This document shows positions 1 to 64,000 of a stretch of DNA of 64,000 nucleotides, piece after piece. This stretch comes from Trileptium ribeirensis (taxonomy: Eukaryota > Nematoda > Enoplea > Enoplida > Thoracostomopsidae), in the NCBI GenBank assembly GCA_030248225.1, contig JASANE010007084.1, forward strand, positions 41,895-105,894, in the 5' to 3' direction. The notes beneath the pieces were generated by a model. It worked only from the letters and a program-made list of their open reading frames with translations, was not told the origin of the DNA and did not search any database. Positions within the stretch are counted from its first letter, which is position 1, and each line of letters opens with the position of its first letter. The translations under genes and the position numbers were made by a program.

Positions 1-774
1 TTATTCAGTTAAGCGCTATAAACATCATCGGTATACAGAGTAATATTATAGCGTTATGTGTAGCCGTATTATACAAACTCTGGATTCCATTTGCAAAATA
101 TACACTTATAATTTAAAAACACATCCGGAGCTAACTTAACGCCGCTGATTGGCTGTTTTGCAGATTGTATCACAGTCTATCCAATCAGAATCCAAAAAAA
201 CGAAACAGTTGAAACTTTGTACGATGAATTCGTTGATTTACCGCCGAATATTCGGCTAAGCGGCCATAAAAGCGCATTGATGAGTCATCAACTTTAAAAG
301 TTGGAATTTTTTAAAATTCAAGCAGTGTGGTATCCAAGGGACGTTATAATATTACAAAAAGTATAACAATTGTTAGTAAAATGCGATGATAACCACAATT
401 AGTGAAATACAAAACAAAATTTTAGTATCAATAAAATTGGAACAAACACAACGAAATTGATTGTCCAAAGTGTATTTAGACGTTGCCGTTGGCTTCGCAA
501 CAGTTTATGCAACAAATTGTCACAACGGAAAATTTTTCCGTGTCGCAAGATTCGTTTCTAGCATTAAACACAGAGAATGACAGTAGTGGTGCCAAAGGTA
601 GTGAAACGCATACAATCAATTTGAAGTGAGGCTGCAGTGTTCATCTTATTGGTAGAGACTGATTCACAGCCGCATATTTAGCTCCGGATCATTATAGATC
701 TTAATATCCTTACAAAAGAACCTGGTAACACTTCACTAGAGAGTAACTTATGTCTAAATAAATGTTATTCTTAC

Positions 775-800
775 CGTGATGTGAGTTTCTTGTACAAATC
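775..800 (-). CDS. candidate 26-nt microexon
   Basis: Read on the minus strand, a pyrimidine-rich acceptor (ATTCCTCCAG) is followed after 26 nt by a near-consensus donor (ACG then GTAAGA). All three frames are open over so short a stretch, so the sequence does not fix a reading frame. No neighbouring exon was recognised. It may be a chance pairing of splice motifs. Confidence 0.15.
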
Positions 801-1680
801 CTGGAGGAATGTTACCAGCGCCTGAAATATTTTTGCTTATGATGACGAGTTCTAGCAAAGCGCAATATTTAGAATTTTATTACAAAATGTATTATGCGAC
901 AAAAGTTGTTAGCACGCCGACGGCTTTCTTGGGCATTGGTCGGCTATCATGCGACCGGAATCTTCGGCCAGCCGACCGAATTCAACGGCCGATCCATGGC
1001 TCTTACGACTGTTGCTCAACACTAGCTGTAGGTACCAGCGTTTTATTTCATTAACTTTAGGATGAAAGATTATATTTAATGAACATAAGTGTTGTAGCAT
1101 ACTTTTCTATTAAGTAAAATGAATTATAGTACAAGTAGTCTGATATCTTATTCACTACAAACATTAGGCAGTAGCACAAAACCGAGATTTAACGTATGTG
1201 TGCAGTCGAGCAATTAAGATATAATCATTACGAAGAAAATATCTTGGTGCATTCGAGGAGCTGCGACCGAGAGCTCGTTAATTTTCTCCCCTGAGGGCCG
1301 CCCTGGTCAGAGGTGGGGTGGGATATATCCCTGGCTACCCGGTTCCGCCTACTATGGCGTTTGTTAAAAATCAATTTATACATATAAAAATTTGGTACGG
1401 TGCATTATAGCAAGCGCCGAATCCTACGCCTACACGCACTATAGCAAGATTGTGCTCCAGTTGGTGCTCGACAAAGGCCGGCTTTGTATCCTCCGTGTGC
1501 ATCATATGTAATTCATATGCTATGTTATAAATGTATACACAACGAGGCGCCCAGCGATGGCCAATAACTTCTGACTCGCGACTTTCGCCACTGTCATCAG
1601 CACAATCTGTTACAGGCCGACCACCGGATCCGGGATCGTTAACAACCGCAAAAGTTTTCAACGGTCGGTTGTTGGCTGTA

Positions 1681-1705
1681 GGCCGGCCGTTCCCGACGGC
1701 CGGCC
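1681..1705. repeat. perfect GC-rich hairpin
   Basis: GGCCGGCCGT and its exact reverse complement ACGGCCGGCC flank a 5-nt loop (TCCCG). It sits in a small GC-rich island within AT-rich DNA. It probably marks the centre of a short palindromic element. Confidence 0.6.
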
Positions 1706-2222
1706 GCTTGTTCAACGGTGGGATATAACTCATAAAAATTTCTTTTAAATTTCATTAAAAGTACTCTGAGAGCATGTGCGATTGTTATATGACATTCTGT
1801 AAAAATCCTGCCAATATTTCTTTCTTCGGCTTTGAAAGAAAGTTGCGCATGGCCTACAAATGTGTTATAATTTAAGTTTGCTGTGATGAATATATTTCCG
1901 GAAAAATTATCCGTATACATTAATCAGACCAGTTGCGTGTTCCGATTAAAATTTATAGTTCTAGTGGCTGCTCAGGCCAATTTCAGTTGTATGTGCTAAT
2001 TGGAATTTACATAAAGGTGGACTTTATATTACACAATTTTTCATATAATAAAAGCGCTAAATAAAATAACGAAGTTACTATTGGCATTACAAACAACGAA
2101 CCCGTGCTTATTAGTCACAAAATCAATTTAATTCAAAAAGATTACGGATATAATGCCACAGATCTATGAGCACAGATTAATTTGGCACAAGCTATTAAAC
2201 AATTCCACTCATGGATATGCAT

Positions 2223-2230
2223 CAATACCC
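2223..2230. repeat. left target-site duplication
   Basis: CAATACCC lies directly before the CAGAGATGG terminus and matches CAATACGC after the right terminus in 7 of 8 positions. Eight bases is the duplication length produced by hAT transposases. Confidence 0.65.
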
Positions 2231-3052
2231 CAGAGATGGAACCGGACCACCGGGTCGCCGGATCATTTCGGGTCACATCCGTGGCCGGGTCACGGTATGC
2301 GACCCAATACTGACCCCGTCGGATTAAAGAACCGAAAGTACTCTTCCATGCCCTGTGCTCAATATTCATGAACAAAATCTTTTACCTTCTTTGTCTGCTC
2401 TGCTCTTTTGCATAGAAACAGTGAAAACTCAAGTGCACGTAAACGAAGGTGTGCAAGGTTGGTAAAAGGGGTTGCGATCCTTTGCTGTGTTCATGCCGTG
2501 GAACCACTAAAACAGTATTTAAAGCCCTGGGCGGTAGATATACTGCTTTTCAATTCGGTTTCGTACGGAAGTACATACAAGTCGTTTGCAATTCGCGCTC
2601 AAGCGACTTAGTATGACGAGTAAACTACTTTCAGAACACAGCCAAATGGCTAACATTTAACTTGAGCACCTCACCTACCTTTGTACACACCCGAACTCTG
2701 TGGTAGAGATGAGAATTTGGGCTCGAGGCTAGGCTGAAGCTTGAGTCTGTACAAAGCTCTTAGTTTCGAGCCGACCGCCTATAGTTCAGACAGCCATCGA
2801 GAAAACTTAACCTGGTATTTGATATTGGTCATGACCCGATTTTAGTATTTTTGATCTACATAGAAAGACAGACATAGAATGACTTGAATGAAGCTGCAAA
2901 TTAATTCAGTGCCGCATTTTCGGGTTTTTGGAGGATTTCTACCAAAGATTTTTCGGAGAGGAGTCTGAATAAAGTTTTTTTTGACCTGCACAAGTCCAAA
3001 TCTTAAATCAATTTGTAGCTAAAATTAATTGCCTCAAAGTGAGATCTAATGC

Positions 3053-3540
3053 AGGTTTCACAGAATAATGAGTGCAAAAAGTAGGCAGTTTTGTCTTTAA
3101 CAGCGGTTTGCAAAAAAATAGTCTCTTATGGATGGTTATACGATATTTTAGTTTCTTGCAAACGGCTGCTAGGGATTTTTGTCTTTAATGACTGCTTGTT
3201 TGATATTTAAATCTCTAACAGAGAGCTGTAAGAGACTTTAGTCTTATATAGATAGCTCATAAATACAAAAAACTCTAGCAACTAGCTGTTAGAGACTATA
3301 ATCTCTTGCAGGTAGCCATAGCAGATTATTGTCTCTAAAGACTAGCTGTTAGAAACCTTTGTCTCTTACAGGCAGTTATAAAATACAAAAGTCTCTAATA
3401 GCTGTCCATTAGAATTTCAAATATTTAAAGGTTGGTTGTAAGAGATTTTTGTATTTTACAGCTGGTTGTAAGAGACAACAGTTTCGAACAGCTAACCATT
3501 AGAAACAAATGTCTGTTAAAGCAAGCTCATTATTGATTTT
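3053..3540. repeat. left arm of large internal inverted repeat
   Basis: This stretch matches the reverse complement of 6580-7063 along its whole length with only scattered differences. It is built from diverged units of roughly 40 bp around TCTCTAACAGCTAG and CTAGCTGTTAGAGAC, so each arm is itself full of small palindromes. The layout resembles foldback-type elements nested between hAT ends. Confidence 0.85.
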
Positions 3541-4430
3541 GGTGCCCCTCTAATTTGACATTGATGCCCCTGTCTAGTTTGATATTTTTGCCCACTCGAG
3601 TTTTATATTGGCCCCTCCCATCCAGTTTGACATTGGTCTCCAGTTTGATATTGGTGCCCCTCCAGTTTGATATTGGTTACGCCTCCAGCTTGATATCGGT
3701 GCCCCTCCAGTTTGATATTGATGACCGTGTATAGTTTGATATTGGTGCCACCCTTGAACATTATATTGGCTCCTCCCCTCCAGTTTGACATTGTATCCAG
3801 TTTGATATTGGAGCCCGCTCCAGTTTGATATTGGCGCCCCGCTCCAGTTTGATAGTGGTAGTCCCCTCCAGATTGACATTGCTGAACCCTCCAGGTTGAT
3901 ATTGGTGCTCCCAGTTTGATATTAGTGCCCCCGCCAGTTCGATATTTGTCCCCCCTCCAGTTGGATATCGGTGCCCCCTCCAGTTTGATATTGGTGTTCC
4001 CTTCCAGTTTGTTTTTGGTGCCTCATACAATTGGATATACGTGCCCTCCTCCAGTTTCACATTCATGTTCGCCTTTAGTTTGATAGTGATGCCCCCTCCA
4101 GTTTGATATTGGTGCCCTCCTCCAGTTTGATATTGGCACCTCACTCCAGTTTGATAATGGTGTCCCCGTTTCATATTGGTGCCTCTTCCAGTTGGATATT
4201 GGTGTTCCCCTCCAGTTTGATATTGGTGCCCCCCTCCAATTGGATATAGGTGCCCTTCTCAAGTTTGACATTCATGTTCGCCTTTAGTTTGATAGTGATG
4301 CCCCCTCCAGTTTGAGATTGGTGCCCTCCTTCAGTTTGATATTGGAACCACCCTCCAGTTTGATAATGGTGTCCCCTCCAGTTTGATATTGGTGCCCCTC
4401 CAGACTTATATTGGTGCCCCTCTAGATCGA
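3541..4430. repeat. minisatellite, CTCCAGTTTGATATTGGTGCC units
   Basis: About 35-40 variable units of 20-27 bp around CTCCAGTTTGATATTGGTGCC. The array starts exactly where the left inverted arm ends. The same unit occurs in opposite orientation next to the right arm (6401-6579), so the minisatellite belongs to the inverted-repeat structure. Long minus-strand reading frames rich in Gln-Tyr-Gln-Thr-Gly across the array are by-products of the repeat. Confidence 0.85.
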
Positions 4431-6400
4431 ATATTAAAATTTTACCATTATTGTTGCTGGAGAGTAAAGACACACCCAATACAAATTTGGTACAATATAA
4501 CCAATGTGTTCGAGGGCTAAAAACTCTAAACTCTAACTTTTAAAATCTCTAAATCGGACGGTATGACAAAAATGTATAACAACAAATTTGTAGCTCTCGA
4601 TGATGACACTATGCACTGCCCTCGATCATCTCGAAGAGACGTTGCTATCGAGAGAGGATCTTTAAGACGGAAAATTTCTTGGTATTTTTTGCAGCCCGAT
4701 GGATCTCGTAACAATTATTACATAAAATTTTTTAGCATTGCAGATCGTTAAAATTAAATGTTTTCTAATTCGTATCGGTTTCGTGACAATTCGGACAGAG
4801 AATCATTGGAACATGACAAACTAAAGCTTGGTGCATAATCTGATTCTATTGGAATAAAAAGTATGAAAGTAAAACAAGTAAGGCGACGACTCAAGGGTGC
4901 AACGTACAGCCAAAAAGGTTCCCCGTACAATTTACAGCAATTTCTGGCAAGCTCTCATTTCGACAATTTACGTAACAATATATTATTATTCGTCATAAAA
5001 AGCAATGGGTTCCCTTCAAACTTAAAATGTCTCTAAGTGACACTCTTAATAGTAGTGACAATAAATACTATTCCAGCAGAACATTATGGGGAACCGACAT
5101 TTTCAACACACTCCGGAAACATAAGTCTTTTACTTCTCTCTAATAATCAGAAAAGACTGAAACATTCAAAATTTTTGAGTGACTGCATCCATGTAAAATT
5201 AGAATTTCAGAGGCGATTTTTTATGTTATGCTTTTTAAAGAAACGCAATATTACACCATCAATGCATTGTGTACAGCGCTATAGCACTTCCTGAGCCATT
5301 TCAATAATATTTAAACGTTACCACATGGGGAAAATATAATTAACTTTAAGTTAAAATTTAGAATTTTAATAATTTCAAATACAATTTGTTTTGAAAGGAC
5401 TGTAATAATTCGTTATTTTCCGAATACTGGAAAATCGATTTTGGCAAGTAAGTTGCCGCCTGTTTTCCATATTTTAGAAAATTGGCTTCTTGCGTGGCGT
5501 ATTAGAATTCAAAATTGCGTGTATCGCAAGCCACCGCTGTTTGTGTAGACAGGAATTTCTATGTTTTACCGAAGCAGAATATTTTAAATTCGCCTTTAAC
5601 ACAATACGTATACATGGGTTATTTATACTCCACTTCAAAACTTATGGGTCGTATAACCACTTTGGTACAAGATGATGTGATTGAATGGAATATTTCTGCG
5701 ATAAAATGAAATTCTTTCGGAATAAACAATTTGTATTTTTGAGCGGAGCGAGGCGAAGCCGAGCGAAGCATTTTTATTTTCTGTCTGGGAGCAAAAAAGT
5801 CGATGTCCGTTCGTCCGTTCGTCTTTCATGGATCTCAAGAACCACTGAACCGATTTTAAAAACTTTTTTGTTTGAAAGCCTATCATGTCAGTGTGTGCAC
5901 CTGATATTTGGGATTAATTTTGAGTGGTTAATTAGCTAATTAGTTAAGCTTATGCAGCTAAAATAGAGAATTTTGCAATATTTGTGTTATTTATTGAAAT
6001 AGAATAGTTTCGATCAAACCATTATAGGGTTTTTGGGTCGAAGAATTCAAATATAATATTTGTACCAATGATAAAGCCCTATACCCTATGCAAATGTAGT
6101 TATTTGAAGAACATAAAATTGAGTACATTCGTAATGCCACAGCCCAAGCTCCGCTCACAAATGTAGTTCCACTACTGACTAGTTCATAGTTTTGTTAACG
6201 GGGAAAATTCTTATGAATGCACAGGCCAAATTTTCTATATTTATTTTTCTAAGTTAACATACTTTAAATATGTATTAAAAGGTGCGTATTTAAAAATACC
6301 AAATAAAATATAGCACTGTATCAAACAGTATTAAGCGAACGTGCTTTGTTGTTTCGAAAATAATACAGAATGTTAAATTAAGCTGATAGCAATTTGTCTC
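4431..6400. other. unique interior of the hAT-type element
   Basis: AT-rich spacer between the two minisatellite blocks. No convincing gene was found in it; the short open frames have no recognisable domain. It contains the dispersed fragment at 5736-5940. Confidence 0.5.
5736..5940 (+). repeat. dispersed repeat fragment with GAGCGGAGCGAGGCGAAGC motif
   Basis: A run of GAGCG/GCGAAGC steps is followed by GTCCGTTCGTCCGTTCGTC and then ATGGATCTCAAGAACC. This arrangement resembles repeats common in invertebrate genomes. It ends in an AT-rich TTAGCTAATTAGTTAAG stretch. No coding potential is apparent. Confidence 0.4.
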
Positions 6401-6579
6401 GGGAGGCACCAATATCAAACTGAACGGGGCGCCAATAATAAACTAGAGGGGCACACCAATATTAAACTGAAGTGATGCACCAATATCAAGCTGGAGAGGG
6501 CACCATTATGAAACTGGAAGGTGCACTAATATCTAGCTGGATGGGGCACCAATATTAAACTGGAGGGGGCACCAACATC
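6401..6579. repeat. inverted counterpart of the GGTGCC minisatellite
   Basis: Units such as GGGGCACCAATATTAAACTGG are the reverse complement of the units at 3541-4430. Only about seven are present here against 35-40 on the left, so the two sides have expanded or contracted independently. Confidence 0.8.
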
Positions 6580-7063
6580 AATAATGAGCTTGCTATAACA
6601 GATATTTGTTTCTAATGGCTAGCTGTTAGAAACTTTTGTCTCTTATAGCCAGCTGTAAAATACAAAAATCTCTTACAACCAACCTTTAAATATTTGAAAT
6701 TCTAATGGACAACTATTAGAGACTTTTGTATTTTATAACTGTCTGTAAGGGACAAAAGTTTCTAACAGCTAAACTTTAGAGACAGTAATCTGCTATGGCT
6801 AGCTGCAAGAGATTATAGTCTCTAACAGCTAGTTGCTAGAGATTTTTGTATTTATGAGCTATCTATATAAGACTAAAGTCTCTTACAGCTCTCTGTTAGA
6901 GATTTAAATATCAAACAAGCAGTCATTAAAGACAAAAATCCCTAGCAGCCGTTTGCAAGAAACTAAAATATCGTATAACCGTCCATAAGAGACTTTATTT
7001 TTTTGCAAACGGCTGTTAAAGACAAAACTGCCCACTTTTTGCACTCATTATTCTGTGAAACCT
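6580..7063. repeat. right arm of large internal inverted repeat
   Basis: Reverse complement of 3053-3540. The outer edge reads AATGAGTGCAAAAAGTGGGC on the minus strand against AATGAGTGCAAAAAGTAGGC in the left arm. The high match over nearly 500 bp implies the arms are younger than the decayed flanks or have been kept alike by gene conversion. Confidence 0.85.
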
Positions 7064-7139
7064 ACACAAGCCCTCGCACAGGTGTCTTTCTATGTATACA
7101 TTTACGCGTCCAGGCCCATCACGTCCTATTTAAATATCC

Positions 7140-7450
7140 GAGCTTTCCGTAGCCAAGCCGAGCCGTAAAAAGGTTTCGACTCGAGCCTGATAACACTATA
7201 GTCGATTCGAGACGGGCCTAAGAATTCGGATCGTTCGACCATCTGGCCTCTGTTCACCGAAAGCGCAACTGTAATCGGTCTCTAGTAGCGGTTTGCTAAG
7301 CAGATATTCACTGTTCTCTGAAATCGTTCCTACTACTAATTCGCAGATTACACGTTGGCTGCGTTGGAAATTATCTTGTCAAATAACCTCTACAGTGACC
7401 GTGTTACTGTTACGGCCGGGTCACAATATAGTGACCCAGTGCCATCTCTG
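7140..7450 (-). repeat. subterminal block shared with 24272-24640
   Basis: Read on the minus strand, this block aligns with 24272 onward. Shared landmarks include GACAAGATAATTTCCAA, CAGCCAA followed by GTGTAAT, TAGTGTTATCAGG and AAACCTTT. The two copies differ at many positions, so they are old members of one transposon family. Confidence 0.65.
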
Positions 7451-7458
7451 CAATACGC
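7451..7458. repeat. right target-site duplication
   Basis: CAATACGC directly follows the right terminus CCATCTCTG and pairs with CAATACCC on the left with one mismatch. Confidence 0.65.
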
Positions 7459-8892
7459 ATTAAAACATATTGAAGAATACATGTTATATTAACAGTATAG
7501 GGAGTACGTATTTAATACGCTGACACCAGCAGTATAGCTTTTATATGCACATTATTTTATTGAATTTCACTAGAAGCTTCCCAAAGACCGTTAAATTTTT
7601 TATAATTTTAACGTCATCTGTTCAACCTGAAACCCGTTATACGTTATATTGTGATCTATAAGTCTGCTCGTTAATATTTGTGAACCTACATAGTCTCTAG
7701 TTTGGCATTTATATTCATCATTTATCTATTCACATCAGAATAATAAATGACAGAATAAGGTTTTCATTACCTTCTGTTTAGTGCATGTTAGCCATTTTAT
7801 ATGTTAGCAGCATCATTTATTTCTCTTAAAAGTTACAAAGTGACAATTAATGGTTGCCATTACCTATCACAAATTCAACGATTGTTAGATTAATTGCGTA
7901 ACATACGTGATATTATTAGCACACTGGTAAGGATTTTTTTGTGCGTCATACCGTACAGAGGGTTGTATATATAAAATACGAATTAACAACATAATATATT
8001 CTGTCTTAATTTTCTGTATTTTGCAGACACTAATTGGGCGCAAGTCCATACAGTTTTACCGGACCAGACCCATGCGATATTTTGCATATAATCCCTAAAA
8101 ATTGGCGTTTACATATGAATAACTGTCGCACCGACCCCCATGCCCAAAATAGCGTTGCAACCCAATGTAAACTGCACCTTTGCGCCAATTAAATAGACGT
8201 TTATTAAAGGAATACCGAATCGAAAGATGCGTTTTGCGCTTGAAAATATCGTCAATTTCTCCCACTTGTGGTCACACCGACTTAAATGTATTGAAATAAG
8301 CACTATTAGGTTGCCCATATTTATCTTGTATACATCCAGGGTGTCTATGGGATCCTGAAAGTCATTTTTCCGGTTCTTGGGGGTCAAATTCCCGGTTTAT
8401 ACAGTCCTGAAAATGATATTTCTGTAATGGCAACTGGTGTGTACAATTCAGCATGCAAACACATCATTTTACAATGGCTTTTCAGCATTTGAATATCACA
8501 ACGGTTGCAAATTCAACACCTGGTTCCACAATTAAATACTAGAGTTGCAGAGTTAATATCTCGGCTGATTTAGATTCGTTGGGATTCCTTTGAAATACGC
8601 ATGTATCACAAATAAGAAGAAAGGTAAATTTCAAGAACCGTCTTTTCACATGAAATACGGATGCCTAAAAACTAAGCTGTTACGTAGACCGATGTTAGCA
8701 GTATGTTAGCCTTAACTTTAATGACATAAGACTTCTACCATGTAAACATAATACAAAAAAATTGCGGTTAACTTATATATAACATAACCTATCCTACATA
8801 ACATGAGGAAGTATGTAAATCAAGAAAACAGTATTGCACATCACATGTTTAAGCAAATTAAGTAAACCGATACCAAACGAACAGTTATCCAG
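7459..8892. other. non-coding DNA downstream of gene A
   Basis: AT-rich sequence in which no gene was seen. It would contain the 3' UTR and polyadenylation site of the minus-strand SET gene, but no single signal stands out. GACACTAATTGGGC at about 8027 recurs near 26231, a hint of a shared repeat edge. Confidence 0.45.
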
Positions 8893-9473
8893 TTATGAAT
8901 TCTGAAGCCACCATACTCTTCTATCATAATCCCCATAGTCATAAAAAAGCTGATCGCCTTTTTTCAGTGTCACTAATGCTTTGAAGAAAATGTAGTCAAC
9001 GCCATTTACTTCTTGCAAAAAAGGCTTCAGGTTAGGATGCAGGCGAGAGTGGTTGATGTAGCGCCCTTTTCGCTTGCTGCTGAGAGCATCAATACATTGC
9101 CACTTGTCACGTCTATCTTTATAGAAAAACAAATAGCAACTGAAGTTCTTCTTCTTTGCTTTCCTGAACGCTTTGACTCGAGAGTTCTCTCGGTAAATTC
9201 CAACTGAACGCGAAACACATTGCCCATGATATATGCAGATTAATTCTCCTGCCTCGAAATTCTTGTCCACATATACTCCTTTCCCGATCGCCGGGTCTCC
9301 AGTGTGACGAACAATGAGGGATTTTCGATCGTTAGCTACCAACTGCTCAAGAAATTCTGGTGCATAACTACGTTTAGAATGAGTTATCGTTCGCTTGGCA
9401 CGATCTCGGTAACTCACCTTCTTGTCTTCGAGAGCTTGGAGTATTCTTATCTCTAACGTGTCGTCAACTTCTT
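8893..9473 (-). CDS. gene A terminal exon: KMT5A/SETD8-like SET-domain lysine methyltransferase
   Basis: The exon follows an acceptor (TATTTTCACTTTTAG) and encodes a split codon plus 192 residues, ending in TAA. The SET domain fills most of it. Counting from the first full codon, a GKG cofactor-loop motif lies at 63-65, IYHG at 80-83, RYINHS at 137-142 and FYDYGD at 176-181. This order and spacing match KMT5A (PR-Set7/SETD8), which monomethylates histone H4 Lys20 using S-adenosylmethionine. There is no post-SET cysteine cluster, as in KMT5A. A nuclear methyltransferase role is inferred; the substrate is unproven. No ATG precedes the domain within the open frame, so the protein must begin in upstream exons. 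An internal AAG-GTGAGT at about 9417 looks like a strong splice donor, yet the frame reads through it into the domain. KMT5A-like genes can be multicopy in invertebrates, so this may be one of a family. Confidence 0.88.
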
Positions 9474-10347
9474 CTAAAAGTGAAAATACGCTGCCATATT
9501 AATTAAAGGCAGAGTAGCACGCATATGGGTGTCAAACATAGTGGATATGTAGACAGAACTGTCTTTCTAAACATAATAATAGGTAAATAATAATTAATGA
9601 AAACTGGGTTTTGTCCAAGGTAGAGGCGGTAGATTTTTCAGGGCAGCCCACAATCTGCTATGAATACAAAGTAGAAAGAGTTCAATTTGAACATACAATT
9701 GACAACCGTGAACGTTTCTGCTCAGATAGACACCTGGCGTTCCTATTTGTTAAAGTATAACAAATTCTACCCAAAGTTTAATATGTTATCTAACCTACAT
9801 TTACACGCTACATATTTGTTGAGTTAGAATTTACGTAGGTGTGAAATAAAATTGATTTCTATACGTGCAAAGTAAATGTTTTCCATTACCTTTGGACTTT
9901 TAGTGCACTAAATTCGAGAAAACATGCAATTTTTGCACCAAATCCACAGCCTTAAAGAAAGTAAGCTTAAGTGATTATGCTATTTTAGCGAAAAGATATT
10001 GTCACATAGTTGTGCCTTTTACAATTTTTGTCTATCTCCAAGCTGCAGTTTGCGACGCCTACGGCCCAAAGGAATTTTTGCTCTTTCCTACACTATAATT
10101 ATGTAAAGATTGGTATATTGCCAAAGTATTAACATAGGTAGTCATGAAGGTTTGTCCTGGATTGCTTGGTTTGCTTTCTCTTTCTCTTTTTAATGGTCAT
10201 TGCATTTGAACAATTTTTGCGGTAGTTGGGAAAGGGCCAGAAAGTTGTGTTCCGCAAAGCTGTATATCTCGATGAACTGGTTTTGCTGGACCCTAGCCGA
10301 ATGAACTGGTCTTTTGGACCATAACCGTAGCAAGCATTAATTAAAAA

Positions 10348-10785
10348 CATAATTCAAAGTAAACTCTGCAACGGAAGAGACCTTTACCGTGGCATTTCCC
10401 ATAAGGGTCGATAACGTTATGGCACATCGAATCATAGGCATATCGTCTATTGACTCTTCTGCGGAAATATATTTATTACTGTTGGGTTTTGTGAACCCTA
10501 GGTCCTAGAAAATATTTCTTCAAAAATGAAAGTTTCAAAGTGAACTCTACACTGCAAGAAGCCTTCGACGCGGAATTACTCACAAGGGTCAATGACTTCC
10601 GGGATGATTTCTGGAGGGTTCCCCTATATTTATTACCGTTGGGTTTTGTGAACCCTAGGTCCTAGAAAACATTTCTTCAAAAAATGAAAGTTTCAAACTG
10701 AACTCTACAGCGCAAGAAGCCGTCGACGCAGAATTTCTCACAATGGTCAATTACTTCCGGGATGATTTCTGGAGGGTCCCCCACT
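10348..10785. repeat. 157-bp tandem repeat, about 2.7 copies
   Basis: GTTGGGTTTTGTGAACCCTA starts at 10481 and again at 10638, giving a 157-bp period. The two full units share AAAATGAAAGTTTCAAA, GCAAGAAGCC and CTTCCGGGATGATTTCTGGA. A more diverged partial unit precedes them from about 10348. Confidence 0.8.
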
Positions 10786-10980
10786 TCGTTGTCCCTAACT
10801 GCTGTCAACCTTCAAAATGGATTGTTTGCTTCAATTTTTCCATAAATGTATGCGCAACTTATTTTGACCCGGTTGATTGTTAAGTTCTCCAGTGAACCAT
10901 ATGGGGCAGAAGGTTAAGCTGTAGACCTAACAGTACCAGCGAAGCATCCAGTTTGATACGATAGTGTGTTGTAAACTTGA

Positions 10981-11167
10981 CCCACTTCTGGCGGTAAATC
11001 AGTTTATTTTACAAACAAACCGTACAAATATTGACATGATTGCTTACGTACTTGAAAACTCTGTAAAAGAAATGGTAGATAGAGCTGTTTCATTTGATGC
11101 ACAGTTCCGTTTAATCGCAGGAGTTATGTCACCAGCAGCAGGGCCTAAAATTATTGTGCATTTATAG
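10981..11167 (+). CDS. unassigned open frame with protein-like composition
   Basis: Fifty-odd residues reading NQFILQTNRTNIDMIAYV early and AGVMSPAAGPKIIVHL before a TAG stop. Composition is balanced and not repeat-derived, but there is no recognised domain, convincing acceptor or partner exon. It lies inside the presumed last intron of gene A on the opposite strand. It could be an exon remnant of another gene or chance. Confidence 0.2.
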
Positions 11168-12649
11168 ATTGTGGAAACTTGATTATTTTATCAAAAGTTT
11201 TCTAACTGCTTTTCAAAATGCTTTATTTTACGCCCACCTTTAAAATGTTTTAAAAAGGTAAAATTTTAAAATTAAAATCTCCACTATACACAATTGTGGG
11301 GAAATGCATGTATTTACAGTACAGCTTTTTCGTCGTTAAAATTGACAGTATCGAGAAGCAAAGCACATAAGCTGAAATTTTGGACATCAGGCATTCAAAA
11401 ACAAATTAGTACAGACACTGAGGCACCTTTAGCGCGCGTCAACAACAAGCACAAAGCTGTTCGACTAAAATCTGAGACCTGCAGTGCTCGCTCTAGCAGC
11501 AAAGCTGAAATTTATTTCAGCTGAAATGGCAATAGGCTGAAATCCACATATATCTAAAATCGAAAATTAAGTAAAACAGCCTACTGGACTTTTGAGGCTA
11601 TTAATAGCTTGCTTGTTTTATCGCCAAAATGGTGAATATGAGTATTGAATATGTAATCTAGAGGTATCCACAGCTATATTGAACATTAAATTACAAAATA
11701 AGCAACCGAATATCAGTTATGATGGTTGGGAAGATGCACACTATTATTGTCCTCGCAAAGTGCAATTATATACAGGACATATTACTCTGCAAAATGAAGC
11801 CACAAACACCTATATAGCTCTAGCAGTTGCACAGTTATTACCATTTTCACACATTTTAGGCATCATGGCCTTAAAAAACTGCTAGACCATCAGTTTTAAC
11901 AATTATTGCTAATATTATTGTTATTATTATTGCTATTGTTTTACAATTATTGCTATTATTGTTATTATTGTTTTTACAGTTTATTGTTACTATTTGGAAA
12001 ATAATAACAAAGCAGTACACTATTTCCAGCTGCATAGGGAATAAATTTTTCTACGAAATTAAACAATAAACCAATATATCTCGCGTGGTTGTAGAGGTAT
12101 TACCATTTTCGTCTATATTGGGTATCAGAGGCCCATTTTAGAACCCGTTTTGACCGAAAGCCTATTTGTTTAGAGAACGGCCTGAAGTATCATAGGTGCT
12201 TGTTTGCTCTATATTACAAAATAAGCCTAATAAGTCTCAGATATCTACAATAATCTGATAAAATACCCGATACGAGCTCGTTTGACCAGCTTTTTCCAAA
12301 GATATTAGAATCTCATTTAACACCGCTAAATGGCAACAAATATAGCTCGCAAATCAGTCAGCCCAGCCGAAGTTGAGTTATGCGTGCCAATTATAAAGGC
12401 AAATGACAGATTGGTCAAATTCATTTAAATACTGCTGCAGCTAGTAAGAATTCTTTAACTCGCTCGTTTTATTCACTACATTCGGTTATCCCATAGAAAT
12501 TATTTAGATAGAAAATTATTCTGGTTGCAATATTTAAGAAACTTTACAATTGTGGCAGTCGCCAGTGAAATCGGCCAATTTTCAGAATATGAATTCATAA
12601 GTTAATCAGTAATGATAACCACACATACTAGTACTATTTATTACCGCAC

Positions 12650-12739
12650 CAGGCGAACTATCGAAATCGACAGGCTGCACTGCTTCTTCCAAGACAGCTG
12701 TCATATTCTGTGCAGTGACTGCTTCAGTAATGTTTGTGT
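12650..12739 (-). CDS. gene A exon, diverged relative of the tandem 93-nt exon
   Basis: A 90-nt open exon with acceptor CCATGTTTAG and donor CCTG-GTGCGG, phase 1 at both ends. Its protein, TNITEAVTAQNMTAVLEEAV then QPVDFDSSP, aligns end to end with the tandem-exon product (TNAEQGATARETNGAALEE...). It keeps TN, TA, the LEE-V/A-Q core and the acidic tail. Its flanking DNA no longer resembles the 520-bp repeat, whereas splice sites, frame and length are kept within one codon. That pattern points to real coding use. It is the last cassette before the SET exon, whose acceptor has the matching phase. Function of the cassette is unknown; it looks disordered and acidic. Confidence 0.6.
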
Positions 12740-13456
12740 CTAAACATGGTAAATAGCAGCTAAATATTTATAATCAATGCAGTATATTTGTGTAGCTATA
12801 AGTAAATGACTCTCAAATCTACCACAGCAAATGCATGATATAAACAAATTGAATTTTCGTTCTTTCTGTAATTTAGTCTTATCCGACGCAAAAAGGCAGA
12901 GCCGCAAACAATAAAATTGCCCCGAGCATAACGTATGCAGTCTTCAGTCAGTGTTCGCTGTTTATAAATCAAGAATATCTCATGGCAAAATCTTCATACA
13001 GAAATCAAGCATGATCTGTGAGCAGACCTCAGATGTGCCGCTTTTCGTCATACGTTATTTGCGATTGACCATCGCTGGTTATGTGTACCGAGCATCCATT
13101 GTCATGTACGAGAATATATATTTAATATTTCGAACAACACATTCAAAGAGTTATGAAAAATATTGAAATAGTAACATGTTCCTACAGTATATAGCTCCAT
13201 AAAGGCCGTTTGCACTTTAAAGTAGCGAATTTGTATTCGGGGTTTTTACAGGTGGAAGGACACACCAAGTCTTCAATGATCCTGCGTTATCTAAATGAGA
13301 CAAGTAACAGCAATAAAATGATGCAATTTATCTTCAAAAACTAAAAAGAATCCAAAATATGAATTTAACTGCGAAGCGGAATGACATTTCAGAGATAAAC
13401 GAACGTTTAAAAAACTGCGAACAGTGTGAAAGATAATTCGGAATTGACTAGCGTAC

Positions 13457-13549
13457 CAGAAAAAGCATCTGGATCACCGGACTGCACTGTTTCTTCCAAA
13501 GCAGCACCATTTGTTTCCCGTGCAGTAGCACCCTGTTCAGCGTTGGTAT
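13457..13549 (-). CDS. gene A tandem exon, copy closest to the SET exon
   Basis: A 93-nt open exon between acceptor TTATCTTCAG and donor TCTG-GTACGC. It enters and leaves in phase 1 and encodes a 31-residue cassette, DTNAEQGATARETNG, then AALEETVQSGDPDAFS. Being symmetric, it can be included or skipped without shifting the frame. The cassette is acidic and polar with no known fold. Confidence 0.62.
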
Positions 13550-13976
13550 CTGAAGATAATAATTAGCAGATAAATCATTCAGTATCGCTAAATGTATGCA
13601 TTGGAAAATGTCACCAAGAAATTTCTGTAGTAAATGCAATATGCAGCTTGGACTTTCAAGCACTTCTGCAATTTCAAACAATTTCGTGTAATAATAGGAA
13701 CGGTAAGGAGTGTCATGAGCAACAAACTGTCAGAAGCACGGCATACTAAGCAGAAACTGATTATAAACCAAACTACGCAATGTAAATTTTACCAGAGGTA
13801 TGATCTGCGATACCAGCTGCATTAAAATGATAAAATTGTCTTCAAAATAAATAAAAAATCAAAAATCTGAATTTGGCTGCGAAACTAATTGACATTTCAG
13901 AGACAAACGAACGTTTAAAACAAACTGTGAACAGTGTGCCACATAATTCGGAATTGTGTGCCATTGAATAACGTAC

Positions 13977-14069
13977 CAGAAAAAGCATCTGTATCACCAG
14001 ACTGCGCTGTTTCTTCCAAAGCAGCACCATTTGTTTCCCGTGCAGTAGCACCCTGCTCAGCGTTGGTAT
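13977..14069 (-). CDS. gene A tandem exon, second copy from the SET end
   Basis: Same 93-nt phase 1-1 exon, with donor TCTG-GTACGT, closer to consensus than in the first copy. Private changes give ETAQSGDTDAFS in place of ETVQSGDPDAFS. No stop or frameshift. Confidence 0.62.
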
Positions 14070-14496
14070 CTGAAGATAATAATTAGCAGATAAATCATTC
14101 AGTATCGCTAAAATTTATGCATTGGAGAATGTCAGCATAAAATTCTGTAGTAAACGCAATATGCAGTTTGGACTTTCAAGCACTTCTGCAATTTCAAACA
14201 ATTTCATGTAATAATAGGAACGGCAAGGAGTGTCATGAGCAACAAATTGTCAGAAGCACGGCATACTAAGCAGAAACTAATTATAAACCAAACTACGCAA
14301 TGTAAATTTTACCAGAGGTATGATCTGCGATACCAGCTGCATTAAAATGATAAAATTGTCTTCAAAATAAATAAAAAATCAAAAATCTGAATTTGGCTGC
14401 GAAACTAATTGACATTTCAGAGACAAACGAACGTTTAAAACAAACTGTGAACAGTGTGCCACATAATTCGGAATTGTGTGCCATTGAATAACGTAC

Positions 14497-14589
14497 CAGA
14501 AAAAGCATCTGGATCACCGGACTGCACTGTTTCTTCCAAAGCAGCACCATTTGTTTCCCGTGCAGTAGCACCCTGCTCAGCGTTGGTAT
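14497..14589 (-). CDS. gene A tandem exon, third copy
   Basis: Same 93-nt phase 1-1 exon with donor TCTG-GTACGT and the ETVQSGDPDAFS tail. The frame is open and the splice sites intact. Confidence 0.62.
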
Positions 14590-15015
14590 CTGAAGATAAT
14601 AATTAGCAGATAAATCATTCAGTATCGCTAAATGTATGCATTGGAAAATGTCACCAAGAAATTTCTGTAGTAAATGCAATATGCAGCTTGGACTTTCAAC
14701 CACTTCTGCAATTTCAAACAATTTCGTGTAATAATAGAAACGGTAAAGAGTGTCATGAGCAACAAATTGCAGAAGCACGGCATACTAAGCAGAAACTAAT
14801 TATAAACCAAACTACGCAATGTAAATTTTACCAGAGGTATGATCTGCGATACCAGCTGCATTAAAATGATAAAATTGTCTTCAAAATAAATAAAAAATCA
14901 AAAATCTGAATTTGACTGCGAAACTAATTGACATTTAAGAGACAAACGAACGTTTAAAACAAAGTGTGAACAGTGTACCACATAATTCGGAATTGTGTGC
15001 CATTGACTAGCGTAC

Positions 15016-15108
15016 CAGAAAAAGTATCTGGATCACCGGACTGCGCTGTTTCTTCCAAAGCTGCACCATTTGTTTCCCGTGCAGTAGCACCCTGCTCAGC
15101 GTTGGTAT
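15016..15108 (-). CDS. gene A tandem exon, fourth copy
   Basis: Same 93-nt phase 1-1 exon with donor TCTG-GTACGC. Its tail reads ETAQSGDPDTFS. The Ala-to-Thr change is shared with the sixth copy, supporting a two-unit duplication. Confidence 0.62.
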
Positions 15109-15535
15109 CTGAAGATAATAATTAGCAGATAAATCATTCAGTATCGCTAAAATTTATGCATTGGAAAATGTCAGCATAAAATTCTGTAGTAAACGCAATA
15201 TGCAGTTTGGACTTTCAAGCACTTCTGCAATTTCAAACAATTTCATGTAATAATAGAAACGGTAAGGAGTGTCATGAGCAACAAATTGTCAGAAGCACGG
15301 CATACTAAGCAGAAACTAATTATAAACCAAACTACGCAATGTAAATTTTACCAGAGGTATGATCTGCGATACCAGCTGCATTAAAATGATAAAATTGTCT
15401 TCAAAATAAATAAAAAATCAAAAATCTGAATTTGGCTGCGAAATTAATTGACATTTCAGAGACAAACGAACGTTTAAAACAAACTGTGAACAGTGTGCCG
15501 CATAATTCGGAATTGTGTGCCATTGAATAACGTAC

Positions 15536-15628
15536 CAGAAAAAGCATCTGGATCACCGGACTGCGTTATTTCTTCCAAAGCTGCACCATTTGTTTCCCGT
15601 GCAGTAGCACCCTGCTCAGCGTTGGTAT
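15536..15628 (-). CDS. gene A tandem exon, fifth copy
   Basis: Same 93-nt phase 1-1 exon with donor TCTG-GTACGT. The core reads EEITQSGDPDAFS, where others have EETVQ or EETAQ. Splice sites intact and frame open. Confidence 0.62.
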
Positions 15629-16055
15629 CTGAAGATAATAATTAGCAGATAAATCATTCAGTATCGCTAAAATTTATGCATTGGAAAATGTCAGCATAAA
15701 ATTCTGTAGTAAACGCAATATGCAGTTTGGACTTTCAAGCACTTCTGCAATTTCAAACAATTTCATGTAATAATAGACACTGTAAGGAGTGTCATGAGCA
15801 ACAAATTGTCAGAAGCACGGCATACTAAGCAGAAACTAATTATAAACCAAACTACGCAATGTAAATTTTACCAGAGGTATGATCTGCGATACCAGCTGCA
15901 TTAAAATGATAAAATTGTCTTCAAAATAAATAAAAAATCAAAAATCTGAATTTGACTGCGAAACTAATTGACATTTAAGAGACAAACGAACGTTTAAAAC
16001 AAAGTGTGAACAGTGTACCACATAATTCGGAATTGTGTGCCATTGACTAGCGTAC

Positions 16056-16148
16056 CAGAAAAAGTATCTGGATCACCGGACTGCGCTGTTTCTTCCAAAG
16101 CAGCACCATTTGTTTCCCGTGCAGTAGCACCCTGCTCAGCGTTGGTAT
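16056..16148 (-). CDS. gene A tandem exon, sixth copy
   Basis: Same 93-nt phase 1-1 exon with donor TCTG-GTACGC and the ETAQSGDPDTFS tail of the fourth copy. It is the array copy nearest the 5' end of the gene. Confidence 0.62.
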
Positions 16149-16510
16149 CTGAAGATAATAATTAGCAGATAAATCATTCAGTATCGCTAAAATTTATGCA
16201 TTGGAAAATGTCAGCATAAAATTCTGTAGCAAACGCAATATGCAGTTTGGACTTTCAAGCACTTCTGCAATTTCAAACAATTTCATGTAATAATAGGAAC
16301 GGTAAGGAGTGTCATGAGCAACAAATTGTCAAAAGCACGGCATACTAAGCAGAAACTAATTATAAATCAAACTACGCAATGTAAATTTTACCAGAGGTAT
16401 GATCTGCGATACCAGCTGCATTAAAATGATAAAATTTGTCTTCAAAATAAATAAAAAATCTGAATTTGAATGCGAAACTAATTGACATTTCAGAGACAAA
16501 CGAATGTTTA

Positions 16511-17040
16511 AAACAAACTCTGAAAAGTATCAAACGGCACAACTAGGTAACTATATCTTTGCTGCAGATAGCATACTGGTAGATAGCATCTTTTATATTA
16601 TATAAAGCTGTAGAGATGGTACAAAGATTGCGTATTTTTACCGAATTTCGAGAGCAAAAGGCCCAACGGTAGTTGGGAATAGAAATGAAATCAATACAAC
16701 TGCCAAAACTCTGTTCGGTCTCACTATGACGGGCCGTCCTTGCAAATGAACTGTATATTGAATACATAGGTGCTTCGGTCGGCTAAACCAAACTATCGTA
16801 AAAACTCAACTGTAATCAACATTGCTTGAAAATATCCTCAATTTTTTACAAAGTCTTTTCACCTAAAATTAAATATTAGCTTAAAAATATTTCCACATTG
16901 TCAAATAATTGCAACCTGGCACAGCCCAGCCACAGGAACAATTTTCCGTAAGCCGTACGGCCTTTGGACATATTGGCAGGTATATAAACAATATCTTGCG
17001 TTAATACCATATTTCAACATCAGTAATAGGATATTCATAC
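16511..17040 (-). other. presumed intron between the array and the 315-nt exon
   Basis: AT-rich interval. A minus-strand stretch at about 16640-16735 follows an acceptor-like TTCATTTGCAAG and is open in more than one frame, but its composition does not settle which is real, so no exon is called. Confidence 0.35.
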
Positions 17041-17355
17041 CATTATCGCTGGGTAGCAAATTTTCATCGCACTGCTCCTGTTTTGCTTCCTTTAAAAGAT
17101 GATACTGTGTTGCCTGGAATTCACATAAACTTTGATGATCAACCGATGTTTCAGCTATTTGTGTTTTCTCACATGTAGGATTGTCGGGACCCAATGTCTT
17201 GTCCGCATTATCGTAAACCCTGGTATGTTGGCCAGGTAAAAGATTTTGCCGCGTCTGTTGACATATTTGGTTCACAGTGTAGATTTTTGCTTTCAAATAT
17301 TCAGCAGGCACAACCACCACGGTGGATTTGACACAACTGCTATTCACCAGTTCAT
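17041..17355 (-). CDS. gene A exon, 315 nt, phase 1-1
   Basis: The exon runs from acceptor CATATAATTTAG to donor AATG-GTATGA, with phase 1 at both ends, like the tandem cassettes downstream. It encodes 105 residues starting DELVNSSCVKSTVVVVPAEY, with KIYTVNQICQQTRQNLLP in the middle and LLPSDNG at the end. The sequence is polar and Gln/Glu-rich, with no recognised domain, and fits a disordered or weakly helical linker. An open frame of this length with well-placed splice sites and matching phase supports a real exon. The frame continues past both splice sites, so the boundaries are inferred. Confidence 0.6.
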
Positions 17356-17534
17356 CTAAATTATATGAAATAATTGCTAACTCGTAATTTATTTTCTTCA
17401 CTAATGAGAAGTAATACCAGTTAAAGGGCAACTAATCCACCACTATTTACACTCCAATTAAGTCACACATGCTCATGGAAGGGCGATTATCCCTGAGGGT
17501 TGGTTTCTCCAAACTACTAAAATTATACTTGGGG

Positions 17535-17905
17535 GCATGAACTGCGGTTCCCGCATTTGGGAGCTGAGTCCACCCAGTTGAATTGGGGGGCACAAAGTAC
17601 TATAACCATCAAAACGTTGAAATGTCTAATTCGGCAACTGACTGTAATTGTGCTTACTTAAAAACAGGATATTACAGTGACGTTTAGTCCCACATGGGAA
17701 GATTTGCGGATTTTTCAGCAAAAATAGAGAAAAATTGGCATATTTTTAGCACTCCAGAAAAAACATTGGCAACTTTCTAACGTCACAAAAAGTTCCTGTG
17801 GGGACCTGGGGTTAAGGCAAAATTTAACAGAAGGTGCACGAACTGGCGGGAACCTGGGGAGGTCGAAATAGCTGGGCCCCCTATTTGAAGAAGCCAGTGA
17901 GGGTA
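17535..17905 (+). repeat. dispersed repeat family R1
   Basis: Landmarks are GGGGGCATGAACTG at the start, GGGGGGCACAAAGTACTATA, TGTGCTTACTTAAAAA, and an end reading CCCCCTATTTGAAGAAGCCA. The same order recurs at 30660-31400 and, inverted, at 20090-20610, 27585-27730 and 32580-32940. No reading frame is shared, so this looks like a non-autonomous element. Confidence 0.7.
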
Positions 17906-18240
17906 CCCTTACCCCTCCGTGACGCCCGGTACCCCCTCCGACGCGCTGAACGCATGCGGAAAATTTTGCATAATTGGGGAAAAATATGGCAAAAATTGGC
18001 AAAATGGGGCGAAATGGTTGAAAAAGAGGGGAGAGGACGTCGATTATTTTCACCACCCCGCCACAGGCGTAGCCAGAGACAAAGAATGGGGGTCATGGCC
18101 ACCAAAGGCGCCGCACCCTCCGCGGAGGTGCCGCAACCCGCACCCACTCCCTCTCGAATGGAATTGCTGTGGCCTCCAAGCACCGAAGGCGCGCCGGAAA
18201 TTAGTTCTGCAATATTATCGTTACAATGAAATGACGGTGT
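17906..18240. repeat. dispersed GC-rich repeat family R2
   Basis: Contains TGGCAAAAATTGGCAAAATG, CCACAGGCGTAGCCAGAGAC and a CCAAAGGCGCCGCACCC segment. Related stretches are at 28320-28620, 50880-51060, 52090-52470 and 61100-61470. Overlapping open frames on both strands result from high GC content. Confidence 0.55.
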
Positions 18241-19172
18241 TGTCAGTCGCTACAAGCTTAGCAGCAGCTGTTATTTAAGAATGACAGTTGTAGCGTCTAC
18301 AGCTGGTGCTGTTACAATGTTTAAATAAACAAACTAAGTGTATCGACAGCAAAGGTTTCCGCGGGATGGTGAAAAAGAGGAACATTATCATTGCACCGAA
18401 GCTGTAACAGAAACTGTAGTTGCGGAAACAACATGGGCCTACATAAAAAAGTAGCAGGCTCCCTTAGAGAAGGTGGCCTCTCATGGGCGTCCGGGTGGTG
18501 GGGATGTGGCGCCTCCGGTATCCCGACAAACACCTATGAATTCATCGCCTACGGGCATCCAGAGGATAACGTGATCTGTCAAGGGGTCCGAATCTCAGTG
18601 TGAAGGTAACCCGACCCCTATGGGCAAACAAGAGCTGTACGCCAGGGTAACCCCAACTAAGAAAAATGCACGCAATGTTTGTTATATATGCCGCGCGGTT
18701 TTTTACGCGAAATTTGAGTTCAATGCCGGTTTCGCGAAAAATGGGTGTAGAAGGGGACAGGTTCCTTTGTAGTAGTCTTGGGAAACGATCGGTGTTGAAG
18801 TGAAACGATCAGCCGTTGGCCGGCCGTTGAAATATTTGCACTGCCACTCGAGGGTATAACAGAAGGCCGACCGTTCATTGGCTGATCAACAGCAGATAGA
18901 TGGTTGACTGCTAGGAATTTACTACCCGCCAAGACATAATTTGATGCAAGCCAAAAAATAGTGAAAATGCGATCTCACGATGGATTGTCGAAGTAATTTA
19001 AGTACTAACGTAATTCTAAATGCAAGTATCGACATGTTATTGCAAAACAAGATTCAAAACTGCACTGATAAAAAAATTTTATGGAAAAGCGACTTTTTTT
19101 ATTATGTTTTAGGGCTATCGTGTGTTATTGCTTAAACTGCTCCAATACTAGACAAAATAACTTTATCGCTAC
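18241..19172. other. non-coding interval with a small GC-rich palindromic island
   Basis: No exon recognised. GCCGTTGGCCGGCCGTTGAA near 18812 resembles the islands near 1620-1700 and 930-1000 and probably belongs to the same class of short inverted-repeat elements. The rest is unremarkable intron or intergenic DNA. Confidence 0.4.
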
Positions 19173-19481
19173 CGGTTGTCGATCTGTCCAAGTTTTTGCC
19201 AGATGCTTCATGTTCGAGCGCTCTGCGGAAGCGTTGCTGTTTTAGCTGTATTGCTGCTAGATTTGCTTGACGCGGTAAAGTTACAGACGTTGTATTTTGC
19301 GCACATGTTGAGTATTCAGGGTCCACAGCAGCAACAGCATTGTCGTGAGCAATCGTACTACCACTGGTCGCGATTTGTCGTCGCTGCTGGGGTATTGCAG
19401 TCACAGCGCTGATTTGTGCAGGGAAGAATTCACCAGGCGTGACCATTGCAGCCTTCTCCGGAGAAGGCCCATTTAATATTT
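19173..19481 (-). CDS. gene A exon, 309 nt, phase 1-1
   Basis: Acceptor TTTTTAAACAG opens the exon and a weaker donor ACCG-GTAGCG closes it, again phase 1 at both ends. It encodes about 103 residues beginning ILNGPSPEKAAMVTPGEFF and ending ASGKNLDRSTTG. The middle (ALEHEASG, QLKQQRFRRALE) is Gln/Ala-rich and may form a helix. If the weak donor is not used, the frame stops at TAA (19132-19134), which would make this a terminal exon. An ATG at 19444-19446 could serve as an internal start. No domain is recognised. Confidence 0.55.
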
Positions 19482-19567
19482 CTGTTTAAAAATATAATAT
19501 CAATGAGGAGCCAGAGCAAATCATGCGTGAAATATAAACGTGTAGTACAAATTTGCAGAAACTTTAC

Positions 19568-19626
19568 CTGTAATTCTATCCACGAGAAGTGGATTTGCAA
19601 TAGCTTTGCATCCACGCGAGGATTTG
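19568..19626 (-). CDS. gene A exon, 59 nt, most upstream found
   Basis: A strong acceptor (CCTTACTTTTATTATAG) and donor (ACAG-GTAAAG) bound a 59-nt open stretch. It leaves in phase 1, matching the next exon across an 86-nt intron, and enters in phase 2. Protein: KSSRGCKAIANPLLVDRIT. The joined product reads on into ILNGPSPEK. No upstream exon was found within 1.5 kb; the candidate at 29412-29503 has the matching phase but lies beyond the Ulp1 gene. Confidence 0.5.
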
Positions 19627-20089
19627 CTATAATAAAAGTAAGGATTAAATATTTGTCCATGTAAAGATTTGAGCAAAACCAGTGCTGATATTACCGAGTC
19701 AACCAAAATATATTATTGTACATTTTTCAAAAGGTTCATTTTACTAACATTTCTGATTTCGAAGTATCGGCTCTAATGATGAACTAAACAAAATACACAG
19801 GATACTTAAAAACGCTTGCTTTCGTGAAAATGTTATTCTAATAGGCACGTCCACGTTTGTGGTACAGACAATCTTAGATAAACTCACACCATATTAGCAA
19901 CTTTATATTTGTACACGCAGTCATCTGAAAACTTAGCTAATGTTTCATGTTTACAGCTGCCAATTCAAACTACAACATTTAGCCTAAGTTAAGAACAAGA
20001 ACATTCCTTTTGAGCTCTCACTGTGGATGCAGGCATCTGCGTGGTAAGCATGCAGCACTGGCACTGAGAAGGCACTTGGGATTTCCACC
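19627..20089. other. non-coding interval
   Basis: AT-rich DNA upstream of the first recognised gene A exon. A promoter or missing 5' exon could lie here, but nothing specific can be supported. Confidence 0.35.
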
Positions 20090-20610
20090 TGCCCAGGTTT
20101 CCTTAGGTCATGGCTCAGGTACACTTACTGGGTTCTCCAAGGAGGAGCCCCCAAGTATTTGGAGCTCCCCCAGTTCGTGCCCCCTAGATAAATTTTGGCT
20201 TCCCCAGTTCATGCCCCAGGTGTTTTTTTGTGATACTAAAAATTTCCAAATTTTTATATGGAGGGTAATAAACATGCAAATTTTTCTCTATTTTTGCTAA
20301 AAACTCCCAAATTTTCCCATAAAATACTAAAAATCGCTGTAATTTCTCGTTTATAAGTAAGGACATTTACAATCGGTTGCTGAATTACGCATTTTTTACG
20401 TTTTGTTATGGTTAAAGTACTTTATGTTCCCCCAGATGAACTGGCGGGAGCCCCCCCACGTAACTGGCTTAGAAATATGCTGAATTTTCACTGTATTGGC
20501 TAAAGATACCCAAATTACATATCCATCAAAATACATGATCCCTAATTTACGCATTTTTACAGCCAGAATATTTCATGGTCCCCCAGTTAAACTTGGGGAA
20601 ATAAACCAGA
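20090..20610 (-). repeat. dispersed repeat family R1, inverted copy
   Basis: Reads GGTTCTCCAAGGAGGAGCCC, CCCCAGTTCGTGCCCCC, AAATTTTGGCTTCCCCAGTT and, further on, AAAGTACTTTATGTTCCCCC. These are the reverse complements, in order, of the landmarks at 17535-17905. Confidence 0.7.
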
Positions 20611-21120
20611 CGGAAGCCTTCCAACTATATTCAGCGGCCACCAGTGGGAGAGGCGCTGGTTTATGCCCACAGGTATAATTTTAATAATTTTAAGAAGCCA
20701 GATTATGCAAACTTCTACTTCTACCAGGTAATATCATTTCTCACTTAGAGAAAAACACAAGTTATTGACACAGCTAATAAGTTAGAGTATGGTTTAAATT
20801 ATGAGTCAAATTATGGAACAAAACATTTTCTTTACAACTGTCAGCTTTCTAAACCGTAAAAATTGTATTTTGTTATTAAAAATAAAAGAGAGTAGTTTTA
20901 TATGTAGGCACACGACAAATATAAGCAGTTAAAGTAATATTTCCGTTTTTGATAATAAAAAGTTATTTTGTAATTTGAAAGAGAGCTCCACAAATTTGTA
21001 TGGCTAGGCTAGGCTATAAATTTGGTATGATTTGTAATTTACAGCCAATTTTTGCCGTCGTTACATAAAGATAAAATGTTTAATAGCCCATATTTTTAAT
21101 ATTATTCGTGATGAACTTTA
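20611..21120. other. non-coding interval downstream of gene B
   Basis: AT-rich with no recognised gene. It should include the 3' UTR of the Ulp1-like gene. Confidence 0.4.
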
Positions 21121-21824
21121 TTACAAGAGAAATAAATTACCTCTTAACCGTTCGCGAAACAATTCACACTGATTTCGAGATAACCCAAACATAAAATCGA
21201 GACCGCGAACGGCCCGAACAGCAGCTTCGATCACGTAAATCCCGCAATCGTTTTTACTTCTTTGTTCGCTGGGACATGTGTCTAGGATTATTTTCCATGT
21301 TTCGTGCTGCCATCCCATCGAGTCGCATATCATTTTGTGTAAACGTTCAGCGAAATTCCTATCGTGCTGATTAACGGAACAATAAACACGACTTTCGCGA
21401 ACCACAAAGGAATAATTCATGAAAAACAACTGCCAATGCAAGGCACCATTACGCAGCACAACATTCATCGGAATCAAAATTTTTTGAATCAAACCACCGG
21501 ATTGGTTTATGGCATCGTTTATCTCATCTTTAAGTTCTAAAATTTGGTTGGGCATAGCGTCAATAGTGTAACGGTCGTTCCATGCCGCGGCTACCACAGA
21601 GTCGACTACACACCACCCGTCGATGTTTGCATATTGCTTAATCACGCCGGTAACAACGTTATCAGTTAATTTTTGATGTGGCTGCAAACAATTTATGTCA
21701 TCATTGTCAATGGGAAGACCGCCAAGAGTTTTGGTCGAAAAAGAGAAATCTCCGCTGCTGCTTTGGCCGCTTTCGATGATGAGTGATGTATCCAGCATAC
21801 TATCATCAGTTTTCAAAACAGAAC
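21121..21824 (-). CDS. gene B terminal exon: Ulp1/SENP-family (C48) cysteine protease domain
   Basis: The exon follows acceptor ATTTTGCATTTAG and ends in TAA. Numbering from the in-frame ATG at 21844-21846 as 1, GALHWQLFF places the catalytic His at 137 and NDCGIYV the nucleophile Cys at 201, with oxyanion Gln at 195 (SEQRSKNDC). This His...Gln...Cys layout marks Ulp1/SENP proteases, which remove SUMO or NEDD8-like modifiers. The catalytic Asp expected after His (a YDS-like motif) is read as YCS, Cys 156, so activity may be impaired. GGLPIDNDDINCL at 42-54 fits the usual N-terminal substrate-binding segment. The exon enters in phase 1 and joins the exon at 23662-23761 in frame. Without splicing, the ATG gives a 241-residue protein. 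Ulp1 domains also occur in some DNA transposons, so a mobile origin is possible. Confidence 0.82.
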
Positions 21825-23661
21825 CTAAATGCAAAATGGCACACATTCTATAAGACACAAGCTAACAGCACAATGCTAACCAAAACCAATTTTATATCTA
21901 CGATAGCAAAGTTGTTAGAAGGCGTCTTTTCTGGACTACATAGAGTTTAACTTGATTGTTTCGTGCACCATATTTTATGTACCCAATGTAACCTGAGTTC
22001 TCAGAAATTCCACACAAGTAAAATATTTTCGTGCTACCGTGCGAAACGAACTTTGTAAATTTGAGCTATGGATTCCACAAGACAGCCAAATATGGCGAGA
22101 TGAAAATAATTTATTCAATAAATGTTAGAGCTATAAAGGGCATACGTCGTTTAAAACGAAATTTAACAGGCGCGACAGCACGTAGCCGCACTGAGATCTT
22201 TGTACGAGACTGACCGCTTGTTTGCTATTACAAATGTGCCACAGCAGTATGCAAGCTCAACATCGCTACCTAAGAATTCATTGCAATATGTATTTTAACT
22301 TTGTAATGTAGCTTAAGCTTTTTGTCTTGCTTCTTGGGAGCTGTTTTCGACAATTTTGTACCGTGGAAAGTAGCAGTTTATTTATGCCCATTCGGCCAAA
22401 GTAACGCTGCTCAGGGTTACTTGGGCAGTATATTCTATATCTAATATAATACGACAGCGTAATGTCATTACAGCATACTCAAGAGCTATGTTTGGCAGCC
22501 AATTTCTCTATGGCGAGATATATGATGTTATTGTGTACTAGTCTTGCACCGCAGGTCGGTCGCCGCTTTTGCAGGCCAGTTCGACGACAACGGCCAAGAC
22601 TAAAAATTAGACAGATTCATATATGATAAAAAAGAACATGTTAAATCCCATTGAGTTTGGTAGGACTGCTTTACCGTTGCCATGTCACTGAAAGGATGAC
22701 GATGTGCCATGCGCAGTCGCGCAAAATCCGAAAACAATGTCACAACCGTCAGGCACGTTAATAATACGGTAACAATCTCCAACACGACTCTTAAGTCCTA
22801 AGGAATTATGTTTCGTTGTGATACGTGTTTTCGAAGTATGGACTATTTCTCATCATAAAATCATCAGAGCGTGTACTCAATCGCGCCGGGCAATCATATT
22901 AATAAAATAGAACAGCATGTCATTGCTATGCGCATGTCAAGGTAAACTTAACCAGCACCCACTACCCAATTTTTAATATTTATTTGGCAGTTTAATTTTA
23001 GTACAGGCGTTTGATATGTTGGATAAAAAATGTTACCCAAGAGTTCATGATAGTCGATGATAGTCGTTACACTTGTCAACGTCCGCGGTACATCGCATTT
23101 GTTTTCGCCGGTACATCGTCATATTTAGACCCCGCTTGGTGCGTCATATACATGACGCGTCCCCAGCTTGTTCTTGAACCACCGATTTGTACCACCATCC
23201 TGTTAATGCGGAATGTCAAATACCTACCCACACCAAGTTCTTGAACCATTAAACCATACTCCACCATGATCTTGAATCTAGGAAAAATCGTTAAAGTTGA
23301 CAAAATTGAGGAATGTTTTTGAAATAGTGGGAAGATTGGCAAAGATTTGAGAAAAATCCAGCAAAATTTAAATAACTAAGTTTCTAAACATTCCAAAAAT
23401 TATACCTCGACTCCTGACTTAACCTTTTCCCTGAACTATCGGCCCCCCTCCCCAACTCTAAGTCGATAGACCATGAACACGTATCGGTGATAGTTTTAAT
23501 ATTCATGAAACATTTTGTAAAAATTAATTTAAATTATCAAAATGTACCAGTTTGTCAACTTGAACATCAAAAAATGGTGCGAAGCTGGAAAAACTAATAT
23601 AGTTTGCGTTTTGACACTCATAAAATATATATAAATTAATCTTCCACCGTCCAGAACTCAC
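21825..23661 (-). other. presumed intron of gene B
   Basis: AT-rich interval with no exon recognised. A 65-bp GC-rich island at about 22538-22602 is bounded by TAGTCTTG and CAAGACTA, an inverted pair. The R1-like motif AAAATCCAGCAAAATTTAAA lies near 23350. Confidence 0.4.
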
Positions 23662-23761
23662 CATGCTGTCTTTGTTCCGAACTGCCCGTCGCATCGCTGT
23701 CGAAACTCTTGTGGTCGTGCGGTCCATTTGCCACATCGTGGGCTTCTTTTCCGCTGACAGC
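23662..23761 (-). CDS. gene B upstream exon, 100 nt
   Basis: Acceptor CCCTTACCAG and consensus donor CATG-GTGAGT bound a 100-nt open exon entering in phase 0 and leaving in phase 1. Protein: AVSGKEAHDVANGPHDHKSF then DSDATGSSEQRQHG, a polar, probably disordered segment. Joined to the Ulp1 exon, the split codon G+GT gives Gly and continues SVLKTDDSMLDTSL. The other open frame here, on the same strand, ignores the splice sites. The preceding exon and the start codon were not found. Confidence 0.58.
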
Positions 23762-24271
23762 CTGGTAAGGGATTATAGCACGAGCTTACCAAACCCAACA
23801 TAAATAAAAAAATTAAACAAGCTTCTGCGAAAATAAATTTTCACCCTTACACAGAAACAGGGTACAAACGCGATGATGAATGCGGAATTCTCGGTTTTTT
23901 CCGATTTTTCGCAATTATTTTCCCGGTTTTTTACTCTGGTCTACTGCACTAAGTTAGCGGCTTGCAGACTAATCCAAAGCCGAAAGTCGAGCGGTGCCAG
24001 GCAGGTCATCCACAGCCTCTGTGGTAAGCATGTGGCAAGACCCGTCTTTCCCCCGGATTGGCTAAGTACTACATACCCATTCTTCGCACCCAACAAACAA
24101 GATGCTCTTCAGTATTTATTTTTATTTCACCTTGTAGATACGACCAGGTTCCGGTTACATCCAATTGAAATACTTTTTGTAAATACTATTACTGGAAATA
24201 ATACTTATGTTTAAGGCTACTTGTTATAGCGATAAGAAAAACATAAAATATTATTACCGTTGGGTGTTTAC
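23762..24271. other. non-coding interval upstream of gene B
   Basis: No exon or promoter could be supported. TTCTCGGTTTTTTCCGATTT near 23889 is low-complexity and of the kind seen at repeat edges. Confidence 0.35.
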
Positions 24272-24720
24272 CGGAGATGGAACCGGGTCACTGTTTTGTG
24301 ACCGGGTGACCAGGTCGTGGTAGTGGCCCGGTGACCAAGCCGCAGTAGTTACGCGGTCACACTAGTGCTCATGTGACAAGATAATTTCCAAAGCAGCCAA
24401 TGTGTAATAAATCTACCAATTCGTATCAGAAACGATGTCGGAGAACTGTTGAACATCTGCTTTAGCCAACCCTACTACAGACGGATCGCAGTTGCACTTT
24501 CGGTAAGCAGAGGCTAGATGTGCGAAGGATCCGAAATCCGGTTCGCCTCGGCTCAACTCTAGTGTTATCAGGTTCGGATCAAAACCTTTAGTTTAAGGTC
24601 CGGCTCGGTACTAAAACGCAATGTTTATTGCCAAAACTGTAACTTGAGAACCGATGGACGAAATTTCTTAATTTTTTGCCATTTAATGCGATCATAGAAA
24701 GGCACCTATAATTAATACTA
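24272..24720 (+). mobile_element. hAT-type element end related to the 2231-7450 element
   Basis: Starts CGGAGATGGAACCGGGTCAC, one base from the CAGAGATGG terminus, and then follows the minus-strand order of 7450-7140 for over 300 bp. Similarity fades after ATAGAAAGGCACCT. No matching right end was found downstream, so this looks like a solitary or truncated end. Confidence 0.6.
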
Positions 24721-26792
24721 TGTGTTCGTATCTCTTTTTGTTCACAATCAGGGATTTAAAAAACTTATATTTGTGGTCAAGATTTCACCTATAACTTAGT
24801 AACGAGCAAACATAACACGTTAAAATTTTTGCAAGGTACGAGACATAAAGCAAGTTACCTGTAGTAATGCGTGAATCCACTTTAGGTGTGCACACCTTGG
24901 TCGTTCATTTGTCAAGTCACTCCACGATTGTAAAAACGATTAACGCGAGCAAATCACGATTTCCCCTTATGTACGCGTACACGATTTGTGATGCAGCAAC
25001 ACGTAGATAGCGTTCACTATTTCACGATTCAGCATCGCATTCGGCTGATCGCCTACACGTGCAAAACGCGATTACAAAGCGTGTTTTTCTAACGTGCAAT
25101 AATACACAAACAGACCACGAACATAACTGTCTGATTCAGAATGCCATTTAATGAACGCGGACAATGTCCCAAATCGTCAAATGTGAGCGAACGGATATTC
25201 TATTCGTACATCACAAAGACCATGTTCGCGTTGGCAAAACTGCGAATACCAATGGAAAATATGGATGAGAATTTTGTACGCAAAAAGATCGAAATTTTGA
25301 CTCATGAATAACCCTGGTGTATGCAACTTAGGTGGACTAACGCATAATCATATAAACCGAATAAGTCCCCCGTGAGGCCTTAACGTTGCCACAATAGCAT
25401 AATTTATTGGAACATCATCTTTCAGCTTGTGCTGATATTATTTACAAATTGTGATTGGATGGTAGAATTTAGTTTGAACAGTTATAGCACATACGTACAG
25501 CATTAGCTTGCAAAATTAGCTCATGTCCAAACATATTACTTGGAAGTGGTTGTTTCAATTTAAATATTTACGGAACATGTGTCCTGTGCTGAAATAGGCA
25601 TGTAGTTGTCGTAGTAAATGGTTCCATTCTTTATAGCGGAATTACCCGGCCAAGCCACATATTTTAAATCCAGAATTACATATATTTTCAGTTTTAACAT
25701 TTATTGGGTCGAACTATATGCAAGAAATTTTAAAATGGCTACTGCGTGCCTCTAGACCATTTGTTGCAAGACATGTAACAATCTGTTCACCAATTTTGAA
25801 GCATGTCAATAATTGCATATAGCAAGTTGCTGTGTTTGAAATATTTACTTAACGAGTATTGAAAACGTTTATAAATTAAGTAACATGGCTAAGCCAACGG
25901 TCTTAGTGCAGCATCTAGTTGATATTGTGAATATTAATAGAAATGATAGGTAAAAATATACAAACACTGATTTCTAAAACCCGACACAAACATACAGTAT
26001 TATTCGCACCTGTAGTATTTTCATATCGTTCTTTTTGGCACGTCTTTGGGCCTTGAAAATATCAAAATGCAAAACAATAAATACTACATTTTCAGCTTTT
26101 GCTGAGTTGCAGCCAATAATATAAACCTGTCTAATACGAAGCGAGCCGTGTCAATTTTATAGAAGGATTGTTGTATTTTATAACTTATTTTTCCGTTTCA
26201 ACATAATATCTAGGACGATGCGCATTACAGACACTAATTGGGCACCCGTCGCGACACGCCAAGGAAGGGAATTTACCCTCAGCTAAGACATCATGACACA
26301 TCATAGCTCCTTACCGGCGACCAAAATCAACGACTCCAATCGACTCAGCGGGTCAAATTTCCTTATATGAGTCTAACTTGATTTTTTCGATGTTTGGACC
26401 CCTACTACCATATTATGAGTGGTGTTGAAATATTGTGACATCGGAGGAGCAGCAGCAAAACACGATCGCCATTTGATATATAGATAGACGTTTATAAACC
26501 GGTAAATTTGTGGCTATCTTTTTCAATTTTGCGGTTTTGATTACCCTACAACATGAAGTAGTCTTGGGGTAGTTTCTAGGGGCCGACCCACACACCTAGT
26601 CAAAAAGGCCAAGCAGGAACACACAGCCCCTCTAATAAAAAGAGATTTTGATTTAACGGAGAAGTTGTAAGTAGGTCAAATGCTTTAAACAAAACATCAA
26701 AAATCAGCCTGAAAAGAGGTATTAGCCGGGGTTCCGCAATAGGGCATGGCCCGCCGCTGACCTCTATTGGGGATCTCCTTCCCTCCACCCCG
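24721..26792. other. non-coding interval with one old R3 repeat fragment
   Basis: Apart from the diverged R3 copy at 24930-25200, nothing was recognised. The sequence is AT-rich with only short open frames. A donor-like ACAG-GTAACT on the minus strand near 24863 lacks a convincing acceptor. Confidence 0.4.
24930..25200 (+). repeat. diverged third copy of dispersed repeat R3
   Basis: Shares CCCTTATGTACGCG, ATTTGTGAT, ACCACGAACATA and CTGTCTGATTCAGAAT with the copies at about 42310-42560 and 47950-48200, but with many differences between landmarks. Confidence 0.5.
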
Positions 26793-27072
26793 AAACTTTG
26801 ACCCTTATTTTTTTCTTTTTGACCACGAGAAATTTTTGTTTCCGAATAATGTAAGATGCAGTTTCTGAAAATCCTGGTATTTCTGCCCATCTCAGTGGCT
26901 AAATGCAATAATACCGACTCAAACATGCATATAAACTTTGACCCTTAATTTTTTCTTTTTGACCACGAGAAATGTTTGTTTCCGAATAATGTAAGATGCA
27001 GTTTCTGAAAATCCTGGTATTTCTGCCCATCTCAGTGGCTAAATGCAATAATACCGACTCAAACATGCATAT
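26793..27072. repeat. 140-bp tandem duplication
   Basis: AAACTTTGACCCTTA starts at 26793 and again at 26933. The two 140-bp units are nearly identical through TGACCACGAGAAAT, GATGCAGTTTCTGAAAATCC and ACTCAAACATGCATAT, so the duplication is recent. Confidence 0.9.
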
Positions 27073-27131
27073 AAAACGGCACGTATATGTAAATCTATAC
27101 ATATATAATACACATATATTTATACTAGTAT

Positions 27132-27447
27132 CAGACTTGAACCCGAGCCCCCACCCCTCCCCCAATTGTCAGAGGCCCAGCGTAACCCTTTATTAGCACG
27201 TATGTTTACAGATATAACATACGTAAAATAGAAAAGCATTACAGCCAAAAAGTGTGTTCAAAACATCATTGATGTTTTGAATGCACTTTTTTGGCTGTAA
27301 TGCTTTCAGACTTGACCCCGAGCCCCCACCCCTCCCACCATTGTCAAAGGCCCAACGGAACCCTGGATTAGCACGTATGTTTACAGATATAACATACATC
27401 AAATACAAAAGCATTACAGCCAAAAAGTGCATTCAAAACATCATATT
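27132..27447. repeat. 175-bp-spaced duplication around a long hairpin
   Basis: CAGACTTGA followed by CCCCGAGCCCCCACCCCTCCC occurs at 27132 and 27307. Between them, 27233-27306 forms a near-perfect inverted repeat, AAAGCATTACAGCCAAAAA ... TTTTTTGGCTGTAATGCTTT, with arms of about 36 bp and a tiny loop. A third, single arm follows the second unit at about 27408. Confidence 0.85.
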
Positions 27448-27584
27448 ACAATTAAATAATCCATTCTGCTCTTACAACTTATTTTAAATCTAAATATTTT
27501 AATTCTATGTGATGTGCCTGCAATATTTGCGGGCAAGTTTACATAAGCAGTGCAAAGCGTAGACTTCGCCATAATCTTTGTATA

Positions 27585-27730
27585 ATGGCTTCTCCAAATA
27601 GGGGGGCAGGTATATCGACCTCCCCAGGTTCCCCTAGTTCGTGCCCCCAGGTAAATTTTGCCCCCCCCCAATTCATACACATAGGTATTTTTAAGATGCT
27701 AAAAAAGTGCCAAAATTTTTGTCATGATGC
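27585..27730 (-). repeat. dispersed repeat family R1, short inverted copy
   Basis: Begins TGGCTTCTCCAAATAGGGGG and continues TCCCCAGGTTCCCCTAGTTC and GTGCCCCCAGGTAAATTTTG, matching the end of R1 in reverse. It is truncated after about 150 bp. Confidence 0.65.
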
Positions 27731-28319
27731 AACCTTATATAGTGCAGGAAATTAGCTTGTTCCAACCCAAATATACTGACCACTTATGATATTTGCTCGT
27801 CTGCTTTAAACTTTGTGTTGGTAAACAAAACGAATTTGTACAAATTTGCATTATCAAAACCAATTTATATCGAAAAATAAATACAATGGGATTGCAATGC
27901 ATTTTACTTCTGAAAAATGCTAGAACATAATAAGGCTAACGGCATTTATTAGTTTTGCGGCACATATTGAGCCGCGAAAGCTGCTCAAAAAATTTATTTT
28001 ACTCATTTGTATGAGACTTGAATGACATACTGGCTTCACTGTCTGATTGAAATGGCCTTGTGGAAGTTATTCTTACAAGTTATATACTAATGATTCATGA
28101 CATGATAGAGACATGATTCTGAGATTCGTGATCCATATAAAGAAACGTTAATTACGCATTGACCGAAAATAATTGCACTGATATCGCTGCTACGATTTCG
28201 TATTTTTACGACTTCCAAATTATCTTTCCGACATGTTATGGAACTAGATGCCTCGCTGGAACCGTTGGGTTTACAGCTAGTGTTTTTATTGGCTACTCAG
28301 GATAAAGCATTTCAAATGC
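27731..28319. other. non-coding interval
   Basis: AT-rich sequence with no gene, repeat or signal recognised. Confidence 0.4.
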
Positions 28320-28620
28320 GCGGAAACCCAAGGCGCGAGGAAACCAGCAAAATTAGGCAAAAATGGGGCAAAATCGGTGAACGTTGCAAGTGAGAGGTGG
28401 GACGTCGTCGCCTATTTTCACCGCTCCGACGACGACCTCCTCCCCCCTTCTCACTGCGATAGGTCCAATTCCAGCCTTCCTACCCGATGGCGCCGCAAGC
28501 ATCAAAGCCATAGACGCCGCCCCCTCCCTCCCCGCCGAAAACCTCCCGCCATTTGGCTGACTTCCCAGGATCCTCCGGGTAGCCGAAAGCATTCCCCGAG
28601 CACCTGGCTACTCGCTTTTT
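28320..28620. repeat. dispersed GC-rich repeat family R2
   Basis: AATTAGGCAAAAATGGGGCA, GGGACGTCGTCGCCTATTTT and CACCGCTCCGACGACGACC follow the order of ATTGGCAAAATGGGGCG, GGACGTCGATTATTTTCACC and ACCCCGCC at 17990-18070. The open frames here reflect GC content. Confidence 0.55.
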
Positions 28621-29189
28621 TGGGCTTGGAACCTCGGTCCACGTATAACGAAACATCGACGCCGTAGTGCCATGGGACATGTTGTTGGCTGTGATTGATG
28701 GTAATTGCAAAAGCAAAAGCCTTAAAGAACGATTTGAGATATGGCGCGATTCCCCAAGTATCTTCCATTTAAACTGAATAGCAGAGTATATTGGACATAC
28801 TCAGACGCGGTATTTTCTAAGGTTCCGAACTCTGGCCATCAAGGGCTGATGACACAAGTAGCTGTAGACGTTGGAAACGGAGTTGTGTTGGACACAGGGA
28901 AAACCAGAATGAGGTGCATCTCTAATGTTACAATCCTGAAAAACACGAAGAGCGAGCCCATCATCGAAATGTCAAGATCTCTTCGGTTAACTTGGTATGG
29001 ACATATGTGATGCACAGACTCGAAGACTACATCTCCAAAAAATCCCTGAATGCAACAGTTGAATTAAAAAATGGGAAAGCTGCAGCAATACTGGCAAACT
29101 GTCCTGAAGTATATGATTAATAATTTTACCCCAGATGCAGCCCAGGCCTCGTTGAGGGGCTGCGGCTTACGAGAATAACCAACACTTAT
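28621..29189. other. non-coding interval
   Basis: No domain recognised. The plus-strand frame at 28741-29010 is open for 89 codons and has fairly protein-like composition (GNGVVLDTGKTRMRC), possibly a decayed transposon protein, but cannot be assigned. Confidence 0.3.
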
Positions 29190-29295
29190 GTCGGGTACCC
29201 GGATAGTTAACCGGGTCCCCGGGTAGTTTAGTTGGGTCGTGAATCCTGGTGCCCAGGTAGTGATTTACTACCCGATGCCCATACCTAGTGTATTC
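29190..29295. mobile_element. hAT-like terminal fragment
   Basis: On the minus strand it begins TAGGTATGGGCATCGGGTAG and is packed with GGGTAC, CCGGGT and CCCGGG motifs like the subterminal region of the 2231-7450 element. No partner end or target duplication was found. Confidence 0.35.
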
Positions 29296-29411
29296 CTTTT
29301 TCGTTCGATAAACAGATTTATAATGCCGTAATAACAGACTGTACGAACATAGTGTATTGCTCAAATGACAATACCTGTAACTGTGTTATGAAAATTTAAA
29401 TAGACACTTAC

Positions 29412-29503
29412 GAAGACTCTATATCTTTTCCGTCTTCTTTATTATCTTCTCGACGGAACTCCGGACCGGAATGTGTGTGGACGCATACATAGAACGAATT
29501 TCG
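29412..29503 (-). CDS. candidate acidic exon, 92 nt
   Basis: Acceptor GTACTTGGTAACAG and a strong donor TCTTC-GTAAGT bound a frame reading RNSFYVCVHTHSGPEF then RREDNKEDGKDIESS. It enters in phase 0 and leaves in phase 2. It lies 45 bp downstream of the gene C terminal exon. Its exit phase matches the first gene A exon (19568-19626), which would require splicing across the Ulp1 exon. It could instead be an alternative end of gene C or an exon of another gene. Confidence 0.38.
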
Positions 29504-29547
29504 CTGTTACCAAGTACATACTTAACTCTTAACGCATTTTGAACCAG

Positions 29548-29781
29548 TCAACCATCGAAGGACTGTTTCCAAACTAACGGAGCCATTTCGAAAAATCGTT
29601 CCCGCGGATTTGGAAATCGATTTCGAATTTCGGGAGAAAGTTCAAAGCCTTCAGGCAGATATGGGGCCAGTATGGACGACACACCCGAAGCGCTTGAAGT
29701 AATTCCAACATTTGTTTGATGAAATTTTGCAATTAGTTCTTCAATCGTAGAAGCATCCTTCCAGAAATCTTTTTGGTGAAC
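29548..29781 (-). CDS. gene C terminal exon, family not recognised
   Basis: Acceptor TTTATTTTTATGGCAG is followed by 77 codons and TGA. The protein begins VHQKDFWKDASTIEELIAKF, continues VGITSSASGVSSILAPYLPE, and ends FFEMAPLVWKQSFDG. Balanced hydrophobic and charged composition suggests a folded domain. The exon starts in phase 0, as required by the exon at 30342-30446. An in-frame run extends upstream past the acceptor, but there it turns into low-quality AT-rich sequence. I do not recognise the family. Confidence 0.55.
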   Translation of the reverse strand, partial: VHQKDFWKDASTIEELIAKFHQTNVGITSSASGVSSILAPYLPEGFELSPEIRNRFPNPRERFFEMAPLVWKQSFDG

Positions 29782-30341
29782 CTGCCATAAAAATAAAGTG
29801 AGCCAATTATGATACTTAGTTATATCATTACTGTAGTAAGTGACAATACACACGACAAACAACAAATGTGTCAAAACTAAGTGCAAAAGATTAAGACACC
29901 GAAACAAAAATTGAGATTTTCTCAGGAATTAACATAGACCGTGTAACTCGTTAAATTGCTGGCCTGGGGAAAGGCCAAAGCTACGAGCCGACGTTTCAAG
30001 AAACAAAATGTCGAGTCTTGATTTGCTTAAAAATTTAGCAACACAGTAGTTTGTAATAACAGTGATTGTCGTCAAGCAGAATTAATTTTGTTTAATTAGA
30101 TCTATTAAAACCTGGAGATGCAAAAGTTTGGTTTACAAGGGGTATAAACATAGAAAGCGAGTAGCCAAACAGAACCTGCAACTGAAAAGCCAACGAACGC
30201 CAAAGTACTCAGTTAGGCGTATTAGATGCTGTTTTATGCAATCTAGTGCAATTTATGGCATATGATGCCTTTGCTGCTCAATCAAAATATTTTGCCACTT
30301 CTAGGTGCTCCTAGATCAATGTCCAAATGTCACTTACGTAC

Positions 30342-30446
30342 TTGCCCTGCGCGCCTCAAAACTAATGGGCATTCCATACAAACATCTTGTATTCCATTTT
30401 TGGCTATCAGAGCTTGCAGAATTGGATCATCAAAGCCGCACTGCTC
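30342..30446 (-). CDS. gene C exon, 105 nt, phase 0-0
   Basis: Acceptor GGTTAAACAG and donor GGGCAA-GTACGT bound 35 codons: EQCGFDDPILQALIAKNGI then QDVCMECPLVLRRAGQ. Frame stops lie just outside both splice sites, so the open stretch fits the exon closely. Joined to the next exon it reads LRRAGQVHQKDFWK. The paired Cys in DVCMEC is suggestive, but no zinc-binding pattern is complete. Confidence 0.55.
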
Positions 30447-30659
30447 CTGTTTAACCAGTTCATAAAACGTTTAAAATGGCAGACGAATAGTAACTCCAAT
30501 ATGTTGTCTATCTAGTTACCTACAGCAAAACGTCTAAACTAAGCAAAACTGCTAAAGGCTGCTGAACACAAAACTGGCTTTAACTCTTTTATTGATTCTA
30601 GTGAAGAGATACGGTCATATAATGCTTGATTCTCCAAAATAAGAAAAATATACCTAGGG

Positions 30660-31400
30660 TACTGGCCTGTCCACCGACAAGTGGGAGGGGCGTTCGGGGC
30701 CCCCATGTTCATCTCGGGGAATCTCAAAGTGGGGGAACTTTCCTTAAAAATGCTAAATATTTTCACATTTTCACGTACTCTTACTGTCGTATAAGCATTT
30801 TAGACTTTAAAACGGTGTTTTAGTATCATAAATAGTGCTAATTCATGCTTAAAAACAATTTGGATACAAAAAATATAAATTTTGAGACAAAAATTTATTT
30901 TTTTAGATTCAGTTGAACATGAGCTTCTTGGCCGAGTCGAGGGGGACAGACATGGGGAAAATCACACGAACATGGGGAGATTTCTAATGTGGGGGTCGCC
31001 CCCCACTGTCGACAGGCCAGGGGCGCCACCTGGGAGGTCCACAGTTTGAAACTCGCTATTTCCCCAGTTCATCTCTCCAGTTGATTTGGGGGAGCATAAA
31101 GTATTGTAACTGTCAGAAAACGTCAAAAATTTGCAATTTAGCAACACGTTACAATTGTGCGTACTTAAAAAGAAAAATTTTAGCTATTTTAGGTCCGCAG
31201 AGAATTATATGTAATATTTTTGCCAAAATATGGAAAAAATTGCATATTTTATATCATCATAGATAACTTTTGCAATTTTTAGTGGCAAAAAGAACATGCT
31301 GAACCTGGAGAGCATAAACTGACCGAAGCCAAAATTTACCAGAGGGCGTACACTGGCGGAACCTAGGAGCCGTCTCCCCTATTTGGAGAAACCAGGAATG
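30660..31400 (+). repeat. dispersed repeat family R1, longest copy
   Basis: Contains GGGGGAGCATAAAGTATTGT, TGTGCGTACTTAAAAAG, AACCTGGAGAGCATAAACTG and an end reading CCCCTATTTGGAGAAACCAG, in the same order as 17535-17905. It lies inside a presumed gene C intron. The 5' part (30660-31080) repeats GGGG-and-CATG motifs and may be a second, nested copy. Confidence 0.65.
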
Positions 31401-31596
31401 TATTATAGTTAATACAATGCTACAGGCAAAACATTATTTGGGAATTACATATCATATATGGCACTTTTGGTTGAAATGGTGGCTTTGATTCCGTTTGGGA
31501 AAATCGGCCACCGACTTGCGACCGTAGAATAATATGTAATGAGTAAGGATATTGCTTGCCGCAAAGTACAACGGTTATGTAATTTTGTGTACTAAC

Positions 31597-31652
31597 TTCG
31601 GAATCTTGTGCTTTCAGAATTTTCTTCCTCGCTGGCGACATTAGGTCCTGCT
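31597..31652 (-). CDS. gene C candidate exon, 56 nt
   Basis: Acceptor GCTGTCTCCAG and donor CCGAA-GTTAGT bound a frame reading QDLMSPARKKILKAQDSE. It enters in phase 1 and leaves in phase 0, matching the 30342 exon. The basic SPARKKILK motif resembles LPPRKRILKQKDS in the upstream candidate, suggesting either duplicated exons or a recurring basic motif of nuclear-localisation type. Confidence 0.4.
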
Positions 31653-32424
31653 CTGGAGACAGCGTATTGCAGGCTACAATACATTATGTATCAATAAATA
31701 ACAGGAGGTGGTATTAGTTAGCAAAGCAACTGCAATTTTAAAGAAAATCGGAATTACTCCTTAGTTTTCAATCTGAATAGATTGAACTTCTCTTTGAGCG
31801 CCAGAAAGAAAACATTTTGTCTTTTTGTATTATGCATGAGGAAACTTAAGCTGCGCAGTCGACTATCTTCTTTGGACAATTTCCGTTCACTATTAACACA
31901 TGGCAACGCATTACAAAATGGAGTAGTTTACACACATTGCATCTATTTGTTATTTTGTCATAATTTCATTCCACAACGCACAATATGGCAACTTACATTT
32001 CGCATTTTTTCGCTACACTAACAAATTTCGTTTTTCTGATAATACATGTATGTAGTTTGCGAACATCACATGTAGTATGTAGTGTTCAAAACACTAAACT
32101 GGTATTTCGTTCGATAACAAAATACAAATTTCCAGTTCAAATGCCAAAGGGTCACAAGGCGGTTAGTTAATGTCTTAGAACTAATCGTTATTAAGCCAAT
32201 ATTTTGTTCCTTGACGTTTCGGAGGCGTTGTCCGAAACGTCAATTTTGTGTTCTTCTGTGTATATACGAATGGATGGTACTTGTTACACCGAACAAGCTA
32301 GTGTCAATAGCTACTGACAGAAGGAATGGTGGGCGACGTAGCTTTGAGTTTACTCATACATTATACAGAAGTCGATTTTAAGCATGGCAAATATGCTCCT
32401 GAAATTCAACTCAAAAACGCAAAC

Positions 32425-32575
32425 CAATTACAGCCTGAGCAGCAGAAAAGTTTCGATTTCTCTGAGCCCCTTCCTCGTCGGGTGGATCCGTGTAAGAATC
32501 CTTTTGCTTCAAAATTCTTTTCCGAGGCGGCAAATCAACAAATATAAATACATAATAACATAGATATAAAGTCAT
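32425..32575 (-). CDS. gene C possible first coding exon
   Basis: An ATG at 32573-32575 opens a frame reading MTLYLCYYVFIFVDLPPRK then RILKQKDSYTDPPDEEG. A weak donor ATTG-GTTTGC at 32425 would leave in phase 1 and match the 31597-31652 exon. The hydrophobic start could be a signal or anchor segment, or the real start may lie elsewhere. The frame ends soon after at TGA if unspliced. Confidence 0.3.
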
Positions 32576-32579
32576 GGCC

Positions 32580-32940
32580 TCTCCATAGAAGTGGAGGGCC
32601 CCAAGTATTTTGACCTCAGCCACGTTCCCGTCCCAAGGTAAATCTTGGCCTCCCTCAGTTCATGCCCCAGATATTGTTCTGATCCACTAAAATTACTAAA
32701 TCTTTGTCTGATGCGCTAGAAATGTGTGAGTTTTCTAAATTTTGGCTGGAAATAGTACTAATTTACATCTACGATGCTAAAAATAAACAAAATTTCCCTT
32801 TTAGTAGTACACTTGCAACAGGTTGTCAAATTAGACATTTTTCCATTTTCTGCCGGTTATAGTACTTTATGTTTGCTTCAGGTCGTCTGAATGTCAGCTC
32901 ACGTCTAGCTAATGCCCCCTCTATAAATTTGTAGTTTGAA
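32580..32940 (-). repeat. dispersed repeat family R1, inverted copy
   Basis: GGCCCCAAGTATTTTGACCT, CTCCCTCAGTTCATGCCCC and GTTATAGTACTTTATGTTTG follow the inverted order seen at 20090-20610. Confidence 0.65.
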
Positions 32941-34139
32941 GATGCCAGACGCCAACAGATAAAATATCTCAGATAACATGTACTGTGAAAGTTTCTATTT
33001 TCACTTTTGGAGTAACAGTGAAAAAATACAAACGTACTGTCTGTTCTTTGTAGACACGGAGTACTGTGCCGTCCACCAGGGAGATCGTTAATATCAAGAT
33101 CTTGGAAGTTCTACAACGTTATATAAAAACTTCAATTTTTTGAAATTTCTTCTCAAGTAAATTAAATTTGTATGAACAACCGCGGGCCACGGACTATTCT
33201 TTTAAACAGTGTTTAGAAATCTTAAAATATGAAGTTTGAAATCTCAAGATATAAAATAAACGAATCAATGTAAAAGTCTAAGCGTGTAGTTTTGCCGAAT
33301 GAACGTTATTTTTGAAAGGTTTAAATCAGTGCGTTTTATTGTGGATACATATGTTTTTGCTTTTTTGTTGAAGTGTCGTTTAGAGTAGAGCCTATTCTCC
33401 CGACCGCGTTACACATGCAGTTTAACAACAAGAATATCGGTGTCAGAGTATTGATATTACATGCCCCGCGACTGACCATGACCCCAACTTAGAGATGCAT
33501 TCCTAACGGTGCAACTTTTGTATACCAACAATCCACATTACTCATTGCTTTGTGCTTCCATTTAATTTAAGTCTGGTGTCGCAGGCTTTGTGTTCACGAA
33601 TTATCTGCCTGATTCCGGAGTTTAGTTGGGTCTAAAATTTCAGGAGATCGGCCCGTAATTGGAGGTTGGGGGGATTTTAATGCCGAAAAATACTCCACGT
33701 GGCGCAATCGTATTATATTCTGTATATATTGCATACTATATACTTAGTACTGCAATAAATTCAGTAGAATATATAACAGCAACGACCTACATTATAAGTA
33801 ATATATAGCTAACTAGAATTAGAAAAACAAGTGAGTTGGATTAATTACGTGTGAGTTGAGAAACGATTATCTGAAAATACGTATTGAAAAATTTCGGGGA
33901 GGGGTAAGCCAAAATCTGGCGGGTCGATTTATTTTAGACTTTTTGTCGTTTTAAGCCAGATTCAAAGGAACTATTTTGTATTTTAGAAATAAATTTACGT
34001 GTCATATATTGCGTAGAATGGTTAAAATAGGTGAAAAATGGTTGTTATCCTAGGAGTCGATGATTTTGCATAATGGTTTCCAATCGTTTTTGATGCTGTT
34101 ATATTTGACGTCTCTATAGTTAATAAATTTCAGAAAAAG
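32941..34139. other. non-coding interval
   Basis: AT-rich DNA with no gene recognised. A short GGAGGTTGGGGGGATTTTAA stretch near 33661 may be a repeat edge. Confidence 0.35.
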
Positions 34140-34229
34140 TTAAAAGTAACTGTTCAGTATTCGGCCGAATAATACAACTATTCAACCAAATACCACAATA
34201 TTCGAAAACCGAATAATCGGCACATCCCT
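34140..34229. mobile_element. hAT-like right end with CCGAATAATCGGCACATCCCTA terminus
   Basis: Read inward on the minus strand it starts TAGGGATGTGCCGATTATTC and continues with alternating CGGTTTTCGAAT and ATTCGGCCGAAT palindromic pieces. Termini of the form AGGGATGTGCCG are typical of hAT families. The matching left end was not found. Confidence 0.45.
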
Positions 34230-34552
34230 ACATAAAAAATTTACTAAACACATTAGTTTCAAGTTTGGCTTTGATATAATTAAATTTATTTAGAACCGAC
34301 CGAAACGCATACATAATAAAACGCATTTTATGATACACTAAAACGAAAGATTGTACATATATATTCGGAAAAGAACAATAAATACTAAAGTCAACATACA
34401 TAGACGCTACTTTCGTTATCAGCGCATTCTGATGTGCTGCGACATAAAGAGTTCACCGTACCATGACGAGGCGAAGGATGTACCTTTGCGACTCTCTTGT
34501 TAACGGCGAACTGTCCGAACCCTGTACCTTATATTTAGGATGAAAATATTTA

Positions 34553-34858
34553 AAGCTGGGTTCACACGTCAAACTTTTTGCTGAGATTTTGAGCTCAAAA
34601 TTTGATCAAATTTTGAAAGCATTTCTTGCATTTTGCTGAACTTGGACATGTGAACAGTGTTCAAGCTTTTCTAGCATAGTGCTTAAGACAATCAGGGCAA
34701 GGCATTAGAGCTTGAAAAAGTTTGAGGTGAAAATTTTGAACTTAAATTTTGAAGCAGGAATTTTTTCATTACAAATTGTATTCAAAATTTGATCAAAATT
34801 TGAGTCCAAACTTTTATCCCAAATTGTGAGTAAAAAGTTTGACGTGTGAACGCAGCTT
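34553..34858. mobile_element. MITE with ~30-bp terminal inverted repeats
   Basis: The left end AAGCTGGGTTCACACGTCAA pairs with the right end, read inward as AAGCTGCGTTCACACGTCAA. The match continues through ACTTTTTGCT/ACTTTTTACT. The interior consists of AAAATTTGATCAAATTTTGA-like palindromes. At 306 bp without coding content it fits a miniature inverted-repeat element; no target duplication is clear. Confidence 0.75.
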
Positions 34859-36182
34859 CACGAGCTCAAATAATGACGTATATCAGTTCGAAGATGGGTG
34901 TCGTAATAGTCAGGGCTAACAAGACATAAGATTTATCCCCTGAGTGTAGTAATAACACGTCTTTGTATTTGCAAATGCAAGGATGTCAGTACTGTTAAGG
35001 TTTCACTGAAATTTCCGGCATAAAACCATATGTCCAGACTACTCACCGAAATGAGCTAAAATGAGTGTTTCTGTTTGCTAAAAATAAAATCAAGAATTAG
35101 TATTAAAAGCTATTTCAAAGCGATCGGTGTAAATAGATGGCTGTTACCGATGTTGATTATTGAGGTTTACTAAATTATACACTTTTTGACTTAAATAAAG
35201 AACTTTTTCATTTGGGACGAACATTAGTACTTCTACTGGAAGAATATATACTCATGGTTTCCGATAAAATAATTCTTGCGCCTTCCATACCTGTCATAAA
35301 ATTATCAACATAGCATTTTCAACCCGGAAAAACGCTGCGGTTTTTTCGTAAAATTTAATGTAAATTTTGCATTATCGTATATTACTTAGAAGTGGAAGCT
35401 TTAGATTATGATAAAGATAAGTAAAGTGCGATTTAGGAAAAATATATGCAATACATGGTTTCATACGAAGACAGTTAACTTTTTGCAGGTTCAGATAATT
35501 ATAGTGGAATAATCGGGTGAAAATCAGGGCATACCATTTTCAGCCATATAATGACTTGAAAATCTGAATCTGAACACACCCGTTCGACACTAATTTAAAA
35601 AGAAGTTATCTTATCTTTGTAGATCATTATACAACAAAAATTTCAAAATTTATTAAGACATTTATCAATATTTGCATATTGTAAGTTATAGAACTAATAG
35701 GTATCGCTGTGCGAAACCATGACAATCAAATCCATATCAATTCTGTCGATGCAGCATGTAATCCGATGCAGGCACTATGTAAATAACAAATGGTGCGGAT
35801 TGGATCAGTTGGATCAGACCCGCAAGAGCAAAATACCATCACTGATATAAACGAGTATATATTTTAATTGTACACACAGCGCAGTTTAGAAACCAGTTTG
35901 TAGTTTTTCGATTTACCAGATTTAATAAATTTTGTTACACGATGTTGACTTTAAACTATAATAAGTTATCGTTCTCTGATCCACAACAGATATGATAATT
36001 TGGTGAATTTTTGGCTCAGCTTCGCTTGGATATACACGGTGCCGGACATGATACATAAAGAGCCGACCCCTGAGCCTAAAGGATATATCTGTGGCAGTCT
36101 AGTCTACTGTATTGGAAAACACTGTGGTGGGCTCTTAAAAACTCTTTGTTAATACAAACTATTATTAAAAATTATTAACAAA
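34859..36182. other. non-coding interval
   Basis: No gene recognised. On the minus strand, a good acceptor (TTTTATTTTTAG) and a good donor (TTTCG-GTGAGT) near 35046-35080 enclose only 31 nt, too short to judge. Confidence 0.35.
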
Positions 36183-36376
36183 AACATTATTATTAACAAA
36201 TTATTAAAAATTAATTTTTTAATCTCTGGCTCATAACTCAAAAACTATAGCCCTGACAAAAAATGCATAACAGCATAAAAACATTATCACTAACAAATTA
36301 TTAAAAATTAATTTTTTAATCTCTGGCTCATAACTCAAAAACTATAGCCCTGACAAAAAATGCATAACAGCAAACT
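36183..36376. repeat. 97-bp tandem duplication
   Basis: TTAATCTCTGGCTCATAACT recurs 97 bp later, with AACTATAGCCCTGACAAAAA and TGCATAACAGC in both units. The copies are almost identical, so the duplication is recent. Confidence 0.9.
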
Positions 36377-36949
36377 TGTAGTCTTTTGAGAAGATTGTGT
36401 ACAAAGCCTCCAAAGCATCTTTCTGGAGATATAGGCCGCGAAAGTTAGATACCGGTATAGCCAAATTTTAAAAAATGCGATCACTGTGACCCAGTTTGGG
36501 GGGCTTATTTTGACCCGGAAGACGTAGTCGGAGCGCTTAGCGTTCAATTAAGGGGCACAAATAGATTAAATTTGTGATCAAATAAAACAATTTATGAAGA
36601 TCCATTCATCCGGTGAAAAATCCATTCATACGGACAAAAAAGAAATTTCTACAGTTTTAGCGGTTTAAGGTTTTAGTTTAAGCGAAGTTATAGTAGGAAA
36701 CTCCGGTCGTCCCGTTTCAAAAACATTTATATTCCCTCATCTGCCCTTGAATGTTCAGCACCGCTACGTAAAATAGGCACGTGACAATTTCGGGAAAATT
36801 TGCATATTTTTGGGAAAACTTTGGTATGTAAATGAACAAATTGCAGAAAAATTTAATTACTAAGAAAAAACAAGCAAAAACACGAGCAAATTTGGCAAAA
36901 ATTTTGCAAAATTGCTGAAAATGTGATTTCCTAATAATCGCTGACTTAC
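36377..36949. other. non-coding interval
   Basis: Contains TTTTGACCCGGAAG near 36511. That motif is shared with the region near 50735 (TTTTGACCCGAAG) and may mark a dispersed repeat. No gene is recognised. Confidence 0.35.
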
Positions 36950-37040
36950 CTTTATTTACAACCATTAATTTCCTGCACAACACTCGTCGTGGCAACGTTT
37001 TTTCTTGTTCATGATGCAAACTGCTTGGCTTGTTGATCGG
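36950..37040 (-). CDS. candidate exon, 91 nt, possibly upstream part of gene C
   Basis: A consensus donor AAAG-GTAAGT and acceptor TTTCATTGTAG bound a frame reading PINKPSSLHHEQEKTLPRRV then LCRKLMVVNKG. It enters in phase 0 and leaves in phase 1, which matches the 31597-31652 exon and the Ulp1 exon equally. Another donor, GCTGCTG-GTGAGT, lies just upstream at about 37065, following ATGGTTTTTGCTGCTG. Confidence 0.35.
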
Positions 37041-37224
37041 CTACAATGAAATTTTTAGACTCACCAGCAGCAAAAACCATAACTTCATAAGTTCAATTCC
37101 AGATTAAAGTTTCGATTTATAAGATCCGCCAGTTTGTAGGTGAGCATTTAACTTGAGAGATGCATAATATACGTAAGTTCAAAACATTTCAACCGTCATG
37201 AAGGATCAAGAACAGAAGTTATGC

Positions 37225-37430
37225 CTATTTCTGCCATCGTGACACCATGCAGCTTTGTGTTTTACTGTTAAACCATGCAATAAATTTACTGTCACATGCA
37301 CCAGTTTCCAGTTTGCCTTCAGTAAAAACGCCCACCTCGCTTTTACAAGCAGAAACACGTACGTCATCCATCGGTATATGCGAAGTGCATGTAAAAATCT
37401 CTGTTCCACCCGGTTCGAACGGAAGACCTA
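37225..37430 (-). CDS. possible secreted-protein terminal exon with Kunitz-like fragment
   Basis: After acceptor TTTGTTGCTATTAG the frame reads GLPFEPGGTEIFTCTSHIP and ends at TAG. A stretch GACDSKFIAWFNSKTQSC has the spacing and aromatic-Asn core of the central Kunitz/BPTI segment (Cys, about 15 residues, Cys, with W-F-N-S-K-T). The third-disulfide GGC segment is missing. The exon enters in phase 1, usual for Kunitz exons. The opposite strand also has an open frame here, so the assignment is tentative. Confidence 0.33.
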
Positions 37431-39063
37431 CTAATAGCAACAAACCTCGCTCACCGATGTGTCATTTCGTTCCTGCAGAGAACGGAAAGACTTGTGAGGG
37501 TTTAGAATATTACGTTCTGAATTCGTCGCCATTGCATTCAGTTGTTACAAACCGGTATTGATATGACTTAAATCTAAAAATTGAAATTTCTAAAATATTG
37601 CAAAAATAGATATTTCGAGGAGCTGATAATGTATATAGATACGAACATATTGGCGAAAAACATTGGATGTAAACACAACAAATACTTGGAAATATTATTT
37701 ACTGTTGAAAATTACTTGTGAATTCGGTAAAAATTCAAGCACAAGGAATTTTCTATCGTTCTATCGTTCTATAGCATGAGCTTTCCATCATTTAATCTGA
37801 TTAATTTCTGAGCTATGTCCTACACGTAAAGTAAACCACCATGCCTGAAACCTCGATCAATATGTATTCGGATTGCGGACCACCGCTGTTGAATAGTAGA
37901 TCATTAACTAGCAGGAAGCTGATAAACAGTCCAGGGTCGCACCCAGGATTTTGTTAAGGGAAGGTCCCGGTGAAAGTTTTCTGCTAAATGAGGGGCCTGG
38001 TAAAAATTTATTACGTTTTTTTGTACTAGGAAAGGAAACATTTTGCTCACGGGCAAAACCGAAATTCCAAAAATCTGAATTAAGGAGGGTCCCGCCTCTG
38101 GGTGTGCCAGCGAAGCAGTCACGTGGTGTGAGCATCCTGTCAGTACTAAATATTTGTGCCGTGGAACGGTACGTGCAACTAGCTTCCAGACGCAAGCATG
38201 CTTATACTGGCTTGTCCAAACAGGGGTTCTCTGAAAAATGTTAAATTTTAAAAATTTTCAAATTTTGGCCCCAGTTCGCCCTTAGTTCAAACCATTTGGG
38301 TTCCAATCTCACCCCATCCGATTCCGAACCAGGGGCCCCTGGTTTATGCCCTCTGGCAAAATTTTCAGCTAATGGAGAGTCCAGACAACTACTGTTAAAC
38401 GTGTCTATTAGACTATTCACGTATGCTCGTGGGACCGCACTATAGGGTAATTTTGAGTATTTCCAATTGCTAAGAATCGCCTAACACTAGTATATCACAA
38501 AGGAAAAAGGGTGATCATGCTTTGCCTTTTTTCATTGCCTATTTCGAGACTTCAAACACTGGAGTCCCGCCCAGAACTTGAAACCAATATGTTTCCGTTT
38601 GTGTTAGAAACAAATTTTGGCTCGTAATTTTCTTGTCAGTTTCATTTTTTGTACCACTTACGATATCAGTAAATTTGATGTTTCAAATTTCCGATACCGA
38701 TAATCGGACAAGCCGTATTTAAAACATCATAAAAGGAACATAAAAACGGCTATAAAGCGTATAACTATATATATTTCGTATTCGTATTTTTTCGCAATGC
38801 TACTTGTCGATGTTTACTCACAAGTATTAGTGAAACAAAAAAATAGAGTTTTGCGATATATGGGCACTAGGCTACATAAAGACGTGTTCCGAGCTTCGAA
38901 GGTCTTTCTAGCTGAACTTTTTTAATAATAGCAATAATCCCAGATTTCCAATACTTAATGAGTCGTAAGATAATTCTAGCAGATTATCCGTTCACGGTAT
39001 CAAAGTTCGATATTTTAGCATGATCAAACGTCTCTTTCCAAGATTTTTACCAGGTTTCCATTA
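37431..39063. other. non-coding interval with repeat fragments
   Basis: The stretch 37925-38390 has R1-like wording (GGCCCCAGTTCGCCCTTAGT, TTTATGCCCTCTGGCAAAAT) and GC-rich open frames that look repeat-derived. CCGATACCGATAATCGG near 38693 resembles hAT subterminal DNA. No gene is recognised. Confidence 0.4.
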
Positions 39064-40397
39064 AATTACCGACCGGTGTCGTTGGTCTCGAACTGCTGCA
39101 AAATCATGCAACGGATCATTAATAAGTGCTTGCTAAATCACATTCAAACATCAAATATTTTATCTCAAAATCAACATAGATTTATCGCTAAACGGTACAC
39201 TAGCACTCAGTTAATCGAGAGTGTCTGGGACTGTGCAAACGATATAGACAAAAATCTGTCAGTAGACGTAGCTTATATCGATTTTGCGAAAGCGTTCGAC
39301 ATCGTTTCCCATACAAAACTCGTGTATAAGCTCTGTCTTGGAATATCTGCGAATGTGTAGCTTGGTTAAATAGCTTTTCGTCAGACAGGAAGTTTCGGAT
39401 TAAAATGAAGAACAGCTATTCCAGCTACAAATCCGTTCTATCTGGTGTTTCTTAAGGCAGTGTCCTTGCAGCAACATTATTCACGTTATATATTAATAAT
39501 TTAATTGAATATGTTAAAATATGCTCTAACGTTAACATAAAGTTGTTTGCCGATGATGCTAAATTATACATAACGATCCCAGAAGAAAATAGCCAAATTG
39601 CTAAAACTAATATGCAAAATGCACTAAACCTAATTTCGGAGTGGTCTGAAAAAATGGAAACTTGCGATTTCGGTTTCAAAATGTCAAATTTTGCATATAG
39701 GGCGTAAAAACCCACATTTCTCATATACCCTATCAGGAAACACCATACCACACAACGAAATCTGTCGCGATCTCGGAGTATGCATCACTAAAGACTTAAA
39801 ATTCAAGCATCATTGCAGAGATATAGTGAGCAAAGCATACCGAATATCTTGTTCCGCTGTTTCTTAACTTCTGATATTGAAGTACTTCGTCGTGCATATA
39901 TTACATATGTTCGGCCAATACTGGAATACGCGTCTCCCGTTTGGTCACCTGTGTATTCAGGAGATCTCGATATCATAGAGCGGGTCCAACGCTACTACAC
40001 AAGGAGTCTGTATGATCGTTTAACGCTGACTCCAACGCAGTACAATGAAAGACTAATATTTCTCGGTCTAGAACCACTTGAGCTAAGGAGACTACAATTC
40101 GACCTTATTGCAATTTTCAAATTTATCAAGAATGAATACGATTCAATTATAAAATTATCCCCTACTACCGAAACGCAAACAAGTGGCCACAGTTGCATAA
40201 TATATAAACCTGCGTTCAGAATCAACGTACTACACCATATATTTCCAATGCGGGTAATAAAATATTGGAATGCCTTGCCATCGACAATAGACGGAATACC
40301 TTTAGTTACGGCTTCGAGTTCAAAAGTGTTTAAAACACTACTACGTAAAATAGATTCTGCAAATAATTTAAAATACGATAGAAAATTAAAAATTTGA
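39064..40397 (+). pseudogene. non-LTR retrotransposon reverse transcriptase (CR1/Jockey-type), 5'-truncated and broken
   Basis: Reverse-transcriptase motifs appear in order: ISLVSNCCKIMQRIINK-like start at 39076, YIDFAKAFDIVSH near 39273, SGVS-stop-GSVL at 39441 (family form SGVPQGSVL, with Gln now TAA at 39453-39455), and LFADDA at 39543-39560 with the catalytic Asp pair. The C-terminal thumb region (ILEYASPVWSP, RVQRYYTRSLYDRL, YNERLIFLGLEPLELRR) ends with TGA at 40395-40397. The coding frame shifts near 39345-39362 and again between about 39660 and 39870. The endonuclease and upstream half are absent, as expected from 5' truncation during target-primed insertion. It is not functional. Confidence 0.9.
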
Positions 40398-41773
40398 AAT
40401 TACAAAATGTCCATTTCGACTATATATATATTTATATGACAAAAAAGTTTTGGGTTGCACATATTTTATTTTTATCGATGAATGTATATAATGTCAAATA
40501 TATACCATTCGTACTATTAAGCTTTAGCTAAAAAACGAATTTATCATACAATTATGATAAGCTGAAAAAAGCTAATTCAAACAGCTAAATACGGAGCAAA
40601 AGTCGTAGTTTTGGATAAATGTACGGGAAGACGCAATCAAATCCCCGACATCAGTATTTTGGGCAAGAGTTTGCAAGAGAACTGTATAACATTTCCAGTT
40701 GTCTAATATCCTATGGTCGATAACACTCACATCCCTTCTTGGCTGGAGGTCATTTTAAACAGATACCCAGATTTGTGGGAGTGGTAGCTCAGACCACATT
40801 GTTTTGTAGATATAATGACAGACCCAGTTTTGATAAAAGCAGATTGAACAATTATCTGTCCGATCTACCCCCCAAAAAAGTGGGTGTTGACCCCCGTCCG
40901 GAGATTGCGGCAATAGAGCATAACCATCCGTGTTACATCAGCGTGTTGAGAAGTGTCATAAAAGTTTTAACTCATGCAAATTTGGTTGGATAAAACATTA
41001 CCGATTTAGATAAAAATCAATGACAAATACTTGCTCGCCATGACATCTACCACTCAGATCATGACAAAAATTGGTGTTGATTTTCATAGAATATAAAGTC
41101 ACATTACATACAGATACGAATTTACACACGCACATGGAACCCTATATACTGGTATCTCGCAACCGAGGGGGAAATAAAGCAAGCGTGTGTTCATTTTTAA
41201 AGTTATTTTCTTTAATCACATGTAACATCCTGTGTTTGATGTATATACCAACCTCTTGAACCGTGAACCCAATAAAATCCTAAAACCGCGTCGACTCTAA
41301 ACCCATCGAAAACAACGCATCAAGTATTTGTGATGATATCTAGATAACCAAGCCATCGTATTCAGTTTACTGGAAAACCTATGTAGACAATTCTTGGCGA
41401 CCTGCACGCAGTACGTAACCAAATAACTGAAACATACTTATATTCTGGAAACCGCATTGGTTTACTCCAAACATATTGAAAACTCATGAAAATGCAAGAG
41501 ATATGCACGGTGGGCTCCAGATAATTAAATTATTATATTCAAAATACCGAAAAATCCCTATATAGACTATTTTTGTGCCATGTACCAAACTACTAAAGGC
41601 CGGATATTTTAATGAAATCGAGTTCATTGATCCTAATCCCAATGAAAACATCTGAAAAGACATGAGACACTTGTGCTAGACTCTAGATAAACAACCCATT
41701 CTATTCAATCCATAGCAGCCAAAATTGTTGGGTTTCCCAAGCTGAAGGGAGGATGGCTCATCCAGATTGGGCT
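40398..41773. other. non-coding interval
   Basis: AT-rich; the first ~150 bp may be the retrotransposon 3' tail, but no clear poly-A or short tandem tail defines its end. No gene recognised. Confidence 0.4.
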
Positions 41774-42560
41774 TTTAATGACCACGACATGCTAGTAATC
41801 ATAGAGGGAATTTAAAACCGAGATTTTATACATTTCCTTGCCCATTGGAAAGCGATATTTTGCTTTTGACTGCAGTTAAAATCTCTCGCTTTCTCATATA
41901 CGTGAGTCAATTTTAATGGGATATCCAAATTGGGGTGGAGTGGGTGCCTGGCATTTTTTGGTTCCCACTAGTTCAAAACCGGTGCCCCAGTTCATCCCCT
42001 AATGGCAAAATTTCGGGCTTCCTCAGTTCACCGTCTCTCAGCATATATTTTTGTTTCTAATCTGTCCAAAGTACATAAAATTTGATCAAAATTTGTACTA
42101 AAGTTCTTTCCTGAATCCAAAAATTTCACAAATTTTAACAAAATTTGCTTCAAAGTCTCGTTTTCTCTTCATCAAAAGAGTTCTGGCAGTGTTTCTAACA
42201 TGACTTTTAACCGTTTTCTCTTGGCGAAATCGGGTGCCCCCGGTTCATACACCTTCGCAAAATTTTCAGCAAATGGAGAGCCCAACTTTAGGTGCGTACA
42301 GTTGTATTGTTCTATTGTTAAATCAGCTCAGCATCGCAAAAGCGATGAGAGTACGCGAACAAAGCTTTTCCCTTATGTATGCGAGCAAACATTTGTGATA
42401 TAGCAAAATGTCCGTGCTGTACGCGATCGTATTTTGTGAGTTAGCATCGCCTTTTTCTCACAGCATACACGGGAAACGGCGATAGACCACGAACATAGCT
42501 GTCCGATTCAGAATATCATTTGGTGAACGTGAACAACCATGCGAAATGGGCAAATGTGTG
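41774..42560 (+). repeat. dispersed repeat R3, first long copy
   Basis: Runs parallel to 47405-48200 through TTTTAATGACCACGACATGC, TTAAAATCTCTCG, CTCATATACGTGAGTC, ATAAAATTTGATCAAAATTT, GGAGAGCCCAACTTTA and ACCACGAACATAGCTG. No shared reading frame is present. It includes R1-like GGTGCCCCAGTTCATCCCC wording. Confidence 0.8.
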
Positions 42561-44552
42561 CGTACAGTCAGAACAATAGGTAAGAAGTTAGGCTCAAACC
42601 CTATCCGAAACGTGCCCGGTGCAAGCCTGATGCGGCATATGACCTAGGGTGAAAATTTCCGTCCGTGGATTTTCAAAAAAACCGAAAACTCAGCCCAAAA
42701 AATTTGTGAAGATACAAAGTAAAGATAAATTCAATGCAAACAAGCATAATTGTAACTGCTCATGGTTAGTGCAGTAGTCAGTCAGCAGCAAGAACAGCCG
42801 GGATAACCTCGGCTCGGCTTTCGAAAACTCTAAAAACAACTATACATAGGGTGTTTGCTTATTATGTTTTCATGAAACCAAAGAGTAACCGAAGTCCTGG
42901 TTCCGGTATCGGCGAAAATCTTCACCCTTGTTCATATACCAGATTTCACATTTTTGGCTCATCGGTGTTCCAAACATGTAATCTATACACAATGATCAAG
43001 CTTCAAGACAACCAAACCAAAGAAAAGATTAACTCGGCAAATTTCCCTGTAAAACGTAAATAGGAAACATAATTTCAGTAGGAATTTTTCATGTTGACCC
43101 TGCAGGAGCTTCATAACAAAACAAAGCCAACTCGATGCTCGTAGCAGCTATTTTAAACATTCAAAAGTCTGCGATGTATATTATAATTAAACCTATCCAA
43201 ATCGGCGACAAAGCATGTATTATTTAGCAGTAATTAGCTAAAAGCTTGACTACCACAAATTGCGTCTAGAACCAGCCAGTTTGCTTGTAAACTTTGTCAA
43301 TCGGTTTACATTAGAGTAAGGTAACATATGTGCAACGCAGCCATAAACTGCACTCTTGGTAACCCAGGACTGTATTTATCGAAACTGGCGACCAGTAAAC
43401 AGTTTCGTCTCATTTATAGTATTTTGATCAAAAATTCATCGCCATCATCATCTAACAACAAATGAAAACGGACTACATACACTGTGTAGATCGGGCTGGT
43501 CGATCGGCATTGAAACTTACTGAAAAGGTACAATACATTCAAGTCGGTCTCTAGATTACAAAACGTCGTATTCAGCGTAGTTAACGTTAAACAATCTTGT
43601 TTAACGGCACTGTTTGTCCAACGCTAGCCTAAACAATGTCTCTTACCACTGATCAGAAAATTACTTTCTATCTATTAATTTCTCTTAGAATCATATAAAC
43701 CAATAATTTCAAGTTTCCTACAGACCAACATGTAACAAACATTGTGTAGTAAAGCGAGGCAACTGGGGACAGTGCCAAAGTGTTCATTCTAAGCTCCATG
43801 CGTTGTAAGCACATTCAATTCAACGCAGTTTACGCGAGTGTGTATAGTGTAAGGCACTTTTTGCTCTGGGTAGCCAACAACCGACACATTGATCGATAAA
43901 TAAACATTATTAGCTTCCTCAGCCTTTTTAGATTGTCAGAAAGGCAATAATTCCATCGCAATACATTAAGTTTAATGTAAAAGTTATTTCTAATGTATTT
44001 TAAATCCACTATACCTTAATTTCTTCCTTCATCTATTTTACTACATATAAATTTCGAAGACCAGGTTGCGGTTCCGGATCCAGCTTAATTGGACGGTTCC
44101 GGCTCCGGTAAATTTCGGTTCCGGTTATTCCCTGAAGACGTACCATAATTCTGACCGACAACGGCCACCGAGTAGTCCCATAAAAAGTAATGTTTAGCAA
44201 AGTTGTAGATGCCGTCGTCGATCTCGATTTATACCAAGTAGTGGTCTCAATTCTATGTGACGCTTCAGTTGCGAGACATGGGCTACTATAGGTGATAACA
44301 TGGCCGGGTTGAGATAAGAAAGAACCCACGAAAACAAATTTTTGGCCATTTTCACCCGGAAGGTAGGGGCGGAACTTTTAGCCTTAACCAAATGGCACAC
44401 CGTCTACACTCTTTTGTTGAACAAAATATTTCTCTCAAAAACCAAAAGATGAGTCCCAAATGACATTGACAAAAATTATAAAAATTTTCACGATTATTCC
44501 GTCGAATACTCTAAGTGGATAGTTCGCTCGCTTCACGGGCTCTATTGCATTT
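42561..44552. other. non-coding interval
   Basis: No gene recognised. TTCCGGTTCCGG-type motifs near 44070-44130 (GGTTGCGGTTCCGGATCCAG) recall hAT subterminal repeats. The remainder is AT-rich. Confidence 0.4.
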
Positions 44553-45150
44553 AACACATCACTCCAATAGAGTTGGAGCACCAGTAGAATTAGAATCGCC
44601 TGACTTGGATCCCGAATCGAATTAGGATCGCTTGACTAACACTACCAATTGTATTAAAAGAATAGATTAGCTTGGAGCCCCTGTAGGATTACAATCGCTT
44701 GACTCGGAGCCCGAATCAAATAGGATCGGTTGACTAACACTACCAATTGTATTAAAAGAATAGATTAGCTTGGAGCCCCAGTAGGATTAGAATCGCCTGA
44801 CTCGGAGCCCGAATCGAATTAGGATCGCCTGACTAACACTACCAATTGTATTAAAAGAATAAATTAGCTTGGAGCCACAGTAGGATTAAAATCGCCTGAC
44901 TCGGAGCCCGAATCGAATTAGGATCGCTTGATTAACACTACCAACTGTATTAAAAGAATAGATTAGCTTGGAGCCCCAGTAGGATTAGAATCGCCTGACT
45001 CGGAGCCCGAATCCAATTAGGGTCGCTTGACTAATACCGCCAATTCTATTAATAAGATACATTAGGTTGGAGCCCCAGTAGGATTAGACTCGCCTGACTC
45101 AAAGCCCGAATCGAATTACGATCGCTAGACTAACACCGCCAAACTAGTTA
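44553..45150. repeat. 99-bp satellite, about six units
   Basis: ATTAGCTTGGAGCC recurs at 44666, 44764, 44863 and 44962, with a diverged copy (ATTAGGTTGGAGCC) at about 45061, giving a 98-99 bp period. Units share GACTCGGAGCCCGAATC and ACACTACCAATTGTATTAAA. Within a unit, AGTAGGATTAGAATCGCCTG and GAATTAGGATCGCTTGACT are themselves alike, suggesting the 99-mer arose from a ~50-bp ancestor. Confidence 0.93.
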
Positions 45151-45164
45151 AATCATAATTACTG

Positions 45165-45540
45165 CTCACGTGAGGCTAAATGAGGCAGCTGTTTTGCCAC
45201 ATGCCCATCACAAGTTTAATCGGCTACTGTGCAAAAACTAACTTCATACTTATTCATTTAAACCATATCAGCTGCTCACGTGAGGCTAGTGATTTATATA
45301 TTTCAATCTTGAACTTCATCATTTCTAAGCAGCATATCATGCCGGTAGAAAAACTTGGAGATTTAACTTCATTTCTAAGCAGCATATCAAACCGGTAGAA
45401 AAACCTGGAGATTCACTTTACGTCTGTTTTTGGCAACAAAAAGAGACAGCTGTTTTGCCACATGCCGATCACAGGCTTAATCAGCTGCTGGTAGGAACTA
45501 ACTTCATACTTATTCATTTAAACCATAATTTTTGAAGCTC
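45165..45540. repeat. nested local duplications between two satellites
   Basis: AGCTGTTTTGCCACATGCC recurs at about 45187 and 45449, each followed by AACTTCATACTTATTCATTT. CTGCTCACGTGAGGCTA occurs at about 45161 and 45273. TTCATTTCTAAGCAGCATATC is duplicated 55 bp apart near 45315. The plus-strand open frame here is a by-product. Confidence 0.8.
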
Positions 45541-45837
45541 AGACCTTTCAGTAATCACTGAGGTGTAAGTGACAATTCAGAATCAACAAATTAAATACAT
45601 AAAATAGTTTGCATAATCAATTAATTTTCTCTCCTCCGCTATGTCTAAACAAACCAATAATTTGGTGATTACAAATGAAATTTATGACCAAAGTTAGCAA
45701 AACTAGTAGGACAATTCAAATGATAGCTTAGCAGAAAGCGTAAAACTAAGCTATAAACTTCCAATATTCTCGACTTATGAGCAAGCTTTAACTTGTTCAG
45801 ATTCCGACATAGTGATCTTACGCATTTTCCATTTTTA
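45541..45837. other. non-coding interval
   Basis: AT-rich spacer between repeat blocks; nothing recognised. Confidence 0.4.
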
Positions 45838-46578
45838 ATTTAAACGAAACTCAATAGGCATGTCATTTTTAGCTAGTATAAATACACTTAAATACAAAAG
45901 CCAAAACCGATGGAACTGCCGTTTTACAACCGGCCAAAGCAACATAACTATCCTCTACAATCTTACGAGAAACTCAATAAGGATGTCATTTTTAACTAGT
46001 TTAAATCCACCTTAATACAAAAGCCAAAACCGATGGAACAACCGTTTTACAACCGGCCAAAGCAACATAACTATCCTCTACAATCTTACGAGAAACTCTA
46101 TAAGGATGTCATTTTTAACTAGTTTAAATCCACCTTAATACAATAGCCAAAACCTATGGAACAACCGTTTTACAACCGGCCAAAGCAACATAACTATCCT
46201 CTACAATCTTATGAGAAACTCAATAAGGATGTCATTTTTAGCTAGTTTATATCCACCTTAATACAAAAGCCAAAACCTATGGAACAACCGTTTTACAACC
46301 GGCCAAAGCAACATAACTATCCTCTACAATCTTACGAGAAACTCAATAAGGATGTCATTTTAACTAGTTTAAATCCACCTTAATACAAAAGCCAAAACCG
46401 ATGGAACAACCGTTTTAAAACCGGCCAAAGCAACATAACTATCCTCTACAATCTTACGAGAAACTCAATAAGGATGTCATTTTTAACTAGTTTAAATCCA
46501 CCTAAATCCAAAAGCCAAAACCGATAGAACAACCGTTTTACAACCGGCCAAAGCAACATAACTATCCTCTACAATGTT
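45838..46578. repeat. 123-bp satellite, six units
   Basis: TGTCATTTTT starts at 45861, 45984 and 46107 and continues at about that period. Units share GAGAAACTCAATAAGGATGT, GATGGAACAACCGTTTTACA and CATAACTATCCTCTACAATC. The first unit is the most diverged, and one unit has lost a T in the TTTTT run. Confidence 0.94.
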
Positions 46579-47067
46579 TGTTACGAGAAACTCAATATGA
46601 GCTGGGGCATGCGCAGGGGAACCTACGCCAACTTGCAATACCTTCGATAGTCCTCGAGAAGCTTTGCGCCTTGGAAGCACCTGGGCCACTGTATTTTTTA
46701 CCGTATTTTCGACTCCATGTTGAAAATCTTTCCGGCCGCCTTCGGAGTGGAGAGGGGAACGCGGAGCCTGGCAGGTGCGAAGACTCAGGAGGTAAACCCA
46801 GGTTCTCGGTGTAGGGGGTCAATGACTCTGGAGTGTGGCCCCCGTGAAACCCTACTTCGGCAAGTATGCGTAAATCACTAATATTCCACTTGAGACCACT
46901 GGATATTTATGATATCACGAAATAGAATCACAATGGTGCAGACATCGGATTAAGCTACTAAAAATCCTGCGCCATGCATCTTGCTGTTTTTCTACGGTGC
47001 CCCGTAGGCTATATTGGAATTGACCGGACAGTATCGCCGATACCGTTAAAAAACGGAAAAAAACTAT
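46579..47067. other. GC-rich non-coding interval
   Basis: Starts within a broken 123-bp unit and shifts to GC-rich sequence with GGTAAACCCAGGTTCTCGG. No domain in any frame. It may be a short inserted element. Confidence 0.35.
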
Positions 47068-47158
47068 GGTGTCCTTGACACCCTCTAAAATAAAGCTAAC
47101 ACCTAGCTAGCTACTCTATGAAATTTTATTCAAAATGTAGAGGGTGTCTAAGACACCC
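47068..47158. repeat. inverted repeat whose arms are themselves hairpins
   Basis: The left arm GGTGTCCTTGACACCCTCT pairs with the right arm AGAGGGTGTCTAAGACACCC. Each arm is also a small palindrome (GTGTC-ctt-GACAC and GTGTC-taa-GACAC). The spacer is about 50 bp. Confidence 0.8.
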
Positions 47159-47309
47159 TGTGTTGAAGGGTGTGCCAGCCACTGGGTGGGGTACATAAGT
47201 TCCAACTGGTGGGGACATTATAACGTGAATCCCGCATAATTTGGTGCCAGATTGTTTATCTGTTGTACTAAATGAAAAATTTTTTTCTAAAACAGTAGCC
47301 CCTGCAACT

Positions 47310-47408
47310 AAATTATACCTTTACCGACGCCGGGGCTTCGACGTAGCTCCGGCTCGGGCTAAATTGGCTGCCCCGGGGCCGGGGCTAAGCCCCGGTACAT
47401 CCCCACTT
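47310..47408. mobile_element. hAT-like end, GGGGCTAAGCCCCGGTACATCCCC
   Basis: On the minus strand it reads GGGGATGTACCGGGGCTTAG and then alternates CGGGGC and CCGAGCCGG motifs. The form is similar to other hAT-like termini in the window. No left partner was identified. Confidence 0.35.
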
Positions 47409-48200
47409 TTAATGACCACGACATGCTAGTAATCATAGAAAGATTTTAACCGCGAGAGTTTATACATTTCGCTGCTCATTGGACCGCAATATTTTGCTTT
47501 TGGCTGTAGTTAAAATCTCTCGTTTTCTCATATACGTGAGTCTATTTTACAGGGATCTCCAAATTGGGATGGGGGTGGGAGCCTGCCATTTTTTGGTTTT
47601 CACTGGTTCGAAACAGGTGGCTTGGTTCATGCCCCCCTGGCAAAATTTTGGGCTTCCTCAGTTCACCGTCTCTTGGCAGATTTTTGTGTTTCCAATCGGT
47701 CCATAGTACATAAAATTTGATCAAAATTTGTACTAAAATTCCTTCCTGAAGCCAAAAATTTCACAAATTTTGATAAAATTTGCTTCAAAGTATCGTTTTA
47801 TCTCCATCAAAAGCGTTCTGGCAGTGTTTCTGACACGATTTTTAATCGTTTTTCTCTTGGCAAAATCGGGTGCCCGGTTCATGCACCCTCGCAAAATTTT
47901 CAGCAAATGGAGAGCCCAACTTTAAGTGCGTACAGTTGGATTGTTATATTGTTAAAGCAGCTTGCATCGTAAAAGCGATCTGAGTGCTCGAATAAAGATT
48001 TTCCCTTATGTACGCCCGTAAACATTTGTAATATAGCAAAATGTAGGTGCTGTTCGCGATCGCATTTTGTGATTTAGCATCGCCTTTTTCTGACGGCTTA
48101 CACGGGAAACGCGATAGACCGCGAACATAGCTGCCCGATTCAGAATATCACTTGGTGAACGCGAACAACCATACGAAATGGACAAATGGTCGGGTACGCA
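47405..48200 (+). repeat. dispersed repeat R3, second long copy
   Basis: Aligns with 41774-42560 in the same orientation for about 790 bp. Differences are scattered, including GAGGGAATTTAAAACCGAG against GAAAGATTTTAACCGCGAG. The copies flank the two satellites. Confidence 0.8.
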
Positions 48201-48539
48201 AATTCGTTTGGCCTCCGTCAAAATAGCCCCTGAGCGCTTTGACCGGAGCCCACTCAACTGCAACCTGGGAAAGCAAGAAATACCTGAACGATTTGCACCA
48301 GCTTAGCAGGGATAAAAATGCCACCAAATTATCTGGAAGGCCTTCAATTTTATACCTTCAAAAAAGTTACTAGCTAGCACAACACGGTAGTAGAAGCAAC
48401 GGGTCAGTCAAAAAGTAAATCATTATATATTTTGCGCGAGTTTTATAAATGTACAAAGGGACCAATACGAGAGTTATTACACAGCTTGGGAGCTATGCTA
48501 AGAACAGAACCTGCATGCGTAGCTGACTTCTCCGGACGA
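48201..48539. other. non-coding interval
   Basis: Nothing recognised. Confidence 0.35.
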
Positions 48540-48800
48540 ATGGCGGTTGGGTGTCCCTGACTTTTATCGGTGCCCCCTGGCAAGAAACGGGTGCCCTCGA
48601 TTGGAGCCAGCTAGTAAAATGTCGTGGCAAAAGTTTTGGCTTCTCTTCAATAAAACCTCTCTCATTTGAATAAAAAACTGACAAACTTTTGTACGAAGAC
48701 ATCTTTCTGAATTAAAAAATTTATTAACTTTAGTAAAATTTGGTTGAAAAATTAGTTTCAAGCTCCCCAGTATTTCGGCGGCTCTTCCAGGTATATAAAT
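48540..48800. repeat. R1/R3-like repeat fragment
   Basis: Shares wording such as GGTGCCCCCTGGCAAGAAAC and TGGCAAAAGTTTTGGCTTCT, and later AAAAATTTATTAACTTTAGT, with the central part of R3, but is more diverged. Confidence 0.4.
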
Positions 48801-50879
48801 TTCGACTTCTTCGGTCATTCCTTCAGCACCCCGGCATTATGAGGTGATGTCAAAAATAGCGTCCTAATAAGAAACGGCTAACATAAAAACTGATACTGCT
48901 TTTATTTTAATTATTTATGATAAATTGGTAAGTAAAATGCAGGGCGCACTGCTGAAATACGCAACATATATGCCGCGAAAGGATGGAAAACATCAAAAAT
49001 ACAATTATGAAACCCCTCAGTTAATCTGTGAGGTACCACTTTCCCAGCAAACCTGGGGAAATTGCTGGTTCGACTCAGGTTGGAGCTGACGATTCGCAGC
49101 TCAATTTCCCCAGCTATTATTTTGATCCTGTTGAAAGTCCAGAGTCCACTGAGTTTGCAAGCTTCCAAATTGTGTTTCACATCTCAAAACTATTACCGCG
49201 GTAATATAAAAATATACCGATATGGCCGTTTTTATCAGGTATAAAACCGTAGGAACCTTTATTTCCTTCCCAATAACCTGGAAACAAAGGTGAAATTTAT
49301 AAATCGCAGTTTTTTGGCAAAAAACTATAATTTAAAGCAAAGTGTCATTATTTCACGTGTAGTGATTTACGCTATGCCAAACAATTTGCTTTCCTTTATT
49401 GTTTTCAGCAACTCTGAAATTTTACCGCATCGTTTACATCTAAACTGAAAAGCATATTTTAGTAAAGAGACATAAAATAAAATCAATAAAAGCATTTATT
49501 TTTGTGCAAAATTTAGCATTTTAGTTAGGAATTTGTTTCACGAGCTTGGTTTTGTACGGTCAGAAAGCTGAACAGCGTAGGTAATAGGATCTCTATGGCA
49601 TTATAACCCTTTCGAGCAAAAACGATACATTTGTCACAGCGTAAGCGCAATGCATCGTGAATTGTTTACCGAGTCCAGCATACAACGTGCGTTTGCATGT
49701 GCAATTAACTATCTTTTCGAGGGTCCTTAAGAAACTAAACAACAGCACCTAAATAGCCACAGCTGGTTCGGAGCCATCCAATGCAGGTTCAGACCAACAT
49801 TGCGTCAAGTTAGTTTAACATTGTGCAAAATATACTTTATGAGCTAGCAACCTTGATATCAATTATGGTTTGACCTCGCTTTCGCCTTGTGAATATACCA
49901 ACACGAAATTGTAATATTTCAACGGCAATTTTTTCGTTGCAAATAAGTAATTTGGCACATATTTCAGTCAACAATGTCTAATCTCATCGCCAAAGGTTAC
50001 TACGGTGGCTGTTGATGCGCCCACAAATGCTATATTTAAACGTGTATAGATATGTATGGTAGTGTCGAATGTTGACACATAGCTGACGCTACATAGTACA
50101 TTGATATGTATAATGAATTGAATATAGCCGCCAATAAATATCGTATTTGCATACATAAAATTAATATACAAAAATATTTATATGCATGAAAAAATTTAAT
50201 TTATATTAGGCGCCAATAAATAATATATTTTTATCACACAATAAACATTATATTTTTCACAAATTGTAACACGCTTAACTCAGTTGAATTCAGTAGAGGG
50301 ACAATGTAGCAACGGAAAATCTTTTTAATAAAAATGTGAGTTTAAAAGGATGCGAAATGTGTAGTGTGTAGTAAAATGCGTTACAAAAGATATTTTTCAT
50401 GTGATATTTTTGTGTTCAGAAATTTGGAAAAATGTTTCTACATCAGAACGTTTGAACTTTATAAAATAATGTTCCGTCACAGAATGCAAACCAGTTTTAG
50501 GCAACCGAAACCCTTTGAAAATGTATAATAGTCCAGTTGGAATATACTACATGAAACTATCGCGTTGTATATCCTTGACAGCCTAGCAGACACTTATCTG
50601 ATAGCACAAATGCAAAGTAACATGACGAAATGTGAAAAATAATATTTATGGCAAAGGGTCATCGAATCATATTCGGGCCCACAGCGGTCCAGACATTTAG
50701 TAAAGAACTATTAAAACCAGCTTTGGGTCATTTTGACCCGAAGATGGGCCGGAGCACTTGGTCATACATGTATATAAGGGGAGAGGGATTTACCACCTGG
50801 AGCTAAGACCCTTATCGGGTTGTCGCCCGAACTCCCGTCGGGAGGCGAGTACTTGATCAACTGCGTCGAATCAGTAGCC
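48801..50879. other. non-coding interval
   Basis: About 2 kb without a recognised gene. The minus-strand frame at 48911-49180 is open for 89 codons but has no domain and sits next to TTCCCCAG repeat wording. The region near 50700-50780 carries the TTTTGACCCGAAG motif also seen near 36511. Confidence 0.35.
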
Positions 50880-51060
50880 TGCACGCCGAAGGGTCCAGAA
50901 ATATTTGCTAAAAGTAGGCAAAGATCGGTGGAAAATGATCAAAAATGGGGTGAAACTGGAGGAAAATTAGCAAAACTTACGACAAATTTTAAGTAAAAAA
51001 TCCGAACACTTATCGCCTCTAACCCGCTCCCCCTCTCCGGATAGCCGAGTAATGTTCTTC
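50880..51060. repeat. R2-like fragment
   Basis: GTAGGCAAAGATCGGTGGAA, TGATCAAAAATGGGGTGAAA and GGAAAATTAGCAAAACTTA echo the AAAATTGGCAAAATGGGG core of the R2 family. Confidence 0.4.
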
Positions 51061-51371
51061 ACTGGAGACAGCAACCCCGACAGCACAGAATTGAAGAGTT
51101 ATATTTTGGAAGTTAGTAATAATGCTGATGACTGCTTTGTATCGCTATATGGGACTCAAAAAGAATCATTAAGTTTATATATAATTTATTAAGTAAATGA
51201 GTGTGAAGGAAGAATTCTCATTGGCCAGGACTTGTGTGAAATTTGGCGGCGTCTGTTATGGGTTTTTTTGGTGACACGTACAACTCCACTTCTGATTGGC
51301 AGTCAGGTCGCGCGACAGCTCATTCGAAAGTTTGAATTCGCTATTTCTGCCCTTCAAATGGACGCAAAAAC
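51061..51371. other. non-coding interval
   Basis: Nothing recognised. Confidence 0.35.
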
Positions 51372-51733
51372 CTTTTGATCTTTATATGGTCTTTATCCTT
51401 TATATTGAGCTTGCCTACACCCGATTAGTAACAGCCCGGGCCGGTTTGGGTCGAAATATTAAAGCTCCGAGCCGGGTCGACCCCAGTTCCCAACATTCCG
51501 GGTCGGGTTGACCTCGATGCTCAATAGCTGTGAGAACGGGCCGAAATTTCTCTGCCCTGGCCGGCCCGTTGGACATCGAGGTCGGCCCAGAGCTGTAAAA
51601 TTTCGGCCTGACCCGTTGGAAACGGAAGTCGGCCCGACCCAGAGCTATAAAATTTCGACCCAGCCCGGCCCTTTTGTAATCGGGTGTAGGCAAGCTGAAT
51701 ATAAGGAATACAGACGATATAAAGATAGAAAAG
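51372..51733. mobile_element. foldback-type inverted-repeat element, 360 bp
   Basis: Left GAGCTTGCCTACACCCGATTA pairs with the right end, read inward as CAGCTTGCCTACACCCGATTA. Similarity extends outward (TTTATATGGTCTTTATCCTT against TTTATATCGTCTGTATTCCT) and inward through GGGTCGAAATATTAAAGCTC-like sequence. A partial further copy with CGGCCCGAAG and CGACCCGGCCCGTTCGTAAT lies at about 51838-51960. The overlapping open frames are an effect of the palindrome. Confidence 0.75.
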
Positions 51734-52089
51734 AAATATATGAAATGAGCTCGACCAGAAATTCTTAAAACCAACATAAATTATTGATCCGTGCACTAAC
51801 AATCAGATCGTTGACTGAGTTGAGAACGAACCGAATTTTTCGGCCCGAAGCGACCCGTTAAAATTAGAGCTCGGTCCGGCCCAAATCTGCAACACTTCGA
51901 CCCGGCCCGTTCGTAATCAGGTGTCAGGCCCGGGAAGCAGGTTGGTCCGGCCCTCGAGCCGAAATTCTCACGTCTAATCTTCAACGGCCGCAAAATTTGG
52001 AACCCTCGACATTATGCACACATTGAATGAAATATTTGTGCTTTCCATCGTGTAGATGACTGCACGTCTTAACGCTGTCACACTACAGT
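51734..52089. other. non-coding interval with partial copy of the 51372-51733 element
   Basis: The 51838-51960 segment repeats the GGCCCG-rich inner part; the rest is unremarkable. Confidence 0.4.
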
Positions 52090-52470
52090 GGCGGCACAAG
52101 CCCCCCAATTGATAGCGAGCAGTAGTGGGGAATAATTAAAGGGGTATCCCTAAAGGCTCCGCATCCCCCCTCCTCCCGTGCCGAAGGCGCGCGTGAAGTT
52201 TTGGCAAATTTGCGCAACAATAGAGAAAATTATCGATCCCCGTATTAACATTTTGGTATTTTATAAGTCACTTAAGAATCCCAGGCACGACTGGGGTGTA
52301 AGCTTAAGGCAATTGCTACCCTCTTGGCGGTGCCACTGTCACAAAATAGAAAAATAACATATATAAGATAATGGGGATATAGGCGGATTATCCCATGAGG
52401 CGTCGGATCCCCTCACTGAAAGCATTGATCTTCTCTGGTCAAATAGCCGACCCCAGAGGCTCCGCACCCC
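52090..52470. repeat. R2-like GC-rich fragments
   Basis: GGCGGCACAAGCCCCCCAATT, AAAGGCTCCGCATCCCCCCT and GTGCCGAAGGCGCGCGTGAA resemble GCACCGAAGGCGCGCCGGAA at 18180 and the CCCCCCAATCCTTG end of the 61100 copy. Confidence 0.45.
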
Positions 52471-52705
52471 CGCCCCAACAGCGTGCAGGAAAAAATGGAG
52501 CCGCAAAAATACAGAAAATTTATCTGGCCTCCGATGTTGCACTAGCTCGCTCAAAGTGATCCCTGGGGACGGCCAAAAGAGAACCCTCCCCTTCTGATGC
52601 ACGTGGTATACATAAGGGACTTCGGTTGGACCTTGTACATGCATGAAATACTACGCTTTGCAACTATGCTTATGTACCTCTAACATCTGCATTTTGCCTT
52701 ACCGG
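52471..52705. other. non-coding interval
   Basis: Nothing recognised. Confidence 0.35.
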
Positions 52706-53138
52706 TAGAGGTGAGAAAGAGCCGTATTTATAGGCTCCAGCTCGGCTCTTTCGGAACCATGTCGGGCTCCGCACGGCTCTTCTGAAACCATATCCTGCTC
52801 GGCTAGTCTCTCTCGCGTAGATCTTAGGCTCTGGTTCGGCTCTTCAGACATGGCTGGCTTGGCTCGTGCCGGCTCTTCTGACGAAAATCCGACCAAAGGA
52901 AATATAGTTACAGGTAGAGCTTTTAATATAAAAGCTGAGGCAGTTCTTGTTGTTGGCAGCTGTTGTTTATGTTCAAAAAACTTTTCAGGTCCGAATTCAG
53001 GTTTTTAAGATACACCCGTCTCGGCTAGATTCGGCTCTTTACAGACAGATCCTGGGCTCTAGCTCGACTCGGCTCTTCAGACATCAGGGCCACTCGGCGT
53101 GGCTCTAGCCGAGCCAACAACCGGAATACTCACCTCTA
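52706..53138. mobile_element. short hAT-like element, TAGAGGTGAG termini
   Basis: The left end TAGAGGTGAGAAAGAGCCG and the right end, read inward as TAGAGGTGAGTATTCCGG, share ten bases and a subterminal region of GGCTC, GAGCC and CGGCTC motifs. Flanks CTTACCGG and CTTTGCAG agree at 5 of 8 bases, a weak target duplication. At 433 bp with no coding frame it is non-autonomous. Confidence 0.6.
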
Positions 53139-54526
53139 CTTTGCAGTTGGAGTATTCAAATGTTGATATTCAAGAATATCTCAATGCCACACTACGTACA
53201 CATATGAGCAGGAGCATATTTATTATTACTGCGAATTCACTAATCACTAGGCGCTGCAGTGGAAGTGTTCTCAACTTGACTATAGGCAGTTCGCAGGAGC
53301 CTTGCTCTTGAAGACACACTAAACACTCCTGTGCTAACACTGATAATAAACAACTCCTGCGCTTGTGTAGCTGTATGCTTGCCGCGTTAGACTAGCAACT
53401 GTACTACAGCATGAATTATATTAATTATTAAACCAGGAATGCAGGCGAGGGACTTTATCATTAGTACGAAATTTAATTTGAATAATTTTATGTAAAAATA
53501 AAACTACACAGCGCATGACCTGTGGGGGCAGCATGCGATGTCGACTAATGCAATAAATACGTTGTAATGAAAAATCAAAATATCCTGCAGTGGAATTGGG
53601 AACAGCAATTGGATTTGGTCGTGCTCCATTCGACTCGGGTCGGTTCGAAATTGAGTTTCGGGTCGCCTGTAGTTCCTAACTCGCTATCTGTTGTTATCGG
53701 ATGCGACGTGTTATGCATCTTCCATCCTTTTCTTCGATCCAGGTGATATATTGATAGGCACCCGGCAGCAGGGGTACAGCTCTCCCAGCCCCCAACGTAT
53801 ATAATTTACACTATTCCTTAGGATTCTATGCTATTGCTGGATGACAAATCGTGCAGAATGCTTCAGCCACACATTCCCGTTCTTTTATGTAGGACTTTCG
53901 GTATTGTAGCGTGGGGCAAAAAACCTATTTCGTCAATATTTTTCTTTTATGGACGGAACATTGGGCGGATCAGCATCACTTTTTGGTTTTACTGAGGCAG
54001 ACCCTAAGCACTATTAGGGACGCGACACGAGCTTTCTTGCTGTACACAACTGTCGAACCAGTAGAGTCAAAAGCACCGGGTAAAAAAACCCGCCTGGGGC
54101 AAAAACCCATAGGTAATTATGCCACAGAAAGCTATTCAGATTTGATTTCATATGCGCGAGCGGATTGTATGCTGAGGCTTTTGCTGTTCTTACCGTTATA
54201 TCAAGCATTTTGACCGGTTACGGTGCATTGTAACGGAATTGCATCAATTATTGACAATGACATTAATGATGTGGAACAAGCGAGGGCTAGAAACGGTGCT
54301 TACTCGGTCCATTGAAGAAGGAACAATTTTGGTGGCTTTCAAAACAATAAGCCAGTTGTAAGAATTGTAAACAATATGCTTAACTGCAGATTTGGACTAA
54401 AAACAGTGTCAGTTTGGTATTATGTATATTATATTACTTCACCGTTTGGTTTCCACAACTTTTGCTGATGGCCTATCACTTATTACAGCAATGCCTTTCT
54501 GTTGTTTATATTGTATGTCACAAAAA
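53139..54526. other. non-coding interval
   Basis: No gene recognised. A 100-codon plus-strand frame at 53911-54213 has no domain and includes a GGGTAAAAAAACCC hairpin. GACTCGGGTCGGTTCGAAAT near 53630 looks like hAT subterminal DNA. Confidence 0.35.
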
Positions 54527-57500
54527 GTTAAAAGTTTCTGTTTAGTGCATTTCGCACAAGCGTGGTAACTGGACAACTAGGCTAAAAGTTTCTGTTTAGC
54601 ACATTTCGCACAAGCGTGGTATCTGGACAAAAAGGCTAAAAGTTTCTGTTTAGCGCATTTCGCACAAGTGTGGTATCTGGACAAAAGGCTAAAAGTTTCT
54701 GTTTAGCACATTTCGCACAAGCGTGGTATCTGGACAAAAAGGCTAAAAGTTTCTGTTTAGCGCATTTCGCACAAGCGTGGTTTCTGGACTAAAAGACTAA
54801 AAGTTTCTGTTTAGCGCATTTCGCACAAGCGTGGTATCTGGACAAAAAGGCTAAAAGTTTCTGTTTAGCGCATTTTGCACAAGCGTGGTATCTGGACAAA
54901 AAAGCTAAAAGTTTCTGTCTAGCGCATTTCCACAAGCGTGGTATCTGGACTAAAAGGCTAAAAGTTTCTATTTAGCGCATTTCGCACAAGTGTGGTATCT
55001 GGACAAAAAGGCTAAAAGTTTCTGTTTAGCGCATTTCGCACAAGCGTGGTATCTGGACTAAAAGGCTAAAAGTTTCTGTTTAGCGCATTTCGCACAAGCG
55101 TGGCATCTGGGCAAAAAGGCTAAAAGTTTCTGTCTATCGCATTTCCACAAGCGTGGTATCTGGACTAAAAGGCTAAAAGTTTCTGTTTAGCGCATTTCGC
55201 ACAAGCGTGGTATCTGGACAAAAAGGCTAAAAGTTTCTGTTTAGCGCATTTCGCACAAGCGTGGTATCTGGACTAAAAGGCTAAAAGTTTCTGTTTAGCG
55301 CATTTCGCACAAGCGTGGCATCTGGACAAAAAGGCTAAAAGTTTATGTTTAGCACATTTTGCACAAGCGTGGTATCTGGACAAAAAAGCTAAAAGTTTCT
55401 GTTTAGCGCATTTCGCACAAGCGTGGTATCTGAACAAAAGGGCTAAAAGTTTCTGTTTAGCGCATTTCGCACAAGCGTGGTATCTGAACAAAAGGGCTAA
55501 AAGTTTCTGTTTAGCGCATTTCGCACAAGCGTGGTATCTGGACAAAAAGGCTAAAAGTTTCTGTTTAGCGCATTTCGCACAAGCGTGGTATCTGGACAAA
55601 AAAGGCTAAAAGTTTCTGTTTCGCACATTTCGCACAAGCGTGGTATCTGGACAAAAAGGCTAAAAGTTTCTGTTTAGCGCATTTCCACAAGCGTGGTATC
55701 TGGACTAAAAGGCTAAAAGTTTCTGTTTAGCGCATTTCGCACAAGCGTGGTATCTGGACAAAAAGGCTAAAAGTTTCTGTTTAGCGCATTTCGCACAAGC
55801 GTGGTATCTGGACTAAAAGGCTAAAAGTTTCTATTTAGCGCATTTCGCACAAGTGTGGTATCTGGACAAAAAGGCTAAAAGTTTCTGTTTAGCGCATTTC
55901 GCACAAGCGTGGTATCTGGACTAAAAGGCTAAAAGTTTCTGTTTAGCGCATTTCGCACAAGCGTGGCATCTGGGCAAAAAGGCTAAAAGTTTCTGTCTAT
56001 CGCATTTCCACAAGCGTGGTATCTGGACTAAAAGGCTAAAAGTTTCTGTTTAGCGCATTTCGCACAAGCGTGGTATCTGGACAAAAAGGCTAAAAGTTTC
56101 TGTTTAGCGCATTTCGCACAAGCGTGGTATCTGGACTAAAAGGCTAAAAGTTTCTGTTTAGCGCATTTCGCACAAGCGTGGCATCTGGACAAAAAGGCTA
56201 AAAGTTTATGTTTAGCACATTTTGCACAAGCGTGGTATCTGGACAAAAAAGCTAAAAGTTTCTGTTTAGCGCATTTCGCACAAGCGTGGTATCTGAACAA
56301 AAGGGCTAAAAGTTTCTGTTTAGCGCATTTCGCACAAGCGTGGTATCTGAACAAAAGGGCTAAAAGTTTCTGTTTAGCGCATTTCGCACAAGCGTGGTAT
56401 CTGGACAAAAAGGCTAAAAGTTTCTGTTTAGCGCATTTCGCACAAGCGTGGTATCTGGACAAAAAAGGCTAAAAGTTTCTGTTTCGCACATTTCGCACAA
56501 GCGTGGTATCTGGACAAAAAAGGCTAAAAGTTTCTGTTTAGCGCATTTCCACAAGCGTGGTATCTGGACTAAAAGGCTAAAAGTTTCTGTTTAGCGCATT
56601 TCGCACAAGCGTGGTATCTGGACAAAAAGGCTAAAAGTTTCTGTTTAGCGCATTTCGCACAAGCGTGGTATCTGGACTAAAAGGCTAAAAGTTTCTGTTT
56701 AGCGCATTTCGCACAAGCGTGGCATCTGAACAAAAAGGCTAAAAGTTTCTGTTTAGCGCATTTCGCACAAGCGTGGTATCTGAACAAAAGGGCTAAAAGT
56801 TTCTGTTTAGCGCATTTCGCACAAGCGTTGTATCTGGACAAAAAAGGCTAAAAGTTTCTGTTTCGCACATTTCGCACAAGCGTGGTATCTGGACAAAAAA
56901 GGCTAAAAGTTTCTGTTTAGCGCATTTCCACAAGCGTGGTATCTGGACTAAAAGGCTAAAAGTTTCTGTTTAGCGCATTTCGCACAAGCGTGGTATCTGG
57001 ACAAAAAGGCTAAAAGTTTCTGTTTAGCGCATTTCGCATAAGCGTGGTATCTGGACTAAAACGCTAAAAGTTTCTGTTTAGCGCATTTTGCACAAGCGTG
57101 GTATCTGGACAAAAAGGCTAAAAGTTTCTGTTTAGCGCACTTTGCACAAGCGTGGTATCTGGACAAAAAAGCTAAAAGTTTCTGTTTAGCGCATTTCCAC
57201 AAGCGTGGTATCTGGACTAAAAGGCTAAAAGTTTCTGTTTAGCGCATTTCGCACAAGCATGGTGTCTGGACAAAAAGGCTAAAAGTTTCTGTTTAGCGCA
57301 TTTCGCACAAGTGTGGTATCTGGACTAAAAGGCTAAAAGGTTCTGTTTAGCGCATTTCGCCCAAGCGTGGTATCTGGACAAAAAGGCTAAAAGTTTCTGT
57401 TTGGTGCATTTCGTACGAGCGTGGTATTTGGACAAAAAGGCTAAAAGTTTCTGTTTAGCGCATTTCCCACAAGCGTGGTATCTGAACAAAAAGGCTAAAA

Positions 57501-58137
57501 GTTTCTGTTTAGCGCATTTTGCACAAGCGTGGTATCTGGACAAAAAAGGCTAAAAGTTTCTGTTTCGCACATTTCGCACAAACGTGGTATCTGGACAAAA
57601 AGGCTAAAAGTTTCTGTTTGGCGCATTTCGCGCAGGCGTGGTATCTGGACAAAAAGGCTAAAAGTTTCTGTTTAGCGCATTTCAACAAGCGTGGTATCTG
57701 GACTAAAAGGCTAAAAGTTTCTGTTTAGCGCATTTCCACAAGCGTGGTATCTGGACTAAAAGGCTAAAAGTTTCTGTTTAGCGCATTTCGCACAGGCGTG
57801 GTATCTGGACAAACAGGCTAAAAGTTTCTGTTTAGCGCATTTCGCGCAGGCGTGGTATCTGGACAAAAAGGCTAAAAGTTTCTGTTTAGCGCATTTCCAC
57901 AAGCGTGGTATCTGGACTAAAAGGCTAAAAGTTTCTGTTTAGCGCATTTCCACAAGCGTGGTATCTGGACTAAAAGGCTAAAAGTTTCTGTTTAGCGCAT
58001 TTCGCACAGGCGTGGTATCTGGACAAACAGGCTAAAAGTTTCTGTTTAGCGCATTTCGCACAAGCGTGGTATCTGAACAAAAAGGCTAAAAGTTTCTGTT
58101 TAGCGCATTTCGCACAAGCATGGTATCTAGATAAAAA
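54527..58137. repeat. ~54-bp minisatellite, about 67 units
   Basis: The unit is GGCTAAAAGTTTCTGTTTAG, CGCATTTCGCACAAGCGTGG, TATCTGGACAAAAA, with lengths of about 51-55 bp. Variants include CTGGACTAAAAGG, TTTCCACAAGCG (a 2-bp loss), TTTCGCACATTTCG and CTGAACAAAAGGG. Because a 54-bp unit keeps frame, runs of it yield minus-strand frames repeating RYHACAKCAKQKLLA; 2-bp losses break these, so coding is unlikely. CGCACAAGCGTG is a partial palindrome within each unit. Confidence 0.97.
54968..56693. repeat. 863-bp higher-order duplication within the minisatellite
   Basis: The rare variant CTATTTAGCG occurs at 54968 and 55831, exactly 863 bp apart. The following variant order (GCATCTGGGC, CTGTCTATCGC, TTATGTTTAGCACATTTTG, two CTGAACAAAAGGG units, TTTCGCACATTTCG) is the same in both blocks. 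A third, partial echo of the order begins after 56693. Confidence 0.9.
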
Positions 58138-61099
58138 GTGTGTTATCACTCCTGGGGCGCTGCAACAACCAAAATTAATGTGGTTTTTTTACACACAAAG
58201 GTTTTATTTACTTCCATTAGTTAAGCGGTGATTTCCGTGAACTAGCCAGTAGAAACAACCTGAATTTTTTGTAGGAAGTATATTCTACATAGCCTCAACA
58301 GAGACCTTTCGCAAAATTGTCGATGGGTAGGGTATGGGGAACGACCGGTACCAAATTTTTGTCGGTATCGGTAGCGGTACCACGTGGTACCTGCCGGTGC
58401 CACTATTATCTCGTAGTAGTAAAACATACAAGGCAATACCTAAAGTAGACATAGTTATACTATACGAATTTCGTACTTAAATCAAAACTTTTTTCTCTGC
58501 ATCAACATGGTTTTAATTCTAAACGATCAACTTGTAATAATTCAGCGAATTTTGATCATGATTCGATCACATTTGGCAAAACGTGCTCGAATATAAAATT
58601 ATAGTTCCACAACGAATTTCAAATGAGCTCCGACAAGCAGTTGCGATTTCTGGCAGAGACAATATGCCTTTATACAGACATTTTTAACGCGTGGATTGGC
58701 TACGTGGCAAAGTATATTTCTATATGCATCAAAAATACTAAAATCAGTTTATGTCACTGAATCCCAGCTTTCTTGGCCAGGTTTAAAAATGCATTAATGT
58801 TAAAATCGTGCTATGTTGGAGCTCTTTGGTTATTTAAATGGTGAGTACTTTAACTTTTTTCATTTGGAAACAACAGCTAAACCAGTCCAACCCGTCGTTA
58901 TTGAGCTGTGATTATCGACTACTATGTAATTAGGTATTTGCACTAGCGATGCGTACTTTAATTGAATGGTACCTGGTACATTTGCCGACGGGGTCTGAGA
59001 TTCCCTAAAACTGAAATGTAACCCATTGCGTGGCGACATATATTATTGGTCGGTGCATCAACCAACATCAGCCACTTTTATTCAGTATCCTTAAAATTAC
59101 TGTACGAGCCGACCTAGGATTTTATGCGGGAGTCCGGTCCGCTAGGTTGCAGATATGATCGGGTAGATTAGACTAGGCTCAGAAAACACAATTAGCGGTC
59201 TCGACTCGAGCCCGCACCAATCCTGAAATTCAACTTATCAATTCCACCGGAGGCTTCAGTTCCAGACGAAACTAGGTATGTGTTCAGGTTAAATATAGGC
59301 TATTTGGTGGTATGTCGGAAGCAATTTTATTATCACGAGAAGTCGCTTGTTCGGAAATTGCAAAAGATTTCGGTTCTGGGCAAAAGTAAGGGATCTTTTC
59401 CTTTAGCCTACCCCCGCCCTCTCTCAAGCTGAATTTGGTCAATTTTGAAGACAGGGCTGTAATTTTGAATTTTGCTACTAATCGACTCAGCTCAACGAGT
59501 TGATTCAGAATATACCCATTTCGGCCATTATTATAACAAATTTTTTTTTCGATTTTTTGGATTTCCAATGGTTTCCCCTCGATATCCAAAATTTTCGATA
59601 AATGCATAATTTTATATACCATTCGACCGGCATTGGCCAGCTAAGCCGAATGGTGCAAAAATCAGCCGAATCAGTTCACATGTTAACGACTTGGGCTTAG
59701 ACTAAACCTAAGACCTTACCAAATAAACCGGATCCGCTGATTTAGTACTAATATTCAGAACCAACAAAATCGACAAAATTTTTGTCATAAAAAAGGCCGA
59801 AATGAGTTTATTCTGAGTCAGCTCATCGAGCTGAGTCGATTTGTACCGAAATTACAGCTGTATCTTCAAAATTGATCAAATTCGGTCTGGGGAAGTAAAG
59901 GAAAAGACCCAAAGCAACCATGTGCTGAAGTTAAATTTGCTTGTGTCTAGTAGTAGTGTTTCTTGCGAATTTCAAAACACTTTGTTACTACTTGCATACG
60001 AAACAGATATAAAAAGAAACACATTTGCTGTCCACGGCTTTAAATCCGGTTTTCGGGCCGAATGCACAAAATGAACATCCGTCACAAAGCACCCCAAATT
60101 CACATTAGCAACGTTTCTCCCAAGACACCATTCCGTTTATGTTGAGTAGAGGACAGAAAGAGAGCACTTTCGGCTTCGATATGAAACCGGGTTAGAACCC
60201 TTGACAAGGTGACCTGGTCACAAATGTGTCCCGAAATAACACGGTTCCATATCTCATCCACAATATCCCACAGTGAATGTAAATGTACTGTGTACGTACA
60301 ATCCCGCATTTATATGCAGCGCAAATTTCAATTGGCATTTAGTTTACAGTGCTTTCAGCAACAAACTGTTTGTCCGTTATGGTATTGTTGAATTAAGTAA
60401 CTGCATTGCTTTGTTGTAAAGCAACGTGAGAAAATTGCTAGCAGGCGCTAAAATTATTTACAATTCAAAATATATACTCCATTAATATATAAACAAGGAA
60501 AGGCGCATTTTTTATCAACTTTATGAAACAAATTAAATCTAGCTTGGGGACTTTCTAACTATGTTCACTGTTCAAATCGAAATAACGATATCATCAAATG
60601 GGCGTACATGCGCAAGGTCCGGGCCGAGGAAGACCTTTAGCCTGGGGGTACAGACAGTTGCCCACCCGAACATTTGCCCGCTATGGCAAGTCCGTACGTG
60701 AATAAGTGTCCACTAGGATAATTGTCCAACCTTTACATTTGTACTTGTCCATCCTTTAAATTTTCCGCCAAAAACTTTGTTTTCTCGGTTGCTATCTATA
60801 ACTTGTTAACGGCAAAAACAATCATCCAGCAACAGCGCGGGACGGAGCAATACACCCTGCCCGCTTCCAACGCTACTAACGGTGGACAAGATACCTTCCC
60901 CCTACGCCCACCCCCTCCCCCTGCGTCCTGCGTCCCCGAAGGCTGATAAAAAATCGACCCATATCGGTTTTACATGCAAGTAATTTCAAGGTGGTTGTTA
61001 TTCGAGCACAAGCGACTTCACAGGTTGACAAAACTACTTCCGAAATGTACGTACTCGTGTGGACACCTATTCATGTGCACTGCTGCCATAGCGGGCAAA
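58138..61099. other. non-coding interval
   Basis: About 3 kb with no recognised gene. GGTACC-rich palindromic DNA at 58345-58405 (GGTACCAAATTTTTGTCGGT, GGTACCACGTGGTACC) resembles a hAT subterminal region. Near 59390-59500 and 59815-59900, short stretches around GAGCTGAGTCGA, TACAGCTGT and AAATTGATCAAATTC are inverted relative to each other, a probable degraded inverted-repeat element. Confidence 0.4.
59395..59900. repeat. probable degraded inverted-repeat element
   Basis: The left side reads GCTGAATTTGGTCAATTTTG, AGACAGGGCTGTAATTT, then CGACTCAGCTCAACGAG. The right side, reversed, reads CCGAATTTGATCAATTTTG, AGATACAGCTGTAATTT, then CGACTCAGCTCGATGAG. The arms match closely over about 90 bp around a ~320-bp centre. 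Confidence 0.6.
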
Positions 61100-61470
61100 T
61101 ATCACGGGTGTAGCTAGGGGCGGTGTGGGGGGTTAGGGTACCTAGCCCCCCACCCCAATCCCTTCGCCAACCCAGGATTATTTGTAATTTTTGCCAATTT
61201 TTCCCACGATTTTTGATAAATGTCCCCCAGATTTTTGCAAAATTTTCCGCGCCCATCCGGCCCGGGGAGGTTGAAGCTGTGTGGGGGAGGGTGCAGCGCC
61301 CCAAAGGGTGGAGAGGGTGCGGCGCCTGGGTGGCGGTGGCAGGGCGCTTGGGGTGTGTGCTGCCGGGGGTGGGGGTGCGGTTGCAGGAGGGGGCTGAAGG
61401 GGTGCGGCGACCGGGGGGGGGGAGCAGGCCCCCCAATCCTTGTCCATGGTTACGCCTATGGCAAATTGGC
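61100..61470. repeat. GC-rich repeat family R2, best-bounded copy
   Basis: Begins GGGTGTAGCTAGGGGCGGTG and ends CCATGGTTACGCCTATGGC, which reversed gives GCCATAGGCGTAACCATGG, a loose inverted match to the start. The interior has TTGCAAAATTTTCCGCGCCC and a GGGGGTGGGGGTGCGG block. Pro-rich and Gly-rich open frames on both strands reflect base composition. Confidence 0.6.
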
Positions 61471-61535
61471 CATTATGCAGGGCTGCGTTTGACCTAGACA
61501 CAACCCTAAAACCTCTGTAACCCTCACGCCTTATA

Positions 61536-64000
61536 ATGGTTAAACAATAAGAGTTAAAAATCGCCGCCTATTCTGCATGTGACAAATCCTATAATAGCTT
61601 GGATCAAGGCGCAGTAACGCATAAATCATTAGTGACGTCTGACCATTTTTTTCTTTAAATCGGGCTCGCCATACGCTACCTTAAACCCTTCGAAAATTCT
61701 TAATGTAGGTGCAGATTGGTAATGGTTAGACAATAACAGTTAAAGATCGTCGCCTATTCTGCATGTGACAAATCCTATAATAGCCTGTATCAAGGCGCAG
61801 TAACGCATAAATCTTTAGTGACGACTGAACAAATTTTTCTTTCCATCGGGCTCGCTATACGCTACCTTAAACCCTTCGAAAATTCTTAATGTAGGTGCAG
61901 GTTGCTAATGGTTAGACAATAACAGATAAAGATCGCGGGCTATTCTGCATGTGACAAATCCTATAATAGCTTGGATCAAGGCGCAGTAACGCATAAATCA
62001 TTATTTGACGACTGACCAAATTTTTCCTTAAATCGGGCTCGCCATACGTTACCTTAAACCTTTCGAAAATTCTTAATGTAGGTGCAGGTTGGTAATGGTT
62101 AGACAATAACAGTTAAAGATCGCGGGCTATTCTGCATGTGACAAATCCTATAATAGCTTGGATCAAGGCGCAGTAACGCATAAATCATTATTTGACGACT
62201 GACCAAATTTTTCCTTAAATCGGGCTCGCCATACGCTACTTTAAACCTTTCGAAAATTCTTAATGTAGGTGCAGGTTTATAATGGTTAGACAATAACAGT
62301 TAAAGATCGCCGCCTATTCTGCATGTGATAAATCCTATAAAGCTTGTATCAAGGCGCAGTAAACGCATAAATCCTTAGTGACGACTGAACAAATTTGTCT
62401 TTAAATCGGGCTCGCCATACGCTACCTTAAACCCTTCGAAAATTCTTAATGTAGGTGCAGGTTGGTGATGGTTAGACAATAACAGTTAAAGATCGTCGCC
62501 TATTCTGCATGTGACAAATCCTATAATAGCTTGTATCAAGGCTCAGTAACGCATAAATCATTAGTGATGTCTGACCAATTTTTTCTTTAAATCGGGCTCG
62601 CCATACGTTACCTTAAACCCTTCGAATATTCTTAATGTAGGTGCAGGTTGCTAATAGTTAGACAATAACAGTTAAAGATCGTCGCCTATTCTGCATGTGG
62701 CAAATCCTATAATAGCTTGTATCAAGGCGCAGTAACGCTTAAATCATTATTGACGACTGACCAAATTTTTCCTTAAATCTGACTCGCCATACGCTACCTT
62801 AAACCCTTCGAAAATTCTTAATGTAGGTGCAGGTTGCTAATGGTTAGACAATAACAGTTAAAGATCGCGGGCTATTCTGCATGTGACAAATCCTATAATA
62901 GCTTGGATCAATGCGCAGTAACGCATAAATCATTATTTGACGACTGACCAAATTTTTCCTTAAATCGGGCTCGCCATACGCTACCTTAAACCTTTCGAAA
63001 ATTCTTAATGTAGGTGCAGGTTGCTAATGGTTAGACAATAACAGTTAAAGATCGCCGCCTATTCTGCATGTGACAAATCTTATAATAGCTTGTATCAAGG
63101 CGCAGTAAACGCATAAATCCTTAGTGACGACTGAACAAATTTGTCTTTAAATCGGGCTCGCCATACGCTACCTTAAACCCTTCGAAAATTCTTAATGTAG
63201 GTGCAGGTTGCTAATGGTTAGGCAATAACAGATAAAGATCGCGGGCTATTCTGCATGTCACAAATCCTATAATAGCTTGTATCAAGGCGCAGTAACGCAT
63301 AAATCATTATTTGACGACTGACCAAATTTTTCCTTAAATCGGGCTCGCCATACGTTACCTTAAACCTTTCGAAAATTCTTAATGTAGGTGCAGGTTGCTA
63401 ATGGTTAGACATTAACAGTTAAAGATCGCCGCCTATTCTGCATGTGACAAATCCTATAAAGCTTGTATCAAGGCGCAGTAACGCATAAATCATTAGTGAC
63501 GACTGAACAAATTTTTCTTTAAATCGGGCTCGCCATACGCTACCTTAAACCCTTCGAAAATTCTTAATGTAGGTGCAGGTTGGTAATGGTTAGACAATAA
63601 CAGTTAAAGATCGTCGCCTATTCTGCATGTGGCAAATCCTATAATAGCTTGGATCAATGCGCAGTAACGCATAAATCATTATTTGACGACTGACCAAATT
63701 TTTCCTTAAATCGGGCTCGCCATACGTTACCTTAAACCTTTCGAAAATTCTTAATGTAGGTGCAGGTTGGTAATGGTTAGACAATAACAGTTAAAGATCG
63801 CGGGCTATTCTGACAAATCCTACTGTGACAAGTTCAGTAACGCATAAATCATTAGTGATTCTGACCATTTTTTTACGGCGTACCTTAAACCCTTCGAAAA
63901 TTCTTAATGTAGGTGCAGGTTGCTAATAGTTAGACAATAACAGTTAAAGATCGTCGCCTATTCTGCATGTGGCAAATCCTATAATAGCTTGTATCAAGGC
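61536..64000. repeat. 187-bp satellite array, at least 13 units, runs off the window
   Basis: ATGGTTAGACAATAACAG recurs about every 187 bp (61723, 61909, 62096 and on). Units share GCATGTGACAAATCCTATAA, CAAGGCGCAGTAACGCATAA and CGAAAATTCTTAATGTAGGT. Three variants follow AAAGATCG (CCGCC, TCGCC and CGGGC), and some units have TTATTTGACGACTGACC where others have TTAGTGACGACTGAAC. One unit near 63800 is shortened. The array is open at position 64000, so its true size is unknown. Confidence 0.96.

Follow-up and report, generated by a model that had tools for sequence, protein, structure and literature searches.

Among the closest described systems is the kringle IV type 2 (KIV-2) coding VNTR of LPA, in which a 5.6-kb, two-exon unit coding for a kringle domain ranges from 1 to about 40 copies in each allele, copy number setting protein length (PMC11462820). 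In Tetrahymena, arrays of equal, small 90-bp exons bounded by phase 2 introns are described from thousands of leucine-rich-repeat (LRR) genes in ten species, and that report attributes them to unequal crossing-over, possibly together with retrotransposition. Tandem exon duplications were also surveyed in human, fly and worm (PMC9013439), where obscurin has several duplicated coding exons within one gene; the genes named in the available text of that survey are others, with no SET methyltransferase among them.

The minus-strand locus studied here, which lies in the window (the whole 64,000-nucleotide stretch of DNA that was analysed), resembles LPA in having near-identical coding units in tandem within one gene, and their number may likewise determine protein length and differ between alleles. 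Unlike that of LPA, the unit here measures 520 bp and has a single 93-nt exon, which codes for an acidic stretch; the locus is known from one sequence. Like the Tetrahymena arrays, it is made of equal, small exons sharing one intron phase, yet this is phase 1, one gene is in view and the acidic, non-LRR cassette stands ahead of an enzyme domain. Tandem symmetric exons are a known kind of structure, and what is new is to find them in a KMT5A-like gene; our literature search of titles and abstract beginnings found no tandem exon array in a KMT5A-like gene. Repeated exon copying is a known route of gene growth that is unusual for a probable histone-modifying enzyme.

We consider it likely that the locus is one minus-strand multi-exon gene of a eukaryote, perhaps an animal, and that it codes for a lysine methyltransferase of divergent KMT5A type, with an N-terminal half that has grown by tandem exon duplication with additive splicing. 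Its anatomy, phases, homologies and relative divergence can be read from the sequence itself. In transcript order, the exons are E1 (19173-19481, 309 nt, a module of about 103 aa), its homologue E2 (17041-17355, 315 nt, about 105 aa), six 93-nt exons A1 (16056-16148), A2 (15536-15628), A3 (15016-15108), A4 (14497-14589), A5 (13977-14069) and A6 (13457-13549), the diverged copy B (12650-12739, 90 nt) and the SET terminal exon (8893-9473, 581 nt including the stop, 193 aa). All nine cassettes upstream of the SET exon begin and end in phase 1, the SET exon is entered in phase 1, AG precedes every exon and GT follows all except the SET exon. The bounds and phases, re-derived here, agree with the earlier note, which had described exons of 309, 315, six times 93 and 90 nt, all phase 1-1, upstream of a KMT5A-like SET exon. 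Reading these as nine independent phase agreements was rejected, as E1/E2 and A/B are each homologous; the phases match because they were inherited from two founder exons.

Ranked against window sites, A1-A6 have donors in the 98-99th percentile and acceptors in the 90.6th, and the acceptor of E2 is mediocre (68th percentile of AG sites). Since the SET exon contains no methionine, upstream exons are required. A tentative upstream exon, u0 (19568-19626, minus strand, 59 nt), enters in phase 2 and leaves in phase 1, with AG and GT present and with its donor at the 99.2 and its acceptor at the 95.0 percentile among the window's minus-strand GT and AG sites; it is not a symmetric cassette and homology lends it no support. 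Scanning 19627-21120 for a start exon with relaxed limits gave four compatible ATG candidates, none otherwise supported, one of them being just 5 nt long and two having poor donors.

The SET exon matched the Pfam SET profile (PF00856) over its whole length (1-105 of 105) at E 8e-16, with 58.8 bits against a cut-off of 22.4. KMT5A was its best PDB match (3.8e-13, 52.9 bits), KMT5A/SET8 (PR-Set7) chains made up the top 14 of 29 PDB matches and PRC2/EZH2-type chains followed at 48.4 bits. The 52.9 bits compare with 165.9 bits for a cestode KMT5A-type protein against the same PDB chain. Identity to flatworm KMT5A-type proteins was 32-34%, and the C-terminal end YDYGDYDRRVWWLQNS resembles that of two flatworm proteins (YDYGD...HPWLK), one of these matching human KMT5A at E 1.8e-52. 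Columns invariant between the SET exon and two flatworm KMT5A-type proteins were G72, G74, V75, N149, H150, S151, Y186, D187, Y188, W197 and L198. The cofactor and catalytic motifs GxGV, NHS and YDYGD are all present, as is the WL C-terminus.

Unlike KMT5A, the SET exon has no PIP-like motif at the aligned site. PMC7893823 describes Arg188 and Arg192 of KMT5A as the nucleosome-binding pair that forms an arginine anchor for the nucleosome acidic patch. Taking this numbering as that of the 352-aa KMT5A isoform and aligning via a flatworm protein, R43 of the SET exon falls at Arg188 and P47 at Arg192, in a segment where the alignment is weak. The complete anchor is thus absent from this weak alignment, and the exon is therefore classed as KMT5A-like rather than as a KMT5A orthologue; its SET domain appears to be a divergent paralogue of KMT5A type. 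The exon is basic (net charge +13), with a net charge of 0 over its first 60 residues. An AlphaFold model built from three sequences (mean pLDDT 50.6, pTM 0.44) was too poor for use. NCBIfam searches with SET, E1 and E2 gave a single match below 1e-3, of SET to a bacterial effector model and far below its cut-off. Two word-limited protein searches returned one and three proteins (P0001 common to both) with no close relative among them; those of the second search spanned 25-28% of the 481-aa query and none was shown to carry cassettes. Pattern searches of IMG/VR with the SET exon, its alignment and E1+E2 matched 11, 66 and 49 stretches, respectively, of which none was confirmed.

The first pair of cassettes is clearly related. 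E1 and E2 align with a protein score of 103 against a shuffle mean of 26.3 (sd 4.9), a score reached in none of 5000 shuffles, and among the 95 window ORFs of at least 80 aa (both included) they are mutual best partners, the next best partner scoring 33 for E1 and 47 for E2. When the 159 nucleotide changes were re-placed randomly over the 309 aligned bases, no version out of 5000 reached the observed protein score and 4988 contained a stop; E1 and E2 are constrained at the protein level. No relative of this module was found among solved structures up to E 5. The A/B pair reached a protein score of 47 against a null of 18.6 (sd 3.8; 0 of 5000 shuffles), with none of 1000 shuffles reaching the score of the DNA comparison. 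Here the similarity extends into the flanks (19 of the 25 nt preceding the exon and 10 of the 15 nt following it) and drops further out (8 of 25 and 5 of 15). On this alignment, B is a diverged A exon, with homology over the exon and its splice signals. At the protein level A/B constraint is weak, as 400 of 5000 random versions do as well and one open antisense frame scores slightly higher (60 vs 55). A common origin of the E and A/B cassettes was also considered and rejected, with 1509, 2067, 3598 and 4097 of 5000 shuffles reaching the score in four comparisons. Two profiles used to look for more E-like or A/B-like exons in the window gave, beyond the known exons, a best E of 0.052, and Pfam gave no match at cut-off for E1, E2, A4 and B.

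The whole 520-bp tandem array occupies 13310-16528 on the minus strand. A BLAST search of the window with the A4 unit gave five full-length matches (the query counted), the A6 exon with a diverged tail on the transcript's 3′ side (13310-13456) and one exon-less partial unit on its 5′ side (16149-16528), confirming that the 93-nt exon occurs six times, one per 520-bp repeat, as had been noted earlier. Taking an array as at least three head-to-tail copies of exon plus intron with the same phase at both ends, six copies are found here. The introns between A exons measure 426-427 nt. The intron tail downstream of A6 is diverged, sharing 120 of 139 aligned sites with that of A4, unlike the intron upstream of A6 (254 of 259). 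Within A1-A5, 7 of 93 exon sites vary, compared with 25 of 435 intron sites (17 of 260 upstream, 8 of 175 downstream), and five of the eight variable exon sites of A1-A6 are non-synonymous, close to a neutral ratio of 200 to 69. Compared with their own introns, the array exons bear no mark of selection. Four of six reading frames are open in five copies and three of six in the remaining one, and of 20,000 random 93-nt minus-strand stretches, each read in one frame, 20% were open. As open frames of 93 nt are this common in the window, those of the six copies were rejected as coding evidence; of the intact splice sites and open frames reported earlier, the AG, GT and frames are indeed present, but the openness means little.

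These last observations lend themselves to an unlikely alternative, namely that the true gene consists of E1, E2, B and SET and the array is an expanded intronic repeat, whose 93-nt segment, a relic or cryptic exon, is skipped for the most part. Such a repeat would account for an A exon conserved no better than its intron, with a neutral-like mix of changes, for four open frames in most copies, for the weak A/B protein constraint matched by an antisense frame and for the exon-less unit at the array edge. It fits less well with B, a diverged copy keeping the same bounds and phase, in which similarity is retained at the splice signals whereas the outer introns have diverged, and with the high percentiles of the A1-A6 donors and acceptors. 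Were the A exons used, they might instead be mutually exclusive, with a single one chosen per transcript and isoforms of equal length. We regard this as very unlikely: with all cassettes symmetric, exclusion is not imposed by the frame, introns of 426-427 nt leave enough room for successive splicing, and with five non-synonymous sites among A1-A6 the choice would alter little.

It is also quite improbable that the whole locus is a decaying duplicate, or a SET gene borne by a mobile element, that has no function. The window is repeat-rich, the SET domain diverges from KMT5A, as its bit score indicates, and a Lingula protein joins an integrase core to a SET domain (E 0.63). Nonetheless, the 193-aa SET frame is intact with KMT5A-family positions conserved, E1 and E2 are constrained as proteins, and Pfam, run on a handful of ORFs, gave no integrase or transposase match.

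The likely reading, growth by duplication with additive splicing, would involve tandem duplication, within the gene, of two symmetric phase 1-1 exons in events of three different ages. The oldest event would have given E1 and E2, a middle-aged one would have set B apart from the A lineage, and A1-A6 may stem from a recent burst of unequal crossing-over with homogenisation. As every cassette is phase 1-1, the SET frame would have been kept at each duplication. The gene would thus record one growth mode at three levels of divergence, a small, clear example of symmetric-exon reuse. With additive splicing as the default, the SET exon would be preceded by a spacer of about 216 aa that is acidic and probably disordered; the A1-A6 plus B stretch of 216 aa has a net charge of -42 and a pI of 4.05, each A cassette contributing -6, which bears out the acidic stretch of the earlier note. 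If the array is spliced in, this would be a histone-type methyltransferase with a coding repeat whose length can change by unequal crossing-over with the frame unbroken, and it would offer a natural length series for testing the tuning of a chromatin enzyme by an acidic tract.

The earlier proposal of symmetric cassettes before the SET exon, with one family amplified six times, holds. Since the array exons vary like their introns and carry no sign of selection relative to them, a function of spacer length is weakened and is something we can only infer. Perhaps, and we think this very unlikely, the array serves to tune a chromatin enzyme by length and charge: the acidic A tract would compete for the basic SET domain with DNA or with the acidic surface of the nucleosome. 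The tightness or the frequency of the methyltransferase's engagement with chromatin would then depend on allele copy number or on exon skipping. If this is true, heritable epigenetic strength could vary through exon-count polymorphism in a KMT5A-like paralogue.

As for the surroundings, Rfam (at gathering cut-offs) and tRNA scans found nothing in the window. A reverse-transcriptase fragment gave 56 matches, of which one carries an organism name, that of the crab Petrolisthes manimaculis (35% identity).

The minus-strand reading frame at 8893–9498, whose acceptor lies at the 9474/9473 boundary, matches the Pfam SET domain with an E value of 8e-16 in a window of 39% GC over 64 kb. KMT5A/SET8 chains were the top 14 of the 29 solved-structure sequences that it matched (best E 3.8e-13, 52.9 bits), and the KMT5A-like SET exon with a phase-1 acceptor described in an earlier note is thus borne out. 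Yet PRC2/EZH2-type chains follow closely at 48.4 bits, and a flatworm protein reaches 165.9 bits on the KMT5A chain against 52.9 for the window SET. Because of this, the gene is best described, on sequence grounds, as KMT5A-like but divergent, and it is probably a paralogue of KMT5A. Flatworm products from Mesocestoides corti and Dicrocoelium dendriticum were the closest database proteins to the query (local identity 32–34%) in length-limited searches requiring shared exact words, and the M. corti protein matches human KMT5A at E 1.8e-52. The catalytic and cofactor motif positions (GxGV, NHS, YDYGD) are retained in the alignment. In human SET8, Arg188 and Arg192 grip the nucleosome acidic patch (PMC7893823), whereas the window SET places R43 and P47 opposite them in a weakly aligned segment, so that this arginine anchor looks incomplete. 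The AlphaFold model of the SET exon is of low confidence. A 337-aa Lingula anatina protein (P0003), to which precomputed Pfam annotation assigns an integrase core together with a SET domain, matched the query weakly (E 0.63); it suggests that SET domains can travel on mobile elements.

No methionine occurs among the 193 residues from acceptor to stop, so joining to upstream exons would be needed for translation from a normal start. Nine exons precede it on the minus strand: E1 (19173–19481, 309 nt), E2 (17041–17355, 315 nt), A1–A6 (93 nt each, from 16056–16148 to 13457–13549, one per 520-bp tandem unit) and B (12650–12739, 90 nt). Each has AG before it and GT after it, and all begin and finish after the first codon base, which confirms the phase 1-1 cassettes previously claimed. 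The A-to-A introns measure 426–427 nt. Ranked by a generic splice-site table against the 3587 GT and 3311 AG sites of the minus strand, the A1–A6 donors lie at percentiles 98.4–99.1 and their acceptors at 90.6; the weakest site in the model is the E2 acceptor (68.4). A tentative 59-nt exon upstream of E1, u0 (19568–19626), enters in phase 2 and exits in phase 1, and is therefore not a cassette. No supported start codon was found in 19627–21120; a start-exon scan of this interval gave no candidates with a donor limit stricter than the E1/E2 donors, and four unsupported ones, including 5-nt and 35-nt exons, with relaxed limits. The long B–SET intron holds a 158-bp direct duplication (10468–10782, 92%). 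A dispersed repeat in the E1–E2 intron (17574–17907) has an inverted copy, 73% alike, at 20118–20444, between u0 and a protease-like ORF; this inverted copy also resembles 31077–31360 and 32599–32873.

E1 and E2 encode homologous modules under protein-level constraint, a point beyond the earlier note, and this is the strongest support in the data for the upstream exons as genuine coding exons. Their local protein score of 103 was reached by none of 5000 shuffles (mean 26.3, sd 4.9), at an identity of about 28% (29 of 103 aligned codons). The two differ at 159 of 309 aligned bases; with these changes scattered at random, none of 5000 trials reached the observed protein score and 4988 carried a stop. 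Each of the five alternative frames has a lower score and is interrupted by stops. Among the 95 window ORFs of at least 80 aa, each is the other's sole strong partner. Their flanks are without clear similarity (11/25 and 7/15 nt), and no relative of the module was found in Pfam or PDB.

B, moreover, is a diverged A exon, which the earlier note had not proposed. The A/B protein score is 47 (shuffles 18.6, sd 3.8; 0/5000), and none of 1000 DNA shuffles reached the nucleotide score. The likeness extends to 19/25 nt before the exon and 10/15 after it, falling to 8/25 and 5/15 farther out. Protein constraint is weak in this pair: 400 of 5000 random versions match the observed score, and one antisense frame outscores the true one (60 versus 55). 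Comparison of the E family with the A/B family gave no similarity above chance, and a search for extra copies of either elsewhere in the window found none (best other match E 0.052).

Divergence falls into three levels, namely E1/E2, A4/B (35 of 90 aligned exon sites differ) and A1–A5 (pairwise, 1.1–5.4% in the exon and 0.9–4.4% in the intron), which points to the six-copy array as only the most recent of at least three duplication episodes. A1 and A3 differ at 5 of 528 compared sites, so two-unit blocks were probably copied within the array as well. BLAST of one unit places an exon-less partial unit (16149–16528, 95%) at the upstream edge and, at the downstream edge, exon A6 followed by a tail that has diverged (85% overall); A6 differs from A4 at 1 of 93 exon sites, with 254/259 positions alike in the upstream intron and 120/139 in the downstream tail. 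Unequal crossing-over with homogenisation would account for this pattern, from which it is inferred.

Several seemingly strong arguments for the A exons are nonetheless taken away, without exon status itself being refuted. The open frames noted earlier are indeed open, but are weak as coding evidence, since a given frame is free of stops in 20% of random stretches; five of the six copies have four of their six frames open, and the remaining copy has three. The shared phase 1-1 traces to two founder exons. Variable sites in A1–A5 number 7/93 in the exon, 17/260 in the upstream intron and 8/175 in the downstream intron; with A6 included they become 8/93, 19/260 and 42/175, the last because of the diverged A6 tail. 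Five of the eight variable exon sites are non-synonymous (neutral ratio for single changes 200 to 69), and these counts show no greater conservation of the A exon than of its intron. Perhaps the copies are too young for conservation to show.

If every cassette were spliced by default, about 216 acidic residues would stand between the E modules and SET, and one unit lost or gained would shift this spacer by 31 residues with the frame intact. The proposed acidic spacer holds as to charge, the A1–A6/B stretch being net −42 and the SET exon net +13, but the positive charge is located in residues 61–193 and the first 60 residues are net 0. Coding units in tandem that determine protein length are already known, as in LPA KIV-2 (PMC11462820) and the Tetrahymena LRR genes (PMC6564038); what would be new is their presence in this kind of enzyme gene, an unusual setting for them.

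Upstream of the known exons of the SET gene lies a 246-aa ORF (21124–21861, minus strand), its stop overlapped by AATAAA, that weakly matches SENP5/SENP7 SUMO proteases (E 0.07–0.17) and has no Pfam match at a cut-off; its HW and CG motifs resemble those of Ulp1-type proteases. The plus-strand stretch at 39792–40397 probably codes for the C-terminal portion of a non-LTR reverse transcriptase; of its 56 relatives in the database, the two closest are 48% and 51% identical, and four carry PF00078 (Pfam). A 23–24-bp minisatellite unit is common to 3533–4420 and 6405–6581, which lie some 2 kb from each other and carry it in opposite orientations. The array at 54520–58138 (54-bp unit, about 67 copies) contains no ORF of at least 120 aa. 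Further arrays have units of 187/372 bp (61534–64000, reaching the window end) and, as multiples of three, of 123 bp (45846–46597, 6.1 copies) and 99 bp (44573–45136, 5.7 copies).
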